Source: Desulforamulus ruminis DSM 2154 (lineage in GTDB: Bacteria; Bacillota; Desulfotomaculia; Desulfotomaculales; Desulfotomaculaceae). From it: 64,000 nt of DNA. Made by a program: the position numbers and the translations under genes. The notes beneath the pieces were generated by a model. The model was given only the letters and a program-made list of their open reading frames with translations. It did not search any database and was not told where the DNA came from. The first letter of the stretch is position 1; every line of letters starts with the position of its first letter. The stretch is taken from positions 3,856,120 to 3,920,119 of the forward strand of contig NC_015589.1 of NCBI RefSeq assembly GCF_000215085.1, in the 5' to 3' direction. Below are positions 1 to 64,000 of this stretch, in pieces.

Positions 1-471
1 AAGCCACTTATTGGTAAAGTGGAGGGAAGTTATCCCTCCTTTGGTGTCCTCATCATCGGCCCCTGGGAGATGGTTGGTTAGGGTAACATCTGTAGACCTA
101 GAAGATCCATCGTCTGTTTTAACGGTATATCGATATTTGCCATTTCCGGGGCTTTCATTAAAGGTTGTTGTCGCTCTCTCACTGTCTAAGGGTCCTTCCA
201 GAATTACTTTCGGGCAAGAAATCTCTCCTCTTTTTTCTTGTTTTCCAGTCGGCTTATTATCCCCTCCCAGAGGAGTTCGATAAATGGTTATATTGTGATC
301 CACATTATCCCCAGAAACTACCACTTTAACCTTAATGGTTAAAGTAACTTTACCTTTATCGCTGACCTTTGAACTAACATCTTCCACCATAGGTTTTAAT
401 GTCATCGCATAAGCAGGGGCAGCCATTATAGACCAAATAGCTAATGCCAAAAAGATTTTTTTTAACACCAT
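1..471 (-). CDS. Secreted hypothetical protein, 3' end outside window
   Basis: This open frame of 157 codons runs off the left edge without a stop, so the C-terminus is missing. The ATG lies 9 bp after the VirB4 stop codon and has an AAGGGGGG ribosome binding site overlapping the end of that gene. The N-terminus (MVLKKIFLALAIWSIMAAPAYA) is a clear signal peptide with an A-x-A cleavage site near residue 22. The mature part is hydrophilic, rich in Thr, Val, Lys and Asp, with alternating beta-type patterns such as GKVTLTIKVKVVVSGD, as in Ig-like or CARDB-like extracellular domains. I do not recognise a family. As the next gene in the conjugation operon it may be a surface or adhesion component of the transfer machine; that is inference from position only. 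Confidence 0.7.
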   Translation of the reverse strand, partial: MVLKKIFLALAIWSIMAAPAYAMTLKPMVEDVSSKVSDKGKVTLTIKVKVVVSGDNVDHNITIYRTPLGGDNKPTGKQEKRGEISCPKVILEGPLDSERATTTFNESPGNGKYRYTVKTDDGSSRSTDVTLTNHLPGADDEDTKGGITSLHFTNKWL

Positions 472-479
472 ATCCCCCC

Positions 480-2324
480 TTACCGCCTTATGATGGCTTC
501 CGGATCACTGCGAATAAAGGACTCTTCAAAGGGAAGTCCCCTAAAGTTGATGACAGCCATCTCATTGCCAACTTTCAGCAGTCCCTGCCCTGGCTCAAAA
601 CTCTTAATTTGTTCAATCACATCCGGGGGAATATCAAACATCTGTCCAAGACCCTTGGCGTCCGTAGACTGCATTTTGAGATAAAACCGGGTGTCGCACA
701 TGTTAATGATGGTTTCTCCTTCTTTTGTCATAAACTCTCGGAAAGACTGCGTGGCAAGGAGAAGGGAGGTATTATACTTAGCGCCCCGGCGGGAAACCGT
801 GGAAAGGAACTCGGCAGTGTCCGGATGGAGGAGAAACATCCAGCACTCGTCACAAACAACCCTCTTTTTAACTTCCCGGTGCTTTTTAATAAATTTTTCA
901 AGGGTCCAGGAAAGCATGACTAAATTGGCGTAGGTAACCGCGAACTTATTGTTCAGTCCCTTTAAATCAAACACAATAATCGGTGCGTCAAAAAGCGAAC
1001 CGATTCCCTGGCCATCAAAAAAACCATACTCATGGCCCTTGGTAAAGGGAATCAGTATGGTTGCAAGACGATGGGCGCCTAATTTTTTAAGCCTTTCAAT
1101 AAAGCTGCTAATGGTTGGCAGCGATTTATATTCCAGTCCGGCGGAGTACTTTTCCCCTTCTTTCTTTCCAGTCCCTTCTTTAAACAGACTCTGAGGGTCC
1201 GAGGTTATGTCGCAGGATTGGTACTCTTGACGGATGGCTTCACTGGCCAAGGCCCGTTCCTCAGCAGTCATTCGTTCGCCCATTATTTCAATTAAACCGG
1301 AGAATAAGCTGATAATCTCTCCGGCTTTACTCAGCAGGTCGATATAGTACGTTCCTGTTTCTTCGTCATAATCGGGCTCCACATCAAAGGGATTAAACAT
1401 ACATTCCATCCCCGGATTAAACCGTATCAGCACACCGCCAAGGGACTTGCAGAGGTTGCCGTACTCTCCTTCCGGGTCAATGATGACGCTTTTGATGCCC
1501 AGCGCCCTGGATCTCGCCGTCATCCCCTTCACGGTGTAGGATTTCCCCACTCGAGTCATCCCTGTCAGAAACATGTGAGGACCGAAGAGCCGCGGCGGAC
1601 CGATAAATAAATCCAGGAAGGCCGGAGATCCTGTTGCGTTTTCACCAAAATAAATTGCATTACCGGTTGCGGGATGACTGAAGTCGGTACTGATCAGGGG
1701 AGCCAGGCAAGCCGCATTGGCCACGGTAACATCGTGATATTCCGGTACATTCGTATCGATAAAAGGTAAGATGCTTTTAAGCCCCTGGTGCTGTCTTTTG
1801 TAAAGAGTACGGGAATTGGTGTTGGCCAGTAAATCCTTTACTCTGCTCTTTTTTTTATCCATTTCTTCGTAAGATTTAGCAGTGATCATAACGGTTACGG
1901 TAACCGTAACAATGTTATTTCTTTTCAGAGAAATATCTCTCAGCAATTGCCTGTAATAGTTGTATTTGACCTCCAGAGTATCAACTGCGCTGGTATTGCC
2001 GGCTTTTTTTGCTAAAATCAGCTCAGAACCCACAATACTTCTCCAGCCGTTCACTTTCTCATTGGCCTCTCTACGCTTATTGGGAATATTGCTCACGGAA
2101 ACCGTTACCCCGCCCAGGTTGGTAATGTTATTAAACCATCCCATATTGATAATCTCAGGAATTGCATCTACAACCAACGTGCAGCAATACAGGTGATCAA
2201 TCCGGTAATGATCGTCATAAAACTGAATTCTGTCCGGCAGACTTAAATCATGAAGGCTGGGTGCTGCTATTTCGATACTCTTGGTCTTCCCAAGGTTTCT
2301 TTTTTTTCTCTTCCAACCAAACAA
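480..2324 (-). CDS. VirB4/TraE-type conjugative transfer ATPase
   Basis: This is the energising ATPase of a type IV secretion system, acting at the inner face of the membrane. From the chosen start, a Walker A motif (GMTRVGKS) lies near residues 255 to 262, a Walker B (VVCDE) near 489 to 493, and LLLATQSFREF follows as the usual sensor/Q motif. The N-terminal 200 residues match the VirB4 N-terminal domain pattern, starting IAAPSLHDLSLPDRI. The length of about 614 residues is slightly short for the family. The start is taken as a TTG one base after the TAA of the upstream gene, with AAGGGGGTGG 7 bp before it; an ATG 9 codons earlier has no good ribosome site. The arrangement implies translational coupling. 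Family is secure; whether the whole machine is functional cannot be told from this window. Confidence 0.9.
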   Translation of the reverse strand: MFGWKRKKRNLGKTKSIEIAAPSLHDLSLPDRIQFYDDHYRIDHLYCCTLVVDAIPEIINMGWFNNITNLGGVTVSVSNIPNKRREANEKVNGWRSIVGSELILAKKAGNTSAVDTLEVKYNYYRQLLRDISLKRNNIVTVTVTVMITAKSYEEMDKKKSRVKDLLANTNSRTLYKRQHQGLKSILPFIDTNVPEYHDVTVANAACLAPLISTDFSHPATGNAIYFGENATGSPAFLDLFIGPPRLFGPHMFLTGMTRVGKSYTVKGMTARSRALGIKSVIIDPEGEYGNLCKSLGGVLIRFNPGMECMFNPFDVEPDYDEETGTYYIDLLSKAGEIISLFSGLIEIMGERMTAEERALASEAIRQEYQSCDITSDPQSLFKEGTGKKEGEKYSAGLEYKSLPTISSFIERLKKLGAHRLATILIPFTKGHEYGFFDGQGIGSLFDAPIIVFDLKGLNNKFAVTYANLVMLSWTLEKFIKKHREVKKRVVCDECWMFLLHPDTAEFLSTVSRRGAKYNTSLLLATQSFREFMTKEGETIINMCDTRFYLKMQSTDAKGLGQMFDIPPDVIEQIKSFEPGQGLLKVGNEMAVINFRGLPFEESFIRSDPEAIIRR

Positions 2325-2325
2325 T

Positions 2326-3090
2326 TTATTCCACCCCCTTGCTGATTTCATTCCTGGACCAGTGCAGCGGCTCGGTAACCCCTGCATTCACCCGGCTGCT
2401 GGGAGAAATAATTCGATCCGGCAATAGGATTTGGTGCAGGGCATCATAGATATCCTCTCTTTTGGTCAACCGGGTAATGACAATGCCCACCCTTTGATGA
2501 AGTTTTTTTGAAATATGCTCAAAGCGTTTGATAATCGCCTCTTCCGGGTCATCATCGTCGTTTAAAGAGCCGATAACAAGCCAACTTTGCGCCGATAAAA
2601 CCGCTCTCTGCAGCTTCATGCCGGTTAGAAAATCAGCATACAGGGTCATATAAGCCCTTAATCCGGGCGTTAATTCCTCCGGCGAGGCTTCTTTGATCCG
2701 TCGCCTTACTTCAAGGGCGCCTTTTTCCGTATCGGAGATTACGGTATTGGAAATGTATTGATTCGGATAATCAACCTGACTGAGAATGCTTACAATCATG
2801 CTTTCCTTGTTATCCTGTTCCGGGGTAGACATTACACTAAAATTGGCTCCATTGAGACTGGCTATCCCGAAATACCGATTTCCCTGGCGGTAAATTCCAT
2901 TTTGAATATATTTATAATGAATCAGCTCACTGATGTGCGCTTCTTTAAAAATCTCTTCCGGTTGGTTCAGCTTTTTCTTCTTTTCTTGCATAAATCTCGG
3001 CATGGAGGAAGTTTGCTGTATAAAAAAAAACATCCCGAGGGCTAGAATAATAACCAGAAACAAAACCAGAAACGGGAATAAAAACTCCAC
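2326..3090 (-). CDS. Membrane-anchored conjugation-cluster protein, unknown
   Basis: The protein has one N-terminal transmembrane helix (about residues 2 to 25, very hydrophobic) followed by a soluble domain of about 225 residues. The start is a GTG that overlaps the PrgI stop (TAGTG), with GGAGGG upstream. The stop is one base before the VirB4 start. The soluble part contains EALEVRRRIKEASPEELTP-like helical stretches and an acidic DDDDPEEA turn; I do not recognise a named domain. Its fixed place between the PrgI-like and VirB4 genes suggests it is a structural or assembly subunit that docks on the ATPase, perhaps in the position of VirB8 or VirB5-like parts. That assignment is inference. 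Confidence 0.7.
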   Translation of the reverse strand: MEFLFPFLVLFLVIILALGMFFFIQQTSSMPRFMQEKKKKLNQPEEIFKEAHISELIHYKYIQNGIYRQGNRYFGIASLNGANFSVMSTPEQDNKESMIVSILSQVDYPNQYISNTVISDTEKGALEVRRRIKEASPEELTPGLRAYMTLYADFLTGMKLQRAVLSAQSWLVIGSLNDDDDPEEAIIKRFEHISKKLHQRVGIVITRLTKREDIYDALHQILLPDRIISPSSRVNAGVTEPLHWSRNEISKGVE

Positions 3091-3440
3091 TACAGTGATC
3101 CCTCCCCATCCTTTAACGGCAGTTTGGTATTACGGCGATAATTTAGATAGGTCTTGCAGGTAAACCGGTCTTGCAGTTTCAACCAGATATGCTTATCCAA
3201 AGTAGTATAATAGTCAATATGTTTCACCCTTTTAAGAGCCATGTAATGGCCCCCCACAATAATGGGAATGGCTGTTAGAAAGGGAACGAAAACCGGAAAA
3301 CTCAGGATGATGATTTGAATGACTCCTAACAAAATGCTGAGGATAAATGAACTACAGCTCCAGATTAATTCTCGGGTATTTAAGTCAAAACCAAACAATG
3401 AAAGAATCACGGGTTCATCTTCTTTCTTAAACGGCACCAT
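3090..3440 (-). CDS. PrgI family (VirB3-like) transfer membrane protein
   Basis: A small membrane protein of about 116 residues with two adjacent transmembrane helices (roughly residues 30 to 75), a basic amino-terminal segment and a cytoplasmic tail. Motifs VPFKKEDEPVILSLFGFDLNTRELIW and HYMALKRV-KHIDYY agree in layout with the PrgI family found in Firmicute and Enterococcus pCF10-like conjugation clusters, which corresponds to VirB3. I chose the ATG with GAGG 6 bp upstream; an ATG four codons earlier (3452) lies right after an intercistronic hairpin and has no ribosome site. Its stop overlaps the next start, implying coupling. Confidence 0.75.
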   Translation of the reverse strand: MVPFKKEDEPVILSLFGFDLNTRELIWSCSSFILSILLGVIQIIILSFPVFVPFLTAIPIIVGGHYMALKRVKHIDYYTTLDKHIWLKLQDRFTCKTYLNYRRNTKLPLKDGEGSL

Positions 3441-3463
3441 GTACATCCTCATGTTATAAGTGA

Positions 3464-3488
3464 GGCCCCCGGATGAAGTCCGGGGGCC
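3464..3488 (-). other. Intercistronic GC-rich hairpin
   Basis: A perfect 10-bp stem (GGCCCCCGGA with its complement) and a 5-base loop sit between the pilin-like gene and the PrgI gene. No T-run follows, so it is more likely an mRNA-stabilising or processing hairpin than a full terminator. It would leave the upstream pilin message more abundant than the downstream machine genes. Confidence 0.65.
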
Positions 3489-3499
3489 GATCTCCTTTC

Positions 3500-3859
3500 T
3501 TAAGTTTTAACTAACCAAGCTATAAAGCCTAAGAATACAAGTCCTAATGCGACAATGATTAAGCCTATAGTAACCCACTGAAACCAGGTTTTTGCCTCCG
3601 CAGTTTTCCTCTCATCCCCTTTAGATACCATAAATTTCCCGGCAACCCCTAATAAACAGAGGGCTGCAAAGGCACTGAATATATAGGCGGCTTTTTTAAA
3701 GATATCTAATAGTTTTTCAGATACCGCTTTATTTGAAACCTCTGTAATCCCGCTCCCTATATCAATATTATCAGCCATAGCCGAACTTACCGTTATTCCC
3801 ATCATGATAATGAGGAGAAGAACAATTACTAATGATTTTTTATATGGTGATAGTGCCAC
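3500..3859 (-). CDS. VirB2/TrbC-like pilin subunit
   Basis: This 119-residue protein has an N-terminal signal segment (residues about 9 to 29, ending SSAMA), a short polar stretch, and two transmembrane helices at about 55 to 77 and 93 to 115. That is the VirB2/TrbC pilin layout: signal peptide, two helices, short loop with charged residues (SKGDERKTAEAK). The start is a GTG with AAGGAGGTG 8 bp before it. It lies between two other small membrane proteins and VirB3/VirB4-like genes. The pilin call rests on topology, size and context rather than on a decisive motif. Confidence 0.65.
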   Translation of the reverse strand: MALSPYKKSLVIVLLLIIMMGITVSSAMADNIDIGSGITEVSNKAVSEKLLDIFKKAAYIFSAFAALCLLGVAGKFMVSKGDERKTAEAKTWFQWVTIGLIIVALGLVFLGFIAWLVKT

Positions 3860-3874
3860 TTGGTTTTCACCTCC

Positions 3875-4246
3875 TTAAACTTTTGTTAGATGATTCAAGT
3901 ACCCCATAATCTGGGGGCCAAACATGACGAACAGAAAACCTATGAAGGCTGCTCCCAGAGCAAGCCAAGCCTTTTTAAAAAATATTCCCAGGAGAACGAG
4001 TATCCATAGAACGTTGACCATCCACCAACCAATTGATCCCTGGGCTAAAAAGTACACTTCCTGGTTCATACGGTTCAGCTTATTGACCACCTGCTCATTT
4101 GTAACCAACGGAATTCCGCTGGATACGTCGATCACTTGCTCTTGTACCATTGAATTAGTATTTTGTTCTTCTTCGGCATAAAGAGCCGGTGGATAGATGA
4201 ATAGTAAGGACAACATTAGAATATAGGGGATAAATGTTTTCCTCAT
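3875..4246 (-). CDS. Conjugation-cluster membrane protein with signal peptide
   Basis: The 123-residue protein begins with a signal peptide (residues 1 to 24, ending ALYA), continues with about 40 polar residues and ends with two transmembrane helices (about 72 to 90 and 93 to 112). It resembles its downstream neighbour in topology and both have DVSSGI/DIGSGI before a VTNE/VSNK segment, so the two look like diverged paralogues. I infer a second pilin-like or pilus-base subunit. Only 15 bp separate it from the pilin-like gene. Confidence 0.6.
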   Translation of the reverse strand: MRKTFIPYILMLSLLFIYPPALYAEEEQNTNSMVQEQVIDVSSGIPLVTNEQVVNKLNRMNQEVYFLAQGSIGWWMVNVLWILVLLGIFFKKAWLALGAAFIGFLFVMFGPQIMGYLNHLTKV

Positions 4247-4258
4247 AGTCCCCTCCTT

Positions 4259-4483
4259 TTAGAGCTTAGATTTTTTCCCTTGACGGGCAATATCGATAAT
4301 TTTTTTGGTGACCAGAATTGGTTTCATTACACTGTATAACACCGAGACAATTAGCATTATTGTAAAAACCCAACCTACATAATTAATTTTTGTTTGAATG
4401 TCTGCTAATACAAGAATTAAGATTGATAGGGCTAGAAATAGCAGTACTAGTGAAAAACTAATTAACCAGGCTTTTTTAGGCAA
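4259..4483 (-). CDS. Small two-helix membrane protein
   Basis: A 74-residue protein with two hydrophobic helices (about 8 to 27 and 36 to 58) and a basic C-terminus (RQGKKSKL). The start is a TTG with AGGAGGGGG 8 bp upstream. It is the first gene of the leftward conjugation operon in this window, 12 bp from the next gene. No family was recognised. Confidence 0.6.
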   Translation of the reverse strand: MPKKAWLISFSLVLLFLALSILILVLADIQTKINYVGWVFTIMLIVSVLYSVMKPILVTKKIIDIARQGKKSKL

Positions 4484-4654
4484 CCCGTCCCCCTCCTAAA
4501 GAAACTTTCCGAGTAACCCCCCTTCATCATCATTTTTAATAAGGCAATGTCAGCAGCAGAAAAATGCAACCATTGCAGGGAAAATTCGGTTTTCAATATA
4601 TCCTCTCTACTTGGTATCTAATGGACATTCCTTAGATTTAAATTAAAAGCTCAA

Positions 4655-4684
4655 AAAATAAAAGCCTTGCTTTATGGGCAAGGC
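4655..4684 (-). terminator. Rho-independent terminator after Spo0E-like gene
   Basis: Read leftward, GCCTTGC and GCAAGGC pair around a 7-base loop and are followed by TTTTATTTTTT. It lies 40 bp after the stop of the small Spo0E-like gene and separates it from the conjugation operon. Confidence 0.85.
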
Positions 4685-4723
4685 AAAACTTGAATTGCTT
4701 AAGGGGGTCAAAAAAATCCCTGA

Positions 4724-4882
4724 TTAGGCGGCTTTCCTCTTTCTTTGAGCCATGACGATTCGTTTATCAAGCCAATGACTGCAACGTAATACCCGGGAAT
4801 GTTGAAAGCCATATTTTAATACCAGAATGACTAATCTTCTTTTACCAAGTTTAATAAGGATGTTCAATTTGTCCTCAGGCAT
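4724..4882 (-). CDS. Spo0E-like aspartyl-phosphate phosphatase, 52 residues
   Basis: This short frame (52 residues) has ATG with AAGGAG 11 bp upstream and its own terminator downstream. The sequence has the Spo0E-family pattern: a first helix LNILIKLGKRRLVILVLKYG, a turn with F-x-H-S, and a second helix VLRCSHWLDKRIV, which corresponds to the family's V-L-x-x-S-Q-x-L-D-x-x-I signature with Trp-His variation (S-x-x-L-D kept). Spo0E proteins remove phosphate from Spo0A and so restrain sporulation. The usual SQELD is SHWLD here, so catalytic competence is uncertain. Placed next to a conjugation cluster, it could delay host sporulation during transfer; that is inference. Confidence 0.65.
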   Translation of the reverse strand: MPEDKLNILIKLGKRRLVILVLKYGFQHSRVLRCSHWLDKRIVMAQRKRKAA

Positions 4883-4897
4883 CAAACTTCACACTCC

Positions 4898-5500
4898 TTA
4901 TACATGACCTAATTTTCTTCCTTGCTGCAGCAACCCGGCCGACAAGAGAATTATTTTGTTATGATTAACCATCCGTTGTCCTTCTCCATTTGTCTTCTCG
5001 TCTAATATTTCACTCATTCTCCCTGGGCAGGTATTCATGTATTTATCTGCGGCAATGGGTGAATAAGATCCGTTGAAACCACAAACATTCCAGGAAATCT
5101 TTCTTATCTCCTGTACATATAAATAATGTTTGTTGATTTTCAAGCCAAGGAACATTCTCAGATGGCTTTTTTTCAGTTTAAAGCCAAATTGGTTAAAAAC
5201 ATAATTCTTAAGGCGCCGGAGACCCTTTGCTTTATAAAAATCATATACATTGCTCTTATACTGGCCGAATTCATCATTCATGATCTTCAGTTGACATTGC
5301 TCATCGTCAACAAAATTTTTTAATTCATTAGAATATATCACGATGTCGAATTGGGTAAATATGTATTTTATGGTATATTCCTGGCCTTTTTTAAGATACC
5401 AACGGCAAATGTCCTCCTTGAAAGGCTCCAGATAATCACAGATGTTTAAAAACTCAATTTCTCTTATGGTTTTATACTTAATTTTTCTAATTTTTCCCAT
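4898..5500 (-). CDS. Unknown protein with internal repeat
   Basis: A 200-residue basic protein of unknown function. The start is the ATG with GGGGGTGAGG 6 bp upstream; the frame is open ten codons further. Two stretches align with each other: WYLKKGQEYTIKYIFTQFDI around residues 35 to 54 and DFYKAKGLRRLKNYVFNQFGF around 88 to 108, each followed by a helix (SNELKNFV and KSHLRMFL). Each unit has the look of a helix-turn-helix, so a DNA-binding role in the mobile element is possible. It is 15 bp upstream of the Spo0E-like gene and probably cotranscribed. It is AT-rich compared with the core genes. Confidence 0.6.
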   Translation of the reverse strand: MGKIRKIKYKTIREIEFLNICDYLEPFKEDICRWYLKKGQEYTIKYIFTQFDIVIYSNELKNFVDDEQCQLKIMNDEFGQYKSNVYDFYKAKGLRRLKNYVFNQFGFKLKKSHLRMFLGLKINKHYLYVQEIRKISWNVCGFNGSYSPIAADKYMNTCPGRMSEILDEKTNGEGQRMVNHNKIILLSAGLLQQGRKLGHV

Positions 5501-5563
5501 ATTGAGCCTCACCCCCTTCCCGAAACCCATAATAACTTAAAGGCTCCCGGAACGGGGCGAAAT

Positions 5564-5634
5564 AGTGGGGCTGCCGAAGAACAATACTTTGTTGTTCTCA
5601 TACTGGCTTCACTGACTCTCAGCGTAATCCCACT
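5564..5634 (-). ncRNA. Candidate structured leader RNA (three-way junction)
   Basis: Sixty-four bases upstream of the unknown two-repeat gene, a closing stem (AGTGGG 5564-5569 with CCCACT 5629-5634) can enclose two arms: GCC/GGC (5573-5575, 5605-5607) topped by GAACAA/TTGTTC (5579-5584, 5592-5597), and CTGA/TCAG (5612-5615, 5619-5622). This resembles a small structured leader, but I do not match it to a known riboswitch class. The fold is hand-drawn and could be chance. Confidence 0.3.
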
Positions 5635-5724
5635 CTGCTTACCGCTTTGTTGTCAAAGAACCAACCACTGTCTTTATAACCAAGTGAGAATTTTTTTAAA
5701 GCTCACTTTAGTTAACTATTTAAA

Positions 5725-5967
5725 TCACACAGCTAATCTTTTTTTTTTACTGAGTACTTCAAAAAAATAATCAAAACCCTGATCCGGGTATGTATTTATC
5801 ATTTTAGCAATGAACTCGCTGCCGATCCCGGACGTGCCCTTTTTTACCTTGATAATCTGACTTAAGCTTATTGTTGTTTCCGCTGCCAATTTAATATCGG
5901 TTAATTTTCTTGATTGCATAAAATCTTCTAGATTTTTAATCTTAAGAGCAACATGGACATTTTCCAT
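5725..5967 (-). CDS. Small XRE-like helix-turn-helix protein
   Basis: An 80-residue protein. The segment DFMQSRKLTDIKLAAETTISLSQIIKVKKGTSGIGSEFIAKMI has the XRE layout: helix, turn, recognition helix SLSQIIKVKKG, then GIGSEFIAKMI as in small phage-type regulators. The ribosome site is poor for the ATG (GCAGGTGAG is 26 bp away), so translation start is uncertain. It faces the divergent XRE gene across a region with two palindromes and is likely part of the element's lysogeny-type switch. Confidence 0.55.
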   Translation of the reverse strand: MENVHVALKIKNLEDFMQSRKLTDIKLAAETTISLSQIIKVKKGTSGIGSEFIAKMINTYPDQGFDYFFEVLSKKKRLAV

Positions 5968-6043
5968 TACTTCTTCAATCTTTTTTATTTTTTCTCACCT
6001 GCCTTAATTTTATCATAGATGACATGATTAGCATAATTTCATA

Positions 6044-6083
6044 TCATTAATGACAAGATATTACCATAACTACGTCATTAATG
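6044..6083. promoter_or_regulatory. Pair of palindromic operator-like sites
   Basis: TCATTAATGA (6044-6053) is a perfect palindrome, and CATTAATG recurs at 6076-6083. Their centres are 31 bp apart, about three helical turns. They lie between two divergent HTH genes, where a repressor switch would be expected. Regulator identity is inferred. Confidence 0.45.
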
Positions 6084-6168
6084 CAATATTATTTTCCGTT
6101 TTATATCTTCAGAGACACGTTTTTTTAGATGCTGCTATCCCTAGCCTTTTTCATCCCACCTGACACAA

Positions 6169-6197
6169 TTGCCTGCATTGAGGCTATATTGTATAAT
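6169..6197 (+). promoter_or_regulatory. Sigma-A promoter of XRE gene
   Basis: TTGCCT (6169-6174) and TATAAT (6192-6197) are separated by 17 bp, just upstream of the GGGAGGTG ribosome site of the XRE gene. Confidence 0.65.
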
Positions 6198-6223
6198 TTT
6201 CCTATCTACAGGGAGGTGTTGTT

Positions 6224-6604
6224 TTGGGTCCAAAAGAGTTTGGTGAATATTTAGCCGAGCTGAGGATTAACGCCGGGTATAAAAGTCAGGCTGCTTTAAG
6301 CCGCAGGTCAGGAGTGAGCACTTCCACCATTGCCCGACTGGAACGGGGTGCTACTATAAACCCGGATCATGACACCCTTGCCAAATTAGCTCCCTGTCTT
6401 GATATCAGTGTTAATAAAATGCTTCAAAAAGCAGGCTACATTGCAGATCATGAAGAAATACCTGAAAAAGAAGAGGTAAAGATTGAAAAGCGATTGGTGG
6501 AGCTTGTCGCAGAACTTCCGGAAGAAGCTCAAAAAAGTCTTGAGGATTTTATAGAATATCTTTATATAAAACATCATGTAAAATCTAAATTAAACCGCTC
6601 ATAA
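6224..6604 (+). CDS. XRE-family transcriptional regulator
   Basis: A 126-residue regulator. Residues 5 to 65 are a standard HTH_3 domain: LRINAGYKSQAALSRRSGVSTSTIARLERG then DTLAKLAPCLDISVNKML. The C-terminal half is acidic and helical (EEAQKSLEDFIEYLYIKHH) and may dimerise or interact with an ImmA-type protease. The start is TTG with GGGAGGTG 6 bp upstream. A convergent ImmA-like gene follows, so the pair resembles the ImmR/ImmA switch of ICEBs1-type elements; that functional link is inference. Confidence 0.8.
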   Translation: MGPKEFGEYLAELRINAGYKSQAALSRRSGVSTSTIARLERGATINPDHDTLAKLAPCLDISVNKMLQKAGYIADHEEIPEKEEVKIEKRLVELVAELPEEAQKSLEDFIEYLYIKHHVKSKLNRS

Positions 6605-6609
6605 AAATG

Positions 6610-6643
6610 AACCATGCTAACTTTGGCATGGTTTATCTTTATC
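6610..6643 (+). terminator. Terminator after XRE gene
   Basis: AACCATGC (6610-6617) pairs with GCATGGTT (6626-6633) and is followed by TATCTTTAT. It lies between two convergent genes. Confidence 0.7.
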
Positions 6644-6698
6644 CTTTAGTCCTTACAAAAATCCTCTGATCTTGCCCGTTAGAGATTCTATTTTGTTC

Positions 6699-7136
6699 TT
6701 AGCTTACAGCAAGTTCTTTGTTTATAATGGCAATTTTTAACCGAATTTTAATTAGTTCTTCAGAAAATCCAAAATAATTTACCAGCTTATTTACATCTGT
6801 ATTACCCTGAGCCAATGCCTTATGAAGATCATCCTGAGAAATTAAGTAATTGGCGGCCCATTCCTTGGCCAAGAGAGTCGTCCTTTCCTTTTTGCCATTG
6901 TAGCAGGGATATATCACTTCCTCCCCAGCTCTTGCAAAACTAAAATGTGCTCCTAATAATTCGGCCAGAATGGAACATATATCATTACAACTGCTGGCAA
7001 TAAGACGGTTACTTAGTGCAATGGTTGATGGTATATTTGTCCCGGTACAGTAAACTCCTTGAAGTGGTTCTCTAAAATCCCAGTATAGAATATCTATTCC
7101 TTCCCCTTTAGCCATTTCCAATAATTTTGACATCAT
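6699..7136 (-). CDS. ImmA/IrrE-like protein with altered metal motif
   Basis: A 145-residue protein with the layout of short ImmA/IrrE metallopeptidases: an N-terminal MAKGEGIDILYWDF segment, GVYCTGTNIPSTIALSNRL, then SILAELLGAHFSFARAGEE, and the downstream helix TLLAKEWAANYLISQDDL. The usual active-site helix reads (A)HELGHH or AEELGHHF; here it is AELLGAHF, so the spacing of the metal-binding histidine and glutamate is changed. It may be a degenerate or non-catalytic member. In ICE and prophage switches such proteins cleave the XRE repressor, and an XRE gene is convergent with it here. Confidence 0.65.
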   Translation of the reverse strand: MMSKLLEMAKGEGIDILYWDFREPLQGVYCTGTNIPSTIALSNRLIASSCNDICSILAELLGAHFSFARAGEEVIYPCYNGKKERTTLLAKEWAANYLISQDDLHKALAQGNTDVNKLVNYFGFSEELIKIRLKIAIINKELAVS

Positions 7137-7297
7137 ACGATTTATACCACCCCTCTAACTGTAATGATTTTATCTTTCGTATATCTTCCTGATGAATTAA
7201 AAATAAAGGTTTCTATTAGATATTTGTAGAAAAAAGAACAATACCATAAAAATCCTTTTATAAGACATATTTCTTTACTAATAGGAGCTGTTTTTTT

Positions 7298-7999
7298 ATG
7301 AATGTGCTAATTGTGGACGATGTTGATCAGATAAGAAAATTCATAAAGACAGTTCTTCAAAATATTGAAGAAGTTAAGGAAATCTACGAAGCCTCTACAC
7401 CAATGGAATGTATCAACATCGTAAGTTCTCATTCTCCAGACACTGTTTTTCTAGATATTGATTTAGATGGTAAAACCTCGGGGTTAGATGTGGCCAGAAC
7501 CATTCTTGCCTTTTCTCCGGCCATACAAATTGTATTTATCACGGCACATTCTCAATATGCCCACAGTGCTTTTGACCTCGACGTTACCGATTATCTGGTC
7601 AAGCCCTTTGATGATGAGAGATTGCTGCGTGCACTTTTAAAAGTAAAGAAAAGGGCTAAACAAAAAGCTCCTTTAAAAATCCCCGTAAAGATAGGGGCCA
7701 ACATATCCTTTTTAGACTATAAAAACATTTTGTTCTTTGAAAAAGTGGGCAAAAAAGTTTTAATCCATACTTATAATGAGATCCTGGAAACCTATGATAC
7801 CTTAAATAATCTCTCTAAACTGCTTCCGGATACATTTATAAGAGCTCACCAGAGCTACATTATTAATATCGAAAAAGTAAGAGGCTTAATCCCAAACAAC
7901 GCGGTTTCTTATACGGTCCAATTCGACCAGTCGGAGAAAACGGCTCTACTGGTTCGATCAAAATATAGGGAACTCTGTGACCTACTTTATAGGACTTAA
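7298..7999 (+). CDS. LytTR-family response regulator
   Basis: A 233-residue two-domain protein. Residues 1 to 115 form a receiver domain with acidic pocket D7-D8, phospho-acceptor D53 (VFLDIDL) and K102 (LVKPF). Residues about 128 to 232 form a LytTR DNA-binding domain (LFFEKVGKKVLIHTYNEILETYDTLNNLSKLLPDTFIRAHQSYIIN pattern). No sensor kinase is next to it, so it is an orphan here. LytTR regulators bind direct repeats upstream of target genes and usually control surface, biofilm or competence-type functions. The ribosome site AATAGGAG lies 10 bp before the ATG. Confidence 0.9.
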   Translation: MNVLIVDDVDQIRKFIKTVLQNIEEVKEIYEASTPMECINIVSSHSPDTVFLDIDLDGKTSGLDVARTILAFSPAIQIVFITAHSQYAHSAFDLDVTDYLVKPFDDERLLRALLKVKKRAKQKAPLKIPVKIGANISFLDYKNILFFEKVGKKVLIHTYNEILETYDTLNNLSKLLPDTFIRAHQSYIINIEKVRGLIPNNAVSYTVQFDQSEKTALLVRSKYRELCDLLYRT

Positions 8000-8107
8000 T
8001 TCCTAATTTCCACAAATATAACCAAATTTTTGTGTTGATTCAAGCCGGTTAGTGTATTTATATGTTTTTGGGGCCTATTCATATAATTAATCGGTGTGTT
8101 TATTGTG

Positions 8108-8166
8108 ATCTAGCCAAAGTAAAAGTCCGCCAGGAAAAGGATGGCGGACTTTTACTTTGGCTAGAT
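8108..8166. repeat. 25-bp perfect inverted repeat
   Basis: The arms 8108-8132 and 8142-8166 are exact reverse complements with a 9-base loop GGAAAAGGA. No T-run follows in either direction. The 353-bp gap between the LytTR gene and the spore-protein gene holds nothing else I can name. It could act as a terminator by stem strength alone, or be a small mobile palindrome. Confidence 0.8.
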
Positions 8167-8352
8167 TTCCCTAGGACTTTTCCTTAACGAGGAGAAGAAG
8201 TTTATTTTTTGATCGGAACTTGATATGCACAAACTTTTCCGACAAAAACTAAGATAAAATTACCGGGCAAACATTTTCTTCTTTGTAACATTTTGCCAGT
8301 CCTTTTTATATATTACAGTATAAATTACAATTATTTACAAGGAGGATTCGTA

Positions 8353-9102
8353 ATGGATAATTGCGATCTGAAATGCCTCGAAGATTGCGCTCAAGTCCAT
8401 AATGTGCGTACGATGGCATGCTGCCCCAGCAAACCAATACCTGTTGCCAAAGACACGGTAAAGGTTCCGGTGGTGCTGGCCGAAACCAAAATTCAAATTG
8501 ATGTGGAAGCAGACATCCAATTAGATCAACCCGCCGTTGAAATCAAACGGATTAAAAAGGATGTTTTCCTGGAGCAGTGCGAACTGGTCCTGAACAGCAA
8601 CAAATTGTTCCTAAAGGGCTATGTCCGCAAAAATATTGAATATGTTCCGGTTTCCTTGAGTTCCTGCAAGGGCGGCTTCTGCGGCTATCTTCGCACCTGT
8701 ACCGTAGACGTTCCCTTTGAATGCGCCACACCCATTCAATTTAGCAACAAACCGGATTTTGCAGTGCCCCGGATTGATAAGGAATTCGAATTTGAAGATG
8801 ATGACGATTGCTGCTGCGACAAGAAGGAGAGCGATCATTTCTTTACCTTTGAGAAATTTAACGAAAAACCTTTCTGCGAATTAGTTTCCGCTACCATTTT
8901 TGAGGAAGACATTCACCTGCATCCTAAGAAATTTAAAAAGCAGAAGTTCTCTAAATGTTTTGTAGGCTCCTACTTTGATTGTTTTAGAGAAAAAATGGTT
9001 ATTTTCCTCAAATTAAAGGTATTGCAAAACCAACAGGTTCAAATCAGCAATGCTACCAAGCCTGCTCCCAAGAAAAAATGTCGTCCTTTCTGCGGTTTTT
9101 AA
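8353..9102 (+). CDS. SPOCS-domain, CsxC-like spore surface protein
   Basis: A 249-residue Cys-rich protein. The segment VFLEQCELVLNSNKLFLKGYVRKNIEY is the recurrent core of SPOCS/SipL-type (DUF3794-like) domains found in clostridial spore envelope proteins such as the CsxC family. The chain starts with MDNCDLKCLEDCAQ, has a central acidic Cys cluster EDDDDCCCDKKE, and ends with KKKCRPFCGF, features of crosslinked exosporium or coat proteins. The start is the ATG with AAGGAGG 6 bp upstream, 20 codons inside the longest open frame. A strong terminator follows. A spore coat or exosporium location is inferred from the family. Confidence 0.75.
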   Translation: MDNCDLKCLEDCAQVHNVRTMACCPSKPIPVAKDTVKVPVVLAETKIQIDVEADIQLDQPAVEIKRIKKDVFLEQCELVLNSNKLFLKGYVRKNIEYVPVSLSSCKGGFCGYLRTCTVDVPFECATPIQFSNKPDFAVPRIDKEFEFEDDDDCCCDKKESDHFFTFEKFNEKPFCELVSATIFEEDIHLHPKKFKKQKFSKCFVGSYFDCFREKMVIFLKLKVLQNQQVQISNATKPAPKKKCRPFCGF

Positions 9103-9199
9103 AACGGTCCGCCTGGCCCCAAGTTTTGGCACAGACGGAAATATAGAGAGCAACTTAAACCTGGATCTTTCCAAAGCGTTAAGAACAGCAAACACCTCT

Positions 9200-9233
9200 A
9201 ATTGCCTGCCTTTCTTTGGCAGGCAATTTTTCA
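9200..9233 (+). terminator. Terminator after SPOCS protein gene
   Basis: AATTGCCTGCC (9200-9210) and GGCAGGCAATT (9218-9228) form a perfect 11-bp stem followed by TTTC. Confidence 0.9.
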
Positions 9234-9243
9234 TAGTAACCCT

Positions 9244-9290
9244 TGACAAATCAGTGTACCTCCATATACTGAAGTTAACAATCGTTAACT
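9244..9290 (+). promoter_or_regulatory. Promoter and operator of TetR gene
   Basis: TTGACA (9244-9249) and TATACT (9265-9270), 15 bp apart, are followed directly by the palindrome GTTAACAATCGTTAAC (9274-9289). The same palindrome lies before the next gene, so it is probably the autoregulatory TetR operator. Confidence 0.65.
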
Positions 9291-9305
9291 AGAAAGGAAA
9301 TTTTT

Positions 9306-9878
9306 ATGGAAGCTCTTTTCTCGCATCAGGGCAAAAAGGGCGAGCTCCTAAAAGCCAGCATTCAACTTTTTGCCGCCCGGGGATACGATGCCGTATCCGT
9401 AAGGGACATCGCCAAAGCAGCCGGGGTTACTGAAGCCGCTCTATACAAACACTTTAACGGTAAAGAAGACATGTCTCTCTATATTTTTGGGGAAATCATC
9501 CGGGATTACTGCCATCGTATGCAGCAAATTATGGCTCTGGAAATAAGCGCCGTTGAAAAGTTATGCAGAATCGTATCCATGACTTATGATCTTTATCAGG
9601 AACACCCTTCGGAAATCCGTTTTGCCCTGTTATCCCAGTATAAATTTTGGGATCATCTGCCGGAAAACAGGAAACCACACCTTTTAATTAAAACCATTTT
9701 AGAGGAGGGGATGGCTTCCGGCCAAATTCCCCGGGAGGAAGTTTATTTTCTCATTACGCTTTACACCGGCCTGCTGCTGGAGCCTCTGGCCCAGTATCCC
9801 TATTTCCGGGAGGTGCTGCCGGAATTACCGGAATTAAAGCAACGGATCATGGCCAAAGTTTGGAAACTACTGACTTGA
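9306..9878 (+). CDS. TetR/AcrR-family repressor
   Basis: A 190-residue regulator with an N-terminal TetR domain (LLKASIQLFAARGYDAVSVRDIAKAAGVTEAALYKHF, about residues 14 to 48) and a helical ligand-binding C-terminal domain. It precedes a serine esterase gene with a gap of 62 bp, and the same 16-bp palindrome lies in front of both genes. The likely arrangement is repression of itself and the esterase until a small hydrophobic ligand binds. The ribosome site AAAGGAAA lies before the ATG. Confidence 0.9.
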   Translation: MEALFSHQGKKGELLKASIQLFAARGYDAVSVRDIAKAAGVTEAALYKHFNGKEDMSLYIFGEIIRDYCHRMQQIMALEISAVEKLCRIVSMTYDLYQEHPSEIRFALLSQYKFWDHLPENRKPHLLIKTILEEGMASGQIPREEVYFLITLYTGLLLEPLAQYPYFREVLPELPELKQRIMAKVWKLLT

Positions 9879-9895
9879 TTTATTTTATGCCCTCG

Positions 9896-9913
9896 AGTTA
9901 ACAATTGTTAACT
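9896..9913 (+). promoter_or_regulatory. TetR operator before esterase gene
   Basis: AGTTAACAATTGTTAACT is a perfect 18-bp palindrome, differing by one central base from the site at 9274-9289. It lies 27 bp before the esterase start. Confidence 0.65.
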
Positions 9914-9940
9914 TTTCAAATGGGAACGGGAGGAACCTGC

Positions 9941-10627
9941 ATGCTTTTAGAAAAAAAAGCCTGTCTTATTCTTCATGGATTTACCGGCGGCCCCTTTGAA
10001 GTGCTGCCCCTGGCAGAGCATTTAAAAAGCCTGGGCTATACAGTGGCGGTTCCCATCCTGGCCGGGCACGGGGATCTCCCGGCAAGCCTGGGCCCTGTTT
10101 CCTATCAGGACTGGCTTGCCTCGGCAGAGCGGCCTTTAAAACACCTGCTGGCCGCTTATCCGAAAGTGATGGTGATTGGTTTTTCCATGGGAGGGCTCAT
10201 CGGTATTCATCTGGCCCGCAAATATCCTATTCAGGCACTGGTTACCCTAAGCGCCCCCATTTATATTTTGAATATGAAAAGGATTGCCCAAAACATTTTA
10301 TTATCCGTTAAAAATAAAGACTCCCGGCGGCGAATTCGCAAATACCCCGGCAACCTGATGCGGACACCGCTCCGGTCAGTCCTTCATTTTAAGCTGCTGC
10401 TGGCTAGGACAAAGCCTCTGATTCCCGGCATTACCGTCCCTTTGCTGGTGGTCCAGGGGTTAAAGGACGATACGGTTAAACCCCGGAGCGCCGATTATAT
10501 TTACCGGTGGGCAGGCTCAAGCCAAAAACAGGTGCATTATCTCCCGGAATCCGGTCATTTAATTTGCTGTGATGGGGAAGCCTCCGAGGTGTGCAGGCTG
10601 GTGCAGGATTTTCTTCATTGCCGCTGA
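9941..10627 (+). CDS. Alpha/beta hydrolase, carboxylesterase type
   Basis: A 228-residue hydrolase. It has the oxyanion motif HGFTGGP near residue 12, the nucleophile elbow GFSMGG with Ser82, the acid GLKDD (Asp176 or 177) and the base SGHLI (His206), so the triad is complete. Size and motifs match Est30-type carboxylesterases and monoacylglycerol lipases of Firmicutes. The start is the ATG with GGGAGG 7 bp upstream; the open frame begins 12 codons earlier, inside the TetR palindrome. The substrate is not defined, but medium-chain esters are usual for the family. Confidence 0.85.
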   Translation: MLLEKKACLILHGFTGGPFEVLPLAEHLKSLGYTVAVPILAGHGDLPASLGPVSYQDWLASAERPLKHLLAAYPKVMVIGFSMGGLIGIHLARKYPIQALVTLSAPIYILNMKRIAQNILLSVKNKDSRRRIRKYPGNLMRTPLRSVLHFKLLLARTKPLIPGITVPLLVVQGLKDDTVKPRSADYIYRWAGSSQKQVHYLPESGHLICCDGEASEVCRLVQDFLHCR

Positions 10628-10643
10628 GCCATGGCCCTAATAA

Positions 10644-10680
10644 AAGGACCCCGGAACGCTAAAAAGCTCCAGGGGTCCTT
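10644..10680 (-). terminator. Terminator between convergent genes
   Basis: AAGGACCCC (10644-10652) and GGGGTCCTT (10672-10680) pair. Leftward reading is followed by TTTTATT, so it mainly serves the flavoprotein gene, but it can work both ways. Confidence 0.75.
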
Positions 10681-10684
10681 GGAT

Positions 10685-12121
10685 TTACAATGAAATTTTC
10701 TCTACAATATCCCGGGCCATGGCCACTCCGCAGGCCCCGGCCTGAGCCAGTCCGCGGGTGACTCCGGCTCCGTCTCCCCCGGCATATAAGCCCTTTATTT
10801 CCGTTTCAAAGCGGTTATTTAGTTTAGGATGGGAGGAATAAAATTTAGCCTCCACCCCATAGAGCAGCGTGTGCTCGGACCCGATTCCCGGTGTGACTGT
10901 GTCCAGGGCGTGAATCATTTCAATAATGCTCTTCATGGTGTTATAGGGCAATACCAGACTGAGATTTCCGGGTACCGCTTCCTTCAAGGTGGGTTCCACA
11001 AAGCCCTCCTGAATCCTTTTATCCGTTGACCGGCGGCCTTTGAGAATATCCCCGAACCGTTGGATTAAAACACTTCCGTTGGATAAATCGTTGGCTAACC
11101 GGGAAATGGATTTGGCGTATTCAATGGGTTTATTAAAAGGATAAGAAAACTTATGGGATACCAGCAAAGCAAAGTTGGTATTGTTGCTGCCCAATTTTTT
11201 ATCCTTATAGGCATGGCCGTTGGCCAGCATAACCCCGCTGTGATTTTCCACCACAACGTGTCCCGAAGGGTTGCTGCAGAAGGTTCTCACCGTGGTGCCG
11301 GTGGAAGCCCTGTAGATAAATTTTCCCTCGTATAAATTCTCGTTGATCTCTTCCATAATGGTGTCCAGGGTTTCCACCCGGACCCCCACATCAACCTGAT
11401 TATTGGTCAATTCCAAATGCCGGGCCTTCAGTACGCCGGACAACCATTGGGAACCGTCCCTGCCGGGCACAACAACAACCTTTGAGGCATAAAAGGCCTC
11501 TCCGGTTTTGACCTTAATCCCCTTAATCTCATAACTCCCATCCAGCTTAGAAGTGATTAGGTCCTCCACTTCCATTTCAAAAAGCATATCAACTTTATTT
11601 TTTAAAAACTCAAAAATGCTTTTTAAAATCTCCAGGTTTTGCTCGGTACCCAGATGCCTCACTTTAGCCCGCAGTAATTTGAGCCCAACACCCAGACCCC
11701 GCTTTTCAATACTTTTTACGGCCGGTGTTGTGGGGTCGGAAGTCACGGTGGTTGCTCCATGTTGTAAATTGATTTGGTCTACATACTGAATCAATTCAAA
11801 AACTTCCGAAGCCGGCATATAATCGGCCATCCATCCGCCAAACTCGGTGGTGATATTATATTTACCGTCGGAATAAGCCCCTGCGCCGCCAAAGCCGTTG
11901 GTGACGGAACAAGCAGGCAGGCAGCCGGCAACCTCTTTTTTTTCATTGGGCGGAGGACACTTCACCTGTTTTTTCTGGAGAATGGGACACTGGCGCTTAT
12001 AAATGTCGCGACCTTTGTCGATTAACAACACTTTTAAATGAGGGGCCTTTAATACCAGCTCATAGCAGGTAAAAATTCCGGCAGGTCCGGCACCTACAAC
12101 AATCACATCATACTTTTCCAT
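10685..12121 (-). CDS. FAD-dependent dehydrogenase, COG2509 type
   Basis: A 478-residue flavoprotein. The N-terminus YDVIVVGAGPAG is a dinucleotide-binding motif; a Cys-rich insert follows (CPILQKKQVKCPP, CLPACSVTNGFGGAGAYSDGKYN), and the C-terminus GLYAGGDGAGVTRGLAQAGACG is the second FAD contact typical of the HI0933/GidA-like uncharacterised FAD dehydrogenases (COG2509). Their substrate is unknown. The start is the ATG with GGGGAG 7 bp before it; the frame is open 32 codons earlier. It appears monocistronic between two terminators. Confidence 0.85.
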   Translation of the reverse strand: MEKYDVIVVGAGPAGIFTCYELVLKAPHLKVLLIDKGRDIYKRQCPILQKKQVKCPPPNEKKEVAGCLPACSVTNGFGGAGAYSDGKYNITTEFGGWMADYMPASEVFELIQYVDQINLQHGATTVTSDPTTPAVKSIEKRGLGVGLKLLRAKVRHLGTEQNLEILKSIFEFLKNKVDMLFEMEVEDLITSKLDGSYEIKGIKVKTGEAFYASKVVVVPGRDGSQWLSGVLKARHLELTNNQVDVGVRVETLDTIMEEINENLYEGKFIYRASTGTTVRTFCSNPSGHVVVENHSGVMLANGHAYKDKKLGSNNTNFALLVSHKFSYPFNKPIEYAKSISRLANDLSNGSVLIQRFGDILKGRRSTDKRIQEGFVEPTLKEAVPGNLSLVLPYNTMKSIIEMIHALDTVTPGIGSEHTLLYGVEAKFYSSHPKLNNRFETEIKGLYAGGDGAGVTRGLAQAGACGVAMARDIVEKISL

Positions 12122-12288
12122 GGTGACACTCCCCTGCTTCGATAACATATTGCAAACAACTTCATTTTGAACCATTTTAACAGATATTTCAACAACTAAA
12201 TCCTCCCACCCGGGCATCCCTGCGGGTTTCAGCTTGACTTTACCTGCCTATCATCCCGTGCTCTCTTGCTCTCCGGAATAAAACAAAT

Positions 12289-12318
12289 GAACCCTCTGTG
12301 CAGAAAACACAGGGGTTC
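12289..12318 (-). terminator. Terminator of Cys/His repeat gene
   Basis: GAACCCTCTGTG and CACAGGGGTTC pair with one bulge; leftward reading continues ATTTGTTTTATT. It lies 34 bp after the stop of the leftward gene. Confidence 0.7.
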
Positions 12319-12351
12319 AGCGGACCTTGAGCCGGTCCGGACTTCCATTAT

Positions 12352-13005
12352 TTAATCGACGTCTACCCGTGCATAGTGAGGACAGCATTTATGATATTTC
12401 TTTTTACAGCAAGTATGATCATGAAAATCCCGGCACCGTTTCTTTACATCAATCTCCCTCACCCGGCAGCGGCCTTTGTCCAAATGAGGACAACAATCCT
12501 TTCCGCTGATTACTTGAGGCCTTTTCTTTATTCTGCCCACCGCCTCATGAAAATGAGGGCATCTTCTTATATATTCCGTCTTGCAGCAGGTAGAATCGTA
12601 GAAGGCCCGATTCTGTCCGCGCATATTTACATTTCGCAGTATACAAACACCTTCTACCAGATAAGGGCAGCAGTAACTGGCTTTAAAATATCTATTTTCT
12701 TTAATGGTAGAGACTTTATCTGCAAAATGCCTGCACCGTTTATGGTATCGGGATTTACAGCAGGTATCGGAATAGTAGTGTTTACTGGTTTCATAAACAT
12801 TGACTTTTCTTAGTTCACAATCATAACCAACGCGATAGGGACAGCTTTCGGAGGGATAAATAAATTTATAGGTTTTGGCTGCGTAGATTTTCCGCAAGGC
12901 ATTATCTTCTTGACTGCCTCTATAAAGTTCTTCATTTTCTTCCTTCACTTCACCTCCGGTCAATTGGCAAACAGCATCCTGTTTATGAAGATCGCGTTCT
13001 TCCAT
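12352..13005 (-). CDS. Protein with three tandem Cys/His metal-binding repeats
   Basis: A 217-residue basic protein with an acidic N-terminal 55 residues and then three repeats of about 48 residues. Each repeat has the order C-P-x5-C-x2-R-x-[VI]-[DN]-[VM], a spacer, then T-C-C-K-x2-Y-x2-C-x-H-[FY]. Examples are SDTCCKSRYHKRCRHF, DSTCCKTEYIRRCPHF and DHTCCKKKYHKCCPHY. Six conserved Cys/His per repeat suggests one zinc or iron site each. I do not recognise the family. The gene has AAGGAGGGAAG before its ATG and faces a coat protein gene. A nucleic-acid-binding or spore-structural metal protein are both possible. Confidence 0.75.
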   Translation of the reverse strand: MEERDLHKQDAVCQLTGGEVKEENEELYRGSQEDNALRKIYAAKTYKFIYPSESCPYRVGYDCELRKVNVYETSKHYYSDTCCKSRYHKRCRHFADKVSTIKENRYFKASYCCPYLVEGVCILRNVNMRGQNRAFYDSTCCKTEYIRRCPHFHEAVGRIKKRPQVISGKDCCPHLDKGRCRVREIDVKKRCRDFHDHTCCKKKYHKCCPHYARVDVD

Positions 13006-13060
13006 TTTACTTCCCTCCTTTTTGTGGCTTTAAAATAATCTATGCTGGGGCATACCCTTT

Positions 13061-13087
13061 TTGCCTTTCTGGTTTTGTTGGTATAAT
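13061..13087 (+). promoter_or_regulatory. Possible promoter of CotF-like gene
   Basis: An extended -10 TGGTATAAT (13079-13087) has TTGCCT 15 bp upstream. A sporulation sigma site was expected but not recognised, so this is a weak call. Confidence 0.3.
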
Positions 13088-13133
13088 TTTCAATTTCGGT
13101 GAGACACTACTTAAAAAAATAGGGGGTAGCATT

Positions 13134-13778
13134 ATGAATAATCAATCCTTCCCGCAAGGGCAAAATCCCACAGGGTATTCCATGGGTATCACCGGCATTC
13201 CCCAAGGAGGACATTCCCAACAAGGACAAAAAATTGGTGCCCACGAACTGCTAATGGCCCATGAAGTTTTGTCCGGTATGACCAATGGAATCAATTCCTT
13301 TGAGCTTTACCAGCCCCATATTACCGATTCTCAGCTATTGGGTATCTGGGAAAATCAGCTCCGTTTTATGCAAAGCAGCTATCAGAACATCGTGAATTAC
13401 CTGCATAACCGGGGCGGCAATCAGGCGATTCCTTATCGCACGCCGCGGCCGGTCAACCCCATGTACGGGCTGCGCAATCCTTCTCCCCAGCATCCCAACA
13501 ACAACATGAACCAAATTGATGACCGGGACGTTGCTTCCGGCATGATGGGCTGCGCCAAGTCTGCCGCCCTGCAGTGCACCTGGGCCGCCCTGGAATGCGC
13601 CGATCCTAATCTGCGAAACCTGCTGGCCGGTTGCGCCCAATCTGCCATCAACCGGGCCTATGAACTTTTCCAGTACATGAACCAAAAGGGCATGTACCAG
13701 GTTCCCACCCTGGCCGATAACACCACCAACACCATGATTCAGAGCTACCAAGCACCGTCAACCATGCCCATGCAATAG
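13134..13778 (+). CDS. CotF-family spore coat protein
   Basis: A 214-residue protein. Residues 33 to 90 (KIGAHELLMAHEVLSGMTNGINSFELYQPHITDSQLLGIW) and 128 to 185 (DDRDVASGMMGCAKSAALQCTWAALECADPNLRNLLAGCAQSAINRAYELFQYMNQKGMYQVP) match the two halves of the CotF coat protein fold, which resembles a ferritin-like four-helix bundle. A Gly/Gln-rich N-terminal tail and Asn/Pro-rich linker are typical. The product is expected in the inner spore coat. The ribosome site AGGGGG is 8 bp before the ATG, and a terminator follows. Confidence 0.9.
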   Translation: MNNQSFPQGQNPTGYSMGITGIPQGGHSQQGQKIGAHELLMAHEVLSGMTNGINSFELYQPHITDSQLLGIWENQLRFMQSSYQNIVNYLHNRGGNQAIPYRTPRPVNPMYGLRNPSPQHPNNNMNQIDDRDVASGMMGCAKSAALQCTWAALECADPNLRNLLAGCAQSAINRAYELFQYMNQKGMYQVPTLADNTTNTMIQSYQAPSTMPMQ

Positions 13779-13789
13779 GTCAAAAACAA

Positions 13790-13843
13790 AGGGGTTGCGC
13801 AAAGAGAACCCGAAAAGCTTCCCATTGCCCAACCCCTATTTTC
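13790..13843 (+). terminator. Terminator after CotF-like gene
   Basis: AGGGGTTGCGC pairs with GCCCAACCCCT with one mismatch, followed by ATTTTC. Confidence 0.75.
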
Positions 13844-13852
13844 TGGAAAAAT

Positions 13853-14011
13853 AATAGAACACGGATTTTACGGAGTTCACTGATTACACGGGTTTTTTAA
13901 TTTTTTGTTTTAAAAAATCCGCGTAAATCGGTATCATCCGTTCAATCCGTGTTCTATTCCTGTTAGCCGGTTGTTTGTTGTGTTATCTGCCTGTTCTTTT
14001 GGCGCGCTATT
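13853..14011. repeat. Dispersed palindromic repeat, copy 1
   Basis: The element is bounded by AATAGAACACGGAT (13853-13866) and its reverse complement ATCCGTGTTCTATT (13945-13958). A conserved tail with TTATCTGCCTGTTC and GGCGC-GCTATT follows to 14011. A second copy lies at 49720-49867. No coding capacity is seen. It resembles a non-autonomous MITE or REP-like element and fills most of the gap between the coat gene and the next gene. Confidence 0.8.
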
Positions 14012-14054
14012 AAAAAAATAGTTTCACGACACTCCCTTTTATAGCATTTTCGTG

Positions 14055-14783
14055 TCAGGCGGTTCCCAGGGATAAAGTCCCCGGTTTAAGGCACTGTAGA
14101 ATGGGCTTAAAGGTTTTCAGTTCCAGCACTCCGGCACAAAGTTCACGCTGGTCCAATAGCAGCAGCAACCAGATCTCAAAGGGCGCCACCGTTAGGGAAA
14201 AGCTTTTGAGCCCCGGCAATTCCACCGGCCAGTTTAATTCAATGCTTTGATTCTGTTCGTCGAAATAATAATAGACGAGATTCATGGTGGTTAGTTGAGT
14301 AATCACCGGGTCGGCATTGCACCAGTCCCCCAGGCTGTCAAAATCCCGGTTTTGTTTGTTGCAGATGTGTTCACCACAAATGGCCCGGCGGCAGAGTAAA
14401 GGACGCACAGGATAAATGGAGCAACCCCCTTTTTCCAGGAAGGGGCAGTAATTTTGCCCATCGTCTCTTATTTTTCCCATTTGTTCTAAAAAAAGAGTCT
14501 GCTGACGGTCTTTCGGCCACTGCAAAGCAATATAAGGAAGAATATAAAAAAATTCAACAGGCCGACAGGCAAAAGGAAAATCCAGGCAGCATTCTCCGCA
14601 GCGGCTGCAAAGCCCGCTATCCGGATGATTGGTAATAATGTTGTGCAGCAAATGCAGCTTCTCCTGCCACAAAGAAGAAGACCAGGATTGCGGAAAAATA
14701 TTTTGGCCGGAGCGAACCTTATCGGTGAATTCATTCCATTGATAAAACAAATAGGAATAATCCAAGGGCAACCTTCCCGCCAT
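14055..14783 (-). CDS. YkgJ-type cysteine-cluster protein
   Basis: A 242-residue protein. The motif CSRCGECCLDFPFACRP near residues 57 to 73 and CPFLEKGGCSIYPVRPLLCRR near 110 to 130 are the two parts of the YkgJ/UPF0153 zinc- or iron-chelating domain (CxxCxxCC). Further Cys pairs (CGEHICNKQ, DWCNADP) follow. The role of the family is unclear, and it is often linked with Fe-S or metal handling. The start is the ATG with AGGTGA 5 bp upstream rather than the GTG three codons earlier. Confidence 0.8.
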   Translation of the reverse strand: MAGRLPLDYSYLFYQWNEFTDKVRSGQNIFPQSWSSSLWQEKLHLLHNIITNHPDSGLCSRCGECCLDFPFACRPVEFFYILPYIALQWPKDRQQTLFLEQMGKIRDDGQNYCPFLEKGGCSIYPVRPLLCRRAICGEHICNKQNRDFDSLGDWCNADPVITQLTTMNLVYYYFDEQNQSIELNWPVELPGLKSFSLTVAPFEIWLLLLLDQRELCAGVLELKTFKPILQCLKPGTLSLGTA

Positions 14784-14973
14784 TGACTTCACCTGCTTTT
14801 TTGCTCTATCTTAATATAAAATAAAAGAATTTGGTAAAATTATTTTCCCAATATTCCGACATTAATTGCTAGATTGAATAGTAGGCTGGAATGATTAAAA
14901 TTTTATGGTAATGCGGGCCATTTTGATTATAATAAAATGGGTAGCGGCAAAGAGAGAAACTGAGGTGGCTTAC

Positions 14974-15873
14974 ATGACGGTTGAAATTATCGGTGTCCCC
15001 CTGGATCTGGGAGCAAACCGGCGGGGAACAGACATGGGGCCCAGTGCTGTTCGCTATGCCGGACTGTGCCAGGCACTGGTTAAAATGGGGCTCCAGGTGG
15101 TTGACAGCGGAAATATCGACGTTCCGGTTCACGAAAGTATCAAGATGGCCAATCCCGATACCATCTTTTTAGATGAAATTCTAACGGTGTGCAGAACATT
15201 AGCCAATCAGGTCCAGGCTATTTTAGACCGGGGCGACTTTCCCCTGGTGCTGGGCGGGGATCACAGCATTGCCATGGGGACCCTGGCCGGTATACGAAAA
15301 TCCGTGCCTGACATTGGGTTAATCTGGTTTGACGCTCACGGTGACTTTAACACCTTTGAAACCAGCCGGACAGGAAATATTCATGGCATGCCCCTGGCTG
15401 TGGCCACCGGCCGGGGCCACGCAAAATTAGTTCAACTAGGAGGCCTCTCCCCCTTTGTGCAGGAGGATAAAACGGTATTAATCGGTGTCCGGGACCTTGA
15501 TTATCATGAAAAGATCTCGCTGAAAAATTCCAGGGTCAAAGTTTATAGTATGAAAAAAATTGATGAACTGGGCATGGCCCGGGTGGTAAAAGAAGCCATT
15601 GCCATTGCCGGACAGGGGGGAAGCGGTCTTCATGTGAGTTTCGACATGGATGTGGTGGACCCTTCGATCGCCTCCGGAGTGGGTACGCCGGTTCCCGGAG
15701 GGATCAGTTACCGGGAGGCCCATCTGGCTTTAGAATTAATTGCCGAGACGAAAATGCTCCGATCCCTGGAAATCTGCGAAGTCAATCCCATCGAGGACCG
15801 GGGGGGCAATCACACGGCCAGCCTGGCGGTGGAGCTGGTTACCTCGGCCTTGGGCAAACGAATTTTTGAATGA
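14974..15873 (+). CDS. rocF: Arginase
   Basis: A 299-residue manganese enzyme that hydrolyses arginine to ornithine and urea. All metal-binding motifs are intact: GGDHS (94-98), DAHGD (120-124), GNIHGMPLA (135-143) and SFDMDVVDP (222-230, Asp224, Asp226). The length and GNIHGMP signature fit arginase better than agmatinase or formiminoglutamase. The start is the ATG with GAGGTGG 6 bp upstream; the longer open frame starts 23 codons earlier. The gene stands alone and is convergent with the PilZ gene, 4 bp apart. Confidence 0.9.
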   Translation: MTVEIIGVPLDLGANRRGTDMGPSAVRYAGLCQALVKMGLQVVDSGNIDVPVHESIKMANPDTIFLDEILTVCRTLANQVQAILDRGDFPLVLGGDHSIAMGTLAGIRKSVPDIGLIWFDAHGDFNTFETSRTGNIHGMPLAVATGRGHAKLVQLGGLSPFVQEDKTVLIGVRDLDYHEKISLKNSRVKVYSMKKIDELGMARVVKEAIAIAGQGGSGLHVSFDMDVVDPSIASGVGTPVPGGISYREAHLALELIAETKMLRSLEICEVNPIEDRGGNHTASLAVELVTSALGKRIFE

Positions 15874-15877
15874 GCCC

Positions 15878-16591
15878 TTACCTTTTCCACTTGGAGGTTA
15901 GGGTTGGATAAAGATTTTCAGGCTGCTTTTTGCTTTTTAAAGCTTGCTGTGAGCTAAAAATATCGCCGCCTTTCATGGTGGGGTCCGAATATTTGCTGGC
16001 TAACTCGTCAATTTCTTCAACCACTGCTGCGGGTAAATTCATAAACTGAAATCCGGCGAAAGAAATGTTATTGCGCACCTCTTGCCAGGATAAGCGTACA
16101 GGTATTTTTCTTTTTAGGAAATCCAAAATAACATATAGGGGTTCCGAGGAGGGTTTCTGCAGCAGGCTTTCCAGATCCGGAACCAGATAAACCATCATGC
16201 CCTCTGCGGTAAAGTTGACCAGGGAAGTCTGCACGGCCTGCCCGTCCCTTTCAAAACGCACATTGGCCGAGTAGTTGGATCTTACAAACCGGGCTTCTTC
16301 CGTCCGGGTAAATTCATTGGGAATGGCCAGGGCATAAAAATCCTTGAACTGTTCCCCCAGAGCCACAATTCGGGTACTGGCAGTGTAATAACCTTGCAGC
16401 AGGGAAACACTTACGGTTACCTTTTGGCCAACACGCAGCATTAAAACCTGGCTGCCTTCCCGGGGCAGTTTAATCCAAAAATTACCCCCCTCCACCTCTG
16501 AAACGGTCGTCGCAAAAGAAGGCTGATCCGTTGTACGAATGATCACTTCCTGCTTAACAACAATTAATTTTTCCCCCGGAATAATATCCAT
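15878..16591 (-). CDS. YcgR-like PilZ-domain c-di-GMP receptor
   Basis: A 237-residue protein with an N-terminal YcgR-type beta domain (residues 1 to 100) and a C-terminal PilZ domain. The arginine motif lies in RTEEARFVRSNYSANVRF (about 95 to 112) and the second motif is NFTAEGMMV, with Thr in place of the usual Ser of D/NxSxxG. It probably binds c-di-GMP and acts as a flagellar brake or on surface adhesion. A large GGDEF/EAL protein is encoded 1.3 kb away. The ribosome site AAAGGAG lies 14 bp before the ATG. Confidence 0.8.
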   Translation of the reverse strand: MDIIPGEKLIVVKQEVIIRTTDQPSFATTVSEVEGGNFWIKLPREGSQVLMLRVGQKVTVSVSLLQGYYTASTRIVALGEQFKDFYALAIPNEFTRTEEARFVRSNYSANVRFERDGQAVQTSLVNFTAEGMMVYLVPDLESLLQKPSSEPLYVILDFLKRKIPVRLSWQEVRNNISFAGFQFMNLPAAVVEEIDELASKYSDPTMKGGDIFSSQQALKSKKQPENLYPTLTSKWKR

Positions 16592-16776
16592 TATCTAAAA
16601 ACAACTCCTTTATCATTACTTTCTTTTCATGCTCTAAATTTATGTAATTAAAGCAGCCGTTATTAACATGCTGAAACTCTCTTCTTTACTATAATTTTCG
16701 GCTGACAGGTTCATATCTTCACCTTTCCGTTAAGAAATCCAGATTTTTCCTTACCATTGCTGTCCAAAGGATCCAT

Positions 16777-16815
16777 AAAAGGAAATCGCCCTCTTAAGAC
16801 TTGGGGGGCGATTCC
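16777..16815 (-). terminator. Terminator of msrA-msrB operon
   Basis: GGAATCGCCC and GGGCGATTTCC pair when read leftward and are followed by TTTTATGG, 6 bp beyond the msrB stop. Confidence 0.7.
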
Positions 16816-16820
16816 GATTT

Positions 16821-17258
16821 TTATTCCTTTTTCTCAAATAGCCGCAGGTATGCTCCGTAGCCTTCCTTTGCCAGATCCTCCTTGGGAATGAACCGCAGGG
16901 AGGCGGAATTAATACAGTAGCGCAGGCCGGTAGGCGCCGGTCCATCGGTAAAGACATGGCCTAGGTGTGAATCCGCCTCTTTACTGCGAACTTCCGTGCG
17001 AACCATAAAGTGACTGGTATCCTTTTTCTCCCGGATGCCTTCGGCATGGAGGGGCTTGCTAAAGCTAGGCCACCCGCAGCCGGAATCAAACTTGTCCAGG
17101 GAGCTGAACAGGGCTTCCCCGGATACGACGTCCACATAAATTCCTTCCCGGTGATTGTCCCAGTATTCATTTTGAAAGGGCGGCTCCGTGGCGTTCTTTT
17201 GCGTAACCTCGTACTGCCGCCGGGTTAATTTCTCTTTCAGCGACTCTTTATTTGGCAT
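16821..17258 (-). CDS. msrB: Peptide-methionine (R)-S-oxide reductase
   Basis: A 145-residue MsrB, which reduces the R-epimer of methionine sulfoxide in proteins. It has the SelR motifs [27 protein letters not shown] and [13 protein letters not shown], the last with the catalytic Cys. The zinc CxxC pairs of some MsrBs are absent, as in many Firmicute members. Its start overlaps the msrA end by 22 bp, so the two are coupled. Role: repair of oxidised proteins. Confidence 0.95.
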
Positions 17259-17794
17259 AATTCTTTACCCCAGTACTTGTTAATAAAAGCGTCCCTGCCG
17301 GAAGCCTGCCGGTACATGTTGTAATGGAGCGGATTCCGGGCGTAATATTCCTGATGATAGTCTTCCGCCGGATAAAAGGTTGCGGCCGGAAGAATTCGGG
17401 TTGCAATGGGTTTAGGGAAGCGACCGCTTTCATTTAATGCTTTTTTGGACGCTTCGGCGATTCTTTTCTGCTCATCATTATGGTAAAAAATAGCCGTTTG
17501 GTAGGAGGATCCCCGGTCAAAAAACTGCCCCTCCTCATCCGTAGGGTCAATTTGCTGCCAAAATATATCAAGCAATTTGGCAAAGGAAGCCTCTGCGGGA
17601 TTAAAAGTAATTTGTACTGCTTCCAAATGGCCCGTCCGGTGCGTACAAACCTCTTCATAGGTTGGATTTTCTTTATGTCCTCCGGTATAACCGGATACCA
17701 CCCGGATGACTCCGGCGGTCTCCTTAAAAGGCTTTTCCATACACCAGAAGCACCCCCCGGCAAAGGTAGCCAATTCAGTACGTTCCTCCGTCAT
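17237..17794 (-). CDS. msrA: Peptide-methionine (S)-S-oxide reductase
   Basis: A 185-residue MsrA, which reduces the S-epimer of methionine sulfoxide. The active-site motif [11 protein letters not shown] lies near residue 13, and [42 protein letters not shown] and AEDYHQEYY are conserved. The start is the ATG with AGAGGTGATTG upstream; the open frame extends 23 codons further. It is the first gene of the msrA-msrB pair. Confidence 0.95.
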
Positions 17795-17884
17795 ACAATC
17801 ACCTCTTTCAAACATTAAACATAGCATACCAAAAATGCCGGCAAACATACTCCTCAGCAACAAATCAGAGATCCCAGTTAAGGG

Positions 17885-20407
17885 TTAATGATCCTTCAAG
17901 GGCTTTTTACTACCAGGAGCGTCGCCGCACTCTTCCGGCTCCGGCCTGCCCAGATAATACCCCTGGGCGTAATCCACTTTCAGCTCCTGCAGCTTTTTCA
18001 GGTCCTCCTCATTTTCCACAAATTCGGCCACCGTTTTTTTGGACAGGGTCTGCGCCACGGTGTTAATGGCTTGCACCAGGGCGCTGTGAGTATTTTCTTG
18101 GTGTACATTACGAATAAAGGACCCGTCGATTTTAATGTAATCCACCGGCAGAATCTTTAAATAGTAGAAGGAAGAAAAACCAATACCAAAGTCATCCAGA
18201 GAAAACCGGCAGCCAATCTTTCTGAGTTCGCTGATCCAGTTCTCCGCCCGGGACAAATCTTTTACCGCCGCGGTTTCCGTTATTTCAAAGCCGATCCTGG
18301 AGGGATCGATGTTATTCTCCCCAACGGCCTGCTTAATAAATTGCAACAAATCTTCATCACCCAGACTGACCCCGGATAAATTTATAAAAAGCTTCTTATC
18401 CGGGCTCCGCGCCAACACTTTCAGGGAAGACTCAACAACCCAGCGGTCAATCTGAGGCATCAGACCAAAGCGTTCGGCCACCGGAATGAAGCGGTTGGGA
18501 AAAATCAATTCTCCCTCGGTGTCCTTCATCCGCACCAAAACCTCGTAATGGATGATGTGACCGCCTTCAATAGAGACAACCGGCTGGAAATAGAGGACAA
18601 AACGGTTTTCCTTCAAGGCCCCTTTAATGAGGGTTACCATCTGATTGGTTTCTGAAAAATGACTGGTCTCATCTTCCCCGTTCCTCAGGAAGGCAATCCG
18701 ATTTCTGCCGCCCTCTTTGGCCTTATAAAGAGCTGTATCCGCCAGGGCCAGAATCCTGCTGGGCGGCATGTCTCCCTCCACCAAAGTAATACCGATGCTG
18801 AGACTTACATTAAAACACGACCGGTACATTACCAGGCACAGCTCGCTCTCATCGATTACCCGCCGGAGTTTTTCCGCTACCACCATGGCCTCTTCCGCAG
18901 CGGCTCCTTCCAATAACACGGCAAATTCATCCCCGCCCAGGCGGGCTAAAAAGTCCTCTTCCCGCAGGTTGTTGCGGAGAATTCCGGTCAGGGACAGCAG
19001 CAGCCGGTCCCCCGCGTCGTGCCCCAGGGTATCGTTGACCATTTTAAAGTTATCCAGATCAATCAGCAAAAGGGCGCTTTTTCTGCCTCGTTTAGCTCTA
19101 GCCACCGCCCGCTTAAGGGTCTCCTCCAGAAAGAAGCGGTTGGGAATAGAGGTCAGGGAATCGTGGGTGGCTAAATATTCCAGCCGCTTCTCATTCACCT
19201 TCTGCTCGGTAATATCCCGGATGGATTCAATGGCGCCCACCAGTTTTCCCTCATCATTAAACAAGGGAGACGCGGTGGCCCACCAGTAGGTCCCCTCTTC
19301 ATCTCCTCTTTCCGGGAAGAAGATTTCTGCAAAAAGGGTTTTCTCTTTATTCTTGATATAGTTGTATTTCCCCCGGATTTCCGGATAATCGAAAAAAAAC
19401 AAATCAATTAAAATAGGTCTGGCCTCATTATAAAAGGCTTTGGCATAGGCATAATCCCCTTTGCCGATAATCTCCTCTTTGCCAACCCCCGACATCTCCT
19501 CCACCGCTCTGTTCCAGGCAATCACCCTTCTGTCCTGGTCAATAACAAAAGTGGCGTCGGGCAAAAATTCAATGATATTTAGCAATTGTTGATGAGCTGA
19601 GCGTAATTTTTCTTCGGAACGCTTGCGCTCCTTGCGCATTCTCTCAATGGCCTTGGCAATATAACCAATCTCATCCTGTGCCTTCACCACAATTTTAGTA
19701 TCCAGATCTCCCCGGGCCAGCCGATTTGCCGAATGGACCAGTTCCCGCACCGGCCGCACCAGGGATTTGGTTAATACCCAAACCACACTGACAATCATCA
19801 GCAAGTTGAGATAAAAGGTGGCGCCAACATTCCACAGGCAGTTTCTAAACAGGCTATCCACATATTGCTTGTTGGCTCCCATATAGAAAATGCCGATGTT
19901 TTTTCCGGCAGAATCTTTAATGGGTTTATAGGCGGTCTGGTATTTAATTCCCACTACCTCCGCTTCCCCCCAATATTCCCGTCCCTCTCCGAGAACAACC
20001 TGGGCTACTTCCTTCGACACCTTAGTCCCGATGGCCCGGCTGCCGTCTCTCATTATATTGGTGGCAATACGGACATCTCCCTGAAAAACAGTACAGGTGT
20101 TGCCGGTCATGCGGCCAATTTTATCCACAATTAAATTATTATTGTTCATGCAGACATTCCCCTTGCAAAGCTTGCCGTTCTCCAGCATCCAGTCCCCGGG
20201 ATAATGGGCATCCAGAAGGGCCTCTCCCATCTGCAGATCCCCCTTTACCTTTTCCAAAGCGGCCTGGGTGGCGTTGATATGCACCTGCCTGGTTATCCAG
20301 AGGATTGTGGCAATGTGAAAAATGATGACCACCAGAATAACAAGGGTTATTCTCCAACGAATGGTATGAAAATCAAACAGGTTAACCTTTTGTCTGATTT
20401 TTCCCAT
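17885..20407 (-). CDS. Membrane GGDEF/EAL protein with HAMP and PAS
   Basis: An 840-residue c-di-GMP turnover protein. Order: transmembrane helix (about 18-38), extracellular single-Cache-like sensor (39-190, with CKGNVCMNNN and TNIMRDGSRAIGTKVS), second transmembrane helix (195-217), HAMP (to about 268), PAS (275-395), GGDEF (405-570) and EAL (590-830). The GGDEF site ARLGGDEF is intact, and REED five residues upstream forms a c-di-GMP inhibitory site. The EAL motif is EVL (YEVLVRM) with conserved DDFGIGFSS and KIDGSFI, so phosphodiesterase activity is likely. The sensor resembles those that bind small acids such as citrate or acetate. Confidence 0.9.
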   Translation of the reverse strand: MGKIRQKVNLFDFHTIRWRITLVILVVIIFHIATILWITRQVHINATQAALEKVKGDLQMGEALLDAHYPGDWMLENGKLCKGNVCMNNNNLIVDKIGRMTGNTCTVFQGDVRIATNIMRDGSRAIGTKVSKEVAQVVLGEGREYWGEAEVVGIKYQTAYKPIKDSAGKNIGIFYMGANKQYVDSLFRNCLWNVGATFYLNLLMIVSVVWVLTKSLVRPVRELVHSANRLARGDLDTKIVVKAQDEIGYIAKAIERMRKERKRSEEKLRSAHQQLLNIIEFLPDATFVIDQDRRVIAWNRAVEEMSGVGKEEIIGKGDYAYAKAFYNEARPILIDLFFFDYPEIRGKYNYIKNKEKTLFAEIFFPERGDEEGTYWWATASPLFNDEGKLVGAIESIRDITEQKVNEKRLEYLATHDSLTSIPNRFFLEETLKRAVARAKRGRKSALLLIDLDNFKMVNDTLGHDAGDRLLLSLTGILRNNLREEDFLARLGGDEFAVLLEGAAAEEAMVVAEKLRRVIDESELCLVMYRSCFNVSLSIGITLVEGDMPPSRILALADTALYKAKEGGRNRIAFLRNGEDETSHFSETNQMVTLIKGALKENRFVLYFQPVVSIEGGHIIHYEVLVRMKDTEGELIFPNRFIPVAERFGLMPQIDRWVVESSLKVLARSPDKKLFINLSGVSLGDEDLLQFIKQAVGENNIDPSRIGFEITETAAVKDLSRAENWISELRKIGCRFSLDDFGIGFSSFYYLKILPVDYIKIDGSFIRNVHQENTHSALVQAINTVAQTLSKKTVAEFVENEEDLKKLQELKVDYAQGYYLGRPEPEECGDAPGSKKPLKDH

Positions 20408-20545
20408 GTACCCCAGCTCCCAGTGTAGAGAATCTAAAGGATTGATTTATTCGCGGCTTCCCCATATTCCTTTAATTTTTCTTATAAGAGGGAGCCTTTT
20501 AGTCGACAAAATCTTTATTATGACGTTTAGAAGAATTCATTTTTC

Positions 20546-20554
20546 TGGTATGAT
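20546..20554 (+). promoter_or_regulatory. Possible extended -10 promoter
   Basis: TGGTATGAT (extended -10) lies 51 bp before the transporter start. The -35 (TTTAGA 17 bp upstream) is weak. Confidence 0.35.
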
Positions 20555-20605
20555 CATTGTAAAATAAATTTCGTATCAAAAATATGTTACTTAGAAGGTG
20601 CGGCC

Positions 20606-21835
20606 ATGTTCCCTTTGTTAAAAGTTCTTGCTATTTTTCTCATCATCATTATTATGCTGCGCAGAAAATTCAGTCTGGGAGTTACCATGCTGGTATCCAC
20701 CAGTGTCCTGGGTTTTCTTTTCGGTCTAGGCTGGCTTCCTTTAATCCGGCAGGTGGGTTTGACGCTGGTTAGTCCGTCCACGGTAGAATTAATTGCCGCA
20801 CTGGTGCTGATTATGATTTTAGAGTCTGTGATGCGGCAGACCTTGATGCTGCGGGCCATGACCGATTCATTATTTAAACTTCCCTGGAACCCCCGGGTAC
20901 TGCTTATTTCTATCCCGGCCATCGTTGGCTTTTTACCCTCCGCAGGGGGCGCCCGTTTTTCCGCTCCCCTGGTGGCTGCGGCCACCTCCGGTTCACCCTA
21001 CCGCTCGGAGGATAAAGTGTTCATTAATTTCTGGTTTCGGCATATCTGGGAATACTCTCTGCCACTCTATCCGGGACTGCTCCTGGCGTCTCATTTTTCA
21101 GGAATTCCCCTGTCAACCATATTGATCTGGCAGTGGCCCTTTACCGTTCTTTGGCTGCTGCTGGGTTATTGGTATGTATTCAGGCGCTATAAAAAAGAAG
21201 ATACTGTTGAAAAAATAAAGGCCGCTAAACCTGACCGGCCCATCCCTCAGGAGGGCGCAAATCCTCTGAAATCCCTTGTTGCCAATACCTGGCCCCTGTG
21301 GGCCACGGTGATGCTGGTGCTTGGCCGGGTCCCCATTGTGCCGGCCTTGAGTGTGGTGCTGGGTTTGTTGATTTTTCAAAAACGTTATTCCCCCAAAGCC
21401 ATTTATCGTACGTTAACCGACCGGCTAACCATACAAATTGTTTTTTTAACCTGGGGCACCATGGCCTTTAAGGATGTATTGGAAGTATCCGGTGCCATTC
21501 CCCAGGTAAGCGGCGCCATCTCATCCCTGGGCATACCGACGGACATCATTATCTTCTTATTGCCTCTGATGATCGGCCTATTGACCGGACTGGTTCAAGC
21601 CTGCATTGGGGTGGCTTTCCCGCTGGTCATGTCCATGATTGAACCTACGGCAGGGTATGTTATGCTGGCCTACGTTTCCGGAGTGGTGGGAGTCATGCTG
21701 TCTCCAGTTCATCTCTGCCTTATTCTAACGGTTGAATATTTTAAAACGGATTTTATGCGCTCCTACAAACCCCTGCTTCTTCCCGGCATGACGGTGGCGG
21801 CGGTTTCACTGGCGGCATTTGAATTATTAAAATAA
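20606..21835 (+). CDS. DUF401-family membrane transporter
   Basis: A 409-residue integral membrane protein with about ten helices. It matches the DUF401 (COG1906) family, a branch of the ion-transporter superfamily: FLPSAGGARFSAPLVAAATSG at about 111-131, a central EDTVEKIKAAKPDRP cytoplasmic loop and a repeat half with LTGLVQACIGVAFPLV. The substrate is unknown; anionic carboxylates are suspected for the wider superfamily. The ribosome site AAGGTG is 7 bp before the ATG. It stands alone, divergent from the GGDEF/EAL gene. Confidence 0.75.
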   Translation: MFPLLKVLAIFLIIIIMLRRKFSLGVTMLVSTSVLGFLFGLGWLPLIRQVGLTLVSPSTVELIAALVLIMILESVMRQTLMLRAMTDSLFKLPWNPRVLLISIPAIVGFLPSAGGARFSAPLVAAATSGSPYRSEDKVFINFWFRHIWEYSLPLYPGLLLASHFSGIPLSTILIWQWPFTVLWLLLGYWYVFRRYKKEDTVEKIKAAKPDRPIPQEGANPLKSLVANTWPLWATVMLVLGRVPIVPALSVVLGLLIFQKRYSPKAIYRTLTDRLTIQIVFLTWGTMAFKDVLEVSGAIPQVSGAISSLGIPTDIIIFLLPLMIGLLTGLVQACIGVAFPLVMSMIEPTAGYVMLAYVSGVVGVMLSPVHLCLILTVEYFKTDFMRSYKPLLLPGMTVAAVSLAAFELLK

Positions 21836-21862
21836 ATTGAAGCATTTTTCCCTTAAAGGAAA

Positions 21863-21901
21863 AGGGGCACCCCTGCATTTTGCAATGTAACGGCTGCCCC
21901 T
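21863..21901 (-). terminator. Terminator between convergent transporter genes
   Basis: AGGGGCA (21863-21869) and TGCCCCT (21895-21901) pair; leftward reading continues TTTTCCTTT. Confidence 0.55.
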
Positions 21902-22007
21902 CATTCATTTATACTGTTACTACACAAGCCTTGGAATTCCTTTAATCCCGCCGGATAATCTTCGCTTCCCTTTACCGCCCCAAACACCGCGCTGAGCGGG
22001 AGGCTGC

Positions 22008-23723
22008 TTAATTCACCGCCGAGCCTCTGCTTTGACTTCCTTTACCGTTGCCTTCCCAAATCTCAGAGGGCGGGGTCAAAATCAGGGCTTCATCATGCCA
22101 GGTGCAGGAAACTTCATCGGTAAGCGCCATGGCAATATTTTTTAAATGTTCACTAATTCTTAAATAGGCATTAATCACATCCATATGAATAAAACTGGTG
22201 TTTTCTGTCTCTGTCGCACCTCTTTGCATGCGGGCAATATGGCTCATGCGTAAACGAAATTCCAGATCAACAATATCTTCCTGCAGAGACTTGGCCTTTT
22301 CCGCCAGCAGGCAGTTATTGGTGGCAAAGGCTGAGTTGACTATATAAAGCAGTTCCACAATTTTATTATGCATGGCAATAATATCTTTATGCCCTTCTGC
22401 AGAGAAATCAACATTGTTGGCATTTTTAGCTTCCGCTTTATATAAAATATTTTTCTCAATAACATCTCCAATGTATTCGTAATCCCTGACAATATGAACC
22501 AGGCCCATGGCTTTATTAAACTCATCCCGGCTTAACTGCTGCCGCAGCAGGTGCGTTAAATATTTATTGGTGGCATTGGACAGAGTATCCACATCCTCTT
22601 CCTTTTGCCGCAGCCTTTCGGCCTGATCAAAATCAAAGTTTCTAAACAAGGCATAAATTCCTTTGGTCATATCCGCCACATGATCGGAGATATGCATAAT
22701 CTCTTTGGTGGCCATACCGATGGCCAGCTCCGGGCTGGGGAACAGGCTTTCATCCAAATACTTCGGCTTAACCCCTTTCTCCGCCTCTTCCTTTTCGGGG
22801 ACAATAAACTCCAGCAGCCGGGCAAATTGAGGTACAAAGGGCAGAAACAAGCAAACCATGGCAATATTGAAAAAAGTGTGGGTATTGGCCACCTGGAAAC
22901 CCGGAGAAGAGAACAGCCGCGCCATGATGGCCGCCAGGTAGTCCACAAAAGGAAAGAACAGCAGCGCAGCGGTCACGTTAAACAACAGGTGCGCGGTGGC
23001 TACCCGCTGGGCTTCCCTGGAGGACCCCAAACTGGATAATACCGCGGTAAAGGAACTCCCTACATTGGCTCCCAAAAGCATGTAAATGGCTAATTCCAGT
23101 CCAATCATATGCTGCATGGCCAACAGCATGATAATCCCGATGGTGGCGGCACTGCTGGCTACCAAAAAAGTGAAAACAGCGGCCACCATCAGGGCTATAA
23201 TTTCATGACCGTTTAAATGGGTCAGTATTTGCACAAATAAAGGATCACTCCTTAAAGGAGCCATAGCCTCAGCCATGATTTTAAGTCCTAAAAAGAGCAA
23301 ACCCAAGCCGATTAAAACATGGCCAAGGCGCTTGTATTTGTTCTTTTTACTATAAAAAATAATCAGCGCCCCTATTCCCACGATGGGCAGGGCGATTTCA
23401 GTCACCTTCAGTGCAATGAGCTGAGCCGTGACGGTGGTACCGATATTGGCTCCGAGAATCACCGCCAGGGCTTGCCTTAGCGTAATAATACAGGCACTGG
23501 TTAAACTGACCAGCACTACCGAAGTGGCTGTGCTGCTTTGAAACAAGATTGTGAGAACAATCCCTAAGCCCATGGCGATGATTCTATTTTTGGTTAAGGT
23601 CGTTAGGGCCTCCCGCAGCTTTTTCCCCGCCACCTTCTGCAGCCCGTCGCTTAACAGGTGCATACCGTATAATAACAGTCCCATTCCTCCGACCATACTT
23701 AAAATTGCTTCTTGCCATACCAT
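22008..23723 (-). CDS. Na/Pi cotransporter family protein with PhoU-like domain
   Basis: A 571-residue protein. Residues 1 to about 310 are the membrane Na/Pi cotransporter part with two inverted repeats carrying the QSS motif (ILFQSSTATSVVLVSLTSA, and SSAATIGIIMLLA). Residues 340 to 540 form a PhoU-like helical domain (EIMHISDHVADMTKGIYALFRNFD). It should move phosphate or another anion with sodium. It is monocistronic with a terminator-like hairpin in its leader. Confidence 0.9.
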   Translation of the reverse strand: MVWQEAILSMVGGMGLLLYGMHLLSDGLQKVAGKKLREALTTLTKNRIIAMGLGIVLTILFQSSTATSVVLVSLTSACIITLRQALAVILGANIGTTVTAQLIALKVTEIALPIVGIGALIIFYSKKNKYKRLGHVLIGLGLLFLGLKIMAEAMAPLRSDPLFVQILTHLNGHEIIALMVAAVFTFLVASSAATIGIIMLLAMQHMIGLELAIYMLLGANVGSSFTAVLSSLGSSREAQRVATAHLLFNVTAALLFFPFVDYLAAIMARLFSSPGFQVANTHTFFNIAMVCLFLPFVPQFARLLEFIVPEKEEAEKGVKPKYLDESLFPSPELAIGMATKEIMHISDHVADMTKGIYALFRNFDFDQAERLRQKEEDVDTLSNATNKYLTHLLRQQLSRDEFNKAMGLVHIVRDYEYIGDVIEKNILYKAEAKNANNVDFSAEGHKDIIAMHNKIVELLYIVNSAFATNNCLLAEKAKSLQEDIVDLEFRLRMSHIARMQRGATETENTSFIHMDVINAYLRISEHLKNIAMALTDEVSCTWHDEALILTPPSEIWEGNGKGSQSRGSAVN

Positions 23724-23775
23724 AGAACCTCACCCCTTAAAACTGCATATTCTTTTTTTCACAAATCAGTTAATT

Positions 23776-23800
23776 AAAAAAAGTAGCCCTGGGTGCTACT
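23776..23800 (-). terminator. Terminator-like hairpin in leader of Na/Pi gene
   Basis: Read leftward, AGTAGC and GCTACT pair around a 7-base loop and run into TTTTTTT, 53 bp before the ATG of the Na/Pi gene. Either an attenuator or a terminator for upstream read-through. Confidence 0.5.
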
Positions 23801-23890
23801 ACGACTACATGAACAAATAAGAAGTTTTGTTAACATAATTTTAATCAATTCTTAACAAAGTGTCAAACCATAGAATGACATTTTTTAAAT

Positions 23891-23921
23891 AAAAAAAGGG
23901 AGCATCTAAATCCCTGCTCCC
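23891..23921 (-). terminator. Terminator of topB
   Basis: GGGAGCA and TGCTCCC pair; leftward reading ends in TTTTTTTATTT, 30 bp after the topB stop. Confidence 0.85.
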
Positions 23922-23950
23922 TTCTTTCCCTGTTCATTGATTCATGCAGG

Positions 23951-26146
23951 TTATGGCTGTTTCAACTTGGCCAGTGCATCCGCAAGGGCAGTGTTCATTA
24001 AACCGTCCTTTTCGTCCTTTTTTTGATTCTGGAGATATTGGGAGAGTTCCTTTTTGGAAAGGCTGCCGGTTTTCTCTTTCCCCCGCCGCTCATTAAAAGC
24101 AGTCAGTTTTTCCCGGTAACCACAGGGACAGACAAAGATTTGCCCTTCTCCTTCCCCATGCAGCTCCATGCGTTTATGGCAATTGGGGCATCGGGCGTTG
24201 GTTATTTTACTGAGGCCCTTTCGATAACCACACTCCCGGTCCTGACAGACCAGCATTTTCCCCTTCTTCCCATTAACCTCCAGCATCCGTTTGCCACATT
24301 GAGGACATTTATTACCGGTAAGATTATCATGCCGGAATTTATTTTCACTGTTTTTCACTTCATGCACTAAAAGTTTGGCATATTGCTTCATCTCGTCAAT
24401 AAAATGGTTTTTATTCAGAACCCCTTTGGCAATGGCCTCCAGCTTTTGTTCCCATTCCGCCGTTAAATCGGGAGCCTTTAAATCTCCGGGAACCAGCTCC
24501 AGAAGCTGCCTGCCCTTGGAAGTGATAAAAATATGCTTGCCCTTCTTTTCAATTAAAAAACTGTTAAAGAGCTTTTCAATAATATCCGCCCGGGTGGCTA
24601 CCGTTCCAAGACCGCCGGTCTTGCCAATGGTTTTTATTAATTCTTTATCCTGATTGGCCATGTATTTGGTGGGGTTTTCCATGGCCGAAAGGAGGCTTCC
24701 CTCATTAAATGGCTCCGGGGGCTTGGTCTCTCCCTTGGTTTGGGATATGGACGAGATCTTTAAACGATCGCCTTTGTTTATACCGGGTAATCTTTGTTCC
24801 GCAAGACCCTCCGGCTGGTCTTCGTCCTCAAATTGATTGTCGTAGACTTCCTTCCAGCCCTGGGCCAGCACCCTTTTCCCCTTGGCAATAAAAAGCTCCT
24901 GGCCAATTTTAGCCTTTAGGGTGGTTTGTTCGTATTCAAAGGGAGGGTACAAAACTGCCAGGAACCGCCTCACCACCAGGTCATAGATCTTTCTTTCCTT
25001 ATCATTTAAGGCACTGAGGCAGAGGGGCTGCTCCGTGGGAATAATGGCATGGTGGTCGGAAACCTTGCTGTTATCCACAAAGGATTTGCTGATCTGGATC
25101 GGATTTTTTAAAATTTTAAAGGCCATCTTAGTATAGGGGTTGTCCCGGCAGGCCTCAACCCGGTCTTTTAAGGTCTCCACCATATCCGTGGAGAGATACC
25201 GGGAGTCGGTTCTGGGATAGGTTAACACCTTATGATGCTCATACAGCCTTTGCATATGGGACAGGGTTTCCTTGGCCGAATAGCCAAAGAGCCGGTTGGC
25301 GTCCCTTTGCAGTTCTGTTAAATCATAGAGCTGGGGAGGAAAACTTTTTTTATGAGCCTTCTCTACCTCGATAATCTCGGCAGGCTTATTTTTTATGGCC
25401 AGCAGAATCTTATCGCAGTAATCCGCATCAAAGGTTTTGGTGTCTTTGCTGCGGCTGTCCTGCCAGGTTAATTTTAAACCATTGCTTACAGCGGTAATAC
25501 CGTAAAAATTTTTGGGTTTAAAATTCTTTATTTCCTCTTCCCTTTTGGCAATGATGGCCAGGGTGGGCGTTTGCACCCTGCCGCAGGAGAGCTGGGCATT
25601 ATGTTTGCAGGTTAAAGCCCGGGTGGCGTTGATGCCCACCAGCCAATCGGCCTCCGCCCGGGCCACGGCCGATGCGTAAAGGTGTTCATAGGCCTGCCCT
25701 TTTTTCAGGCTGCGGAAGCCGTCCCGAATGGCCTTATCCGTAACGGAAGAAATCCACAGACGCTTAATGGCTTTTTTCACCTGGGCCTTTTCAATAATCC
25801 ATCTAGCTACCAGTTCCCCTTCCCGGCCGGCATCGGTGGCAATCACAATCTCTGCAACGTCTTTTCTGTTCATTTGCGCCGTAACAGTATAAAATTGCCT
25901 GCTGCTCTGCTTAATAACAACCAGTTTCAAATAGGAAGGGAGGATGGGCAGATCCTCCAGCCTCCAGGAATGATATTTCTGATCATAAGCCTCCGGGTCC
26001 GCCAGGGTTACCAGGTGGCCCAAGGCCCAGGTAACAATATATTGATCTCCTTCAAAATAGCCATTGCCCTTTTTACCGCAGTTTAGCACCCTGGCTAAAT
26101 CCCTTGCCACCGAGGGCTTTTCAGCCAGCACCAATGTTTTATTCAT
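23951..26146 (-). CDS. topB: DNA topoisomerase III
   Basis: A 731-residue type IA topoisomerase. It has the Toprim domain (LVLAEKPSVARDLARVL; ATDAGREGELVARWI), the active-site TYPRTDSRYL with the nucleophilic Tyr near 310, and two C-terminal zinc-finger-like motifs (CPQCGKRM...CQDREC and CPNCHKRM...CPCG). Type III topoisomerases decatenate replication intermediates and hemicatenanes. Length is usual for Firmicute TopB. A terminator follows. Confidence 0.95.
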   Translation of the reverse strand: MNKTLVLAEKPSVARDLARVLNCGKKGNGYFEGDQYIVTWALGHLVTLADPEAYDQKYHSWRLEDLPILPSYLKLVVIKQSSRQFYTVTAQMNRKDVAEIVIATDAGREGELVARWIIEKAQVKKAIKRLWISSVTDKAIRDGFRSLKKGQAYEHLYASAVARAEADWLVGINATRALTCKHNAQLSCGRVQTPTLAIIAKREEEIKNFKPKNFYGITAVSNGLKLTWQDSRSKDTKTFDADYCDKILLAIKNKPAEIIEVEKAHKKSFPPQLYDLTELQRDANRLFGYSAKETLSHMQRLYEHHKVLTYPRTDSRYLSTDMVETLKDRVEACRDNPYTKMAFKILKNPIQISKSFVDNSKVSDHHAIIPTEQPLCLSALNDKERKIYDLVVRRFLAVLYPPFEYEQTTLKAKIGQELFIAKGKRVLAQGWKEVYDNQFEDEDQPEGLAEQRLPGINKGDRLKISSISQTKGETKPPEPFNEGSLLSAMENPTKYMANQDKELIKTIGKTGGLGTVATRADIIEKLFNSFLIEKKGKHIFITSKGRQLLELVPGDLKAPDLTAEWEQKLEAIAKGVLNKNHFIDEMKQYAKLLVHEVKNSENKFRHDNLTGNKCPQCGKRMLEVNGKKGKMLVCQDRECGYRKGLSKITNARCPNCHKRMELHGEGEGQIFVCPCGYREKLTAFNERRGKEKTGSLSKKELSQYLQNQKKDEKDGLMNTALADALAKLKQP

Positions 26147-26349
26147 CCATTAATAATCCCCTTAAGTCCCGCAGAAAAGCTTCTCCTCCGGGGCATTTTC
26201 ATTTACCTTACGAGAAAAATTTACCCTCATGAGTATTTCCATATATTATCACGATAAAGCCCGGTCAACAAGAGAAAGCACCGCTAAGCAAAGTAGCATT
26301 TTATTTTATTTTCCATAAAATGTTAATAAAAGCGAAAAAGGTGATTCTT

Positions 26350-27711
26350 TTGAATTACGAAGGTTTAACGGGCAGAGTCATAACACCCTGTGATCCCGAA
26401 TATGCACTGGCCAGGCAGGAGTGGAACAAGGCCATCGACACATTCCCCAGGGCCATTGTATACTGCCGTAACGCCCAAGACGTAGCCAACGCCATCTGTT
26501 GGTCAAGAAAACATTGCATCCCGCTGCGCGTCCGCTCCGGAGCCCATCATTATGAGGGCTATTCCAGCGGTACGGGCACCTTGGTCATTGACACCAGCTT
26601 AATGAACCATATAAAAGTAGATACCTGCCAAAATACCGTGACCGTTGAGGCGGGAACCCGCTTAAAGGACTTATACCAAACACTGTCTGCATGCGGCTAT
26701 GCCTTTGCAGGAGGAACCTGCCCCACGGTGGGTATCTCCGGACTGGTTTTAGGGGGGGGAATCGGGCTATCCACCCGTTATTTGGGGCTGACAGCAGATA
26801 ATTTAATTGAAGCAACCATGATTGACGCCAACGGAAACCAATTAACTGTCAATCAAAATTGCAACCGGGATTTATTTTGGGCTCTAAGGGGAGCTGGCGG
26901 AGGAAATTTTGGCGTGGTGGTATCTTATCAGTTTAAAATAGAAGCAGTAAAGAAAATTACACTGATCCAATTACGCTGGGAAAATAAACCGGCCAGATTG
27001 GCCTTTTTAGAGGTATGGCAGGAATGGTTAAAGGGTTTGGACAGAAGAATCAGCGGCTTTGGAGGAATTTATAAAAAGAGTGCCTATTTAAACTCGTTCT
27101 TTTATGGAACCCCGGCAGAAGCTAAGGAAATATTGGCGCCCTTCTTGAGCATCCCCGGCTTAACACTTCGTACCATTGAATGTGTCGATTTTATCGATGC
27201 GGTTAATATCATCGGAGCGCGTTATGAACGGTCGGCCTTTCAGTCCCCGGGCGGGTTTGTGTTCAGGGATTTTTCCCGGGAGGAGCTTGAGAAGTTCATT
27301 CAGATCATGGATCAGGCCCCTTCGGATACCACTTCACGCCTAGCCGTATATTCCCTGGGTGGAGCGGTGAGGGATATTCCGGAGACCGGTACGGCTTTCT
27401 TCTATCGGTCGGCAAACTATATCATGGCCGTTTCATCGGAGTGGCAAAATAAATCCGCCGCCCCGGCTCATCAGGCCTGGGTAGCCGAGGGTTTTAAATA
27501 TTTAAAAACTCTTACCTGCGGTTCCTATGTTAACTTCCCCTATAACCGGCTGAAGGATTACCAGGAAGCTTACTTTGGCGAATACGTAGAAATTTTGCAG
27601 TATATAAAAAGAAAATATGACCCCGAAAATATCTTCTGTTTCCCTCAGAGTATAAAACCTGCCGAGAGCGTCCGGAATGACTTAAAATCCTTTCCCTTTG
27701 AAGCAGAGTAG
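26350..27711 (+). CDS. Berberine-bridge-like FAD oxidoreductase
   Basis: A 453-residue flavoenzyme of the BBE/VAO class. RSGAHHYEGYSSG carries the His and GGTCPTVGISGLVLGGGIG the Cys that can attach FAD through two covalent bonds. The C-terminal BBE segment YFGEYVEILQYIKRKYDPENIFCFPQSI is intact. It resembles Bacillus YvdP/CotQ and YgaK, coat-associated oxidases. I chose the TTG start with AAAGGTGAT upstream (protein begins LNYEGLTGRV); an ATG ten codons earlier has no ribosome site. Product substrate is unknown, and a role in spore coat crosslinking is possible by analogy. Confidence 0.85.
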   Translation: MNYEGLTGRVITPCDPEYALARQEWNKAIDTFPRAIVYCRNAQDVANAICWSRKHCIPLRVRSGAHHYEGYSSGTGTLVIDTSLMNHIKVDTCQNTVTVEAGTRLKDLYQTLSACGYAFAGGTCPTVGISGLVLGGGIGLSTRYLGLTADNLIEATMIDANGNQLTVNQNCNRDLFWALRGAGGGNFGVVVSYQFKIEAVKKITLIQLRWENKPARLAFLEVWQEWLKGLDRRISGFGGIYKKSAYLNSFFYGTPAEAKEILAPFLSIPGLTLRTIECVDFIDAVNIIGARYERSAFQSPGGFVFRDFSREELEKFIQIMDQAPSDTTSRLAVYSLGGAVRDIPETGTAFFYRSANYIMAVSSEWQNKSAAPAHQAWVAEGFKYLKTLTCGSYVNFPYNRLKDYQEAYFGEYVEILQYIKRKYDPENIFCFPQSIKPAESVRNDLKSFPFEAE

Positions 27712-27723
27712 GCTTGCCGCTCT

Positions 27724-28653
27724 TTAGTAAATGGCAACCACCCGGATTTGCCGCCTTAGTTCATCCATGACAGCGCAATTTATTTTACCGGTTTCCGCCT
27801 CCATGGCATTGGCTATGCCGCAGGCACAGGCAAACCGCAGTGAGTCCTCCAGACTCATTTTGTTTGTAACGGCATGGGCAAAACCTGCAATCATGGCATC
27901 CCCGGAGCCCACCGGGTTGCGGCAGCTTATTTCAGGGACGGAGGCTTTATAGGCCCCCTGGGCGTTTAAGTAAATGGCTCCTTCCGCACCCAGAGAGACA
28001 ACCACGTTCTCCGCTCCGGCCTGATGAAGGGCCAGGGCCTGTTCCACCAGTTCCTTTTCCCCGGCGCATGCTTTACCGCATAAGTCCTCCAGCTCCGCTC
28101 GGTTGGGCTTGATCAAAAAGGGCCGGTGGGCAATGGCCTTTTTCAGCGCGGCTCCGCTGGTATCCAGAATAAACTTTATTTTCTTTTCATGGGCCTTGCG
28201 GATTAACAGGCAGTAATAATCCTCCGGCAGTCCCCGGGGCAAACTGCCGGAAGCACAGATTACCGTTGCGTCCTTTAATAAATGGACATACCGCTCCATA
28301 AACTCCGCCGCATATTTCTGCCCAATCTCCGGCCCGGCCTCTAATATTTCGGTTTGCACCGGACCCTCGGACAGGATGGCAATGCAGGTTCTGGTTTCCT
28401 GGTCGATCTGAACAAATCGGTTATCAATGTCCAGCTTCTTCAATTCACCGGCAATGAATTCCCCGCTGCCGCCCCCTAAAAATCCCGTGGCTTGGATCTC
28501 ATGGCCCAATATTTTCAGGACCCTGGAGACATTTAAGCCCTTGCCGCCGGCGGTTTTCTGATAATCGGCGCAGCGATGGGATTGATCCAGGGCAAAATAA
28601 TCCAGATTGTATCTTACATCCACTGCCGGATTTAAAGTAATGGTTGTAATCAA
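27724..28653 (-). CDS. PfkB kinase, 1-phosphofructokinase/tagatose-6-P type
   Basis: A 309-residue sugar kinase. It starts ITTITLNPAVDVRYNLD, has the PfkB signature GGKGLNVSRVL (36-46) and the C-terminal anion hole NPVGSGDAMIAGFAHA (Asp near 250), all as in FruK/LacC. It should phosphorylate fructose-1-P, tagatose-6-P or fructose-6-P to a bisphosphate. Its neighbour is a class II aldolase, so it plausibly makes the aldolase substrate. Last gene of the seven-gene sugar operon, 39 bp after the aldolase. The start is TTG with AGGAGG. Confidence 0.85.
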   Translation of the reverse strand: MITTITLNPAVDVRYNLDYFALDQSHRCADYQKTAGGKGLNVSRVLKILGHEIQATGFLGGGSGEFIAGELKKLDIDNRFVQIDQETRTCIAILSEGPVQTEILEAGPEIGQKYAAEFMERYVHLLKDATVICASGSLPRGLPEDYYCLLIRKAHEKKIKFILDTSGAALKKAIAHRPFLIKPNRAELEDLCGKACAGEKELVEQALALHQAGAENVVVSLGAEGAIYLNAQGAYKASVPEISCRNPVGSGDAMIAGFAHAVTNKMSLEDSLRFACACGIANAMEAETGKINCAVMDELRRQIRVVAIY

Positions 28654-28692
28654 GATGCCTTCCTCCTGCAGGACCGGCTGTCCCAGCCCGGC

Positions 28693-29547
28693 CTATTGCC
28701 AATTTTGACCTTCACTGGACAGCAGGCGGATTTTCTCCTTCACCTTTTCCTTCATGGCCTGACGTCCGGGCTCATTCATTTTACGCAGGTCATACTCACC
28801 AGGATGTTCCTGTAAAAAATTTTTTAAGGCTGCCAAATGAGCCAGCTTAATTTCCGTATCAAAATTCACTTTATTGATGCCCGCCTCCACCGCCTGGCGG
28901 ATCATTTCATCGGGCACCCCGGAGGAACCGTGAAGCACCAGGGGCATGGCGGTCCGTTCTTTAATCTCTTTTATTCTGTTAAAATCAATTCTCACTTCAC
29001 CCTTATAAATACCGTGGGCGGTTCCCACGGCGATGGCCAGGGCGTCGGTTCCGGTCCGCCGGGCAAATTCCACCGCCTGCTCCACATCGGTGTAGATATC
29101 CCCTTCGGGAGTGATATCGCCTTCTTTGCCGCCGATAAAGCCAAGTTCGGACTCCACCGCAACCTTTACCGGCCGGGCCACTTCAACTACCTTTTGCGTT
29201 AAAGCCACATTTTGCTCAAAGGGCTTCTTCGAGGCGTCGATCATCACCGAGGTCCAACCGTTCCTTATGCAATGAATCACTGTAGACCATTCTTTGCCGT
29301 GGTCCAGATGCAGCACCACCGGCACCCTGGCTGTTTCAGCCGCAAATTTGCCCAGGGCGTGCAAATAGCCCAGACCGGCATAAGCAATGCTCTTTTCGGT
29401 AATTTGAATGATTACCGGAGCATTCAGTTCCTCCGCCGCTGCGATAATGGCCTGCAGATTCTCCATATTGGTGAAATTAAAGGCGCCCACGGCGTAATGA
29501 TTTTGTTTGGCATGCTCTAAAAGATCCCGGCCGGATACTAAAGGCAT
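28693..29547 (-). CDS. Class II fructose/tagatose-bisphosphate aldolase
   Basis: A 284-residue zinc aldolase. The zinc ligands are present in HLDHG (about 80), VGTAHG (about 176) and LHGSSGVPD (about 204); ESELGFIGGKEGD is the family's conserved stretch. It cleaves a ketohexose bisphosphate to glyceraldehyde-3-phosphate and dihydroxyacetone phosphate. Tagatose versus fructose specificity cannot be read. The start is the ATG with GGGAGGGG; the open frame extends 58 codons further but overlaps the upstream kinase. Its first 10 bp overlap the end of the preceding kinase. Confidence 0.88.
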   Translation of the reverse strand: MPLVSGRDLLEHAKQNHYAVGAFNFTNMENLQAIIAAAEELNAPVIIQITEKSIAYAGLGYLHALGKFAAETARVPVVLHLDHGKEWSTVIHCIRNGWTSVMIDASKKPFEQNVALTQKVVEVARPVKVAVESELGFIGGKEGDITPEGDIYTDVEQAVEFARRTGTDALAIAVGTAHGIYKGEVRIDFNRIKEIKERTAMPLVLHGSSGVPDEMIRQAVEAGINKVNFDTEIKLAHLAALKNFLQEHPGEYDLRKMNEPGRQAMKEKVKEKIRLLSSEGQNWQ

Positions 29548-30494
29548 CTTGTTTCCCCTCCCTTGGAGCGCATAAACGCTTTCAGTTCCTCTAAGGTGGC
29601 CGTTCCTTCCATAGGGCCCTTTTGGGTAACGGCGTAGGCCCCGGCGGCATTGGCAAAGAGGACCGCTTCCTGGATGGATTTCCCTTGATTCAATAAAGAA
29701 ATCAGGGTTCCGGCAAAGCAATCCCCTGCCCCGGTAGGATCGACCTCTTCCACCTGGAAGGGAGCCGCATCAAAATAAGACTGTTGATCGTAAACCCGGC
29801 AGCCCCGTTTCCCCCGCTTAACCACCACATACCGCACATTTTGCTCTAAGATTTTGCGCACAGCCTGCTCCTCGTCCTCCAACCCGGTGATGAATCTCAG
29901 CTCCTCCTCCCCGGGAAGAAAAACATCGGTATTTTTTAATATAAAATCAATAAACTGTTTAAAATTTTCATCCTCCAGCAGTTCTTTGCGAATATTGGGA
30001 TCAAAGGCAATCCGGGCATTCTGGGCTTTGGCCAGGAACACCGCTTTTTTTATGGTGGCCATCATTTCTTCATTAAAGGCGGAACAGCCATTGATTTGAT
30101 AATATTTGCAACCTTGAAACATGGCTTCGGTAATATCCTGCCGGTTAATACAGGCGGCGGCGGAATCTTTGAGGGTGAAAATAAACTCCCGGTCGCCATT
30201 CTCTCGGTAGGTAACAAAAGCAATGCCGGTGGTTTTCTCCGCTACGGTCTGAATATACTGCACATCGACCCCATCCCGTTGCAGACGTTCAATATTTAAC
30301 CGGCCAAAACCATCGTTCCCCACCTTGGCAACGATGGCGCAGGAGCTGCCCGTCTTGGTTGCCTGATCGATAAAAATGGCCGGTGCGCCACTGGGAAAGG
30401 GCCCCAGAAATTCTCCCGTTTGGTCGAACCGCTGATTTAAATGTTTGGCCATCACTTCCACCAGGATTTCCCCAATAATGATAATCTCTGACAT
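29538..30494 (-). CDS. PfkB sugar kinase, fructokinase/ketohexokinase-like
   Basis: A 318-residue ribokinase-family kinase. The N-terminus IIIIGEILVEVMAKH and the substrate motif PFPSGAPAIFIDQ are followed by the C-terminal signature DPTGAGDCFAGTLISLLN (catalytic Asp near 257). It resembles fructokinases and 2-keto-3-deoxygluconate kinases. In the operon it would add the first phosphate to the imported free sugar. Its end overlaps the aldolase start by 10 bp. Confidence 0.85.
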   Translation of the reverse strand: MSEIIIIGEILVEVMAKHLNQRFDQTGEFLGPFPSGAPAIFIDQATKTGSSCAIVAKVGNDGFGRLNIERLQRDGVDVQYIQTVAEKTTGIAFVTYRENGDREFIFTLKDSAAACINRQDITEAMFQGCKYYQINGCSAFNEEMMATIKKAVFLAKAQNARIAFDPNIRKELLEDENFKQFIDFILKNTDVFLPGEEELRFITGLEDEEQAVRKILEQNVRYVVVKRGKRGCRVYDQQSYFDAAPFQVEEVDPTGAGDCFAGTLISLLNQGKSIQEAVLFANAAGAYAVTQKGPMEGTATLEELKAFMRSKGGETRCL

Positions 30495-30504
30495 AGGCTT
30501 TCTC

Positions 30505-31491
30505 CTAACTTTTTCTGCTCTTATTTTTTACGTCAATATAAACAGCGATTAGAATCACCAGACCTTTGACAATTAACTGATAAAAATAGGAAACATCCAT
30601 CAGGTTCATGCCGTTATTGATGACCCCGATAATAATGGCGCCAATTAAGGTGCCAAAGATTTTTCCACTGCCGCCGCTCAGGCTGGTTCCACCCAGTACC
30701 GCCGCGGCAATGGCGTCCAGCTCGTAGCCGCTGGCCGCATTGGGTTGGGCCGAATAAAGCCTGGAGGCAAAGATCAATCCGCTGATAGCGGCCATGGAAG
30801 CCGTAATAATATATACCCATATTTTCAGCCGGGCCACGTTAATACCGGCATAAAGGGCCGCTTCCTCATTGCCGCCGGTAATGTATACGCGACGTCCGAA
30901 CTTGGTTTTGGACAAAAGGATGTGGTTGAAAACAAAGAACACCAGCAAAATAATAATGGGAATCTGGATTCCCAGGAAGGAACCGTTGCCTAAAGCTAAA
31001 AAGGTTGGATTTTGAATGGATACAGGCACGCCATCGGTTAAGATATAGGCAATGCCCCTAAAGATTCCCATGGTGGCCACTGTGACGATAAAGGCCGGTA
31101 TGGAGGCTTTGGAAATCAGCACGCCGTTAAAGGCCCCTAAAACCACGCCTAAACCAACGACCATGAGCACCACCAGGATAAAGGGAACATTGCTCTGCAG
31201 CAGTAAGGCCGCCGCCGTTCCGGATAAAGCAATGGTCGAACTCACAGACAGATCAATGCCGCCAACAATTAAAGCAAAGGTCATGCCAAAGGCACAAATG
31301 GCAATGATGGAGATTTGCAGAACAATATTTAACAAATTCCCTACCTTAAAAAAATGCGGGGAGCTGAAGGAGAAAAGAACCACCAGGACGATCAACCCGG
31401 CGAGAATTCCCCCGTAGGTTTTCAGAAAATGAATGCCGGCTTCTTTCCAAGCGTTATTTTTCAGTTCCGTTGAATTTGATAAGTTTGTCAT
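30505..31491 (-). CDS. Sugar ABC transporter permease, RbsC family
   Basis: A 328-residue membrane protein with about ten helices and the family motifs VGGIDLSVSSTIALSGTAAA and DAIAAAVLGGTSLSGGSGKIFGTLIGA. It is the membrane channel of a high-affinity monosaccharide importer. Two base pairs separate it from the ATPase gene. Confidence 0.92.
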   Translation of the reverse strand: MTNLSNSTELKNNAWKEAGIHFLKTYGGILAGLIVLVVLFSFSSPHFFKVGNLLNIVLQISIIAICAFGMTFALIVGGIDLSVSSTIALSGTAAALLLQSNVPFILVVLMVVGLGVVLGAFNGVLISKASIPAFIVTVATMGIFRGIAYILTDGVPVSIQNPTFLALGNGSFLGIQIPIIILLVFFVFNHILLSKTKFGRRVYITGGNEEAALYAGINVARLKIWVYIITASMAAISGLIFASRLYSAQPNAASGYELDAIAAAVLGGTSLSGGSGKIFGTLIGAIIIGVINNGMNLMDVSYFYQLIVKGLVILIAVYIDVKNKSRKS

Positions 31492-31493
31492 CG

Positions 31494-32987
31494 TTATTTA
31501 CCTCCAGTGGCATACAGCATGACTTCATCCTGGGAAGTAGCAGAAGAAACAACTTCTCTAACCACTTTTTTATTGCGCATTACCAACATGCGGTCACTCA
31601 TGAACAGCACTTCGGAAAGTTCCGAGGAAATCATGATAATGCCAACCCCTGCTTGGGACAGTCTCCTCATGATGTTATAGACCTCGTGCTTTGCCCCCAC
31701 GTCAATTCCTCTGGTGGGTTCATCCAGAATCAGAATGTCTGGGTGCGTCTCCAGCCATTTGGCCAGGACGATCTTTTGCTGGTTGCCGCCACTTAGATGA
31801 TTCACCCGCTGCAGAATACTGGAGGTCTTGACATTTAATTCTTTCACCGCCCGGAGGGCCATGGCATTTTCTTTCTTATCGTTTAACAAACCACCCTTAA
31901 CCAGTTTATCAATTACCACCATGGATACATTTCTCTTCACCGTTTCTGAAACCACGAGACCCTGTTCCCGCCGATTCTCGGTGATAAAAGCCATTTTATG
32001 TTTAATGGCGTCCTCTGGCTTGGTGATTTTGGCGTCTTTCCCTTTTATCTTCAGGGTACCTTGTTCCGGCCTGGTTATTCCGAATAAAGCATTGGCCAGG
32101 TCCGAACGGCCTGCCCCTACCAGACCAAATATACCCAGTATTTCACCACTTTTTAAGGCAAAGCTTATATCTTCAAAAAGGCCCTTTTTGCTATAGCCTT
32201 TTACTTCCAACAAGGTTTCTTTACCGATTTCAGAATTCCGTTTGGGGTAAATGTCTTTTAACTCTCTGCCAACCATCATGCGAATCAGGCTGTTGATATC
32301 CGCCTCACTCCTGCTGACGGTTCCAATATAACTGCCGTCCCGTAATACCGTAATCTCATCGGATATTTTCAATAATTCATCCATGCGGTGGGAAATATAA
32401 ATAATGGCCACTCCGCTTTGCTTCAGCTTTTCAATAATGCGGAAGAGGATCTCGGCTTCCCGGCTGCTAAGGGCGGAAGTAGGCTCGTCCATAATCAGCA
32501 CCTCCGCTTTTACCGAGAGAGCTTTGGCAATTTCAACCATTTGTTTTTGAGAAATACTAAGGTCCTTGACCAGGGTTTTCGGAGAAACCTCCATTTCAAT
32601 CTGCTTCAGCAATTCCTTGGCTGCCAGGTTCATCTCTTTATCTTTAATAAAAAAGCCCTTGCTGGGTTCCCGGTTGGCAAAGATGTTCTCCGCAATGCTG
32701 AGGTTGGGGCAAAGGCTTAATTCCTGGTATATAATACTGATGCCGCGGCTCTGGGCATCCCTTGGATTCAGCAGCCGAATCTTTTCCCCTTTAAAAAGAA
32801 TCTCTCCTTCATCCGCCTGGTAAACACCGGACAATATTTTCATTAGTGTTGATTTACCGGCACCATTTTCACCTAACAAAGTATGAACCTGGCCCTTCTT
32901 TACTATGAGATTTACATGGGATAAAGCCGCCACACGGCCAAATACCTTTTTAATATTTTTCATCTCCAGTAAAATTTCGTCCGGCAT
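31494..32987 (-). CDS. Sugar ABC transporter ATPase, RbsA family
   Basis: A 497-residue protein made of two fused ABC domains. The first has Walker A GENGAGKST (about 36-44) and LSISQKQMVEIAKALS with Walker B VLIMDEPTSAL. The second has the degenerate GLVGAGRSD Walker A usual in this family, signature LSGGNQQK and Walker B ILILDEPTRGID. It energises uptake of a monosaccharide. Start ATG with AAGGGGGTG. Confidence 0.95.
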   Translation of the reverse strand: MPDEILLEMKNIKKVFGRVAALSHVNLIVKKGQVHTLLGENGAGKSTLMKILSGVYQADEGEILFKGEKIRLLNPRDAQSRGISIIYQELSLCPNLSIAENIFANREPSKGFFIKDKEMNLAAKELLKQIEMEVSPKTLVKDLSISQKQMVEIAKALSVKAEVLIMDEPTSALSSREAEILFRIIEKLKQSGVAIIYISHRMDELLKISDEITVLRDGSYIGTVSRSEADINSLIRMMVGRELKDIYPKRNSEIGKETLLEVKGYSKKGLFEDISFALKSGEILGIFGLVGAGRSDLANALFGITRPEQGTLKIKGKDAKITKPEDAIKHKMAFITENRREQGLVVSETVKRNVSMVVIDKLVKGGLLNDKKENAMALRAVKELNVKTSSILQRVNHLSGGNQQKIVLAKWLETHPDILILDEPTRGIDVGAKHEVYNIMRRLSQAGVGIIMISSELSEVLFMSDRMLVMRNKKVVREVVSSATSQDEVMLYATGGK

Positions 32988-33007
32988 GAATGCACCCCCT
33001 TAACGAT

Positions 33008-33038
33008 ATACCTTCCCGGCATTTTGCCGGGAAGGTAT
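33008..33038 (-). other. Intercistronic stem-loop between binding protein and ATPase genes
   Basis: ATACCTTCCCGGCA and its exact complement form a 14-bp stem with a TTT loop. No T-run follows. Such stem-loops protect the 3' end of binding-protein mRNA and give higher expression of the binding protein than of the ATPase. Confidence 0.8.
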
Positions 33039-33042
33039 CGAG

Positions 33043-33058
33043 TTTGAATCGTTTCAAA
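33043..33058. promoter_or_regulatory. LacI-type operator inside sugar operon
   Basis: TTTGAATCGTTTCAAA, a near-perfect palindrome, shares TTGAATCGTTT with the operators at the head of the operon. It lies 18 bp after the binding protein stop. Confidence 0.55.
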
Positions 33059-33076
33059 TCAACAGGTTAATGAAGG

Positions 33077-34027
33077 TTACTTTCTTTCTCCCTCTTTCGT
33101 AAACACACCCGGTGTAATGGGCACTACTTTTTCCACTTGTTCGCCCTTCAGGATCTTCAGTGCGGTAACAAGGCCTTCTTTACCCATTTGGTCGGGGTAC
33201 TGAGTGATTACGGCCACAAAGGATTTTTCACTTTTAACGGCGTTTCTCGCTTCTTCCATGCCGTCGAAGCCAATCACCTTCACTTGATCTTCTTTTCCGG
33301 CCGATTTAACCGCCGCTACGGCAGCCAGCGCCGCATCATCCCCAAAGCCAAAAATGCCGTTTAAGTCACCGTTGGCCTGGAGCATATTCTGGGCTGCGCT
33401 TAAAGCCTCCGGCCGGGTAATGCCGGGCTGGATAGCAACAATTTGAATGTCCGGATATTTGGCCAGGGATTCTTTAAATCCGGTTACACGGTCGATAACA
33501 GACTGTACCGTGGGGTAATCAATCACCGCCACTTTGCCCTTACCGCCTAATACCTTGGCCATTTCTTCCCCGGCAATTTTTCCGCCGGTGAGGTTATCGG
33601 TCGCCACGTGGGCATCGGTCTCAGCTCCTACCGCCGGAATATCTACGGTAATAACGGGAATGTTGGCCGCCTTGGCTTTATTAACAGCGGCGGTTACGCC
33701 CTTGGAGTCCACCGGGCTGAGAATAATGGCGTCCACACCCTTGGTAATAAAATCTTCAATATCGGAAATTTGCTTATTAAGATCCTGGTTGGCAATGGAT
33801 ACGTTTAAAGTTACACCCTGGGCTTTTGCTTCCGCTTCCATGGCATTTTTAAGGGATACATAGAACGGGTGCTGCTGGGTTAACAAGGAAGCGCCGATGA
33901 CAATTTCTTGCTTGTCCGACCCGGCGTCTTTATTTTCCTTTTCCGCTTCATTGCTGCCGCAACCGCTGAGCACAACCAAACCTAAAATAAGCATGAAAGT
34001 TAAAGCTAATTTACCAAACTTTTTCAT
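33077..34027 (-). CDS. Sugar-binding lipoprotein, RbsB family
   Basis: A 316-residue binding protein with a lipobox (LVVLSGC, Cys near residue 23) and the Peripla_BP_4 pattern SLLTQQHPFYVSLKNAMEAEAKAQG and VDAIILSPVDSKGVTAAVNKAKAANIPVITVD. It captures the substrate for the ABC importer at the outer membrane face of the cell. ATG with AAGAGGGG. An ordinary ribose specificity is not supported, because no ribokinase or ribose isomerase is nearby. Confidence 0.93.
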   Translation of the reverse strand: MKKFGKLALTFMLILGLVVLSGCGSNEAEKENKDAGSDKQEIVIGASLLTQQHPFYVSLKNAMEAEAKAQGVTLNVSIANQDLNKQISDIEDFITKGVDAIILSPVDSKGVTAAVNKAKAANIPVITVDIPAVGAETDAHVATDNLTGGKIAGEEMAKVLGGKGKVAVIDYPTVQSVIDRVTGFKESLAKYPDIQIVAIQPGITRPEALSAAQNMLQANGDLNGIFGFGDDAALAAVAAVKSAGKEDQVKVIGFDGMEEARNAVKSEKSFVAVITQYPDQMGKEGLVTALKILKGEQVEKVVPITPGVFTKEGERK

Positions 34028-34175
34028 TTTAACCCCTCTTTCCTACCGAAATAAATTGTTATGGGATGTGAAATTGCAAAAATCCGGCTGTTCTATTCTC
34101 TTTTCATCAAATAAGCCTATTCCACCCCTCTCCTAAAGTAATATTGAATACCGAATAATGTATACTCAACTTAGG

Positions 34176-35177
34176 CTAAAACAGGGTTTTAACCGAATCC
34201 GTAGCAATCAGAGAGGTCTTCAATCTCTGAATTTGCGGAAACCGGCTGAAGTCCCCGCCTATTCTTTTTAACAATATTTCCGCCGCCTGGATGCCAATCT
34301 CTTTCGAGGGCTGCACCACCACGGATATGGGAGGATTCAGCATTTGAAAAAGCTCTGTTTGATCATATCCGCACAGGGAAACATCCTGCCCTATTTGGAG
34401 GCCCTTTTCCAGCATCAGCCTCATGGTATTGACGGTGATGGGATAATTGGTGGTGAAAATGGCCGTAGGCCGGTCCGGCAAACTAATTAACTGATGAAAA
34501 GCATCAATGCCGCCATCTTTTTTATATTGGGTGTGAATAATATAGTCCTCATTCACTTCAATATGGTAATCATTCAAGGCCCGCAGATAACCCATTAAAC
34601 GTTCCTGAGCGGTGTAAATCTCCTGGGGTCCGGCAATAATGCCAATTTTTTGATGGCCTTTATTAATGATCATCTCCACCGCTAAATAGGCTCCATTGAC
34701 ATTGTCCGCCACAACCGCATCCAGCTCACAGTCTTTAACCAGCCGGTCAATTAATACCACCGGGGTTCCATTCCCGGTTACTTTATCCACATTAAATTCT
34801 GCCGAAGTCACCGGCATGGCAATGATGCCATCCACACATTTGTTTTGTAAAAAGTTAATTTTCTCCCGCTGCAGCTCCAGCTTATCATTTGAGCTGCAGA
34901 TCAAAATGCTGTAGTTCAGAGGTTCCAGAACCTCTTCAATGCCTTCGATGACCTGGGTGCAAAAAATATCGCTGATACGGGGGATTAATACACCCACCGA
35001 GTAGGTTTTGTTGGTTCTTAATCCTCTGGCTATGGGGTTAAACTTAAAATCCAGGGTTTGGATTGCCTGTTCAATCCGGGTCTGATTTTCTTCTTTAATG
35101 GTGTATCCATTCAGAAAGCGGGATACGGTCCCTACCGATACTGAAGCAAGTTTAGCAACATCTTTTATGGTGGCCAT
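34176..35177 (-). CDS. LacI-family repressor of sugar operon
   Basis: A 333-residue repressor. HTH: ATIKDVAKLASVSVGTVSRFLNG (residues 2 to 24), followed by a periplasmic-binding-protein-like sensor domain. It is the first gene of the operon it probably controls and is autoregulated through two sites downstream of its own promoter. The start is the ATG with GGGGGTAAG; the frame is open 12 codons upstream. The ligand should be the transported sugar or its phosphate. Confidence 0.9.
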   Translation of the reverse strand: MATIKDVAKLASVSVGTVSRFLNGYTIKEENQTRIEQAIQTLDFKFNPIARGLRTNKTYSVGVLIPRISDIFCTQVIEGIEEVLEPLNYSILICSSNDKLELQREKINFLQNKCVDGIIAMPVTSAEFNVDKVTGNGTPVVLIDRLVKDCELDAVVADNVNGAYLAVEMIINKGHQKIGIIAGPQEIYTAQERLMGYLRALNDYHIEVNEDYIIHTQYKKDGGIDAFHQLISLPDRPTAIFTTNYPITVNTMRLMLEKGLQIGQDVSLCGYDQTELFQMLNPPISVVVQPSKEIGIQAAEILLKRIGGDFSRFPQIQRLKTSLIATDSVKTLF

Positions 35178-35200
35178 CGGCTTACCCCCGGCATTGAATT

Positions 35201-35283
35201 TAAAACGATTCAATTATTATTTAATATATTATTGAATCGTTTTATTTTATAAATATCATATATTTCAGAATATATTGAGTCAA
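35201..35283 (-). promoter_or_regulatory. Promoter and paired LacI operators of sugar operon
   Basis: Read leftward, TTGACT (35283-35278) and TATGAT (35260-35255) have a 17-bp spacer. Just downstream, ATTGAATCGTTTTA (35231-35244) and its inverted complement (35201-35214) form two operator-like sites with centres 32 bp apart, the usual arrangement for a LacI-type repressor that blocks initiation. Confidence 0.8.
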
Positions 35284-35332
35284 TACCTTTTTTTGATCTG
35301 CTATTATTTTCTTATCCGTCCGTTTCTCATAA

Positions 35333-35372
35333 AAAAGTGCGGCAAGGGTGACCTTCCCTTGTCGCACTTTTA
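35333..35372 (-). terminator. Terminator of VOC protein gene
   Basis: AGTGCGGCAAGGG and CCCTTGTCGCACT pair with one mismatch; leftward reading ends in TTTTTTATG. Confidence 0.85.
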
Positions 35373-35741
35373 TTTCTGCGGAGGTTCCTCTACCAGTTCT
35401 AATATTTCTCCGTCCGGGCCCTTAAAAAAGAAAATCCGGCCGCCTTTAAAATCCCGGGGCTGCTCCGAAATAAAGGGAACCTGCAGCTCCGCCAGTTTGT
35501 CCATCCAGTCTTCCAGTCGCTCCACCCGAAAGGCCAGATGATCGATAACCCCGGCTGCCCGGCCGGACATACCGCCCTTATCCCGGATCAATTCCAGTAC
35601 GTTCTTGCCACATTGGGCAAAAATAATTTCCACCCGTTCATCTTGGTAAGATTCTATCAACTCACAACCAAAAATTTGCTTATAAAAGCGAAAGGATCTT
35701 TGAACGTCTTTAACCCTTAAGCCGATATGTTCTAATTCCAT
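35370..35741 (-). CDS. VOC/glyoxalase-family protein
   Basis: A 123-residue protein with the vicinal oxygen chelate layout: HIGLRVKDVQRSFRFYKQIFG at the start, HLAFRVERLEDWMDKL in the middle and IFFFKGPDGEILELVE at the end. His5, Glu near 53, His near 69 and Glu near 117 are suitable metal ligands. The two repeats match lactoylglutathione lyase or methylmalonyl-CoA epimerase-like enzymes, but the substrate is not defined. AGGAGG precedes the ATG. Confidence 0.85.
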   Translation of the reverse strand: MELEHIGLRVKDVQRSFRFYKQIFGCELIESYQDERVEIIFAQCGKNVLELIRDKGGMSGRAAGVIDHLAFRVERLEDWMDKLAELQVPFISEQPRDFKGGRIFFFKGPDGEILELVEEPPQK

Positions 35742-35796
35742 CCCGCTTCCTCCTTATTCCTTTGCCGCGTCCCGCTCATAGGACACTTTCTCTGTT

Positions 35797-36333
35797 TTAT
35801 TCTTTTTTCAGTTGCAGCTCCATTAAGTACTTAATGGGATCTAAAGAGGCCATTCCGATGGATTCAACACAAACCTCCATGGGCTGAAAAACCTTTAAAA
35901 TTTCCCCCAGCACGCAGGGTATGGCCTCTAAGGGAGTCTCCAGGGCCAGGGTGCAGTGGGGATACCAGGCGTTGGGCTTATAATAGTCCCACCCCTGTCC
36001 CTGGTAATCCATAAACGCCTGATGAAAATCCCGGTGGACCTTAAATAATTCATCGGTTAGATTGGGTGTTAAAAATATGGCGCCCTTAGGTTGGGGGAAA
36101 ATTCCGATTTGCAGAAACTGGAGATGAAAGGAATGAATATTTCGGGCAAAGGCCTTTAATCTTTTTTGGGTTTCCTCTAAATCAATCCCTTCATAAATGG
36201 CCAGGGTAATATGGGGCCTGCTGTTACAGCAGATCAGGCATTTGCCTTTCTCTAATGCCGTCAACTGCCGCCAGATATTGATTATATAATTTTCCGCCTC
36301 TTGATTAAAATATAAATTTACAGCATATGTCAA
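35797..36333 (-). CDS. 2H phosphoesterase (2'-5' RNA ligase-like)
   Basis: A 178-residue protein with two HxT motifs, PHITLAI (about residue 40) and PHCTLAL (about 125), the signature of the 2H phosphoesterase superfamily that includes LigT/ThpR and cyclic phosphodiesterases. The expected substrates are 2',3'-cyclic phosphates of RNA. The start is TTG with GGAGGG upstream. Confidence 0.8.
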   Translation of the reverse strand: MTYAVNLYFNQEAENYIINIWRQLTALEKGKCLICCNSRPHITLAIYEGIDLEETQKRLKAFARNIHSFHLQFLQIGIFPQPKGAIFLTPNLTDELFKVHRDFHQAFMDYQGQGWDYYKPNAWYPHCTLALETPLEAIPCVLGEILKVFQPMEVCVESIGMASLDPIKYLMELQLKKE

Positions 36334-36445
36334 TTGATTCCCTCCGATGTCAGGCTTTATATCTTACTTCTGGATGGCATCGTGCTTTTTCCTGCAATTT
36401 AGGAATAATTCATCTGCCTGCATCTGCGGTAATCAAGATCCCCCT

Positions 36446-37540
36446 CTAATCCTCCGGCTGCAACTCCTGAGGATTGGGCAATCGGCGCTGCTTTTCCATC
36501 TCCAATCCCTTTTCCGCATGCTGCCATAAATCCGGCATGGTGGCGCCGTCCCGGGGGAACAGGGCCGTTGAACCCAGCACATCCAGTTCCTTGTTAATTT
36601 CCTTCAGGGAATTTTTGAGAAATTCTCCCAGAGTAGCCTTTGTTTGCTCCAGGTTATTGCATTCATGAAGCATGATAATGGCAAAAACATTTTGCGGCAG
36701 CTTAAACAAAAGGTTGCCCCCGCACAGGTTGCGAAGAATTTTAGCCGATTGATTCATCGTCATTTTACCGTTGCCAAAGCCATTTTGGGATACAATGAGT
36801 TCCATGCCCTCAATGCTGAATAAAATTAGACCCAGGCGTTTCCCTTCTCTGCCGGCTTTGCTTACCAAACGGGTTAACGTATCGCTAAAATGCCTGATAT
36901 TATAGATTCCAGTTAGATAATCTTCGCTGCTAAGAAATTTAAACTTATTTAGTTCCTCCTTATAGCCGGCGGATATTTCCAGCATTCTCAGAAAGATCAG
37001 CGCTGCCGCAACATCCACCAGACTGCGGTGCAGGAACATCACGCTGAAAAAATTATCCCAAACTTCTTTGCTCAATATGAAGTAGCCTAAAATATCATAA
37101 ACAATTTCAATGGCCAGGACCGCCAGGGTTCCGTTTACTTTGTTTATTTTTCCCTTTAAAAAGATATGAATCAATCCCGCCACCAAGCCAATAATCACTG
37201 TAGCGACGCTGGTATATAGGGATATCTCGGTTTGTTGAGTAAACCGGATTAATCCGCTGATCACCCCGGTTCCCAAACCCACCACCGGCCCAAACAGTAT
37301 CCCTCCCAGGATGGGGCCCATTAATCTCAGGCTTACGATACCGGGGCCATAACTATAGCCAAATAACACGCCTAAAAAACTGATAAAACTAAAATATAAT
37401 ATGTAGTAAATGGCAGGATACTTAATTTTGGCAATTAAATTATCCGAGATTTTATAAAAATTGAAAATCCAAGCTACCGTAAACATAAAACACAGGTTTA
37501 AAATTAAATTTTTTAAGATTTCCATGTCAATTGAAAACAT
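36446..37540 (-). CDS. 5TMR-LYT membrane protein with degenerate GGDEF domain
   Basis: A 364-residue protein. Residues 1 to 190 are five or six membrane helices with LGVLFGYSYGPGIVSLRLMGPILGGILFGPVVGLGTGVISG, the 5TM receptor (LytS-YhcK) pattern. Residues 200 to 350 look like a GGDEF domain (LSSEDYLTGIYNIRHFSDTLTRL, then LGLILFSIEGM) but the GGDEF signature is replaced by KLPQNVFAII and the metal aspartate by SIEG. It is therefore probably inactive as a cyclase and may bind a ligand or partner. It overlaps the LuxR gene by 14 bp, so the pair likely works together. Confidence 0.75.
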   Translation of the reverse strand: MFSIDMEILKNLILNLCFMFTVAWIFNFYKISDNLIAKIKYPAIYYILYFSFISFLGVLFGYSYGPGIVSLRLMGPILGGILFGPVVGLGTGVISGLIRFTQQTEISLYTSVATVIIGLVAGLIHIFLKGKINKVNGTLAVLAIEIVYDILGYFILSKEVWDNFFSVMFLHRSLVDVAAALIFLRMLEISAGYKEELNKFKFLSSEDYLTGIYNIRHFSDTLTRLVSKAGREGKRLGLILFSIEGMELIVSQNGFGNGKMTMNQSAKILRNLCGGNLLFKLPQNVFAIIMLHECNNLEQTKATLGEFLKNSLKEINKELDVLGSTALFPRDGATMPDLWQHAEKGLEMEKQRRLPNPQELQPED

Positions 37541-38585
37541 GATAACCTCCCGGCCTATTAAAAGACCTGATGAGCTGATTTCTATTTTTAACGGACAATT
37601 TCTTAAAAATATTATTAATATGTGTTTTTACGGTTTCTATGCTGATGAATAATTGATCGGCAATCTCCTGGTTGGTGTAGCCATATAGAATAAGATTGGT
37701 AACCTGCCTTTCCCTGTCTGTTAAAAATCTCATTAAACTTTCCTGTTCGATAAAAAGATCCGAGGTGATTTTTTGCAGCAAGTGGATAAAAAGGGGCTGA
37801 TCCATATAAAATCTCAAATAAGTTGTGATTTTATATAGATCAGGTTCAATAAATACCGTCGTTTCCTGTTGCTCCGGCGGCTTTTTATGGGCTAAGAAAT
37901 ACTTTTTTATATTGGCGGATACCTCGGCCAGCCTCTCTACCAGTTCCTTATTTTCTTCTTCCAGCTCAAAACCTTTAATATACACAATCTCCATATTGCT
38001 ATTGAACACCAGGCTGCTTCTGTCACTCATCCCCGGCATGTTATGAATAAAGTTTTCGCAATATTGATGTTGTTCCTTTAGTTCAATGTTGAGCAGACAA
38101 GAGGTCAAAAAGGGAGCCAAGTATTGAAGCTGCTTAACATCCAATTGACTAAAGTTTTGATTTTTATCGTCTCGGATAAAGGTTAGATAGCCAAAATTTT
38201 TTTCCTGCCGATAAAGTATGGAGGATAAAATATATTTATAATTTTGCGGCTCCATAAATTTTTTAAAGAAATCGGTTTTATAACGGCCCTCCCATTGACA
38301 ATCCGAAAGCCTTATCACCGTACGTTCCTTCTTTTTTAAGGCCCTTAGTACCGGATTCATCAGCCAATAGGTTTTGTTATAGTCATGATAATTCTGGCTG
38401 TTCATATTCCGGGAATAGAAGATTAAATGACCATACTCATTAATATTGGCTGCAAAGGCCTCCTGAAAGGGTAAAATCTCTTCCAATTCATCAAAGAGCT
38501 TAGTAAAAAAGGTCTGGCGGTCCTGTATGGGGATTAGACTAAGAACGATGCTATTGATCTGTTTCATTCGATTTATCTTAGTCAA
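37527..38585 (-). CDS. LuxR-type regulator with N-terminal sensor domain
   Basis: A 352-residue regulator. Residues 285 to 345 are a LuxR HTH (FLTDRERQVTNLILYGYTNQEIADQLFISIETVKTHINNIFKKL). The N-terminal 250 residues resemble a GAF/autoinducer-type sensor with no known motif. The start is TTG with GGGGGGATTGG. It is translationally coupled to the degenerate GGDEF membrane protein, which may act as its input. Confidence 0.8.
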   Translation of the reverse strand: MTKINRMKQINSIVLSLIPIQDRQTFFTKLFDELEEILPFQEAFAANINEYGHLIFYSRNMNSQNYHDYNKTYWLMNPVLRALKKKERTVIRLSDCQWEGRYKTDFFKKFMEPQNYKYILSSILYRQEKNFGYLTFIRDDKNQNFSQLDVKQLQYLAPFLTSCLLNIELKEQHQYCENFIHNMPGMSDRSSLVFNSNMEIVYIKGFELEEENKELVERLAEVSANIKKYFLAHKKPPEQQETTVFIEPDLYKITTYLRFYMDQPLFIHLLQKITSDLFIEQESLMRFLTDRERQVTNLILYGYTNQEIADQLFISIETVKTHINNIFKKLSVKNRNQLIRSFNRPGGYHVFN

Positions 38586-38597
38586 GCCAATCCCCCC

Positions 38598-39281
38598 TTA
38601 CTGACTATGAGTATTTAGCGTGCCTTCGGAGGATTTCATATTATGGCGCCAGCCGTATAAAAGAACCGCAATGGTAACCACCAAGGGGAATACCCGGTGA
38701 ACCATATGGGGCAGGAATCCGGCTAAAAAGGTCATCACTTTCTCGTCTTGAATTACCATTTCCCCGGAGGTCCAGGCTAGAATGCCTGCCCCGATATAAA
38801 TAATGATCGGATATTTGTTCATAAAATACATAATGATTTTGCTGCAAAATATGATGATGGGAATGCTGGTTGCCAGGCCAATTAAAAGCATCAGCCAACT
38901 GCCTTTGGCCACCGCTACAATGGCCAGGGTATTGTCCAGGCTCATGATGATATCGGCAAAGATAATAATTTTTACCGCATCCATCAGGCTGCAGGCCGCC
39001 TGATATTCTTCACAGCTCTCCTTCTGGGTCAATAATTTAATGGCTATGTAGATTAACATCAGGCCGCCGGCGGCTTGTACGAAGGGGATCTTTAACAAAT
39101 AAAAAGCCGCCACCGTCAGAATAATTCTAAAAACAATGGCACCGCCGCTGCCAATGAGTATGGCTTTCCTTTGCTGGTCTTCCGGCAGGTTGCGGCCGGC
39201 CATGGCGATAACCACCGCATTATCTCCGCTTAAAACAATATTTAATGTAATAATACTCAACAAAATACCGAAATCCTCCAT
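38598..39281 (-). CDS. TerC/YjbE-family membrane protein
   Basis: A 227-residue protein with about seven helices. LSGDNAVVIAMAGRNL (residues 16 to 31) and SLDNTLAIVAVAKGS (112 to 126) carry the paired Asp-Asn residues of TerC/Alx/YjbE proteins, metal (Mn) export or tellurium resistance relatives. I see no yybP-ykoY Mn riboswitch before it. It starts 32 bp after the tctA terminator and 12 bp before the LuxR gene, so it may be part of that group. Confidence 0.85.
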   Translation of the reverse strand: MEDFGILLSIITLNIVLSGDNAVVIAMAGRNLPEDQQRKAILIGSGGAIVFRIILTVAAFYLLKIPFVQAAGGLMLIYIAIKLLTQKESCEEYQAACSLMDAVKIIIFADIIMSLDNTLAIVAVAKGSWLMLLIGLATSIPIIIFCSKIIMYFMNKYPIIIYIGAGILAWTSGEMVIQDEKVMTFLAGFLPHMVHRVFPLVVTIAVLLYGWRHNMKSSEGTLNTHSQ

Positions 39282-39312
39282 CTTTATACCCCCTCTGTCA
39301 ATCTTTGTTTGG

Positions 39313-39346
39313 AAAAGAAGCCCCTGAGAAACCAGGCGCTTCTTTT
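39313..39346 (-). terminator. Terminator of tctA
   Basis: AAAAGAAGC and GCTTCTTTT pair in an imperfect inverted repeat, 24 bp after the tctA stop. Confidence 0.8.
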
Positions 39347-39369
39347 CAACAGCAATGGATCAATGTAAG

Positions 39370-40881
39370 CTAAGCAGTCAATTTTTTCTCTTTCCGGTTT
39401 CTCCACATGGGGAACAAAATGGTGAACCCCAGCATCAGGATACAGCACAGCAGCGCGATACAGCTAATGGGACGGGTAAAGAAAATGGTCCAGTCATTGG
39501 AGTAGCTGATCATGGTGGTCATGAAGTTTCGTTCCGCCATAACCCCCAGGATAGACCCCAGTACCATGGGTGCAATGGGAAAACCGTAGCGATCCATGAA
39601 ATATCCGGCCATACCAAAGAAAATCATCATCCACACATCGGTGATATTATTTCTTATGGTGAAAGCGCCGATAAAACACAATACCATAATAAAGGCGGAG
39701 ATGACCGCTTCCGGCGCATCCAATACCTTCACAAAGGGTTTTACCGCCAGGTAGCCGATTAATCCCATCAAAGCCAATCCGATAAACATGGAAGCAAAAA
39801 TGGCGTAAACCATTTCGGGCATGCTGGTAAAAATCTGCGGACCCGGCTGAATACCGTGCAGCAGGAAGGCTCCCAGGATTACGGCGGTTGCCCCGCTGCC
39901 GGGGATTCCTAAGGTTAAGAGGTGCAGCATAGCCCCTCCCACCGAAGCCGTTGCCGCAGACTGAGAAGAAACAATCCCTTCCGGCGCGCCCTTGCCCATG
40001 TTATCTCTGTTTTTGCCCAGCATTTTTTCCACCCCGTAGGAAACAAAGGACGCCACCGTGGCTCCCGCACCGGGCGCCGCCCCGATAAAGGTTCCTACAG
40101 AAATCCCCCGGACAAAAGCCATGGATCTTTCTCGAAATTCTCTTAAAGAGGGCAAGGTTGTTTTAATGGTTCCCGCCTGTTCCAGGGTGGGGGAAGTAAA
40201 CCCTTCTTCCAACCGGGTCAGTATCTCACCCAGGGCATAGGCCCCCACCATAACGGTCAGATAATCAATGCCGTCCCGGAGCAGTGAGGTTCCGAAAGTG
40301 AAGCGCTCCGCCCCGTAGATGTCATCAATTCCCACCGTGGCAATCAGCAAGCCGATACACAAGGAAATGACCGCCCGGGGAATGGATTTGGTGCCTAAAA
40401 TAATCACTCCGCATAAGCCCAGCAGGACAATGGAAAAATATTCGGGTGTGGCAAAGCTTAAAGCAAATTTGGCAAAGGGTTCGGACACCATGACCATAAA
40501 TACGGCCGCCACCAGCCCCCCGCTCATGGCAGCATATAGGGCCCACCCCAGGGCTTTTGCCGATTCCCCCTGCCGGGTCATAGGATACCCGTCCCACAAC
40601 AGGGGAACATGAATGGGCTCCCCCGGGATTTTAAACAAAATGGAGGTAAACGCCCCTCCGTAGGTCCCGGCGAGATAAACCGCCGTTAACAACACAATGG
40701 CTTGGGTGGGTTCCATGGAGTAAGTAAAGGGAAGCAGCAGCACTACCCCCATCACCAGAGTCAAGCCGGGCAGGACCCCCGCGATCAAGCCTACGATCAG
40801 GCCGATCACAAGCACCGCCAGCATGGTTGGGTTCAGTACATGGATAAAGCCAACCGCCAAATTACTTAAAATATCCGCCAT
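39370..40881 (-). CDS. tctA: Tripartite tricarboxylate transporter large permease
   Basis: A 503-residue membrane protein with about 11 or 12 helices. LIAGVLPGLTLVMGVVLLLPFTYSM near the start, GTYGGAFTSILFKIPGEP, and the internal repeat GTFIGAAPGAGATVASFVSYGVEKM plus LGIPGSGATAVILGAFLLHGIQPGP are TctA signatures. It is the main transport subunit of a solute-binding-protein-dependent secondary importer. It is transcribed away from tctC and tctB, although all three share a duplicated promoter module. Here it most likely carries a sulfonated substrate, inferred from the adjacent catabolic genes. ATG with GGAGGGGG. Confidence 0.93.
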   Translation of the reverse strand: MADILSNLAVGFIHVLNPTMLAVLVIGLIVGLIAGVLPGLTLVMGVVLLLPFTYSMEPTQAIVLLTAVYLAGTYGGAFTSILFKIPGEPIHVPLLWDGYPMTRQGESAKALGWALYAAMSGGLVAAVFMVMVSEPFAKFALSFATPEYFSIVLLGLCGVIILGTKSIPRAVISLCIGLLIATVGIDDIYGAERFTFGTSLLRDGIDYLTVMVGAYALGEILTRLEEGFTSPTLEQAGTIKTTLPSLREFRERSMAFVRGISVGTFIGAAPGAGATVASFVSYGVEKMLGKNRDNMGKGAPEGIVSSQSAATASVGGAMLHLLTLGIPGSGATAVILGAFLLHGIQPGPQIFTSMPEMVYAIFASMFIGLALMGLIGYLAVKPFVKVLDAPEAVISAFIMVLCFIGAFTIRNNITDVWMMIFFGMAGYFMDRYGFPIAPMVLGSILGVMAERNFMTTMISYSNDWTIFFTRPISCIALLCCILMLGFTILFPMWRNRKEKKLTA

Positions 40882-41062
40882 ATTATTCCCCCCTCCGGGA
40901 TTTATTCAAATACGCTATCACGGTTTCATCCTCCGTATTAGTAAAATGGATATCCCACCAGGATCGTTAGCACCACGCCAAATAGAAGATTCCGCTGATC
41001 CCTCCCTCCTTAGCAGAAACGATTAATCGTCTTTTTACTCCTGGCCAAATTTGGTTGGGAGT

Positions 41063-41114
41063 ATTTTAGCCATTATTAATTTTAGTTTGAATAGCTCTTA
41101 AGGTGGATTTTTCC
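41063..41114 (-). promoter_or_regulatory. Leftward promoter module of tctA
   Basis: Read leftward: activator-like box (GGAAAAATCCACCTTAAG, 41114-41097), -35 TTCAAA (41091-41086), 17-bp spacer, -10 TAAAAT (41068-41063). It matches the module before tctC over about 60 bp. Confidence 0.6.
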
Positions 41115-41439
41115 CGTCCTCCGTGCCGCTGCGGCCAATTTCATCTTGGACAACTTTAAGGAAAAAGCCCCTTGTTTTTCTTTATCCCGCGGACTTCAAG
41201 GACAGATGGAAGCGTGACAAAAAAAGAACCCCTTCGGTGCTCGGAATTATCTTTTGGCAAACAGATTTTTCCGGGCTTATTTAGAATCCATGGTCTAATC
41301 CGGTCAGGCTGCTTGGAAAGTCCTTTTTCTTTTGTCATTTACGCACTTTCCTGTTTAAAAGGATTATTTTCTATATTCAGGCCTGGATGAAGGGACAAGA
41401 TTGTCACTGTAAAAATTCTGTTAACCCTTTTTTGCCGCC
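41115..41439. other. Noncoding gap between divergent tct modules
   Basis: This stretch of 325 bp between the two promoter modules contains no credible gene; the open frames are short and lack ribosome sites. It may serve as regulator-loop or spacing DNA. Confidence 0.6.
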
Positions 41440-41490
41440 GGAAAATCCACCTTAAGGGCTATTCCCAGTAAAAACAAGAATCGCTAGAAT
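41440..41490 (+). promoter_or_regulatory. Rightward promoter module of tctCB-xsc operon
   Basis: The box GGAAAATCCACCTTAAGG (41440-41457) is followed by -35 TTCCCA (41462-41467), a 17-bp spacer and -10 TAGAAT (41485-41490). It is the mirror copy of the tctA module. Further CTTAAG cores lie at 41506-41511 and 41545-41550. Confidence 0.6.
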
Positions 41491-41592
41491 ACCCCCAAGC
41501 AAAGGCTTAAGGAAAAACCAGGGGGTGATGCTTAAAAAGACCGGCTTAAGATCCATGGGGTAATGAAGGTCAAGCAAAAAGGAGGTAGGAAA

Positions 41593-42567
41593 ATGAAGAA
41601 GCTGCGGAGGGCTTTGGTCGCACTCTCCCTTTTACTCCTGGCAGTTTGTTTAAACGGATGTGGTGGATCGGAAGAACCGGCCACCGCTCAAAAAGCAAAC
41701 TACCCGGAAAGACCCATTGAGTTTATTGTTCCCTGGGGACCCGGCGGCGGAGCGGATCAATTGGCCCGGTTAGTGTCTAAAGAAGCTGAAAAGGAATTAA
41801 AGGTTTCCCTGCCGGTGATTAATGTGCCCGGCGCCACCGGCGCAACGGGCATGGCCAAATTACTGGCGGCAGAAGCCAACGGCCAGTCCATATCCGTTTA
41901 TATTGCCGATACCCATGCCACCATGAATACCGGAAAAGCAACCTGGAAACTGGAGGACTTTACCCCCATATGCATCATGCTGAAATCCCCTTCCTATCTG
42001 TTTGTAAAGGCCGACAGTCCCTTTAAAACCTGGGCGGACTTTGAAAAAGCCGCTAAAGAAAATCCGGGTAAATTTAAAGTGGGCATCCTGGGAGAAGGAA
42101 GCCTGGACGATGTTACGCTCAGTTACCTGGAGTCAAAAGGGATTAAAGTGACCGGCGTGCCTTTTCCCAGTCCCGGCGAGCGTTATACGTCCATACTGGG
42201 CGGCCATGTGGACTTGCTTTATGAACAGGCGGGAGATGTGCGCCAATACCTGGAGAACCAGCAAATCAGACCGCTTATCATCTTTAATGAAGAACGGGAT
42301 CCGGCCTTTAAAGATGTCCCCTGTTCCAAAGAACTGGGTTATGAAATCTACTTGCCTCAATTCCGTTCCATCATCGTAAAGGCGGGTACCGACCCGGAAA
42401 AGGTCAACATTCTGGCAGAAACCCTTAAGAAGGTTTATGACACGGCGGAGTACCAAAAATTCCTGCAGGATCAATACGCCTCGAAGGACAGTTATTCCGG
42501 GCCCGAAGATACCAAGCTTTATCTGCAACAGGAATTAGATAATATGAAAGCTCTGCTGGCAAAGTAG
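41593..42567 (+). CDS. tctC: Tripartite tricarboxylate transporter binding lipoprotein
   Basis: A 324-residue extracytoplasmic binding protein with a lipobox LNGC (Cys23) and the TctC motif YPERPIEFIVPWGPGGGADQLARLVSK, followed by PVINVPGATGATGMAKLLAAEANGQ. It captures a small anion and hands it to TctAB. First gene of a six-gene unit with tctB, xsc, sauS and the ligase genes. ATG with AAAAGGAGG 6 bp upstream; the open frame begins ten codons earlier. Sulfoacetate is the predicted ligand from the pathway. Confidence 0.92.
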   Translation: MKKLRRALVALSLLLLAVCLNGCGGSEEPATAQKANYPERPIEFIVPWGPGGGADQLARLVSKEAEKELKVSLPVINVPGATGATGMAKLLAAEANGQSISVYIADTHATMNTGKATWKLEDFTPICIMLKSPSYLFVKADSPFKTWADFEKAAKENPGKFKVGILGEGSLDDVTLSYLESKGIKVTGVPFPSPGERYTSILGGHVDLLYEQAGDVRQYLENQQIRPLIIFNEERDPAFKDVPCSKELGYEIYLPQFRSIIVKAGTDPEKVNILAETLKKVYDTAEYQKFLQDQYASKDSYSGPEDTKLYLQQELDNMKALLAK

Positions 42568-42590
42568 AGCTTTAAGGTGAGGTGATACCC

Positions 42591-43142
42591 ATGCCAGGGC
42601 GGACGTTACGGAAAGCGGTTACAGAAAACGCATTTACACTGGTTCTTTTGGCGGCGGCAGTCCTCTTGTTTCTCAGCACCAACCATTTTGTCTATGCGGC
42701 CAAACCGGGCCGATTGGGCCCGGATTTTTGGCCCAAGACCGTGCTGATACTGGTTATGATTATGTGCCTGATGGAGATTGGCCAGAGCTTTCTTAGGAAG
42801 CCCACTAAACCTCCTGAAGAGATTGCAGTGGTTGATGATGAAGCTTCCCAAGAGTCCAAGCAAAAATACCCGCGGCTCCTTTACCTGGGCAGCGCGCTGA
42901 CCTTAGGCTATGTGGGACTGGTCAGTACTCTGGGGTTCTTTTTAACCACTTTTTTATATCTGGTGGCCTTTATGTACGTAGGCCGGTACCGGCAGACTGC
43001 CGTAATCTGGATCAGCAGCTTATTAGGAACCGTTTTTCTCGTGTTTATATTTGTTAAGGTGGTTTATGTTTCCCTGCCCATTGGAAAAGGGCCCTTTGCT
43101 GAAGTAACTTATCTCATTTACAGGTTGTTAAGCATTCAGTAA
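42591..43142 (+). CDS. tctB: Tripartite tricarboxylate transporter small permease
   Basis: A 183-residue protein with four transmembrane helices (about 13-32, 46-64, 95-125, 128-150), the TctB pattern, including GRLGPDFWPKTVLILVMI. ATG with AAGGTGAGG. It lies 23 bp after tctC and 48 bp before xsc. Confidence 0.85.
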   Translation: MPGRTLRKAVTENAFTLVLLAAAVLLFLSTNHFVYAAKPGRLGPDFWPKTVLILVMIMCLMEIGQSFLRKPTKPPEEIAVVDDEASQESKQKYPRLLYLGSALTLGYVGLVSTLGFFLTTFLYLVAFMYVGRYRQTAVIWISSLLGTVFLVFIFVKVVYVSLPIGKGPFAEVTYLIYRLLSIQ

Positions 43143-43190
43143 CCAGTGAATGCTGAAATAAATCCTTTGAAAGCAACGGAGGTATGAAAA

Positions 43191-44930
43191 ATGACCAAGC
43201 TAAAAATGACCCCCAGCGAAGCCATTGTTGAAACACTATTGCAGGAAAAGGTAGAACACGTTACCGGGATTGTTGGCTCGGCCTTTATGGATATGCTGGA
43301 TCTCTTTCCCACAGCCGGGATTCATTTTATCCCGGTGCGCCACGAACAGTCTGCGGCCCATATGGAGGACGCTTACACCCGGGTCACGGGTAAATGCGGC
43401 GTCTGCGTGGGACAAAACGGCCCCGGAATTACCAACATGGTTACCTCGGTGGCGGCTGCCAATATGGCTCACACTCCCCTGGTTGTTATATCCCCTTCTG
43501 CGGGTACTCCCACCATCGGCTGGGACGGCTTCCAGGAGTGTGACCAGGTGTCTGTTTTCCGGGCCATTACTAAAGCCACGGTACGGGTTCCCCATCCCAA
43601 AAGGGCTGCCGACTGCCTGAGAACGGCCTTCCGTATCGCTTATGCCGAACGGGGTGCGGTGCTTTATGACATTCCCCGAGATTATTTTTACGGCGAGCTG
43701 GAGGAACGCATCCTGGCTCCCCACCAATATCGTGTGGATGCCCGAGGCTGCGGTTCCCGGGAGTCCCTGAACCGGGCCGTCGAACTGTTGGCCCAGGCCC
43801 AACGCCCGGTCATTGTATCCGGCCGGGGCGTTGTAGATTCCCAGGCCAAAGACATCGTGGCCAAAATTGCCGAACACTTGACCGCCCCGGTTGCGGTTAC
43901 CTACCTCCATAACGACGGCTTTTACGCCGATCATGAACTGATGGTGGGACCCATCGGGTATATGGGCTCCAAAGCCGCCATGTATTCCCTGCAGGAGGCG
44001 GACGTCATTCTGGCTATCGGAACCAGGCTTTCCGTGTTTGGCACCTTACCCCAGTATGACATTCACTATTTCCCGGAAGACGCCAAGATCATTCAAATTG
44101 ACATTAATCCCAAGCACATTGCCCGGACTCATCCCGTTGAGGTAGGTATCGTCGGCGATGCCAAAGAAGCCAGCCTGGAAATCCTAAAGGGCCTGGAGGC
44201 CAAAATTCCCCAGCCGCAAATCAATGAGGAGCGTTTAAACCAGATTAGCGCCCGGCAGCAGGATTGGGAAGAAGAAACCGTCAACCTGGCCATGGTGGAC
44301 GGCAACCCCATCAATCCCCGGCGGGCGTTATTGGAAATTCAAAGGGCCCTGCCCCAGAATGCCATTGTAGCCACAGACATTGGCAACGTGGCCTCCACCG
44401 CCAACACCTACCTGCGTTTTCGGGATAAGGGCATGCACATCGCCGCTTTAACCTTTGGTAATACCGGCTTTGCCTACCCCGCCGCCCTTGGTGCGCAATT
44501 GGGCCGCCCGGAGGCTCCGGTGGCGGCCATTATTGGGGATGGCGCCTGGGGTATGAGCCTGCATGAAGTCAGTACGGCGGTTGAACAAAATCTGCCCGTG
44601 GTGGCTTGTGTGTTTAGAAACGGGGCCTGGTGCGCGGAGAAGAAAAATCAGGTGGACTTTTATAACAACCGTTTTGTGGGTGCGGACATTCCCAATCCCG
44701 AAAGCTTTGTCCCGGTGGCCCAGGCCATGGGCGCCCAGGGCATCCGTGTAGACAGTCCCAGCCAGGTGGGAGAAGCCCTGGACCAGGCCTTGAAGAGCCG
44801 GAAGCCTACGGTTCTCGAAATTGTTTGTGACGGTACGCAGCTTGCTCCTCCCTTCCGGAAGGATGCCCTTGCCCTGCCCACCCGCCACCTGCCCCAATAT
44901 TCTCACCTGGATTATAAAAACTGGGAGTAA
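43191..44930 (+). CDS. xsc: Sulfoacetaldehyde acetyltransferase
   Basis: A 579-residue thiamine diphosphate enzyme that converts sulfoacetaldehyde plus phosphate to acetyl phosphate and sulfite. The N-terminus [63 protein letters not shown] and [14 protein letters not shown] are characteristic of Xsc rather than acetolactate synthase or sulfopyruvate decarboxylase. The catalytic Glu is E52, and the cofactor motif is [23 protein letters not shown] near 447. It sits between a tct transporter and a SauS-like dehydrogenase, which supports the assignment. The sulfite product would suit a sulfite-respiring host. Confidence 0.87.
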
Positions 44931-44958
44931 CATCACAGGAGCTAGGAGGTAATCGCCC

Positions 44959-46377
44959 ATGAGTGAACGGGATGTTCAAGGAATCGTCGCGGAATTAGTG
45001 CGCAAGGCCCGTGGGGCCATGGAGCAAATTAAAGACTACAGCCAGGAACAAGCCAATGAATTGGTCCAGGCGGTTGCCTGGGCTATTTACCGGCAGGACC
45101 GTGCGGAGGAGTTGGCCAGAATAGCCGTACAGGATACCGGCCTAGGCAAATATGAAGATAAGGTCCTTAAAAATCGGCGTAAGACCTTTGGCGCTTTGCG
45201 GGACTTATTGGACCCTCAGGCCAAATCCGTAGGCATTATTAAAGTGGATCGCAAAAAAGGGATTCTGGAAATTGCCAAACCCGTAGGCGTTGTGGCGGCC
45301 GTATGTCCTTCCACCAACCCCGGAGCAACACCGGCCAATAAATCCATGTTTGCCCTTAAAAGTAAAAACGCCGTCATTCTCGCCCCCTCCCCCAAAGGAG
45401 CCACCACCTGCGCCAAATTTCTTGCCTATGTCCATGAAGAATTGGCCAAGATCCAGGCGCCCCAAGACCTGGTGCAGATGCTTCCGGCACCGGTTTCCAA
45501 GGAATTAACCTATGAGTTGATGAAGCAGGCCGATATGGTGACGGTTACAGGATCCGGCAAAAACGTGGCAACGGGACAGTCCTGCGGCACTCCCAATGCC
45601 TGCGTCAGCGCGGGAAATGTGGTTTCCATCGTAGATCGCACGGCAAGCCTCGGGGATGCGGCCTCCAGGATTACCAAAAGTAAAACTTTTGACTATGCCA
45701 CCAGTTGTTCCAGCGATAACGCCATTGTTGTGGAAGCCGGCGTCTATGATCAAATGATTGAAGAACTAAAAAAACAGGGCGCTTATTTATGCAATGAACA
45801 GGAGAAAGCTCAACTGCAAAAAGCCATGTGGGATGAAGCCACGGGCAAACGCAAGGGAGCAACCACGGCAAAATCCGCAGAGGTTATGGCCGCAGCAGCC
45901 GGTTTTACCAATCCCGAGGCCAAACAAGCCTCCTTCTTTCTGGTTGAAGAAACGGGAGTGGGTCGCTCTTATCCTTTTTCCGGGGAAAAACTGGCACTGG
46001 TGGCGGCCTTATACAAAGTCAAGGACTTTTCCGACGCACTGGAAATTACCAAAAGGATTCTCAATTATGTTGGGCGGGGCCATTCCTGCGGGTTGCACAC
46101 CACCGATGAATCCCATATTGAACGCATTGGCTTTGAAATGGATGTCTGCCGTATCATGATCAACCAAATACAGTGCTTTGGTAACGGAGGCAATTTTAAT
46201 AACGGTATGAATTTTACCCTTTCCATGGGCGGCGGGACCTGGGCGGGGAATAATATCGGGGATAACTTGAATTATAAACATTTTATGAATATCACCAAAG
46301 TATCCAGGACCATCCCGGAGGTGATCCCCTCGGAAGAAAAACTTTTTGGTTCCTATTGGTCCAAGTACGGAAAATAG
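44959..46377 (+). CDS. sauS: Acylating sulfoacetaldehyde dehydrogenase, SauS-like
   Basis: A 472-residue CoA-acylating aldehyde dehydrogenase of the EutE/AdhE class. The CoA-acylating motif SVGIIKVDRKKGILEIAKPVGVVAAVCPSTNPGATP is intact, and the catalytic cysteine is C250 (ATSCSSDNAIVV). The C-terminal end GYQ-like GGTWAGNNIGDNLNYKHFMNITKVSR is also family typical. Placed directly after xsc and before an acyl-CoA ligase pair, it most likely reduces sulfoacetyl-CoA to sulfoacetaldehyde. Acetaldehyde or another aldehyde is an alternative if xsc were misassigned. AGGAGGTAATCG precedes the ATG. Confidence 0.75.
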   Translation: MSERDVQGIVAELVRKARGAMEQIKDYSQEQANELVQAVAWAIYRQDRAEELARIAVQDTGLGKYEDKVLKNRRKTFGALRDLLDPQAKSVGIIKVDRKKGILEIAKPVGVVAAVCPSTNPGATPANKSMFALKSKNAVILAPSPKGATTCAKFLAYVHEELAKIQAPQDLVQMLPAPVSKELTYELMKQADMVTVTGSGKNVATGQSCGTPNACVSAGNVVSIVDRTASLGDAASRITKSKTFDYATSCSSDNAIVVEAGVYDQMIEELKKQGAYLCNEQEKAQLQKAMWDEATGKRKGATTAKSAEVMAAAAGFTNPEAKQASFFLVEETGVGRSYPFSGEKLALVAALYKVKDFSDALEITKRILNYVGRGHSCGLHTTDESHIERIGFEMDVCRIMINQIQCFGNGGNFNNGMNFTLSMGGGTWAGNNIGDNLNYKHFMNITKVSRTIPEVIPSEEKLFGSYWSKYGK

Positions 46378-46393
46378 CAAAGGAGGGTGAGAC

Positions 46394-47512
46394 ATGAAGC
46401 TATTTGAGTATCAGGCAAAGATGCTTTTTCAGGAGCAAGGCATTGCCGTTCCCGCAGGCAGGATCATGGATGATCTAAATCAATTGGAAGAGACCGTCTC
46501 AAGCATCGGTTTTCCTTGTGTTCTTAAAGCCCAGGTTTTACAAGGGGGCCGGGGCAAGGCCGGTTTAATCGCCAAGGTGGCTTCCATGGAAGAAGCCCGG
46601 ACCCAGGCCCAGCGCATTTTTGACTTAACCAGCCGGAAAGTATTGGTCGAAAGCGCGGTTGAATTTGATCATGAGATCTACCTATCCATTACCGTTGATC
46701 CTGTCTCCGGATCAGCCATGATCATGGCTTGCCTAGAAGGGGGCGTTGAAATTGAAGAAATTGCCCGGACCAGCCCGGAAAAAATAGTTGTGGAATATGT
46801 TGATTTAGCGGTGGGTCTGATGACTTATCAGGCTTATAACCTGGTGTATGCCTTGGGACTTCAAGGTGAACAGGCCAAACAGGGCTGCCAGTTATTAATG
46901 AAACTATATGAGGTATTCCAAAAATATGAGACCGACTTGGTGGAAATCAATCCCTTGATGATTACCAGGGAGGGCCGTCTTATCGCCGCCGACGGCAAAG
47001 TAAGCCTGGATGATAATGCTTTATTCCGGCAGGGCCGTTTCCAAATCACCAGAGAATATTTTAATAATGATTTAGAATATGAAGCGGCCCGGGAAGGCAT
47101 CCCTTACATCCAGTTTGACGGGGATATCGGCTTAATGTGTGCCGGCGCGGGCTTAACCAATATTATTTTTGATTTAATTCATTATGCCGGTGGAACGGTG
47201 GCCAATTATCTGGAATTTGGCGGCCCCAATTATCGCAAAGCCCATCAGTGCATGGAGATGATGCTCAGCAGCAATCCCAAAGTAATACTCATATCCACCT
47301 TTGGCACCATTGCCCGGGCGGACGTTATGGCCCAGGGGATTGTGGAAGCGGTGAAAGATTTAAAACCAACCATTCCCATCATCACCGCCATTCGGGGCAC
47401 CGGGGAAGAAGAAGCCATGGCCTTACTAAAAAGTGTGGGGCTAGAACCGCTTAATGATACCGAGGAAGCGGTTAAACGAGCAGTGGAATTTGCAGGGGGT
47501 GGTTCCAAATGA
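46394..47512 (+). CDS. ADP-forming acyl-CoA ligase, beta (SucC-like) subunit
   Basis: A 372-residue ATP-grasp protein like succinyl-CoA synthetase beta: KLFEYQAKMLFQEQGIAVPAG, the nucleotide motif QGGRGKAG (50-57), DLVEINPLMI (about 184-193) and CAGAGLTNIIFDLIHYAGGTVANYLEFGG. It overlaps the alpha-subunit gene by 4 bp. The pair would make an acyl-CoA at the cost of ATP to ADP. Context suggests the substrate is sulfoacetate rather than succinate. AAAGGAGGGTGAG precedes the ATG. Confidence 0.82.
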   Translation: MKLFEYQAKMLFQEQGIAVPAGRIMDDLNQLEETVSSIGFPCVLKAQVLQGGRGKAGLIAKVASMEEARTQAQRIFDLTSRKVLVESAVEFDHEIYLSITVDPVSGSAMIMACLEGGVEIEEIARTSPEKIVVEYVDLAVGLMTYQAYNLVYALGLQGEQAKQGCQLLMKLYEVFQKYETDLVEINPLMITREGRLIAADGKVSLDDNALFRQGRFQITREYFNNDLEYEAAREGIPYIQFDGDIGLMCAGAGLTNIIFDLIHYAGGTVANYLEFGGPNYRKAHQCMEMMLSSNPKVILISTFGTIARADVMAQGIVEAVKDLKPTIPIITAIRGTGEEEAMALLKSVGLEPLNDTEEAVKRAVEFAGGGSK

Positions 47513-48408
47513 GCATCATTATTCATTCCCATACCCGCATTCTGGTACAGGGAGCTACAGGAAAAGAAGGGCGCTTCTGGGTAAAACACATGATTGATTA
47601 CGGAACAAAGGTGGTCGCCGGCGTGACTCCCGGCAAAGAAGGTGAATTGGTGGAGAATATACCGGTCTACCATACGGTTCGCCGGGCTATGGATCATCAT
47701 CCGGTGGACGCCTCCCTCCTTTTTGTTCCCCCGCGCTTTGCCATGGGGGCCATTTTTGAAGCTCTAGATGCGGGAATTAAAACCATCGTAGTCACTGCCG
47801 ACGGCATCCCTTTACATGAGCAGGTGCAGATCCGCAGAGCGGCTAAATCCGTTGGGGCTACGGTCATCGGCGGAAATACCACCGGCATAATCTCCACCGG
47901 GAAATCAATGATGGGATTTTTCCCCTTCTGGCTGGAACGGGTCTATAAACCGGGCCGCATTGGCGTCATGACCCGAAGCGGCTCGTTAACCAATGAAATT
48001 ACGGCCCAAATCGTTAAGGCCGGCTTCGGGTCAACCTCCATTGTAGGTGTCGGGGGCGACGCGGTTCCCTTTACACGTTTTGCAGAACTGCTGCCCCTGT
48101 TTCAGGAAGATCCCAACACTGCTGCGGTGGTGATGATTGGCGAGGTTGGCGGAACCATGGAAGAGGAAGTTGCCGAATCAATGAAAAACGGCTTGTTTAC
48201 AAAACCCCTCATCGCCGTCATGGGCGGCAGAACCGCACCTAAAGGAACCAAGATGGGTCACGCCGGGGCAATTATTACAGCCGGCAAAGGAACGGTTGAC
48301 GATAAAATTCAGGCTTTAACCCAGGCCGGAGCACTGGTTGCCGACCGCCCCAGCATGGTTGGCACCCTGCTGCAAAGGAAACTGGGCAGTCCTTGCGTAT
48401 CCCTGTAA
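47509..48408 (+). CDS. ADP-forming acyl-CoA ligase, alpha (SucD-like) subunit
   Basis: A 299-residue partner of the SucC-like subunit. The phosphorylated His lies in MGHAGAI (His251). The CoA-binding start VQGATGKEGRFW and RSGSLTNEI are family motifs. The loop that in ordinary SucD reads N-C-P-G is GGNTTGIIST here, and the following stretch is MMGFFPFWLE instead of the usual IGIMPG, so the acyl site is altered. This argues against a plain succinyl-CoA ligase. Together with sauS and xsc it completes a predicted sulfoacetate route. Terminator follows. Confidence 0.8.
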   Translation: MSIIIHSHTRILVQGATGKEGRFWVKHMIDYGTKVVAGVTPGKEGELVENIPVYHTVRRAMDHHPVDASLLFVPPRFAMGAIFEALDAGIKTIVVTADGIPLHEQVQIRRAAKSVGATVIGGNTTGIISTGKSMMGFFPFWLERVYKPGRIGVMTRSGSLTNEITAQIVKAGFGSTSIVGVGGDAVPFTRFAELLPLFQEDPNTAAVVMIGEVGGTMEEEVAESMKNGLFTKPLIAVMGGRTAPKGTKMGHAGAIITAGKGTVDDKIQALTQAGALVADRPSMVGTLLQRKLGSPCVSL

Positions 48409-48463
48409 ATCTCCTCTTCTCACAGATTTTTACCTTTCTTCTTAAAAGGTCATCCGTGCAAAG

Positions 48464-48502
48464 AAACCTATGGGCAGCTAAACCCCATAGGTTTTCTATT
48501 TG
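48464..48502 (+). terminator. Terminator of sulfonate operon
   Basis: AAACCTATGGG and CCCATAGGTTT pair around a 9-base loop and are followed by TCTATTTG, 56 bp after the last gene. Confidence 0.85.
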
Positions 48503-48594
48503 AGCCGACATGGAGAAACCTGTGCCTATATAATGTCCCTACAGACTTGAAACCCCGGGCAATTTATAAATTAGCACTTAAAAAACTAAATATA

Positions 48595-48624
48595 TTGACA
48601 TGAGTAAAATCCCTATGTTAAGAT
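48595..48624 (+). promoter_or_regulatory. Promoter of carD-like gene
   Basis: TTGACA (48595-48600) and TAAGAT (48619-48624), 18 bp apart, 68 bp before the GTG start. Confidence 0.6.
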
Positions 48625-48691
48625 AATTTTTTGATATTTTATTATTTTTGTGGTATAATTATGAAGTTACTCTAAGAGGAGGTGACCTTTT

Positions 48692-49159
48692 GTGTTTCAA
48701 ATTGGCGATAAAGTTTTTTATCCTATGCATGGGGCTGGTATTATTGAAGCCATTGAAGAAAAGGAAATTCTTGGTAACAAGCAGTTTTACTATATCATGA
48801 ACATTCGAAACATGCAAGTAATGTTTCCTCTGGAGTCTAACATTCCCATTAGACCCATTGTAGATTTAGATATACTGGAAGACGTATTTACTACTTTCAA
48901 TGATGGAGAATTAGAACCATCCCTTAAGCCGAACCAGAGATACCGCAGCAACATGAATAAAATGAAGAGTGGCGATATTTACCAGGGAGCTCAGGTGATC
49001 CGGGAGCTCATGCTCATGGGTAAAAAGAGAGCCCTTGCCGCAGGGGATAAAGCCATGTTGGATAATGCCATGCAAATATTAATCAGTGAACTTGTACTGG
49101 TAAAAGGCATCGCTGAAGAACAAGCCCTTGATTTGCTGAACGATGCTATTAATAATTAG
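48692..49159 (+). CDS. CarD/CdnL-like transcription factor
   Basis: A 155-residue protein with the CarD RNA polymerase-interacting Tudor-like fold (FQIGDKVFYPMHGAGIIEAIEEKEILGNKQFYYIM, residues 2 to 36) and a helical C-terminal DNA-binding part (GDIYQGAQVIRELMLMGKKRALAAGDKAMLDNAMQILISELVLVKG). CarD-type proteins stabilise open promoter complexes, especially at rRNA promoters. GTG start with GAGGAGGTG. Confidence 0.88.
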   Translation: MFQIGDKVFYPMHGAGIIEAIEEKEILGNKQFYYIMNIRNMQVMFPLESNIPIRPIVDLDILEDVFTTFNDGELEPSLKPNQRYRSNMNKMKSGDIYQGAQVIRELMLMGKKRALAAGDKAMLDNAMQILISELVLVKGIAEEQALDLLNDAINN

Positions 49160-49207
49160 TTGGAGCCTATTTTTTATAATGTCCTGTAACTTTTTCTACG
49201 CTTACAC

Positions 49208-49241
49208 AAACGGCCCTTTAACACTGTTAAAGGGCCGTTTT
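49208..49241. terminator. Bidirectional terminator between carD-like and csp genes
   Basis: AAACGGCCCTTTAACA and its complement form a strong hairpin flanked by an A-run and a T-run; it can stop transcription from both sides. Confidence 0.85.
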
Positions 49242-49248
49242 GTCTAAA

Positions 49249-49449
49249 TTATAACTTTACAATGTTTTCTGCTTGTGGTCCGCGATTGCCTTCTACTATG
49301 TTGAATTCAACGCGTTGGCCTTCTTCCAGGGTTTTGTAGCCGTCACCGGTTATGGCGCTGAAATGGGCAAAAACATCTTTGCCGCCGCCTTCCACTTCAA
49401 TAAAGCCAAAACCCTTCTCCGCATTAAACCATTTAACTGTACCTTGCAT
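49249..49449 (-). CDS. CspA-family cold shock protein
   Basis: A 66-residue cold shock domain: [17 protein letters not shown] (RNP1-like), [10 protein letters not shown] (RNP2-like) and [21 protein letters not shown]. It binds single-stranded nucleic acid and melts mRNA structure at low temperature. The ATG at 49449 with GGAGGG 7 bp upstream was chosen; the preceding ATG at 49452 is 4 bp from the site. A long structured leader lies upstream. Confidence 0.95.
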
Positions 49450-49509
49450 CATATTCCCTCCAAAATTTTAATTTAACAGGTCCTTTTTTATTTTCCAAAG
49501 AAAAATAGA

Positions 49510-49567
49510 GATCACATATTGTAAAAGGTTTTATCGCACAAATAACAACCCTTTACAATATGTGATC
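49510..49567 (-). other. Long hairpin in csp leader
   Basis: Arms 49510-49530 and 49547-49567 pair over 21 bp with one mismatch and a 16-base loop. It lies within the leader of the csp message, 61 bp before the start. Leftward it is followed by TCTATTTTTC, so it may act as a terminator/antiterminator. Confidence 0.7.
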
Positions 49568-49590
49568 AAGGATCTAATTTATGTTAATTC

Positions 49591-49619
49591 AGTATAGCAT
49601 ATAACAAATTGGAATGCAA
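49591..49619 (-). promoter_or_regulatory. Promoter of csp gene
   Basis: Read leftward, TTGCAT (49619-49614) and TATACT (49596-49591) with 17 bp between. The leader is about 130 bases long. Confidence 0.75.
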
Positions 49620-49719
49620 GTTTTTGCCAATTAGGCCCACTCCTTTTACCCTTGCCCAGGGATATTGCCAAAGGAACCCGGAATGGTTGGATTGCGCAGG
49701 CCTTTAATTCCAAAAAAGG

Positions 49720-49867
49720 ATAGAACGCGGATAATACGGATTTCCACGGATTTTGTAATTTTTAATTAAAATCCGCGAAAATCCGTATTATCCGTTCAAT
49801 CCGTGTTCTATTCTTTTATTAGCCCGGTGGTTCGTTGGGTTATCTGCCTGTTCCTTGAGGCGCTATT
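49720..49867. repeat. Dispersed palindromic repeat, copy 2
   Basis: ATAGAACGCGGAT (49720-49732) and ATCCGTGTTCTATT (49799-49812) bound a self-complementary core in which GGATAATACGGATT pairs with its copy near 49785-49798. A tail with GGGTTATCTGCCTGTTCC and GGCGCTATT to 49867 matches copy 1 at 13853-14011. No gene is inside. Confidence 0.8.
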
Positions 49868-49910
49868 CTACGTTATCTTGCCACAGTTCCAGTTTTTGAT
49901 TAATTAATTT

Positions 49911-52118
49911 TCAATCCAGGGTATTTAAAGACACCGTTGTTTTAAACAAATCACCGTCTACTTCAATCTCCAAACTTCCGCCATGAAGATCCACAATGGA
50001 TTTGGCAATGGCCAGTCCCAATCCGGAACCTTCCGTGTGGCGGGATGCATCGCCCCGTTTAAAGCGTTCAAACAGCTCATCCACATCTTCGCCAAGCTCA
50101 TATTTGGCCACATTTTTAAATACAATAACCGCTTTGTCGGGTAAAGCCTTGGCGGAAATATAGACCCGGGTATTTTCTAAGGAATATTTAAAAATATTGA
50201 CCAGCAGATTATCAAAAACGCGCCATAGTTTTTGTCCGTCCACCAGGGCGTAAAGGGGTTTATCCGGCTTTGACACCCGAATTTGCAAAGTTGACTTACT
50301 CATGGTTTCGTTGTGCTCAGCCAGTGCCTGTTGTAAAAGCTGAACCAGATCCACTCTGTCCTTTACCAGTTCAATGCTGCCGCTGGCCATTTTTGACGCT
50401 TCAAAAAGGTCGTCAATCAATACCTTTAGGCGTTTGGCTTTGCGATCAATGATCTGGATGTATGCTTCACGGTCTTCTTCGGCCAGGCCCGGGGTTTTCA
50501 GCAGTTCGGTATAGGTAATCACGGAAGTTAGCGGTGTTCGTAAGTCGTGGCTGACATTGGTAATCAGTTCTGTTTTTAATCGTTCACTCTTCGCTTGCTC
50601 CCTTTGGGAGGTTTTAACCCCGTGCTTTAAGGCATTGATATGTTGTGCCAAATGAGCCAACGGCGATTTGCCTTTTACCGGCAAGTCCGGTTCCAGATTT
50701 CCCTGCACCAGTTCACCCGTGTGACCCACAATACGGTTAAAATAGCCGGTGCTCCTTGCGATGAAATAGATCATGGGAAGCCCGATGACCAGACATACCG
50801 GAGCATAAACCAGCAGGACCCGGGGCTCAATCCCAACAATTACAATCCCCGCGCCGAAAGCAAATACCAGCAGCAAAACAATTAAAACCTGGATCCCCAC
50901 GCTGCGGATTAAAAAGGCGTCCTTAATCCCCCGGTAAACCCGGCAGAGCAAACTATTTCGCCATTCTTCCTTCAGCCCACAGCCATTCATTATCCTCTGC
51001 CAAAGAAAAAATCCCTGAACAGCGGTTATCGCAACCAAAAGGGCGGTCCCTATTGCATGAAAAAGAGTTTCTTTAATAAAAACCGGAGGGCTGCCATTCA
51101 CCTCATTCATGGTCAACAGCGTTAACGTAAATAACCCGAAAAAAGTCAGACTGATCACACTTACGTCAATGGGGATTAGATTATAGGCTCCTTGCCATTT
51201 TTCCCCGGCAACGAGCTGGGATAAAGGTATCTTCTTGTACAAATAAATACTGATGCCTAAAGCGATTACGGAACTCAAGGCGTAGATGAAAAAGATTCTT
51301 TGTTTTTCTTGATAGCCATTATAACTCCTGATGATACTGCTTGCTCCGGCTGTTGCTTTAGCCACCGCGATTTTTCCTTCGAACATCCGGTTTTTGGCAA
51401 ATGAATCGACCGTCTCGTTATATCCCCAATAATTCATCTGTTCCCCGGTTGAAAGATAGCCCTGCTCTGCCGTAGGATAACTGCGGATAAATAGGGTATT
51501 CCGGCTGTTTATCCACTCATCTACGTTCCTATCGGTTACTGCAGTTAAATTGGTAAAGACTTCACCGGTTGCAGTATCCTTTAAATAATACTTAAACTCG
51601 GTATTAAGCCTTGTAAACTCCGGACGATGACTTTCCAAGTTCCGGAAATACTCGTCAATCTCCTGTTCTTTTTCTTTTATAATTTTTTCCCGAACATATT
51701 CGTCGTTTTTAAAGTTATTAGTGATATCTTTTATTTTTTCATCTCTTTCGGCAGTATAGATATTGGCCAATTCATTGTTCCGGTTTGCCAAGGCATCTTG
51801 AATTTTACCTTCGTATTGATCCTGGATATCCGCAATTTGCACAGGCAGCTCTCCATAGCGGTAGCGATACTCATTTACTTCATCGTCGGTAACGGTAATC
51901 TCTTTTTTCATTTCTTCTTTACCCGGATTATTTAACTCAAATAGATTTAAGTAATCAGTAAATTGACTGAGTTGATCATCAAACCTCTGGGTTTGGAAAT
52001 AATCTCTTTGAAGGTACTCACTTCCGTGAAACACTCCCGATAGGGTGCCGCTCAAGCCAAAGGTAAACAATAATATCCAGGCCACCAGGCCGACTTTATT
52101 TTTCCATCTTGTAGCCAA
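49911..52118 (-). CDS. Sensor histidine kinase of VanS-like type
   Basis: A 735-residue membrane kinase. One transmembrane helix near residues 10-32 is followed by a 240-residue extracellular, Glu/Lys-rich coiled-coil-like domain (34-270), then several helices (about 275-430). The cytoplasmic part has a HAMP-like segment, HisKA with SHDLRTPLTSVITYTELL (His near 523) and HATPase_c with NLLVNIFKYS and GSGLGLAIAKSIVDLHGG. It overlaps the response regulator by 23 bp. TTG start. The stimulus is probably envelope stress, an inference from the large outer domain. Confidence 0.88.
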   Translation of the reverse strand: MATRWKNKVGLVAWILLFTFGLSGTLSGVFHGSEYLQRDYFQTQRFDDQLSQFTDYLNLFELNNPGKEEMKKEITVTDDEVNEYRYRYGELPVQIADIQDQYEGKIQDALANRNNELANIYTAERDEKIKDITNNFKNDEYVREKIIKEKEQEIDEYFRNLESHRPEFTRLNTEFKYYLKDTATGEVFTNLTAVTDRNVDEWINSRNTLFIRSYPTAEQGYLSTGEQMNYWGYNETVDSFAKNRMFEGKIAVAKATAGASSIIRSYNGYQEKQRIFFIYALSSVIALGISIYLYKKIPLSQLVAGEKWQGAYNLIPIDVSVISLTFFGLFTLTLLTMNEVNGSPPVFIKETLFHAIGTALLVAITAVQGFFLWQRIMNGCGLKEEWRNSLLCRVYRGIKDAFLIRSVGIQVLIVLLLVFAFGAGIVIVGIEPRVLLVYAPVCLVIGLPMIYFIARSTGYFNRIVGHTGELVQGNLEPDLPVKGKSPLAHLAQHINALKHGVKTSQREQAKSERLKTELITNVSHDLRTPLTSVITYTELLKTPGLAEEDREAYIQIIDRKAKRLKVLIDDLFEASKMASGSIELVKDRVDLVQLLQQALAEHNETMSKSTLQIRVSKPDKPLYALVDGQKLWRVFDNLLVNIFKYSLENTRVYISAKALPDKAVIVFKNVAKYELGEDVDELFERFKRGDASRHTEGSGLGLAIAKSIVDLHGGSLEIEVDGDLFKTTVSLNTLD

Positions 52119-52788
52119 TTCCCCATACCACCTTTAAATATCTTGGATTTTTTGGATCAATCTCAATCTTCTCTCGAATTTTACGAATATGTACAGCAAC
52201 GGTGTTTTCCGCATTATAGCCGGGTTCCCTCCACACCCGCTCATAAATTTCATTGATTGAAAATACCCGTCCGGCATTGGTCATTAATAATTCAACAATT
52301 TTGTATTCAAGGGGGGTTAGCTTGACAACCTCCCCGTGAACCGTCACTTCTTTGGCAGACTGGTCCAGTGTAAGGCCCTTCAGATCAATCACCTTTCTGA
52401 TTCCTTCGTAGGTGCCCAAAGTGACATATCTTCTTAACTGGGATTTGACCCGGGCCACCAATTCCAGCGGATTAAAGGGCTTTGTGACATAATCGTCGGC
52501 GCCAACTTGCAGCCCTAAAATTTTATCGGTATCCTCGGTTTTGGCACTTAAAATAATAATGGGAATGTTTTTCTTTTCCCGGATCTTAAAGGTTGTGGCA
52601 ATTCCATCCAGACGGGGCATCATGACATCCAAAATAATGAGATGAATCACCTGCTCATTTAATTTTTCAATGGCTTCAATCCCGTCCTTTGCTTTTATAA
52701 CGGTGATGCCTTCATTTTTCAAATAGATTTCTACGGCATCCCGGATTTCTTCTTCATCATCCACAACCAACACAAAGTAATGATCCAT
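52096..52788 (-). CDS. OmpR-family response regulator
   Basis: A 230-residue two-domain regulator. Receiver domain with VLVVDDEEEIRD and IILDVMMPRLDG (Asp54 phosphorylated) and K at DDYVTKPFNPLELV, then a winged-helix DNA-binding domain (VNGEVVKLTPLEYKIVELLMTNAGRVFSINEIYERVWREPGYNAENTVAVHIRKIREKIE). VanR-like. Partner of the kinase in the next gene. Confidence 0.95.
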   Translation of the reverse strand: MDHYFVLVVDDEEEIRDAVEIYLKNEGITVIKAKDGIEAIEKLNEQVIHLIILDVMMPRLDGIATTFKIREKKNIPIIILSAKTEDTDKILGLQVGADDYVTKPFNPLELVARVKSQLRRYVTLGTYEGIRKVIDLKGLTLDQSAKEVTVHGEVVKLTPLEYKIVELLMTNAGRVFSINEIYERVWREPGYNAENTVAVHIRKIREKIEIDPKNPRYLKVVWGIGYKMEK

Positions 52789-52965
52789 ATTCTACTTTCA
52801 CGCTCCTTTCAAGGGGTACTCCTGTTGAGCTAGCTAAATTATAAAAGGCAATTCTTAATATCCGGTCAGCAAAATATTTAAGATTTTCTTAAGTTCTTCA
52901 CCGCTAACAATGACACGTTTCAGCCATAAATACGTAACGGGGAAAAGTTCCCTCCCACTTAGGCA

Positions 52966-52998
52966 GAATAAAAGACCACAAGATTATTGCCTGTGGTC
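52966..52998 (-). terminator. Terminator of soluble chemoreceptor gene
   Basis: GACCACA and TGTGGTC pair; leftward reading continues TTTTATTC, 75 bp after the stop. Confidence 0.7.
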
Positions 52999-53073
52999 CC
53001 GTGCCGGATGAACAAAAAACAAGAGAAATGGATTTGTTCCGGGCTATTTATTTTATATCATGCTACGCCGGAG

Positions 53074-54078
53074 TTAAAGGGTTTCACAGATAATGGCCGA
53101 CCAGTTTTTCCCTTTATAAGCGTTATAACCCCGGGTATGGGCGTAGCCATAAATTTTGATATTGCCCCGGGCATCCTTATCCAAAAGATAGCCGTAGGTT
53201 TCTCCTTGCATGGCTCGCTGGGCTGCAGCAAGGTGTTTTAAATTAGCGGTTAAAATGTCCTTCCGGCTGCGACAGGCGATCACAAACCCTTCCTTATTAA
53301 TAATGAAGATGTCCCCATTATGGCCGATGCGCGCTGAATCAATAATGTCATAGATATATTCCCAATTAAACCGGGTGGAGAAATACCCCAAAATCTTCCC
53401 CTCTTCGCTGCGGATGGGACAGGTATAGGCTACGGTGTGAAAATTCTCCACGGCGGAATGATAAAGATCGCTGACAGAGATGGCATTGGCCGCTTTGGCT
53501 TCTATAAACCAGTCTTTATCCCCCATGTTTTTTCCAATCAGTTCACGCCGGACGCCTGCGGCAACAATTTCACCTTCATCCGTCAATACATAAAGATCAA
53601 GATAAACCTCATAGATTTCCACCAGGTTTTTCAAAAGCTCATTAGCTGCTGAAAAGCGCTCGGTATCCGCAGTACAAAAGCAATTTCTTACCTTATCAAA
53701 AGTTGCCCAAGCCTGGGCATCACAGTTGCGTTCAAAAAGATTCCTATCAATTTTATCAATGGTATCATAGGCTACATCCGCGGTTCGAACGGCCATTACC
53801 TCATTGGCCTTGCTTTGGATATTTTCAATAATTTTTGTGCTTTCTTTGGTAGAAGCTAAGCTGTTGGTGGCCAGTCTTTTAATTTCAGAAGCCACTACAC
53901 TAAATCCTCTGCCGGCATCTCCCGCTCTTGCTGCCTCAATGGCTGAGTTTAGTGACAATAAGTTTGTCCGTACCGCAATGTCTTCAATGGATTCAATGAC
54001 ATTGCTCATCTCTTGATTGGCATTTTTTAGTTCGCCGATTAGGACCGATGCATCGATAACCAGATCATTATTTGCCAA
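53074..54078 (-). CDS. Soluble chemoreceptor: signalling tip then Cache domain
   Basis: A 334-residue protein without transmembrane helices. Residues 20 to 75 contain the MCP signalling hairpin tip ([40 protein letters not shown]). Residues about 115 to 330 form a Cache-type sensor ([75 protein letters not shown]). The usual order is sensor first and signalling domain last, so here the order is inverted and the methyl-accepting part is minimal. It probably senses a cytoplasmic or carried ligand. TTG start with GGGGGGATAGG. Confidence 0.8.
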
Positions 54079-54096
54079 AATCCTATCCCCCCAACA

Positions 54097-54127
54097 AAAA
54101 ATGGCCTACCTAAATATAAGGTAGGCC
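54097..54127 (-). terminator. Terminator of secreted protein gene
   Basis: GGCCTACCT and AGGTAGGCC pair; leftward reading continues ATTTTTTG. It lies 91 bp after the secreted protein stop. Confidence 0.8.
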
Positions 54128-54217
54128 CCGTTGCCATGTCATTATTATATAATAACTGCCACGATTTTCAAGTATCCGGGACCCGGCTTGTGAAATAATG
54201 AATGATGCGATCCGGTG

Positions 54218-55528
54218 CTACTCCCTTTTACTCACCTCTGCCTGCAGTAAATCCCACTGCCGGCCATTAAAACGCCACAACGAAGTGGCCTGGGCAATGG
54301 AATCGGCGTTACTGGTGCCTTTAATGGTTTGTACGCCTGCCAGTTCAAATATCCCGTCCTGGTTAACATCCACCGGCGCCAGAGAGTTGTAGCCGCCGTG
54401 CCAAACCTCTACTTTTTCCAAGAGTTTGCCGCCTTTATACACGTTCAGCTCCTGATAGAGATCCTTACGGTCCTGCAGATTAATGGTATAGGACTGCTTG
54501 GTCTCTTTTATAAATAACACCGCCTGATAATGATCCTGCAGGGAACCGGTAATATTTAATTGGTTTTCCTCTGCGGGTTGGTAAAGAATTCTTTCCTGCC
54601 CATCCTTTAAAGAGTAGATATGATGATTGTAATATCCGCCGCTGCCGCCGGTATTGGCCGTAACGAACAAATCCTTTACTTTATCCCCGTTAAAGTCCAA
54701 CAACTGCATTTCCGCGCCATAACCCCCGTCCGACTCCTCCGGCAGTTTAATTAAAATCCCCTGCTCCTCAGCCTTAGCCGGGTCCTCGGCCAACAAATAC
54801 AGGTGTTCCATATACATGGCGGTGTCGTCAAACCGTTTGCCCAACAGAGTGACACGCTCTTTTTGACCGTCGCCGGTTACATCCTCCAGCGCTTGCTGCA
54901 GAATATAGGTATTCTCCGGCAAGTTATACTTTTCCGCCTCCTGAAACAAAGCCGGTAAAATAGACATTTCCATGAAGCCGCCGGTATCTTTCAGGTTATA
55001 GACCACCCCGCCTTTAATCCAACCAGCGGAATAATCAGAGGAATCTCCCGGTTGACTTGTTTCTTGAAGGGTTGGTTCATTGAGTGCCCGGGTTATTTGC
55101 TGCATCAATTCTTCCCGGTTGGTTTCTTTCGGGAAATGAAGGGTGATCTGTTGAATACGCTGGGTTTTGTCCCCGGAAACAGCATACTCTGCCAGCACGG
55201 GCTTTTCCATTGCAAACCATCTCTCTGTAAATTGCACTTGGGACAGGATTTTCCCAGCGATACCGGTGCTATATTGCAATTGGCCCCCCGGTTGCAACTC
55301 CAACAATTCCTGGTAGTTCAGGCCTAGAATCGTAAGGGGGTCCCGGACCAACAGGCCGGTCTGATCCGCAACGGAATCAAGGGCCGGCAGACTGTTTACC
55401 GCTGAAGGGTCCGGAGGCTGGGTGGCTGCAAGGGCCGGTGAAGCAGCGTGTCCCCCGGCCAGGATGGCCGCTGCCAGAATAAAGGCGCATGCTTGTCGCT
55501 TCACGCTTTTTTTAATTTGTCTTTTCAT
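54218..55528 (-). CDS. Secreted protein with FG-GAP/VCBS-like calcium motifs
   Basis: A 436-residue protein with a signal peptide (KRQACAFILAAAILAGGHAASPALAA, cleavage near 34). Three DxDGD-like loops occur at DVTGDGQKE (about 218), DFNGDKVKD (about 278) and DVNQDGIFE (about 395), the pattern of FG-GAP or VCBS beta-propeller repeats that bind calcium. The first 200 residues include an unassigned domain. It is probably an exported surface or cell-wall protein. Expression is alone, with its own terminator. Confidence 0.75.
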   Translation of the reverse strand: MKRQIKKSVKRQACAFILAAAILAGGHAASPALAATQPPDPSAVNSLPALDSVADQTGLLVRDPLTILGLNYQELLELQPGGQLQYSTGIAGKILSQVQFTERWFAMEKPVLAEYAVSGDKTQRIQQITLHFPKETNREELMQQITRALNEPTLQETSQPGDSSDYSAGWIKGGVVYNLKDTGGFMEMSILPALFQEAEKYNLPENTYILQQALEDVTGDGQKERVTLLGKRFDDTAMYMEHLYLLAEDPAKAEEQGILIKLPEESDGGYGAEMQLLDFNGDKVKDLFVTANTGGSGGYYNHHIYSLKDGQERILYQPAEENQLNITGSLQDHYQAVLFIKETKQSYTINLQDRKDLYQELNVYKGGKLLEKVEVWHGGYNSLAPVDVNQDGIFELAGVQTIKGTSNADSIAQATSLWRFNGRQWDLLQAEVSKRE

Positions 55529-55733
55529 GATATGGAGTCTCCTCTCGGGCGATGGTAGTTGATAATTCTATGTTACTTTAACCGGACGACAAAAGGGTTA
55601 CAAATCGGTTAAAATAATCGTGGCCTTCGGCCTGCACCGCTTCTCCGCTGGCAACAAAGCGAAAAAGCAATTTTTTGTATTTCTAAGACCTAAAATTGGA
55701 AGCTATGAGTTCCCTTTATAAGCGGATAATGAT

Positions 55734-55759
55734 AAAAACCCGGTTAAAACCGGGTTTTT
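55734..55759 (-). terminator. Terminator of ABC permease gene
   Basis: AAAAACCCGGTT and AACCGGGTTTTT form a perfect 12-bp inverted repeat; bidirectional in form. Confidence 0.85.
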
Positions 55760-55802
55760 GTCTCCATAGGTCAAATGAAGGATGCCTCGCTCACTGCTTA
55801 TG

Positions 55803-57806
55803 CTATAATCGCTCTTTAATAAAGGAGGGAACTTGCTCCTCGTTAAAACTTCCATACCCGATGTTGCCATACCCCTCGGCATAAAATCCGATAATGTACC
55901 GGCGGTTACGATTTTCTCCCCATACATCGGTTTGGCTTCTTAAACATTCTTCAACCTGGCTTTTATCCCGGATTTCCAGTCTCTTGGTGCTCTTTTCATT
56001 AATCCATTCCCCGTTTCGCCGCTTTTCCTCCCACTGCTGGAAGTCCTCGATTTTTTCTACCACAACATAGTCGATCTCTTCCGGTAGAATTCTGGCCTTG
56101 TCTAAATAACCCTTTTGTTCCAGCCAGGCCTCAAAACGAACGTAAGACTTTTTCCAAGAGGCGCCAAAGGAGATCTCCGTTCTTTCCCGATCCATGTCCG
56201 GATACAAATCCAAATACTTTTTCAGCTTGTCATTGGCAATGGACAAATGAATACTGGCCCAAGGAACCTTGTTGTCGGTCATCTGCTCATAGGTTTCATC
56301 TTCAATATCCTGCCGTAATACTTCGATGGCTTCGTTAATCTCCTCCGGGTCCAGGATAACGGCCTTTTTATCCTGCCGGCTATAGGCGGGACGAATGGTA
56401 ATTTTTTCAACATCCGGACTATCTACTTTAAAAACTTCATATTGAAATTTTTTGTATTCCATAGACTCACAAATGGGTTTTAAATATTGGGCATAACGAT
56501 CGTGAGCAACAGAATAACCCCTGGTTAATTGACTGCCGTCCTTTAGCTGATATACGAAGACCATTTGCTCGGTTGATTTTTTATCCCCATATTTATTTTC
56601 CGACCGGTCCGCCACCAGTTGCCTGTGCAGTCCTTGAATATTGGCGATGTCTTTTTGCTCAACATATACATTCTGTCCGTTTCTCAGTTCGTAAAAGCCA
56701 CTGCCAAAAGCAACGCTTTCGATCTCACTAACGTCGGGAAGTTTCTTCTCATAACCAACCAGATCAACCTGCAGCCCTAATAAGAGGACCATGGCTACAA
56801 CCGCATAAATTAAATAGCCTTTTATATTTTTAAAAACCCAAAAGGATTTTTTGAGAATCATTTCTGCGCTAAAATAGCCAAGCAAGGAGCCTGCCAGGTA
56901 GCCAAATAAAATCCAGCCGATGTGCTGCTGGGAATGTTTAAAATAAAAGCCTGCCACTAACATGGCGCATAGGGTTACGCCGTATTTAAAAATCCAGCGA
57001 AATTGTTGAAAGCCAATAGTCTGAGAAGCCACTTCCATTTTTCTCTTACGGTATAAAAATTCAGATACAAAATACAATACCAGACAAAGAAGGATATCTG
57101 TAATGACTTCGGCGCTGCTCATATGATCCTTAAACCCTTCTATCAGTCTTACTACCGGGGAAAGGGCGGCCTCCTGCAGCGCTATATTAAAGGTAAATCC
57201 ATAGAGGAAGGTGTCCAAAGCGGTTGTGAACAAAACCGTTAATCCTAAAGGCAGGAACAGGAAGATGACGGTGATAACCCCCTGAACGACGGACATACCC
57301 ACCAGCGTGCCCACAAAAACACAAACAAGGAAGATCAGCAGCTCCATTAAGATGATAAAACCGGCCCATTGAACAATATCCTGAAAGCCGTAGTAGCTTC
57401 CTAAGCCCAGCGCACCGTTCAATATCCAGGAAAGCAGGGCTGTTATGAATACCGGCAAAGTCAGCAGTACCAAGCCGGTTAAAATATGGGTCCGGTATAA
57501 GACCTGTCTTTTAACGGGCAGACTGTGCATCATATCTGACGTTGCCTTTACCTGCATATAACGAAAGATAAAAATTCCGGTGAAAATGGCAAAAGCTAAG
57601 ACAAAGATGGACAGCTCATCTCCGTTACCGGGGTAAAATAAATCCTTTAAAAGGGTGTAATTGGGCTCTTCCTGGCCATGGATCATTAAGATATGTAGCG
57701 GCACAATAAAGACCAAAGCCAGTGTGTACAAAATGCCGATCCAACTGAATCTTTTTAAATCGTCGATAAAAATGCCTTTATTAAAAAATGACGTTCTCAA
57801 TGGCAT
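55803..57806 (-). CDS. Large ABC transporter permease, YtrC-like
   Basis: A 667-residue membrane protein with a first helical block (residues about 20 to 310, roughly six to eight helices), a further helix near 350, and a long extracytoplasmic or cytosolic C-terminal domain without recognised motif. Its gene overlaps the ATPase gene by 26 bp, so together with the GntR gene it forms an ytrABC-like unit. The start is the ATG with GGGGGGATCGG. The transported substrate is unknown; related systems respond to cell-wall antibiotics. Confidence 0.7.
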   Translation of the reverse strand: MPLRTSFFNKGIFIDDLKRFSWIGILYTLALVFIVPLHILMIHGQEEPNYTLLKDLFYPGNGDELSIFVLAFAIFTGIFIFRYMQVKATSDMMHSLPVKRQVLYRTHILTGLVLLTLPVFITALLSWILNGALGLGSYYGFQDIVQWAGFIILMELLIFLVCVFVGTLVGMSVVQGVITVIFLFLPLGLTVLFTTALDTFLYGFTFNIALQEAALSPVVRLIEGFKDHMSSAEVITDILLCLVLYFVSEFLYRKRKMEVASQTIGFQQFRWIFKYGVTLCAMLVAGFYFKHSQQHIGWILFGYLAGSLLGYFSAEMILKKSFWVFKNIKGYLIYAVVAMVLLLGLQVDLVGYEKKLPDVSEIESVAFGSGFYELRNGQNVYVEQKDIANIQGLHRQLVADRSENKYGDKKSTEQMVFVYQLKDGSQLTRGYSVAHDRYAQYLKPICESMEYKKFQYEVFKVDSPDVEKITIRPAYSRQDKKAVILDPEEINEAIEVLRQDIEDETYEQMTDNKVPWASIHLSIANDKLKKYLDLYPDMDRERTEISFGASWKKSYVRFEAWLEQKGYLDKARILPEEIDYVVVEKIEDFQQWEEKRRNGEWINEKSTKRLEIRDKSQVEECLRSQTDVWGENRNRRYIIGFYAEGYGNIGYGSFNEEQVPSFIKERL

Positions 57807-58680
57807 AGCCGATCCCCCCCATTTCATAGATAAAGATTTCTTCCAGGGTCAAAGGCAAAATATCCAAGATCACCGGATCATGCTTTTTAAACTGCCTTAT
57901 CATCTCCTCTTTGTGGCCACGAATAATAAAAAGCCTGACACTGCCCCGGCTCTCTTCATATAAGACCGGAATATCCTGCAGAATTGGGCCGGATACCTCT
58001 TGTTTAAAAGCCACCTGAACCTTATGGATGTCCGACTTTAAATCATCCAGTTCCTTCTCCAAGATCAACGCGCCCCGGTGCAAAATACCGATGGTGTCAC
58101 AAAGGTCCTCCAGTTCCCTCAGATTATGAGAGGAGATTAAAACGGTCATATTTCTCTCCGCCACATCCTGAATGATTAAATTTTTTACCTTCTGCCGCAT
58201 CACAGGGTCCAGACCGTCCAAAGGCTCATCTAAAATTAGATATTCCGGCATGGCGGATAAAGCCAGCCAAAAAGCCACCTGCCTTTGCATGCCCTTAGAA
58301 AGTCGATTTATCTTTTTGTTGATGTCAATATCAAAAGCTGTTTTTAACTTTTCAAAACGTTCCTGGTTCCAGGTAGGATAAATATTTTTATAAAAATTGG
58401 CCATATCCCGCACAGAGTAGGTTGAAAAAAAGTACAAAGTATCCGGAATGAAAATAACTTTTGCTTTAATCTCCACATTTTCAAATACCTCCTGGCCGGC
58501 CATATAACCCTTTCCCTCATCCCCTTGGTATACTCCCGCCAGGATTTTTAGAAGGGTGGTTTTCCCCGCTCCATTGGACCCGATTAATCCGTAAACAGAA
58601 CCTTTATTGATCCTGAGGGTTACTTCTTTTAAAGCCTTGACGTCCTCGAAGGACTTACTTACCCCTTTTATTTCAATCAC
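57781..58680 (-). CDS. ABC transporter ATP-binding protein
   Basis: A 299-residue ATPase with Walker A GSNGAGKTT (34-42), signature LSKGMQRQVAF and Walker B YLILDEPLDGLD. C-terminal extension of about 80 residues follows the nucleotide domain, as in YtrB/BcrA-type exporters. Overlaps both neighbours, so the three are coupled. GTG start with GAGGGG. Confidence 0.92.
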   Translation of the reverse strand: MIEIKGVSKSFEDVKALKEVTLRINKGSVYGLIGSNGAGKTTLLKILAGVYQGDEGKGYMAGQEVFENVEIKAKVIFIPDTLYFFSTYSVRDMANFYKNIYPTWNQERFEKLKTAFDIDINKKINRLSKGMQRQVAFWLALSAMPEYLILDEPLDGLDPVMRQKVKNLIIQDVAERNMTVLISSHNLRELEDLCDTIGILHRGALILEKELDDLKSDIHKVQVAFKQEVSGPILQDIPVLYEESRGSVRLFIIRGHKEEMIRQFKKHDPVILDILPLTLEEIFIYEMGGIGYAIENVIF

Positions 58681-59062
58681 TTCGCTTACCCCTCCTCACC
58701 GTGCTATGGACCTGAGAAACAACGGCTAAAATTTCTTCCTGTTTCATGCCCAGATACATAGCCTCCGATAAAACTTTAATTAATTCTTCTTTTAACCGGG
58801 CCAGCTTTTCATCATTTTTATGATGGCTTATGCTGGCTACAAAACTTCCTTTCCCCGGCAGGGAGTAAATATATCCTTGTCTTTCCAACTCCCGATAGGC
58901 CTTTTGAATGGTATTTGGATTAATGGTCAACTGCTGGGCCAGGGTCCGTACCGATGGCAGTTGTTCGTCTGCTTTTAAAACTTCATTGATAATGGATTCC
59001 TTAAATTTTTCCACCAACTGTTCATAAATGGGTAAGCGACTTCTTAAATCCAAATCAAACAT
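58673..59062 (-). CDS. GntR-family regulator, YtrA type
   Basis: A 129-residue short GntR regulator: HTH RLPIYEQLVEKFKESIINEVLKADEQLPSVRTLAQQLTINPNTIQKAYRELERQGYIYSLPGKGSFVA (8-75) and a short C-terminal helical dimerisation tail, the YtrA subfamily. It should repress the promoter just upstream. The ATG is the first gene of the operon and its end overlaps the ATPase start. Confidence 0.93.
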   Translation of the reverse strand: MFDLDLRSRLPIYEQLVEKFKESIINEVLKADEQLPSVRTLAQQLTINPNTIQKAYRELERQGYIYSLPGKGSFVASISHHKNDEKLARLKEELIKVLSEAMYLGMKQEEILAVVSQVHSTVRRGKRSD

Positions 59063-59084
59063 GGGCTCCCCCCTTCCGCACCAT

Positions 59085-59138
59085 CTGTACTATTACTGCC
59101 AATACAGTTATTATAGATGAGCCCTCTTGCTTTGTAAA
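59085..59138 (-). promoter_or_regulatory. Promoter and YtrA operator
   Basis: Read leftward, TTTACA (59138-59133), 17 bp, TATAAT (59115-59110), then the inverted repeat CTGTA-N13-TACAG (59107-59085). The repeat at the start point is a likely YtrA-type binding site. Confidence 0.7.
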
Positions 59139-59271
59139 GACTAAAAAATAATCATCGCCTTTACCCATGGCACGGGTTGCCATAAGTAAAGGCGGATTTG
59201 CTTCGGTCATGCTCGTATCCATACCCTGTGCCTGCCGTCGGTTTGTTCTTCCATAGGTCAGGGATAACGAA

Positions 59272-60576
59272 TTAATTCACAGGGATATTAATCCGCTTAT
59301 TCACGTTTTTTAAAAAGCTCATTCTTTCAATGTCCAACCGGTAACTTTTACCCGTCTCCGGGAAATGCAGGGTTCGGGTGTGCAGGATTCTACCGTCTGC
59401 CTGTTTTTTGTAGTCATTCGTTATGGTCTTTTTAAGGGCTACTTTTTTTCCGTCAACCACCAGATACACCCTGGTAAGCAGGGTTGTTTCCGCGGTGGTG
59501 AGGGTGATATAGCTGCTGCCCTGAGCTTGATAAATGCGGTTGATTTCAATCTTCTGGCCTAAAATCTCTATGTTTTGCCCCTGCCCGTCTTTTTTTAGCG
59601 CCACTTCCTGCCTCACATCATAATCTGCCGAGAGGCTATCCACCTGAATCTGGAGGGATTGCAGTTTTTCCGGTAAAGGATCGAAATAATGTTCAAAGGT
59701 GATTCCTTTCATATCGGTACTCATTCCGGCCCCTTGCTGCGGCACCGGTTCACCATTGGCCAGCAGTTTTATGGACAAACCTTCCGGTCGCATCCGCTCT
59801 CCCTTCATCTGGTCTATGGCCAGTTCTAGAATATTTTCTATGGACCCCGTTATAACGGTCCGGGTAGGTGAAGCTAAAATTGACTCAAACCGGACGCTGC
59901 TTCCTTCTGCTCTAATGGTTTGCCGGATATTCTTTTTTAAGGTGGTGCTCATGGCTTTATTTCTATCCAGTGGAAAAAGAATCTCCTCTTCCTCCAGCAG
60001 CCCTTTCTCCGTTATTAGCCCAATCTTTAGATGTAAATTTTTCTCCAATAAACCGGGGGGTCCAAAGCTGGCAACCCATTTCATTTCCCCGGTTTCTTCC
60101 TTGATTTCCCCCCTGCCGCTTTGCATATAATATCTGCCCCAAAATCCTTCCATTTGCATTTGGAAATTGAGCTGCTCTACATCCACTTTGCCCGTTGGGT
60201 CCTGGATGCGATAAAAAGCAAGTAATTGGTTTTCATCCAGCATGATCCCGTCTAAAGTTATGACCACGCCATTGTTAAAAGTAACCTTCTTGTCGATGAT
60301 CTGTCCTTTGCCCAATTGGTTCAACTTGTTTAAAGGGCCGTCCATAACCTGATCGTAGCCTACCAGCCTTTTGCCATAATAGGCGAATGTACTAAAGTTA
60401 TAGCTTATGATAAAAATGGCCAGGCAGGCAGCAGCCACCCGGATTCCCCAACCCTTTTTTCTCCGGCTTTCCGCCTTTGCCAAAGCACTGCGCAGCTTAA
60501 ACTCCAACTCCCGGGGCGCTTCTAATTGGTCTATCTCAATTTTTTTGTCATTTAACCATTGTTCAATGTTCTTCAA
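59272..60576 (-). CDS. Anti-sigma factor-like membrane protein, DUF4179 type
   Basis: A 434-residue single-pass protein. A cytoplasmic segment (1-45, LNDKKIEIDQLEAPRELEFKLRSALAKAESRRKK) precedes one transmembrane helix (about 46-65, IRVAAACLAIFIISYNFSTFAYY); the rest is a long extracytoplasmic domain. This is the layout of anti-sigma partners of ECF sigma factors. The start is taken as TTG with GGTGAGG upstream; a GTG at 60585 sits right on its own G-run. Its first bases overlap the sigma gene end. Confidence 0.75.
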   Translation of the reverse strand: MKNIEQWLNDKKIEIDQLEAPRELEFKLRSALAKAESRRKKGWGIRVAAACLAIFIISYNFSTFAYYGKRLVGYDQVMDGPLNKLNQLGKGQIIDKKVTFNNGVVITLDGIMLDENQLLAFYRIQDPTGKVDVEQLNFQMQMEGFWGRYYMQSGRGEIKEETGEMKWVASFGPPGLLEKNLHLKIGLITEKGLLEEEEILFPLDRNKAMSTTLKKNIRQTIRAEGSSVRFESILASPTRTVITGSIENILELAIDQMKGERMRPEGLSIKLLANGEPVPQQGAGMSTDMKGITFEHYFDPLPEKLQSLQIQVDSLSADYDVRQEVALKKDGQGQNIEILGQKIEINRIYQAQGSSYITLTTAETTLLTRVYLVVDGKKVALKKTITNDYKKQADGRILHTRTLHFPETGKSYRLDIERMSFLKNVNKRINIPVN

Positions 60577-61087
60577 AAACCTCACCCCCCAAACTCTCTT
60601 TTAATCTCTCCAGGCTGTAGGCCAGGCGGGATTTTACGGTTCCCAAGGGGATTTTTAAAATATCTGCGATAGTCTGATATTCTAAATCTAAAAAATACCG
60701 CAGCCGGATCACCGCTTGATGTTTATCACTTAATTTGGCCAAATGTTTCTCCAGTAAAATTTGATTGTCTTTTTGTTGAAGGCCATCCCCGGCGGCAACT
60801 TCTCCAAGGGTTTCAATGGGTACGTTTTTCCTGGTGTTTCTATATATTTTTTTACAGCCATTAACCAGTATCGTTTTACTCCAAGTGTAAAAGGCTTCAT
60901 CCCGTTTTAATTTCTTTATATTTTCATATACACTGACAATCATGTCTTCCATGGCATCCAAAGCATCTTCCTCATTGCCGGTAAAGACATAGGCCAATTT
61001 ATAATATTCCTGCTTCCGCAGCATGATTAGTTGAATTAAAGCCTCTTTATCCCCTTGCTTGGCTTTTTTCACAAGTTCTTCTACCAC
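60563..61087 (-). CDS. ECF RNA polymerase sigma factor
   Basis: A 174-residue sigma-70 family protein with region 2 (YKLAYVFTGNEEDALDAMEDMIVSVYENIKKLKRDEAFYTWSKTILVNGCKKIYR) and region 4 (LSDKHQAVIRLRYFLDLEYQTIADILKIPLGTVKSRLAYSLERLKESL). It forms a unit with the anti-sigma-like gene downstream. GTG start. The pair probably senses envelope stress. Confidence 0.92.
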   Translation of the reverse strand: MVEELVKKAKQGDKEALIQLIMLRKQEYYKLAYVFTGNEEDALDAMEDMIVSVYENIKKLKRDEAFYTWSKTILVNGCKKIYRNTRKNVPIETLGEVAAGDGLQQKDNQILLEKHLAKLSDKHQAVIRLRYFLDLEYQTIADILKIPLGTVKSRLAYSLERLKESLGGEVFEEH

Positions 61088-61114
61088 CCCGGCACCTCTC
61101 TTTCACCTATAAGA

Positions 61115-61137
61115 GTCGATTCTCCGGCAAAAAGTTC
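61115..61137 (-). promoter_or_regulatory. Possible ECF-type promoter of sigma gene
   Basis: Read leftward, GAAC (61137-61134) and CGAC (61118-61115) are 15 bp apart, near the spacing of ECF promoters and 28 bp before the sigma start. Suggests autoregulation, but weak. Confidence 0.3.
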
Positions 61138-61190
61138 ATTTTCCATAAAACTTTTAAAGAAAAACCGTAAAAGACAAATTAGCACTTAGA

Positions 61191-61240
61191 AAATAAAGCG
61201 GGTATCCTGGCTAAAATCAGGATACCCGCTTTATTTTACT
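61191..61240 (-). terminator. Terminator of nitroreductase-flavoprotein operon
   Basis: A perfect 19-bp stem (61191-61209 with 61218-61236) with a short loop; leftward reading runs into TTATTTT. Confidence 0.85.
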
Positions 61241-61285
61241 CTTAAAAAGGGGCCGGGACAAGGCGCCGGTTTTATCCGGGATTCT

Positions 61286-62089
61286 TTACCTCCAGGTCAC
61301 TTGTAATGGATTCCGGTCAACTAACCGGTGATATTGATATTTAGGAAATCCTACCATAACGGCTCCAGTCACCGTAATTCCCTCGGCAATATCCAACAGT
61401 CTGTAGATTTCGGGATAACCCGAAGCGCCGCACATTTCAAAGAACCCGGCCCAACAGGATCCTAAACCCAGGGCCGGAGCGTATAATTCCACATAGGCTA
61501 AAGAGTAACGAGTGTTATCGTGGCCAAGGGGAAAGGTCTTCGGCGCCGTTGCCACGATCAACCCCGGAGCATCCCGTAAAATTAAATCCCGTCCGGTTTT
61601 ACGGTAACCCCGGACCACCCCTTCATAGGCCTTGGACCAGGCTACCCCTTTACGGATCTCTTCTTCCATCCAGTCCACCGTTGCTGCCGTAAGCTTCTTC
61701 AGCAATTCTTTTTCCGTAACAACGATATAAGACAATCCCTGACTATTACCGCCGGAGGGTGCAAATCTGGCAATCTCAAGCAGTTCCAGCAGCTTTTCCT
61801 TGGGTACCGCTTCATTTTTATAGCTTCTGATGGAGCGGCGGGACCTCAAAAACCGGGCTGCGGTCAGCGGGTCTAGAACCGGATAACGCTCCAGGGGAAC
61901 TTGCTGGCTCCGGGGAAACTGTTCATGGTCTAAGGCTTCCTGGGGACAAACAGCCACACAATGGCCGCATTGAATACAAGACTTCGGATGAAGCAAGCTG
62001 GGTCCGTCCTGCCCCATATCCAGAATACTCACGGGGCAGACTTCCGCGCACACTCCACACTTTATACAATCCTGATTTACAGCAATCAT
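61286..62089 (-). CDS. Nitroreductase with N-terminal 4Fe-4S ferredoxin domain
   Basis: A 267-residue protein. Residues 1 to 55 carry two CxxCxxCxxxC clusters (CIKCGVCAEVCPVSI and CIQCGHCVAVCPQEA). Residues 75 to 260 are a nitroreductase fold binding FMN (RSRRSIRSYKNEAVPKEKLLELLEIARFAPSGGNSQ, and LGSCWAGFFEM). It likely takes electrons from ferredoxin. Its substrate is unknown. It is cotranscribed with a flavodoxin-like gene, 21 bp downstream. Confidence 0.88.
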   Translation of the reverse strand: MIAVNQDCIKCGVCAEVCPVSILDMGQDGPSLLHPKSCIQCGHCVAVCPQEALDHEQFPRSQQVPLERYPVLDPLTAARFLRSRRSIRSYKNEAVPKEKLLELLEIARFAPSGGNSQGLSYIVVTEKELLKKLTAATVDWMEEEIRKGVAWSKAYEGVVRGYRKTGRDLILRDAPGLIVATAPKTFPLGHDNTRYSLAYVELYAPALGLGSCWAGFFEMCGASGYPEIYRLLDIAEGITVTGAVMVGFPKYQYHRLVDRNPLQVTWR

Positions 62090-62110
62090 GGTAAAAACCT
62101 CCGAAAAAAA

Positions 62111-62764
62111 TTATTTGCCACCGGCTGCCGCCAATTTGGCCCCTAACTCAAAGGCCTTACGACAATCCTCCGGAAATACTTCTTCCCGTCTTTTGGCCTT
62201 CTTTTCGGGATCAAAAAGGTCCGCCACTACCTTTGAATAATCCTTAAACTGATAGGTATCAAAGCTATATAGTCTTTCCACGTCGCCAAACAGTCTCTTT
62301 AGAATCATTTCATCGCGTTCCAGATGTTGATCCAAGGCGGTCTTTTTCATCATTTCTTCGGTAATATTCATGGTATAGATGATCCCAATGTTCAACTTTT
62401 TTGGGAAAAGGGATATCCGGGGCTGGCTATAGGCTGTATAAGGAAACATGAAACGCTCTAAAAAGGATCTCATCTCCCCGGAAACATTGCCAAAGTAAAT
62501 GGGAGAGCCCAACAGAATGGCATCGGCTTTCTCAATCTTCTTAAGAATTGGGGTTAAATCATCCTCCACCGCACACCGGCCGTAATGCTTGCCGCCTTTG
62601 GTTTTACAGGCAAAGCAGCTTAAACAGCCTTTAAAATTCAGGCTATAAAGGTGGATCAGTTCTGTTTCCGCCCCCTGGGAAGCCGCGCCTTCCAGCGCTT
62701 TTTTCAACAGTGTGGCGGTATTCCACTTTTTTCTCGGGCTTCCGTTTAATGCGAGAACTTTCAT
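62111..62764 (-). CDS. Flavodoxin-like NADPH-dependent FMN reductase
   Basis: A 217-residue protein. The N-terminus VLALNGSPRKKWNTATLLKKAL is the FMN phosphate-binding loop, and GCLSCFACKTKGGKHYGRCAV is the CxxCxxC cluster of iron-sulfur flavoproteins or the related NADPH-dependent FMN reductases. ADAILLGSPIYFGNVSGEMRSFLERF is conserved. It faces an HxlR regulator across 118 bp and precedes the nitroreductase, so a redox-responsive operon is inferred. AGGGGGATAGAAG before the ATG. Confidence 0.85.
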   Translation of the reverse strand: MKVLALNGSPRKKWNTATLLKKALEGAASQGAETELIHLYSLNFKGCLSCFACKTKGGKHYGRCAVEDDLTPILKKIEKADAILLGSPIYFGNVSGEMRSFLERFMFPYTAYSQPRISLFPKKLNIGIIYTMNITEEMMKKTALDQHLERDEMILKRLFGDVERLYSFDTYQFKDYSKVVADLFDPEKKAKRREEVFPEDCRKAFELGAKLAAAGGK

Positions 62765-62882
62765 CTTCTATCCCCCTATGTTTATCATTTATTTTAGTTA
62801 TGCTAAAATTAAGTTTAATATCATTTCTTCCATAAAGGAAGTAGTTACATTTTACGAAATTGCTATACTGGAGGGAAGTATT

Positions 62883-63221
62883 GTGAAGAATGATTCGGAA
62901 CAGAAGATAGAAGAATGTTATTGCCCCATACAGAAAACCCTGGCCCTGATAGGCGGGAAATGGACCTTATCCATTATCCGGGAGCTTTCCTCAGGATCTA
63001 AAAGATTCAGCCAACTGCAAAAATCCCTGCCGGGAATTAGTCCCAAAACCCTTTCTTCCCGGCTGCAGGAACTGGAGAAAGAAGCCATTGTGGCCAAACA
63101 GGTCTTTCCGGAGGTCCCTCCGCGGGTGGAATATTCCCTTACGTCCAAGGGTGAAGGTTTGAAAAAAGTTCTACAGGATCTGCTCAAATGGGGAACTGAA
63201 AATCTAAAAGAGGGGTATTGA
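62883..63221 (+). CDS. HxlR-family transcriptional regulator
   Basis: A 112-residue winged-helix regulator: CPIQKTLALIGGKWTLSIIRELSSGSKRFSQLQKSLPGISPKTLSSRLQELEKEAIVAKQVFPEVPPRVEYSLTSKG. The start is GTG with GGAGGG 6 bp upstream; the longer open frame (from 62712) has no ribosome site. It is divergent from the flavoprotein operon and probably controls it; HxlR proteins often sense aldehydes or redox stress through a cysteine, and Cys near residue 11 (ECYCPI) is present. Confidence 0.88.
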   Translation: MKNDSEQKIEECYCPIQKTLALIGGKWTLSIIRELSSGSKRFSQLQKSLPGISPKTLSSRLQELEKEAIVAKQVFPEVPPRVEYSLTSKGEGLKKVLQDLLKWGTENLKEGY

Positions 63222-63222
63222 G

Positions 63223-63263
63223 TTAAAAACTAAAGCTGGCACCGTTTTACACAGTGCCAGCTT
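63223..63263 (-). terminator. Terminator of GntR gene
   Basis: AAGCTGGCAC and GTGCCAGCTT pair; leftward reading continues TAGTTTTTAAC. It lies between the convergent HxlR and GntR genes. Confidence 0.75.
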
Positions 63264-63274
63264 ACAAAAAATCT

Positions 63275-64000
63275 TTAGTCAATTTCTGAAACTTGCAGGA
63301 TTCCACCACTGTTGACAGTTTTATTCCGGCTGACTTTCACGGAGTAATGGTATCGATCGGCCCGCACGTAGTTATAAGAATACTCCAAGGGACGATTGGA
63401 CGAATAAGCGATACGCTCCATCACCAAAATGGCTGAGCCTAGAGGCACTTCCAGTTCTTTGGCTACGAGTTCATCCGCAATGGCGGCACCAATAAATTGA
63501 TCGGCTTCTTCCAATAGGATGTTGTTATCTTCCAAAACCTGATACAAGCCTACCTCGGACAAATCCCGGTTCATAAAAAGCTGTCCAACGGGGGCCTGCC
63601 AAAAACTTTTTACATACATAATGGGATCCCCATTCATGCATTGGATTTTCTCTACACAAAAGATTTCGTTGTCATCAAATACGGTTAATCTAGGAAATGA
63701 GTCAAGAAGTTCTTCCGTAACCGGAACAAGCCCAAGCTGAACAATCTTCGCGGTGGGTACTGCTCCCCGTTCCAAAATCTCTTCAAAAAAACCGGTCAAC
63801 CGAACCAGCTTTTCCTCAACGCCATTCATGCGTACAAAAGTCCCTTTTCCAGGCCGGCGTTCCAGCAGTCCCTCATTCACCAATTCGGAAACCGCCCTCC
63901 GAATGGTGGTACTACTGACCTGATATTTTTCTATCAACTGCTTATCTGTAGGAAAAGTTTCTCCATTGCTCCAACGCTTAGACATGATCTGGTTTCTTAA
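63275..64000 (-). CDS. GntR/UTRA-family regulator, 5' end outside window
   Basis: An open frame of 241 codons reaches the right edge with no start that fits. The residues before the first internal Met read LRNQI, which is the second helix of a GntR winged helix (LRNQIMSKRWSNGETFPTDKQLIEKYQVSSTTIRRAVSELVNEGLLERRPGKGTFV), so the true start is beyond the window by about 15 to 20 codons. The C-terminal UTRA domain (about 70-236) binds a small-molecule effector, with typical MERIAYSSNRPLEYSYNYVRADRYHYSV. Target genes are outside the window. Confidence 0.85.
   Translation of the reverse strand, partial: LRNQIMSKRWSNGETFPTDKQLIEKYQVSSTTIRRAVSELVNEGLLERRPGKGTFVRMNGVEEKLVRLTGFFEEILERGAVPTAKIVQLGLVPVTEELLDSFPRLTVFDDNEIFCVEKIQCMNGDPIMYVKSFWQAPVGQLFMNRDLSEVGLYQVLEDNNILLEEADQFIGAAIADELVAKELEVPLGSAILVMERIAYSSNRPLEYSYNYVRADRYHYSVKVSRNKTVNSGGILQVSEID

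Follow-up and report, generated by a model that had tools for sequence, protein, structure and literature searches.

Sulfoacetate catabolism in Cupriavidus necator H16 is reportedly aerobic, with sulfite not being respired; its SauT is said to be AMP-forming, and Xsc reportedly acts after SauS. Sulfoacetate is described as a product of both sulfoquinovose (plant sulfolipid) fermentation and taurine nitrogen assimilation (PMC11489063, PMC12625764). For Bilophila wadsworthia, the passages of the literature cited here name a tripartite tricarboxylate transporter (TTT), SauXYZ, together with the ADP-forming ligase SauCD, SauS, TauF and IseG/IslA (PMC12890257, PMC12625764). Two further systems, the SqwD-SqwKL branch of the sulfo-transketolase pathway and HpfX-HpfYZ of Enterococcus gilvus, likewise combine an acylating dehydrogenase with a two-subunit ligase that is ADP-forming and handles a sulfonate acid (PMC11489063, PMC12890257). 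For the marine sponge symbiont OTU3, a metagenome-based prediction gives sauSCD with TTT genes, in a MAG that also contains xsc (PMC12625764).

The locus described here lies in a 64,000-nt stretch of the Desulforamulus ruminis DSM 2154 genome (the window). As in Bilophila, so far as the cited passages describe that system, it comprises a TTT importer, a two-subunit ligase (predicted here to be ADP-forming) and SauS, with sulfite as the predicted respiratory acceptor; by contrast, Xsc would cleave sulfoacetaldehyde directly, and no IslA-type lyase was recognized in the host. It shares with the sauSTU-xsc system of C. necator the predicted use of SauS and then Xsc as the C-S cleaving enzyme, but SauT and the MFS permease SauU named for that system are absent from the seven D. 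ruminis genes (PMC12625764). Its xsc is part of the cluster, whereas the passage on OTU3 mentions xsc with the taurine genes, outside the sauSCD cluster. SqwD-SqwKL and HpfX-HpfYZ, unlike the pathway proposed for D. ruminis, run toward acid and ATP, and the cited passages mention neither Xsc nor a TTT system for either.

Gene content and relatives of the cluster

All seven ORFs (tctA, tctC, tctB, xsc, sauS, sauC and sauD) were found intact in the window ORF check, the cluster spanning 39370-48495 including its terminator, with tctA divergent from tctC-tctB-xsc-sauS-sauC-sauD. The TTT genes encode the large membrane subunit TctA (39370-40881, minus strand; PF01970, 468 bits), the lipoprotein-type solute-binding protein TctC (41593-42567, plus strand; PF03401, 107 bits) and the small membrane subunit TctB (42582-43142, plus strand; PF07331, 60 bits). 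The tctC ORF of the initial annotation holds, but its opening at 41563 is less likely to be the start than 41593, which has a ribosome-binding site (AGGAGG) ahead of it and a lipoprotein-like signal. Intergenic gaps measure 14 nt (tctC-tctB), 48 nt (tctB-xsc), 28 nt (xsc-sauS) and 16 nt (sauS-sauC), sauC and sauD share 4 nt, and Shine-Dalgarno-like stretches precede the cluster genes, that of tctB being the weakest. An intrinsic terminator hairpin follows at about 48463-48495 (plus strand; 12-pair stem, 9-nt loop), with a fold z-score of -2.74 and 1 of 200 shuffles equally good; a simple scan with a loop limit of 8 nt did not list this hairpin, and the terminator-like sites that it did list were no commoner than in shuffles. 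The gene content (including an acylating aldehyde dehydrogenase and a SucC-/SucD-like pair), the short spacing and the single terminator of the initial annotation are thus borne out by intact ORFs, family matches, gap lengths and folding. No regulator gene adjoins the operon.

The same gene set is present in Desulfosporosinus fructosivorans 63.6F (NZ_SPQQ01000002), as xsc-sauS-sauC-sauD-tctCBA on one strand, with identities of 78% for Xsc, 73% for SauS, 67% for SauC, 78% for SauD, 57.6% for TctA, 52.4% for TctC and 40.4% over 161 residues for TctB. In contrast to D. ruminis, tctCBA lies downstream on the same strand, a DJ-1/PfpI gene intervenes, and a GntR-UTRA regulator gene is located upstream. 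Because the set recurs in Desulfosporosinus, it is not a chance neighborhood. The neighborhood search, which the initial annotation had suggested, also returned partial sets: sauSCD-tctCBA in an uncultured Desulfosporosinus, on whose contig no xsc was found and whose sauSCD may work without it; xsc-sauSCD followed by an MFS transporter gene in genome G446; and xsc-sauCD-tctA-tctC in genome G196, with sauS beyond a transposase gene. This survey covers samples of genomes rather than a full census, and the locus comparisons are based on simple ORF calls and tblastn, the ORF caller masking genes under longer antisense ORFs in G+C-rich loci.

Assignment of Xsc, SauS and the two-subunit ligase

The predicted sulfoacetaldehyde acetyltransferase Xsc (43191-44930, plus strand), a ThDP-dependent, desulfonating enzyme, exceeds the cut-off of the curated equivalog TIGR03457 (826.1 versus 676.4 bits) as well as that of NF005713 (842 versus 620 bits). 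It is 87% identical to the Xsc of a separate taurine aminotransferase-xsc cluster in the same genome (Desru_0589/0590), and the two are neighbors in the Xsc tree with support of 94/93, under the starred level; recruitment of the window xsc from the taurine xsc, or gene conversion between them, is suggested. The taurine cluster, as the available text describes it, has the same kind of Xsc and the same fate for sulfite, but starts from taurine.

The predicted CoA-acylating sulfoacetaldehyde dehydrogenase SauS (44959-46377, plus strand) also lies above its curated equivalog cut-off (NF047625, 691.7 versus 600 bits). Its motif TSCSSDN, which includes the presumed catalytic Cys, is common to the two relatives examined. 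In the SauS tree it groups with G446 and two Desulfosporosinus rows in a starred clade, separate from the seven sub-threshold Bacillota rows included (two further such rows were left out of the tree).

The remaining two genes, sauC (46394-47512, plus strand; ATP-grasp_2 and Ligase_CoA) and sauD (47509-48408, plus strand; CoA_binding and Ligase_CoA), encode the beta and alpha subunits of a predicted ADP-forming sulfoacetate-CoA ligase. Their top NCBIfam matches are SucC (330 bits, under the 370 cut-off) and SucD (316 bits, under the 336 cut-off), and assignment as the succinyl-CoA synthetase SucCD was rejected on these sub-cut-off scores and on the presence in SauC of FGTIARAD instead of the FGGI[TV]RCD loop. 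The form FG[TL]IARAD occurs in 7/7 SauC-type rows, drawn from six distinct genes because a gene of G145 appears twice, against FGGI[TV]RCD in 8/8 SucC rows. SauD differs from SucD in its loops (RSGSLTNE and a WLE insertion) and carries MGHAGAI, which we take to be the phosphohistidine motif; the distinguishing loops of both subunits are presumably near the acyl site. A separate SucCD is encoded at 2276 kb in the host genome, its SucC being only 36-38% identical to SauC. Since SauCD matched no curated family model for a sulfoacetate ligase, sulfoacetate is a substrate predicted from gene context and loops. The same SauC/SauD-type loops are found in genome G145, in a pair behind an oxoacid:ferredoxin oxidoreductase and ~7.5 kb from xsc, with no SauS match in the stretches examined; the loops are therefore not proof of sulfoacetate uptake. 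Both the SauC and the SauD tree carry a long-branch warning. One D. ruminis cluster thus holds SauS, a TTT system and a SucCD-like ligase distinct from SucCD, a Bilophila-type trait, the likeness to Bilophila SauCD being drawn from the published description of that ligase.

Proposed pathway and its alternatives

On the evidence of sequence, we estimate a probability of about 85% that these genes serve sulfoacetate catabolism and feed sulfite respiration. TctC would bind sulfoacetate and TctAB import it, SauCD would convert it to sulfoacetyl-CoA with ATP going to ADP, SauS would form sulfoacetaldehyde with NAD(P)H and free CoA, and Xsc, using phosphate, would cleave sulfoacetaldehyde to give acetyl phosphate plus sulfite. 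Two enzymes encoded elsewhere, acetate kinase and dissimilatory sulfite reductase, would then regain ATP from acetyl phosphate and reduce sulfite to sulfide, the net outcome being acetate and sulfide from sulfoacetate and eight electrons, with substrate-level ATP at net zero. With Xsc in place of the reductase and oxygen-sensitive isethionate lyase of Bilophila, no acetaldehyde would be formed. This sequence of TTT uptake, ADP-forming activation, SauS reduction and Xsc cleavage had been put forward in the initial annotation, and the conserved Desulfosporosinus set, the non-SucCD ligase loops and the absence of any recognized isethionate-lyase candidate favor it as the best reading. The sulfite-reducing host and the acetate kinase that it invoked are matched by the genome: DsrA exceeds its cut-off at two places (387 kb and 3789 kb), each adjoined by a weaker match to the DsrA model that is probably DsrB, and AckA scores 505 bits. 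According to the D. ruminis genome paper, in the text available, the organism grows when sulfite is the acceptor, and acetyl phosphate derived from taurine is a substrate of acetate kinase. No phosphate acetyltransferase in the host genome exceeded the cut-off (best 58.8 versus 311.2 bits), so that acetyl phosphate probably leaves via acetate kinase alone.

The same enzymes might instead run in reverse, SauS turning taurine-derived sulfoacetaldehyde into sulfoacetyl-CoA and SauCD yielding ATP and sulfoacetate for export, as in sulfoglycolysis, for which SqwD and SqwKL are described as working in that direction (PMC11489063, PMC12890257). The SauS and SauCD reactions are reversible in principle and a taurine cluster is present in the genome, but the operon's own Xsc and TctC binding protein mark uptake and cleavage, and the window SauS scores above the SauS cut-off in a clade separate from the sub-threshold Bacillota rows, making this direction improbable. 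The sugar genes closest to the cluster (27.7-35.2 kb) also speak against it, their best matches (hexose/1-phosphofructokinase, ketose-bisphosphate aldolase, tagatose-kinase-like, ribose-type ABC) pointing to a tagatose or ribose type; a link to sulfosugar degradation through these genes was dropped on the same grounds.

Sequence does not reveal the specificity of TTT systems, which carry many acids, and the substrate could be another sulfonate acid such as 3-sulfopropionate, or a plain dicarboxylate, with xsc an incidental neighbor. SucCD-like ligases for other sulfonate acids do exist, HpfYZ being described as specific for 3-sulfopropionate (PMC11489063); however, a CoA-acylating SauS beside Xsc is sensible only via sulfoacetaldehyde, and xsc-sauS-sauC-sauD is kept together in D. 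fructosivorans and G446, so we regard a different substrate as slightly less probable even than reverse operation. Least probable is a Bilophila-like conversion of sulfoacetaldehyde to isethionate for a glycyl radical lyase, with the cluster's Xsc serving taurine; that taurine already has its own aminotransferase-xsc cluster speaks against this. The host does encode five glycyl radical enzymes, among which no isethionate lyase (IslA/IseG) was recognized: four exceed the cut-offs for 4-hydroxyproline dehydratase, HpsG (dihydroxypropanesulfonate type), CutC and pyruvate formate-lyase, and the fifth exceeds that of the broad PFL2-3 model only. The NCBIfam matches included no isethionate-lyase model, so that typing by NCBIfam alone leaves room for one, but the fifth enzyme lacks the residues matched here to IslA Arg189, Gln193 and Arg678, which HpsG keeps.

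Within the preferred reading of sulfoacetate catabolism, we lean towards a hybrid third route in Gram-positive sulfate reducers, in which a Bilophila-type TTT-SauCD-SauS module would be joined to the Xsc end of the aerobic and taurine pathways, ATP-neutral and free of any glycyl radical enzyme, the D. ruminis xsc deriving from the lineage's taurine xsc and the divergent transcripts being tied by a duplicated mirrored promoter. The initial annotation knew of no described Firmicute operon with exactly this set, a claim that is too strong, given that ADP-forming SauCD, SauS and TTT are described for Bilophila in the passages cited (PMC12890257, PMC12625764) and that the set also occurs in D. fructosivorans. 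What survives is that Gram-positive sulfate reducers have xsc joined to this module, a combination that appears to be undescribed, the open-licence literature searched containing no description of both in one cluster in these organisms; each pathway step is known elsewhere, and the combination in one cluster seems new. If the reading is correct, a sulfoacetate-respiring rumen sulfate reducer would link plant sulfolipid, from which sulfoacetate arises, to sulfide in the grazing animal, and xsc adjoining sauS-sauC-sauD would be a genetic marker that surveys for isethionate lyase only would miss. D. ruminis DSM 2154 is cultured, its genome paper giving biosafety level 1, and the prediction is thus open to a growth experiment.

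Mirrored upstream repeat and origin of the cluster

A 62-nt arm upstream of tctA (41050-41111, minus strand; promoter-like site 41091-41063) is mirrored by a matching 62-nt arm upstream of tctC (41442-41503, plus strand; promoter-like site 41462-41490), the two being 82% complementary and 330 nt apart. The promoter-like sites are in register in the two arms, such sites being no commoner there than in shuffles, and a conserved 24-nt block at 41090-41113, mostly inside the tctA-side arm, has 2 copies in the window versus 0 expected. A multi-copy mobile element was ruled out, as the genome search returned no third copy of the repeat. Lying ahead of both divergent genes, the repeat ties tctA to the operon, and the two probably share their regulation through this mirrored promoter region. 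With up to 3 mismatches allowed, the block is absent from the taurine-cluster stretch and the D. fructosivorans locus, so no regulon can be proposed.

SauS exceeds its cut-off in 1 of the 113 genomes of the class, and across the genus (nine genomes) the top SauC match outside D. ruminis, which covers part of the protein, has 42% identity; this patchy distribution fits gain by transfer. A CarD gene follows the cluster. In two of three congeners compared, CarD adjoins genes that occupy other parts of the window, and in the third CarD was the sole window gene matched, neither arrangement marking an insertion point for the cluster. The G+C content of the cluster is 51.2%, compared with 45.2% and 43.9% in the flanks, and among the cluster genes only those for TctA and Xsc have a third-position G+C more than 2 SD above that of 44 other, mechanically chosen window ORFs.

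Organization of the cluster and the predicted pathway

The seven open reading frames that the initial annotation had assigned to sulfoacetate dissimilation (window 39370–48408) are all intact and lie where it placed them. tctA is on the minus strand, and tctC, tctB, xsc, sauS, sauC and sauD follow in this order on the plus strand. The intergenic distances are 14 nt (tctC–tctB), 48 nt (tctB–xsc), 28 nt (xsc–sauS) and 16 nt (sauS–sauC), and sauC overlaps sauD by 4 nt. For tctC, a start at 41593 is the likelier one. A hairpin 3′ of sauD folds better than shuffled sequences; it is absent from the output of a simple terminator scan of the window. Pfam recognizes all three subunits of the tripartite tricarboxylate transporter (TTT), the xsc product scores above both NCBIfam Xsc cut-offs, and the sauS product scores above the SauS cut-off. 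The sauC and sauD products are SucC- and SucD-like, yet fall short of the cut-offs set for the NCBIfam SucC and SucD models that they match. Two genes away lies a LuxR-type regulator (window 37527–38585), for which the eight other genomes of the genus gave no full-length relative.

Judging from known enzymes, sulfoacetate would be taken up by the TTT and activated by SauCD (sulfoacetate + ATP + CoA to sulfoacetyl-CoA + ADP + Pi), sulfoacetyl-CoA would be reduced with two electrons to sulfoacetaldehyde, and Xsc would convert sulfoacetaldehyde and phosphate into acetyl phosphate and sulfite. Acetate kinase would regain one ATP and sulfite would take up six electrons to give sulfide, so that the sum would be eight electrons with zero net substrate-level ATP. 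This pathway, as already proposed in the initial annotation, is very likely correct for the D. ruminis cluster. By our count, a route through isethionate would accept the same net number of electrons but, unlike the Xsc route, would proceed via acetaldehyde and an oxygen-sensitive radical enzyme.

Predicted desulfonation and the sulfonate metabolism of the host

The host genome (one contig, 3,969,014 bases) encodes five PFL-like glycyl radical enzymes. Four score above the cut-offs for 4-hydroxyproline dehydratase, HpsG, CutC and pyruvate formate-lyase, and the fifth only above that of the broad PFL2-3 model; no isethionate-lyase model was among the hits, and the model library may contain none. 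The isethionate lyase IslA requires Arg189, Gln193 and Arg678, according to the accessible sections of PMC8473560. In an alignment of four of the five host enzymes (pyruvate formate-lyase omitted), HpsG has RSSIQ and LDLR at the columns that we read as matching these positions, and the fifth enzyme has no equivalents there. From this typing and alignment, no isethionate lyase is recognized by sequence among the five, and the predicted pathway has no plausible desulfonating enzyme other than Xsc. The fifth enzyme (stretch L131 of the host genome, ~2158 kb, 7373–9742) is encoded next to an activase-like and a 3-hydroxyacyl-CoA-dehydrogenase-like protein, both named by reading their sequence letters.

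The accessible text of PMC3569383 lists sulfate, thiosulfate and sulfite as acceptors for growth of strain DL (DSM 2154), and describes a taurine route via Desru_0589 and Desru_0590 (Xsc) with acetate kinase Desru_1705; the word sulfoacetate is absent from this genome paper. In the host genome, DsrA scores above cut-off at two places, each adjoined by a weaker match that is probably DsrB, and acetate kinase is found with 505 bits; no phosphate acetyltransferase in the genome scores above cut-off. A second Xsc, at 608 kb, neighbors ABC genes, an alanine dehydrogenase and a class III aminotransferase, the ABC genes matching sulfonate or taurine types best, with scores below those cut-offs. A separate SucCD is encoded at 2276 kb. 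Parts of PMC6453916 report that Xsc is missing from many sulfate and sulfite reducers. D. ruminis appears to respire a broad range of sulfonates, given that it combines the sulfoacetate set with taurine genes, a sulfolactate-lyase candidate (described in excerpts of PMC6278857) and an HpsG-type dihydroxypropanesulfonate glycyl radical enzyme (host stretch L130, ~482 kb, 5574–8066; NF048011, 1585 bits against a cut-off of 1000).

The window also holds a sugar cluster (27724–35213), with an RbsR-like regulator, a ribose-type ABC transporter, a tagatose-kinase-like gene, a ketose-bisphosphate aldolase and a hexose kinase; growth of the bacterium is described in the accessible text of PMC3569383 on lactate, pyruvate, ethanol or alanine.

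Distribution, divergent tctA and relation to known systems

Across a sample of 398 genomes of the phylum, Xsc scores above cut-off in 11 and SauS in two, D. ruminis and genome G446; within the class, SauS does so in one of 113. Four of the 398 have an xsc and a SauS-like gene no more than a few kb apart, and three of these four also carry sauCD there. In G446, an MFS gene comes after xsc-sauS-sauC-sauD. In G196, a transposase gene separates sauS from xsc-sauC-sauD-tctA-tctC. G154 shows xsc-sauS, and the 19 kb retrieved there contain no match to sauCD. The SauS-like proteins of the latter two are below cut-off.

A scan of named genomes for SauS with two short peptide patterns, a sample rather than a census, gave 15 loci. 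Desulfosporosinus fructosivorans 63.6F carries, on one strand, xsc-sauS-sauC-sauD-(DJ-1/PfpI)-tctC-tctB-tctA, so the gene set is not confined to D. ruminis. An uncultured Desulfosporosinus has the same order from sauS onward, with no xsc seen on a contig that starts 1 kb before sauS. At the other 13 loci, tblastn matched neither SauC nor SauD nor a TTT subunit, and its Xsc matches did not exceed 30% identity. Nine of the 15 (L083–L090 and L094) are alphaproteobacterial, and in these a SauS-like dehydrogenase (40–42% identical) precedes a ThDP enzyme just 28–30% identical to Xsc; the one scanned matched acetolactate synthase best, above no shown cut-off, and is followed by a QuiC-like gene, also below cut-off. 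In three Bacillota loci (L059, L061 and L062), a second ThDP enzyme, 29–30% identical to Xsc, stands immediately upstream of the true xsc; the one scanned was above no shown cut-off.

D. fructosivorans has all three transporter genes downstream on one strand. In D. ruminis, two mirrored 62-nt repeat arms (window 41050–41111 and 41442–41503; 82% complementary) precede both divergent genes; they hold promoter-like sites in the same register and come with a 24-nt block in which 22 bases are identical, setting the same promoter-like region ahead of each gene. No third copy was found in the host genome. Most simply, tctA would have been inverted in the D. ruminis lineage and would now be transcribed from a mirrored second copy of the promoter ahead of tctC.

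The initial annotation regarded the gene combination as new. The ligase and transporter are already known kinds of part: Bilophila wadsworthia shares the ADP-forming SauCD and SauS, followed there by TauF and IseG (available sections of the review PMC12890257), and shares a putative TTT, SauXYZ; a sponge symbiont is likewise predicted to have sauSCD and a TTT (both from available sections of PMC12625764). What appears to be new is the hybrid of the SauCD module with Xsc in Gram-positive sulfate reducers, present also in Desulfosporosinus; no description of TTT, SauCD and SauS joined to Xsc was found in the open-licence text covered. No open-licence paper linking sulfoacetate with Desulfotomaculum was found; two contain it together with Desulfosporosinus.

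Ligase loops that set SauCD apart from SucCD

The 15 aligned SauC/SucC rows comprise seven from xsc or sauS loci (six distinct genes, one gene of genome G145 being counted twice) and eight SucC (one from E. coli K-12, the other seven from the genus). All seven SauC rows have FG[TL]IARAD and N[FY]LEFGG, and all eight SucC rows FGGI[TV]RCD and NF[LM]D.GG. Similarly, [RK]SGSLTNE plus a WLE or WLD insertion in every SauD row (7/7) corresponds to RSGTL[ST]YE in every SucD row (8/8), and MGHAGAI is kept in all 15. In solved SucCD structures, such loops presumably lie next to the site that binds succinate. SauCD also split from SucCD in trees, which carry a long-branch warning. In G145, a SauCD-type pair (stretch L124, 403–6758), ~7.5 kb from xsc, stands behind oxoacid:ferredoxin oxidoreductase genes and is followed by a CoA-transferase III; it might serve a sulfopyruvate or other sulfonate route.
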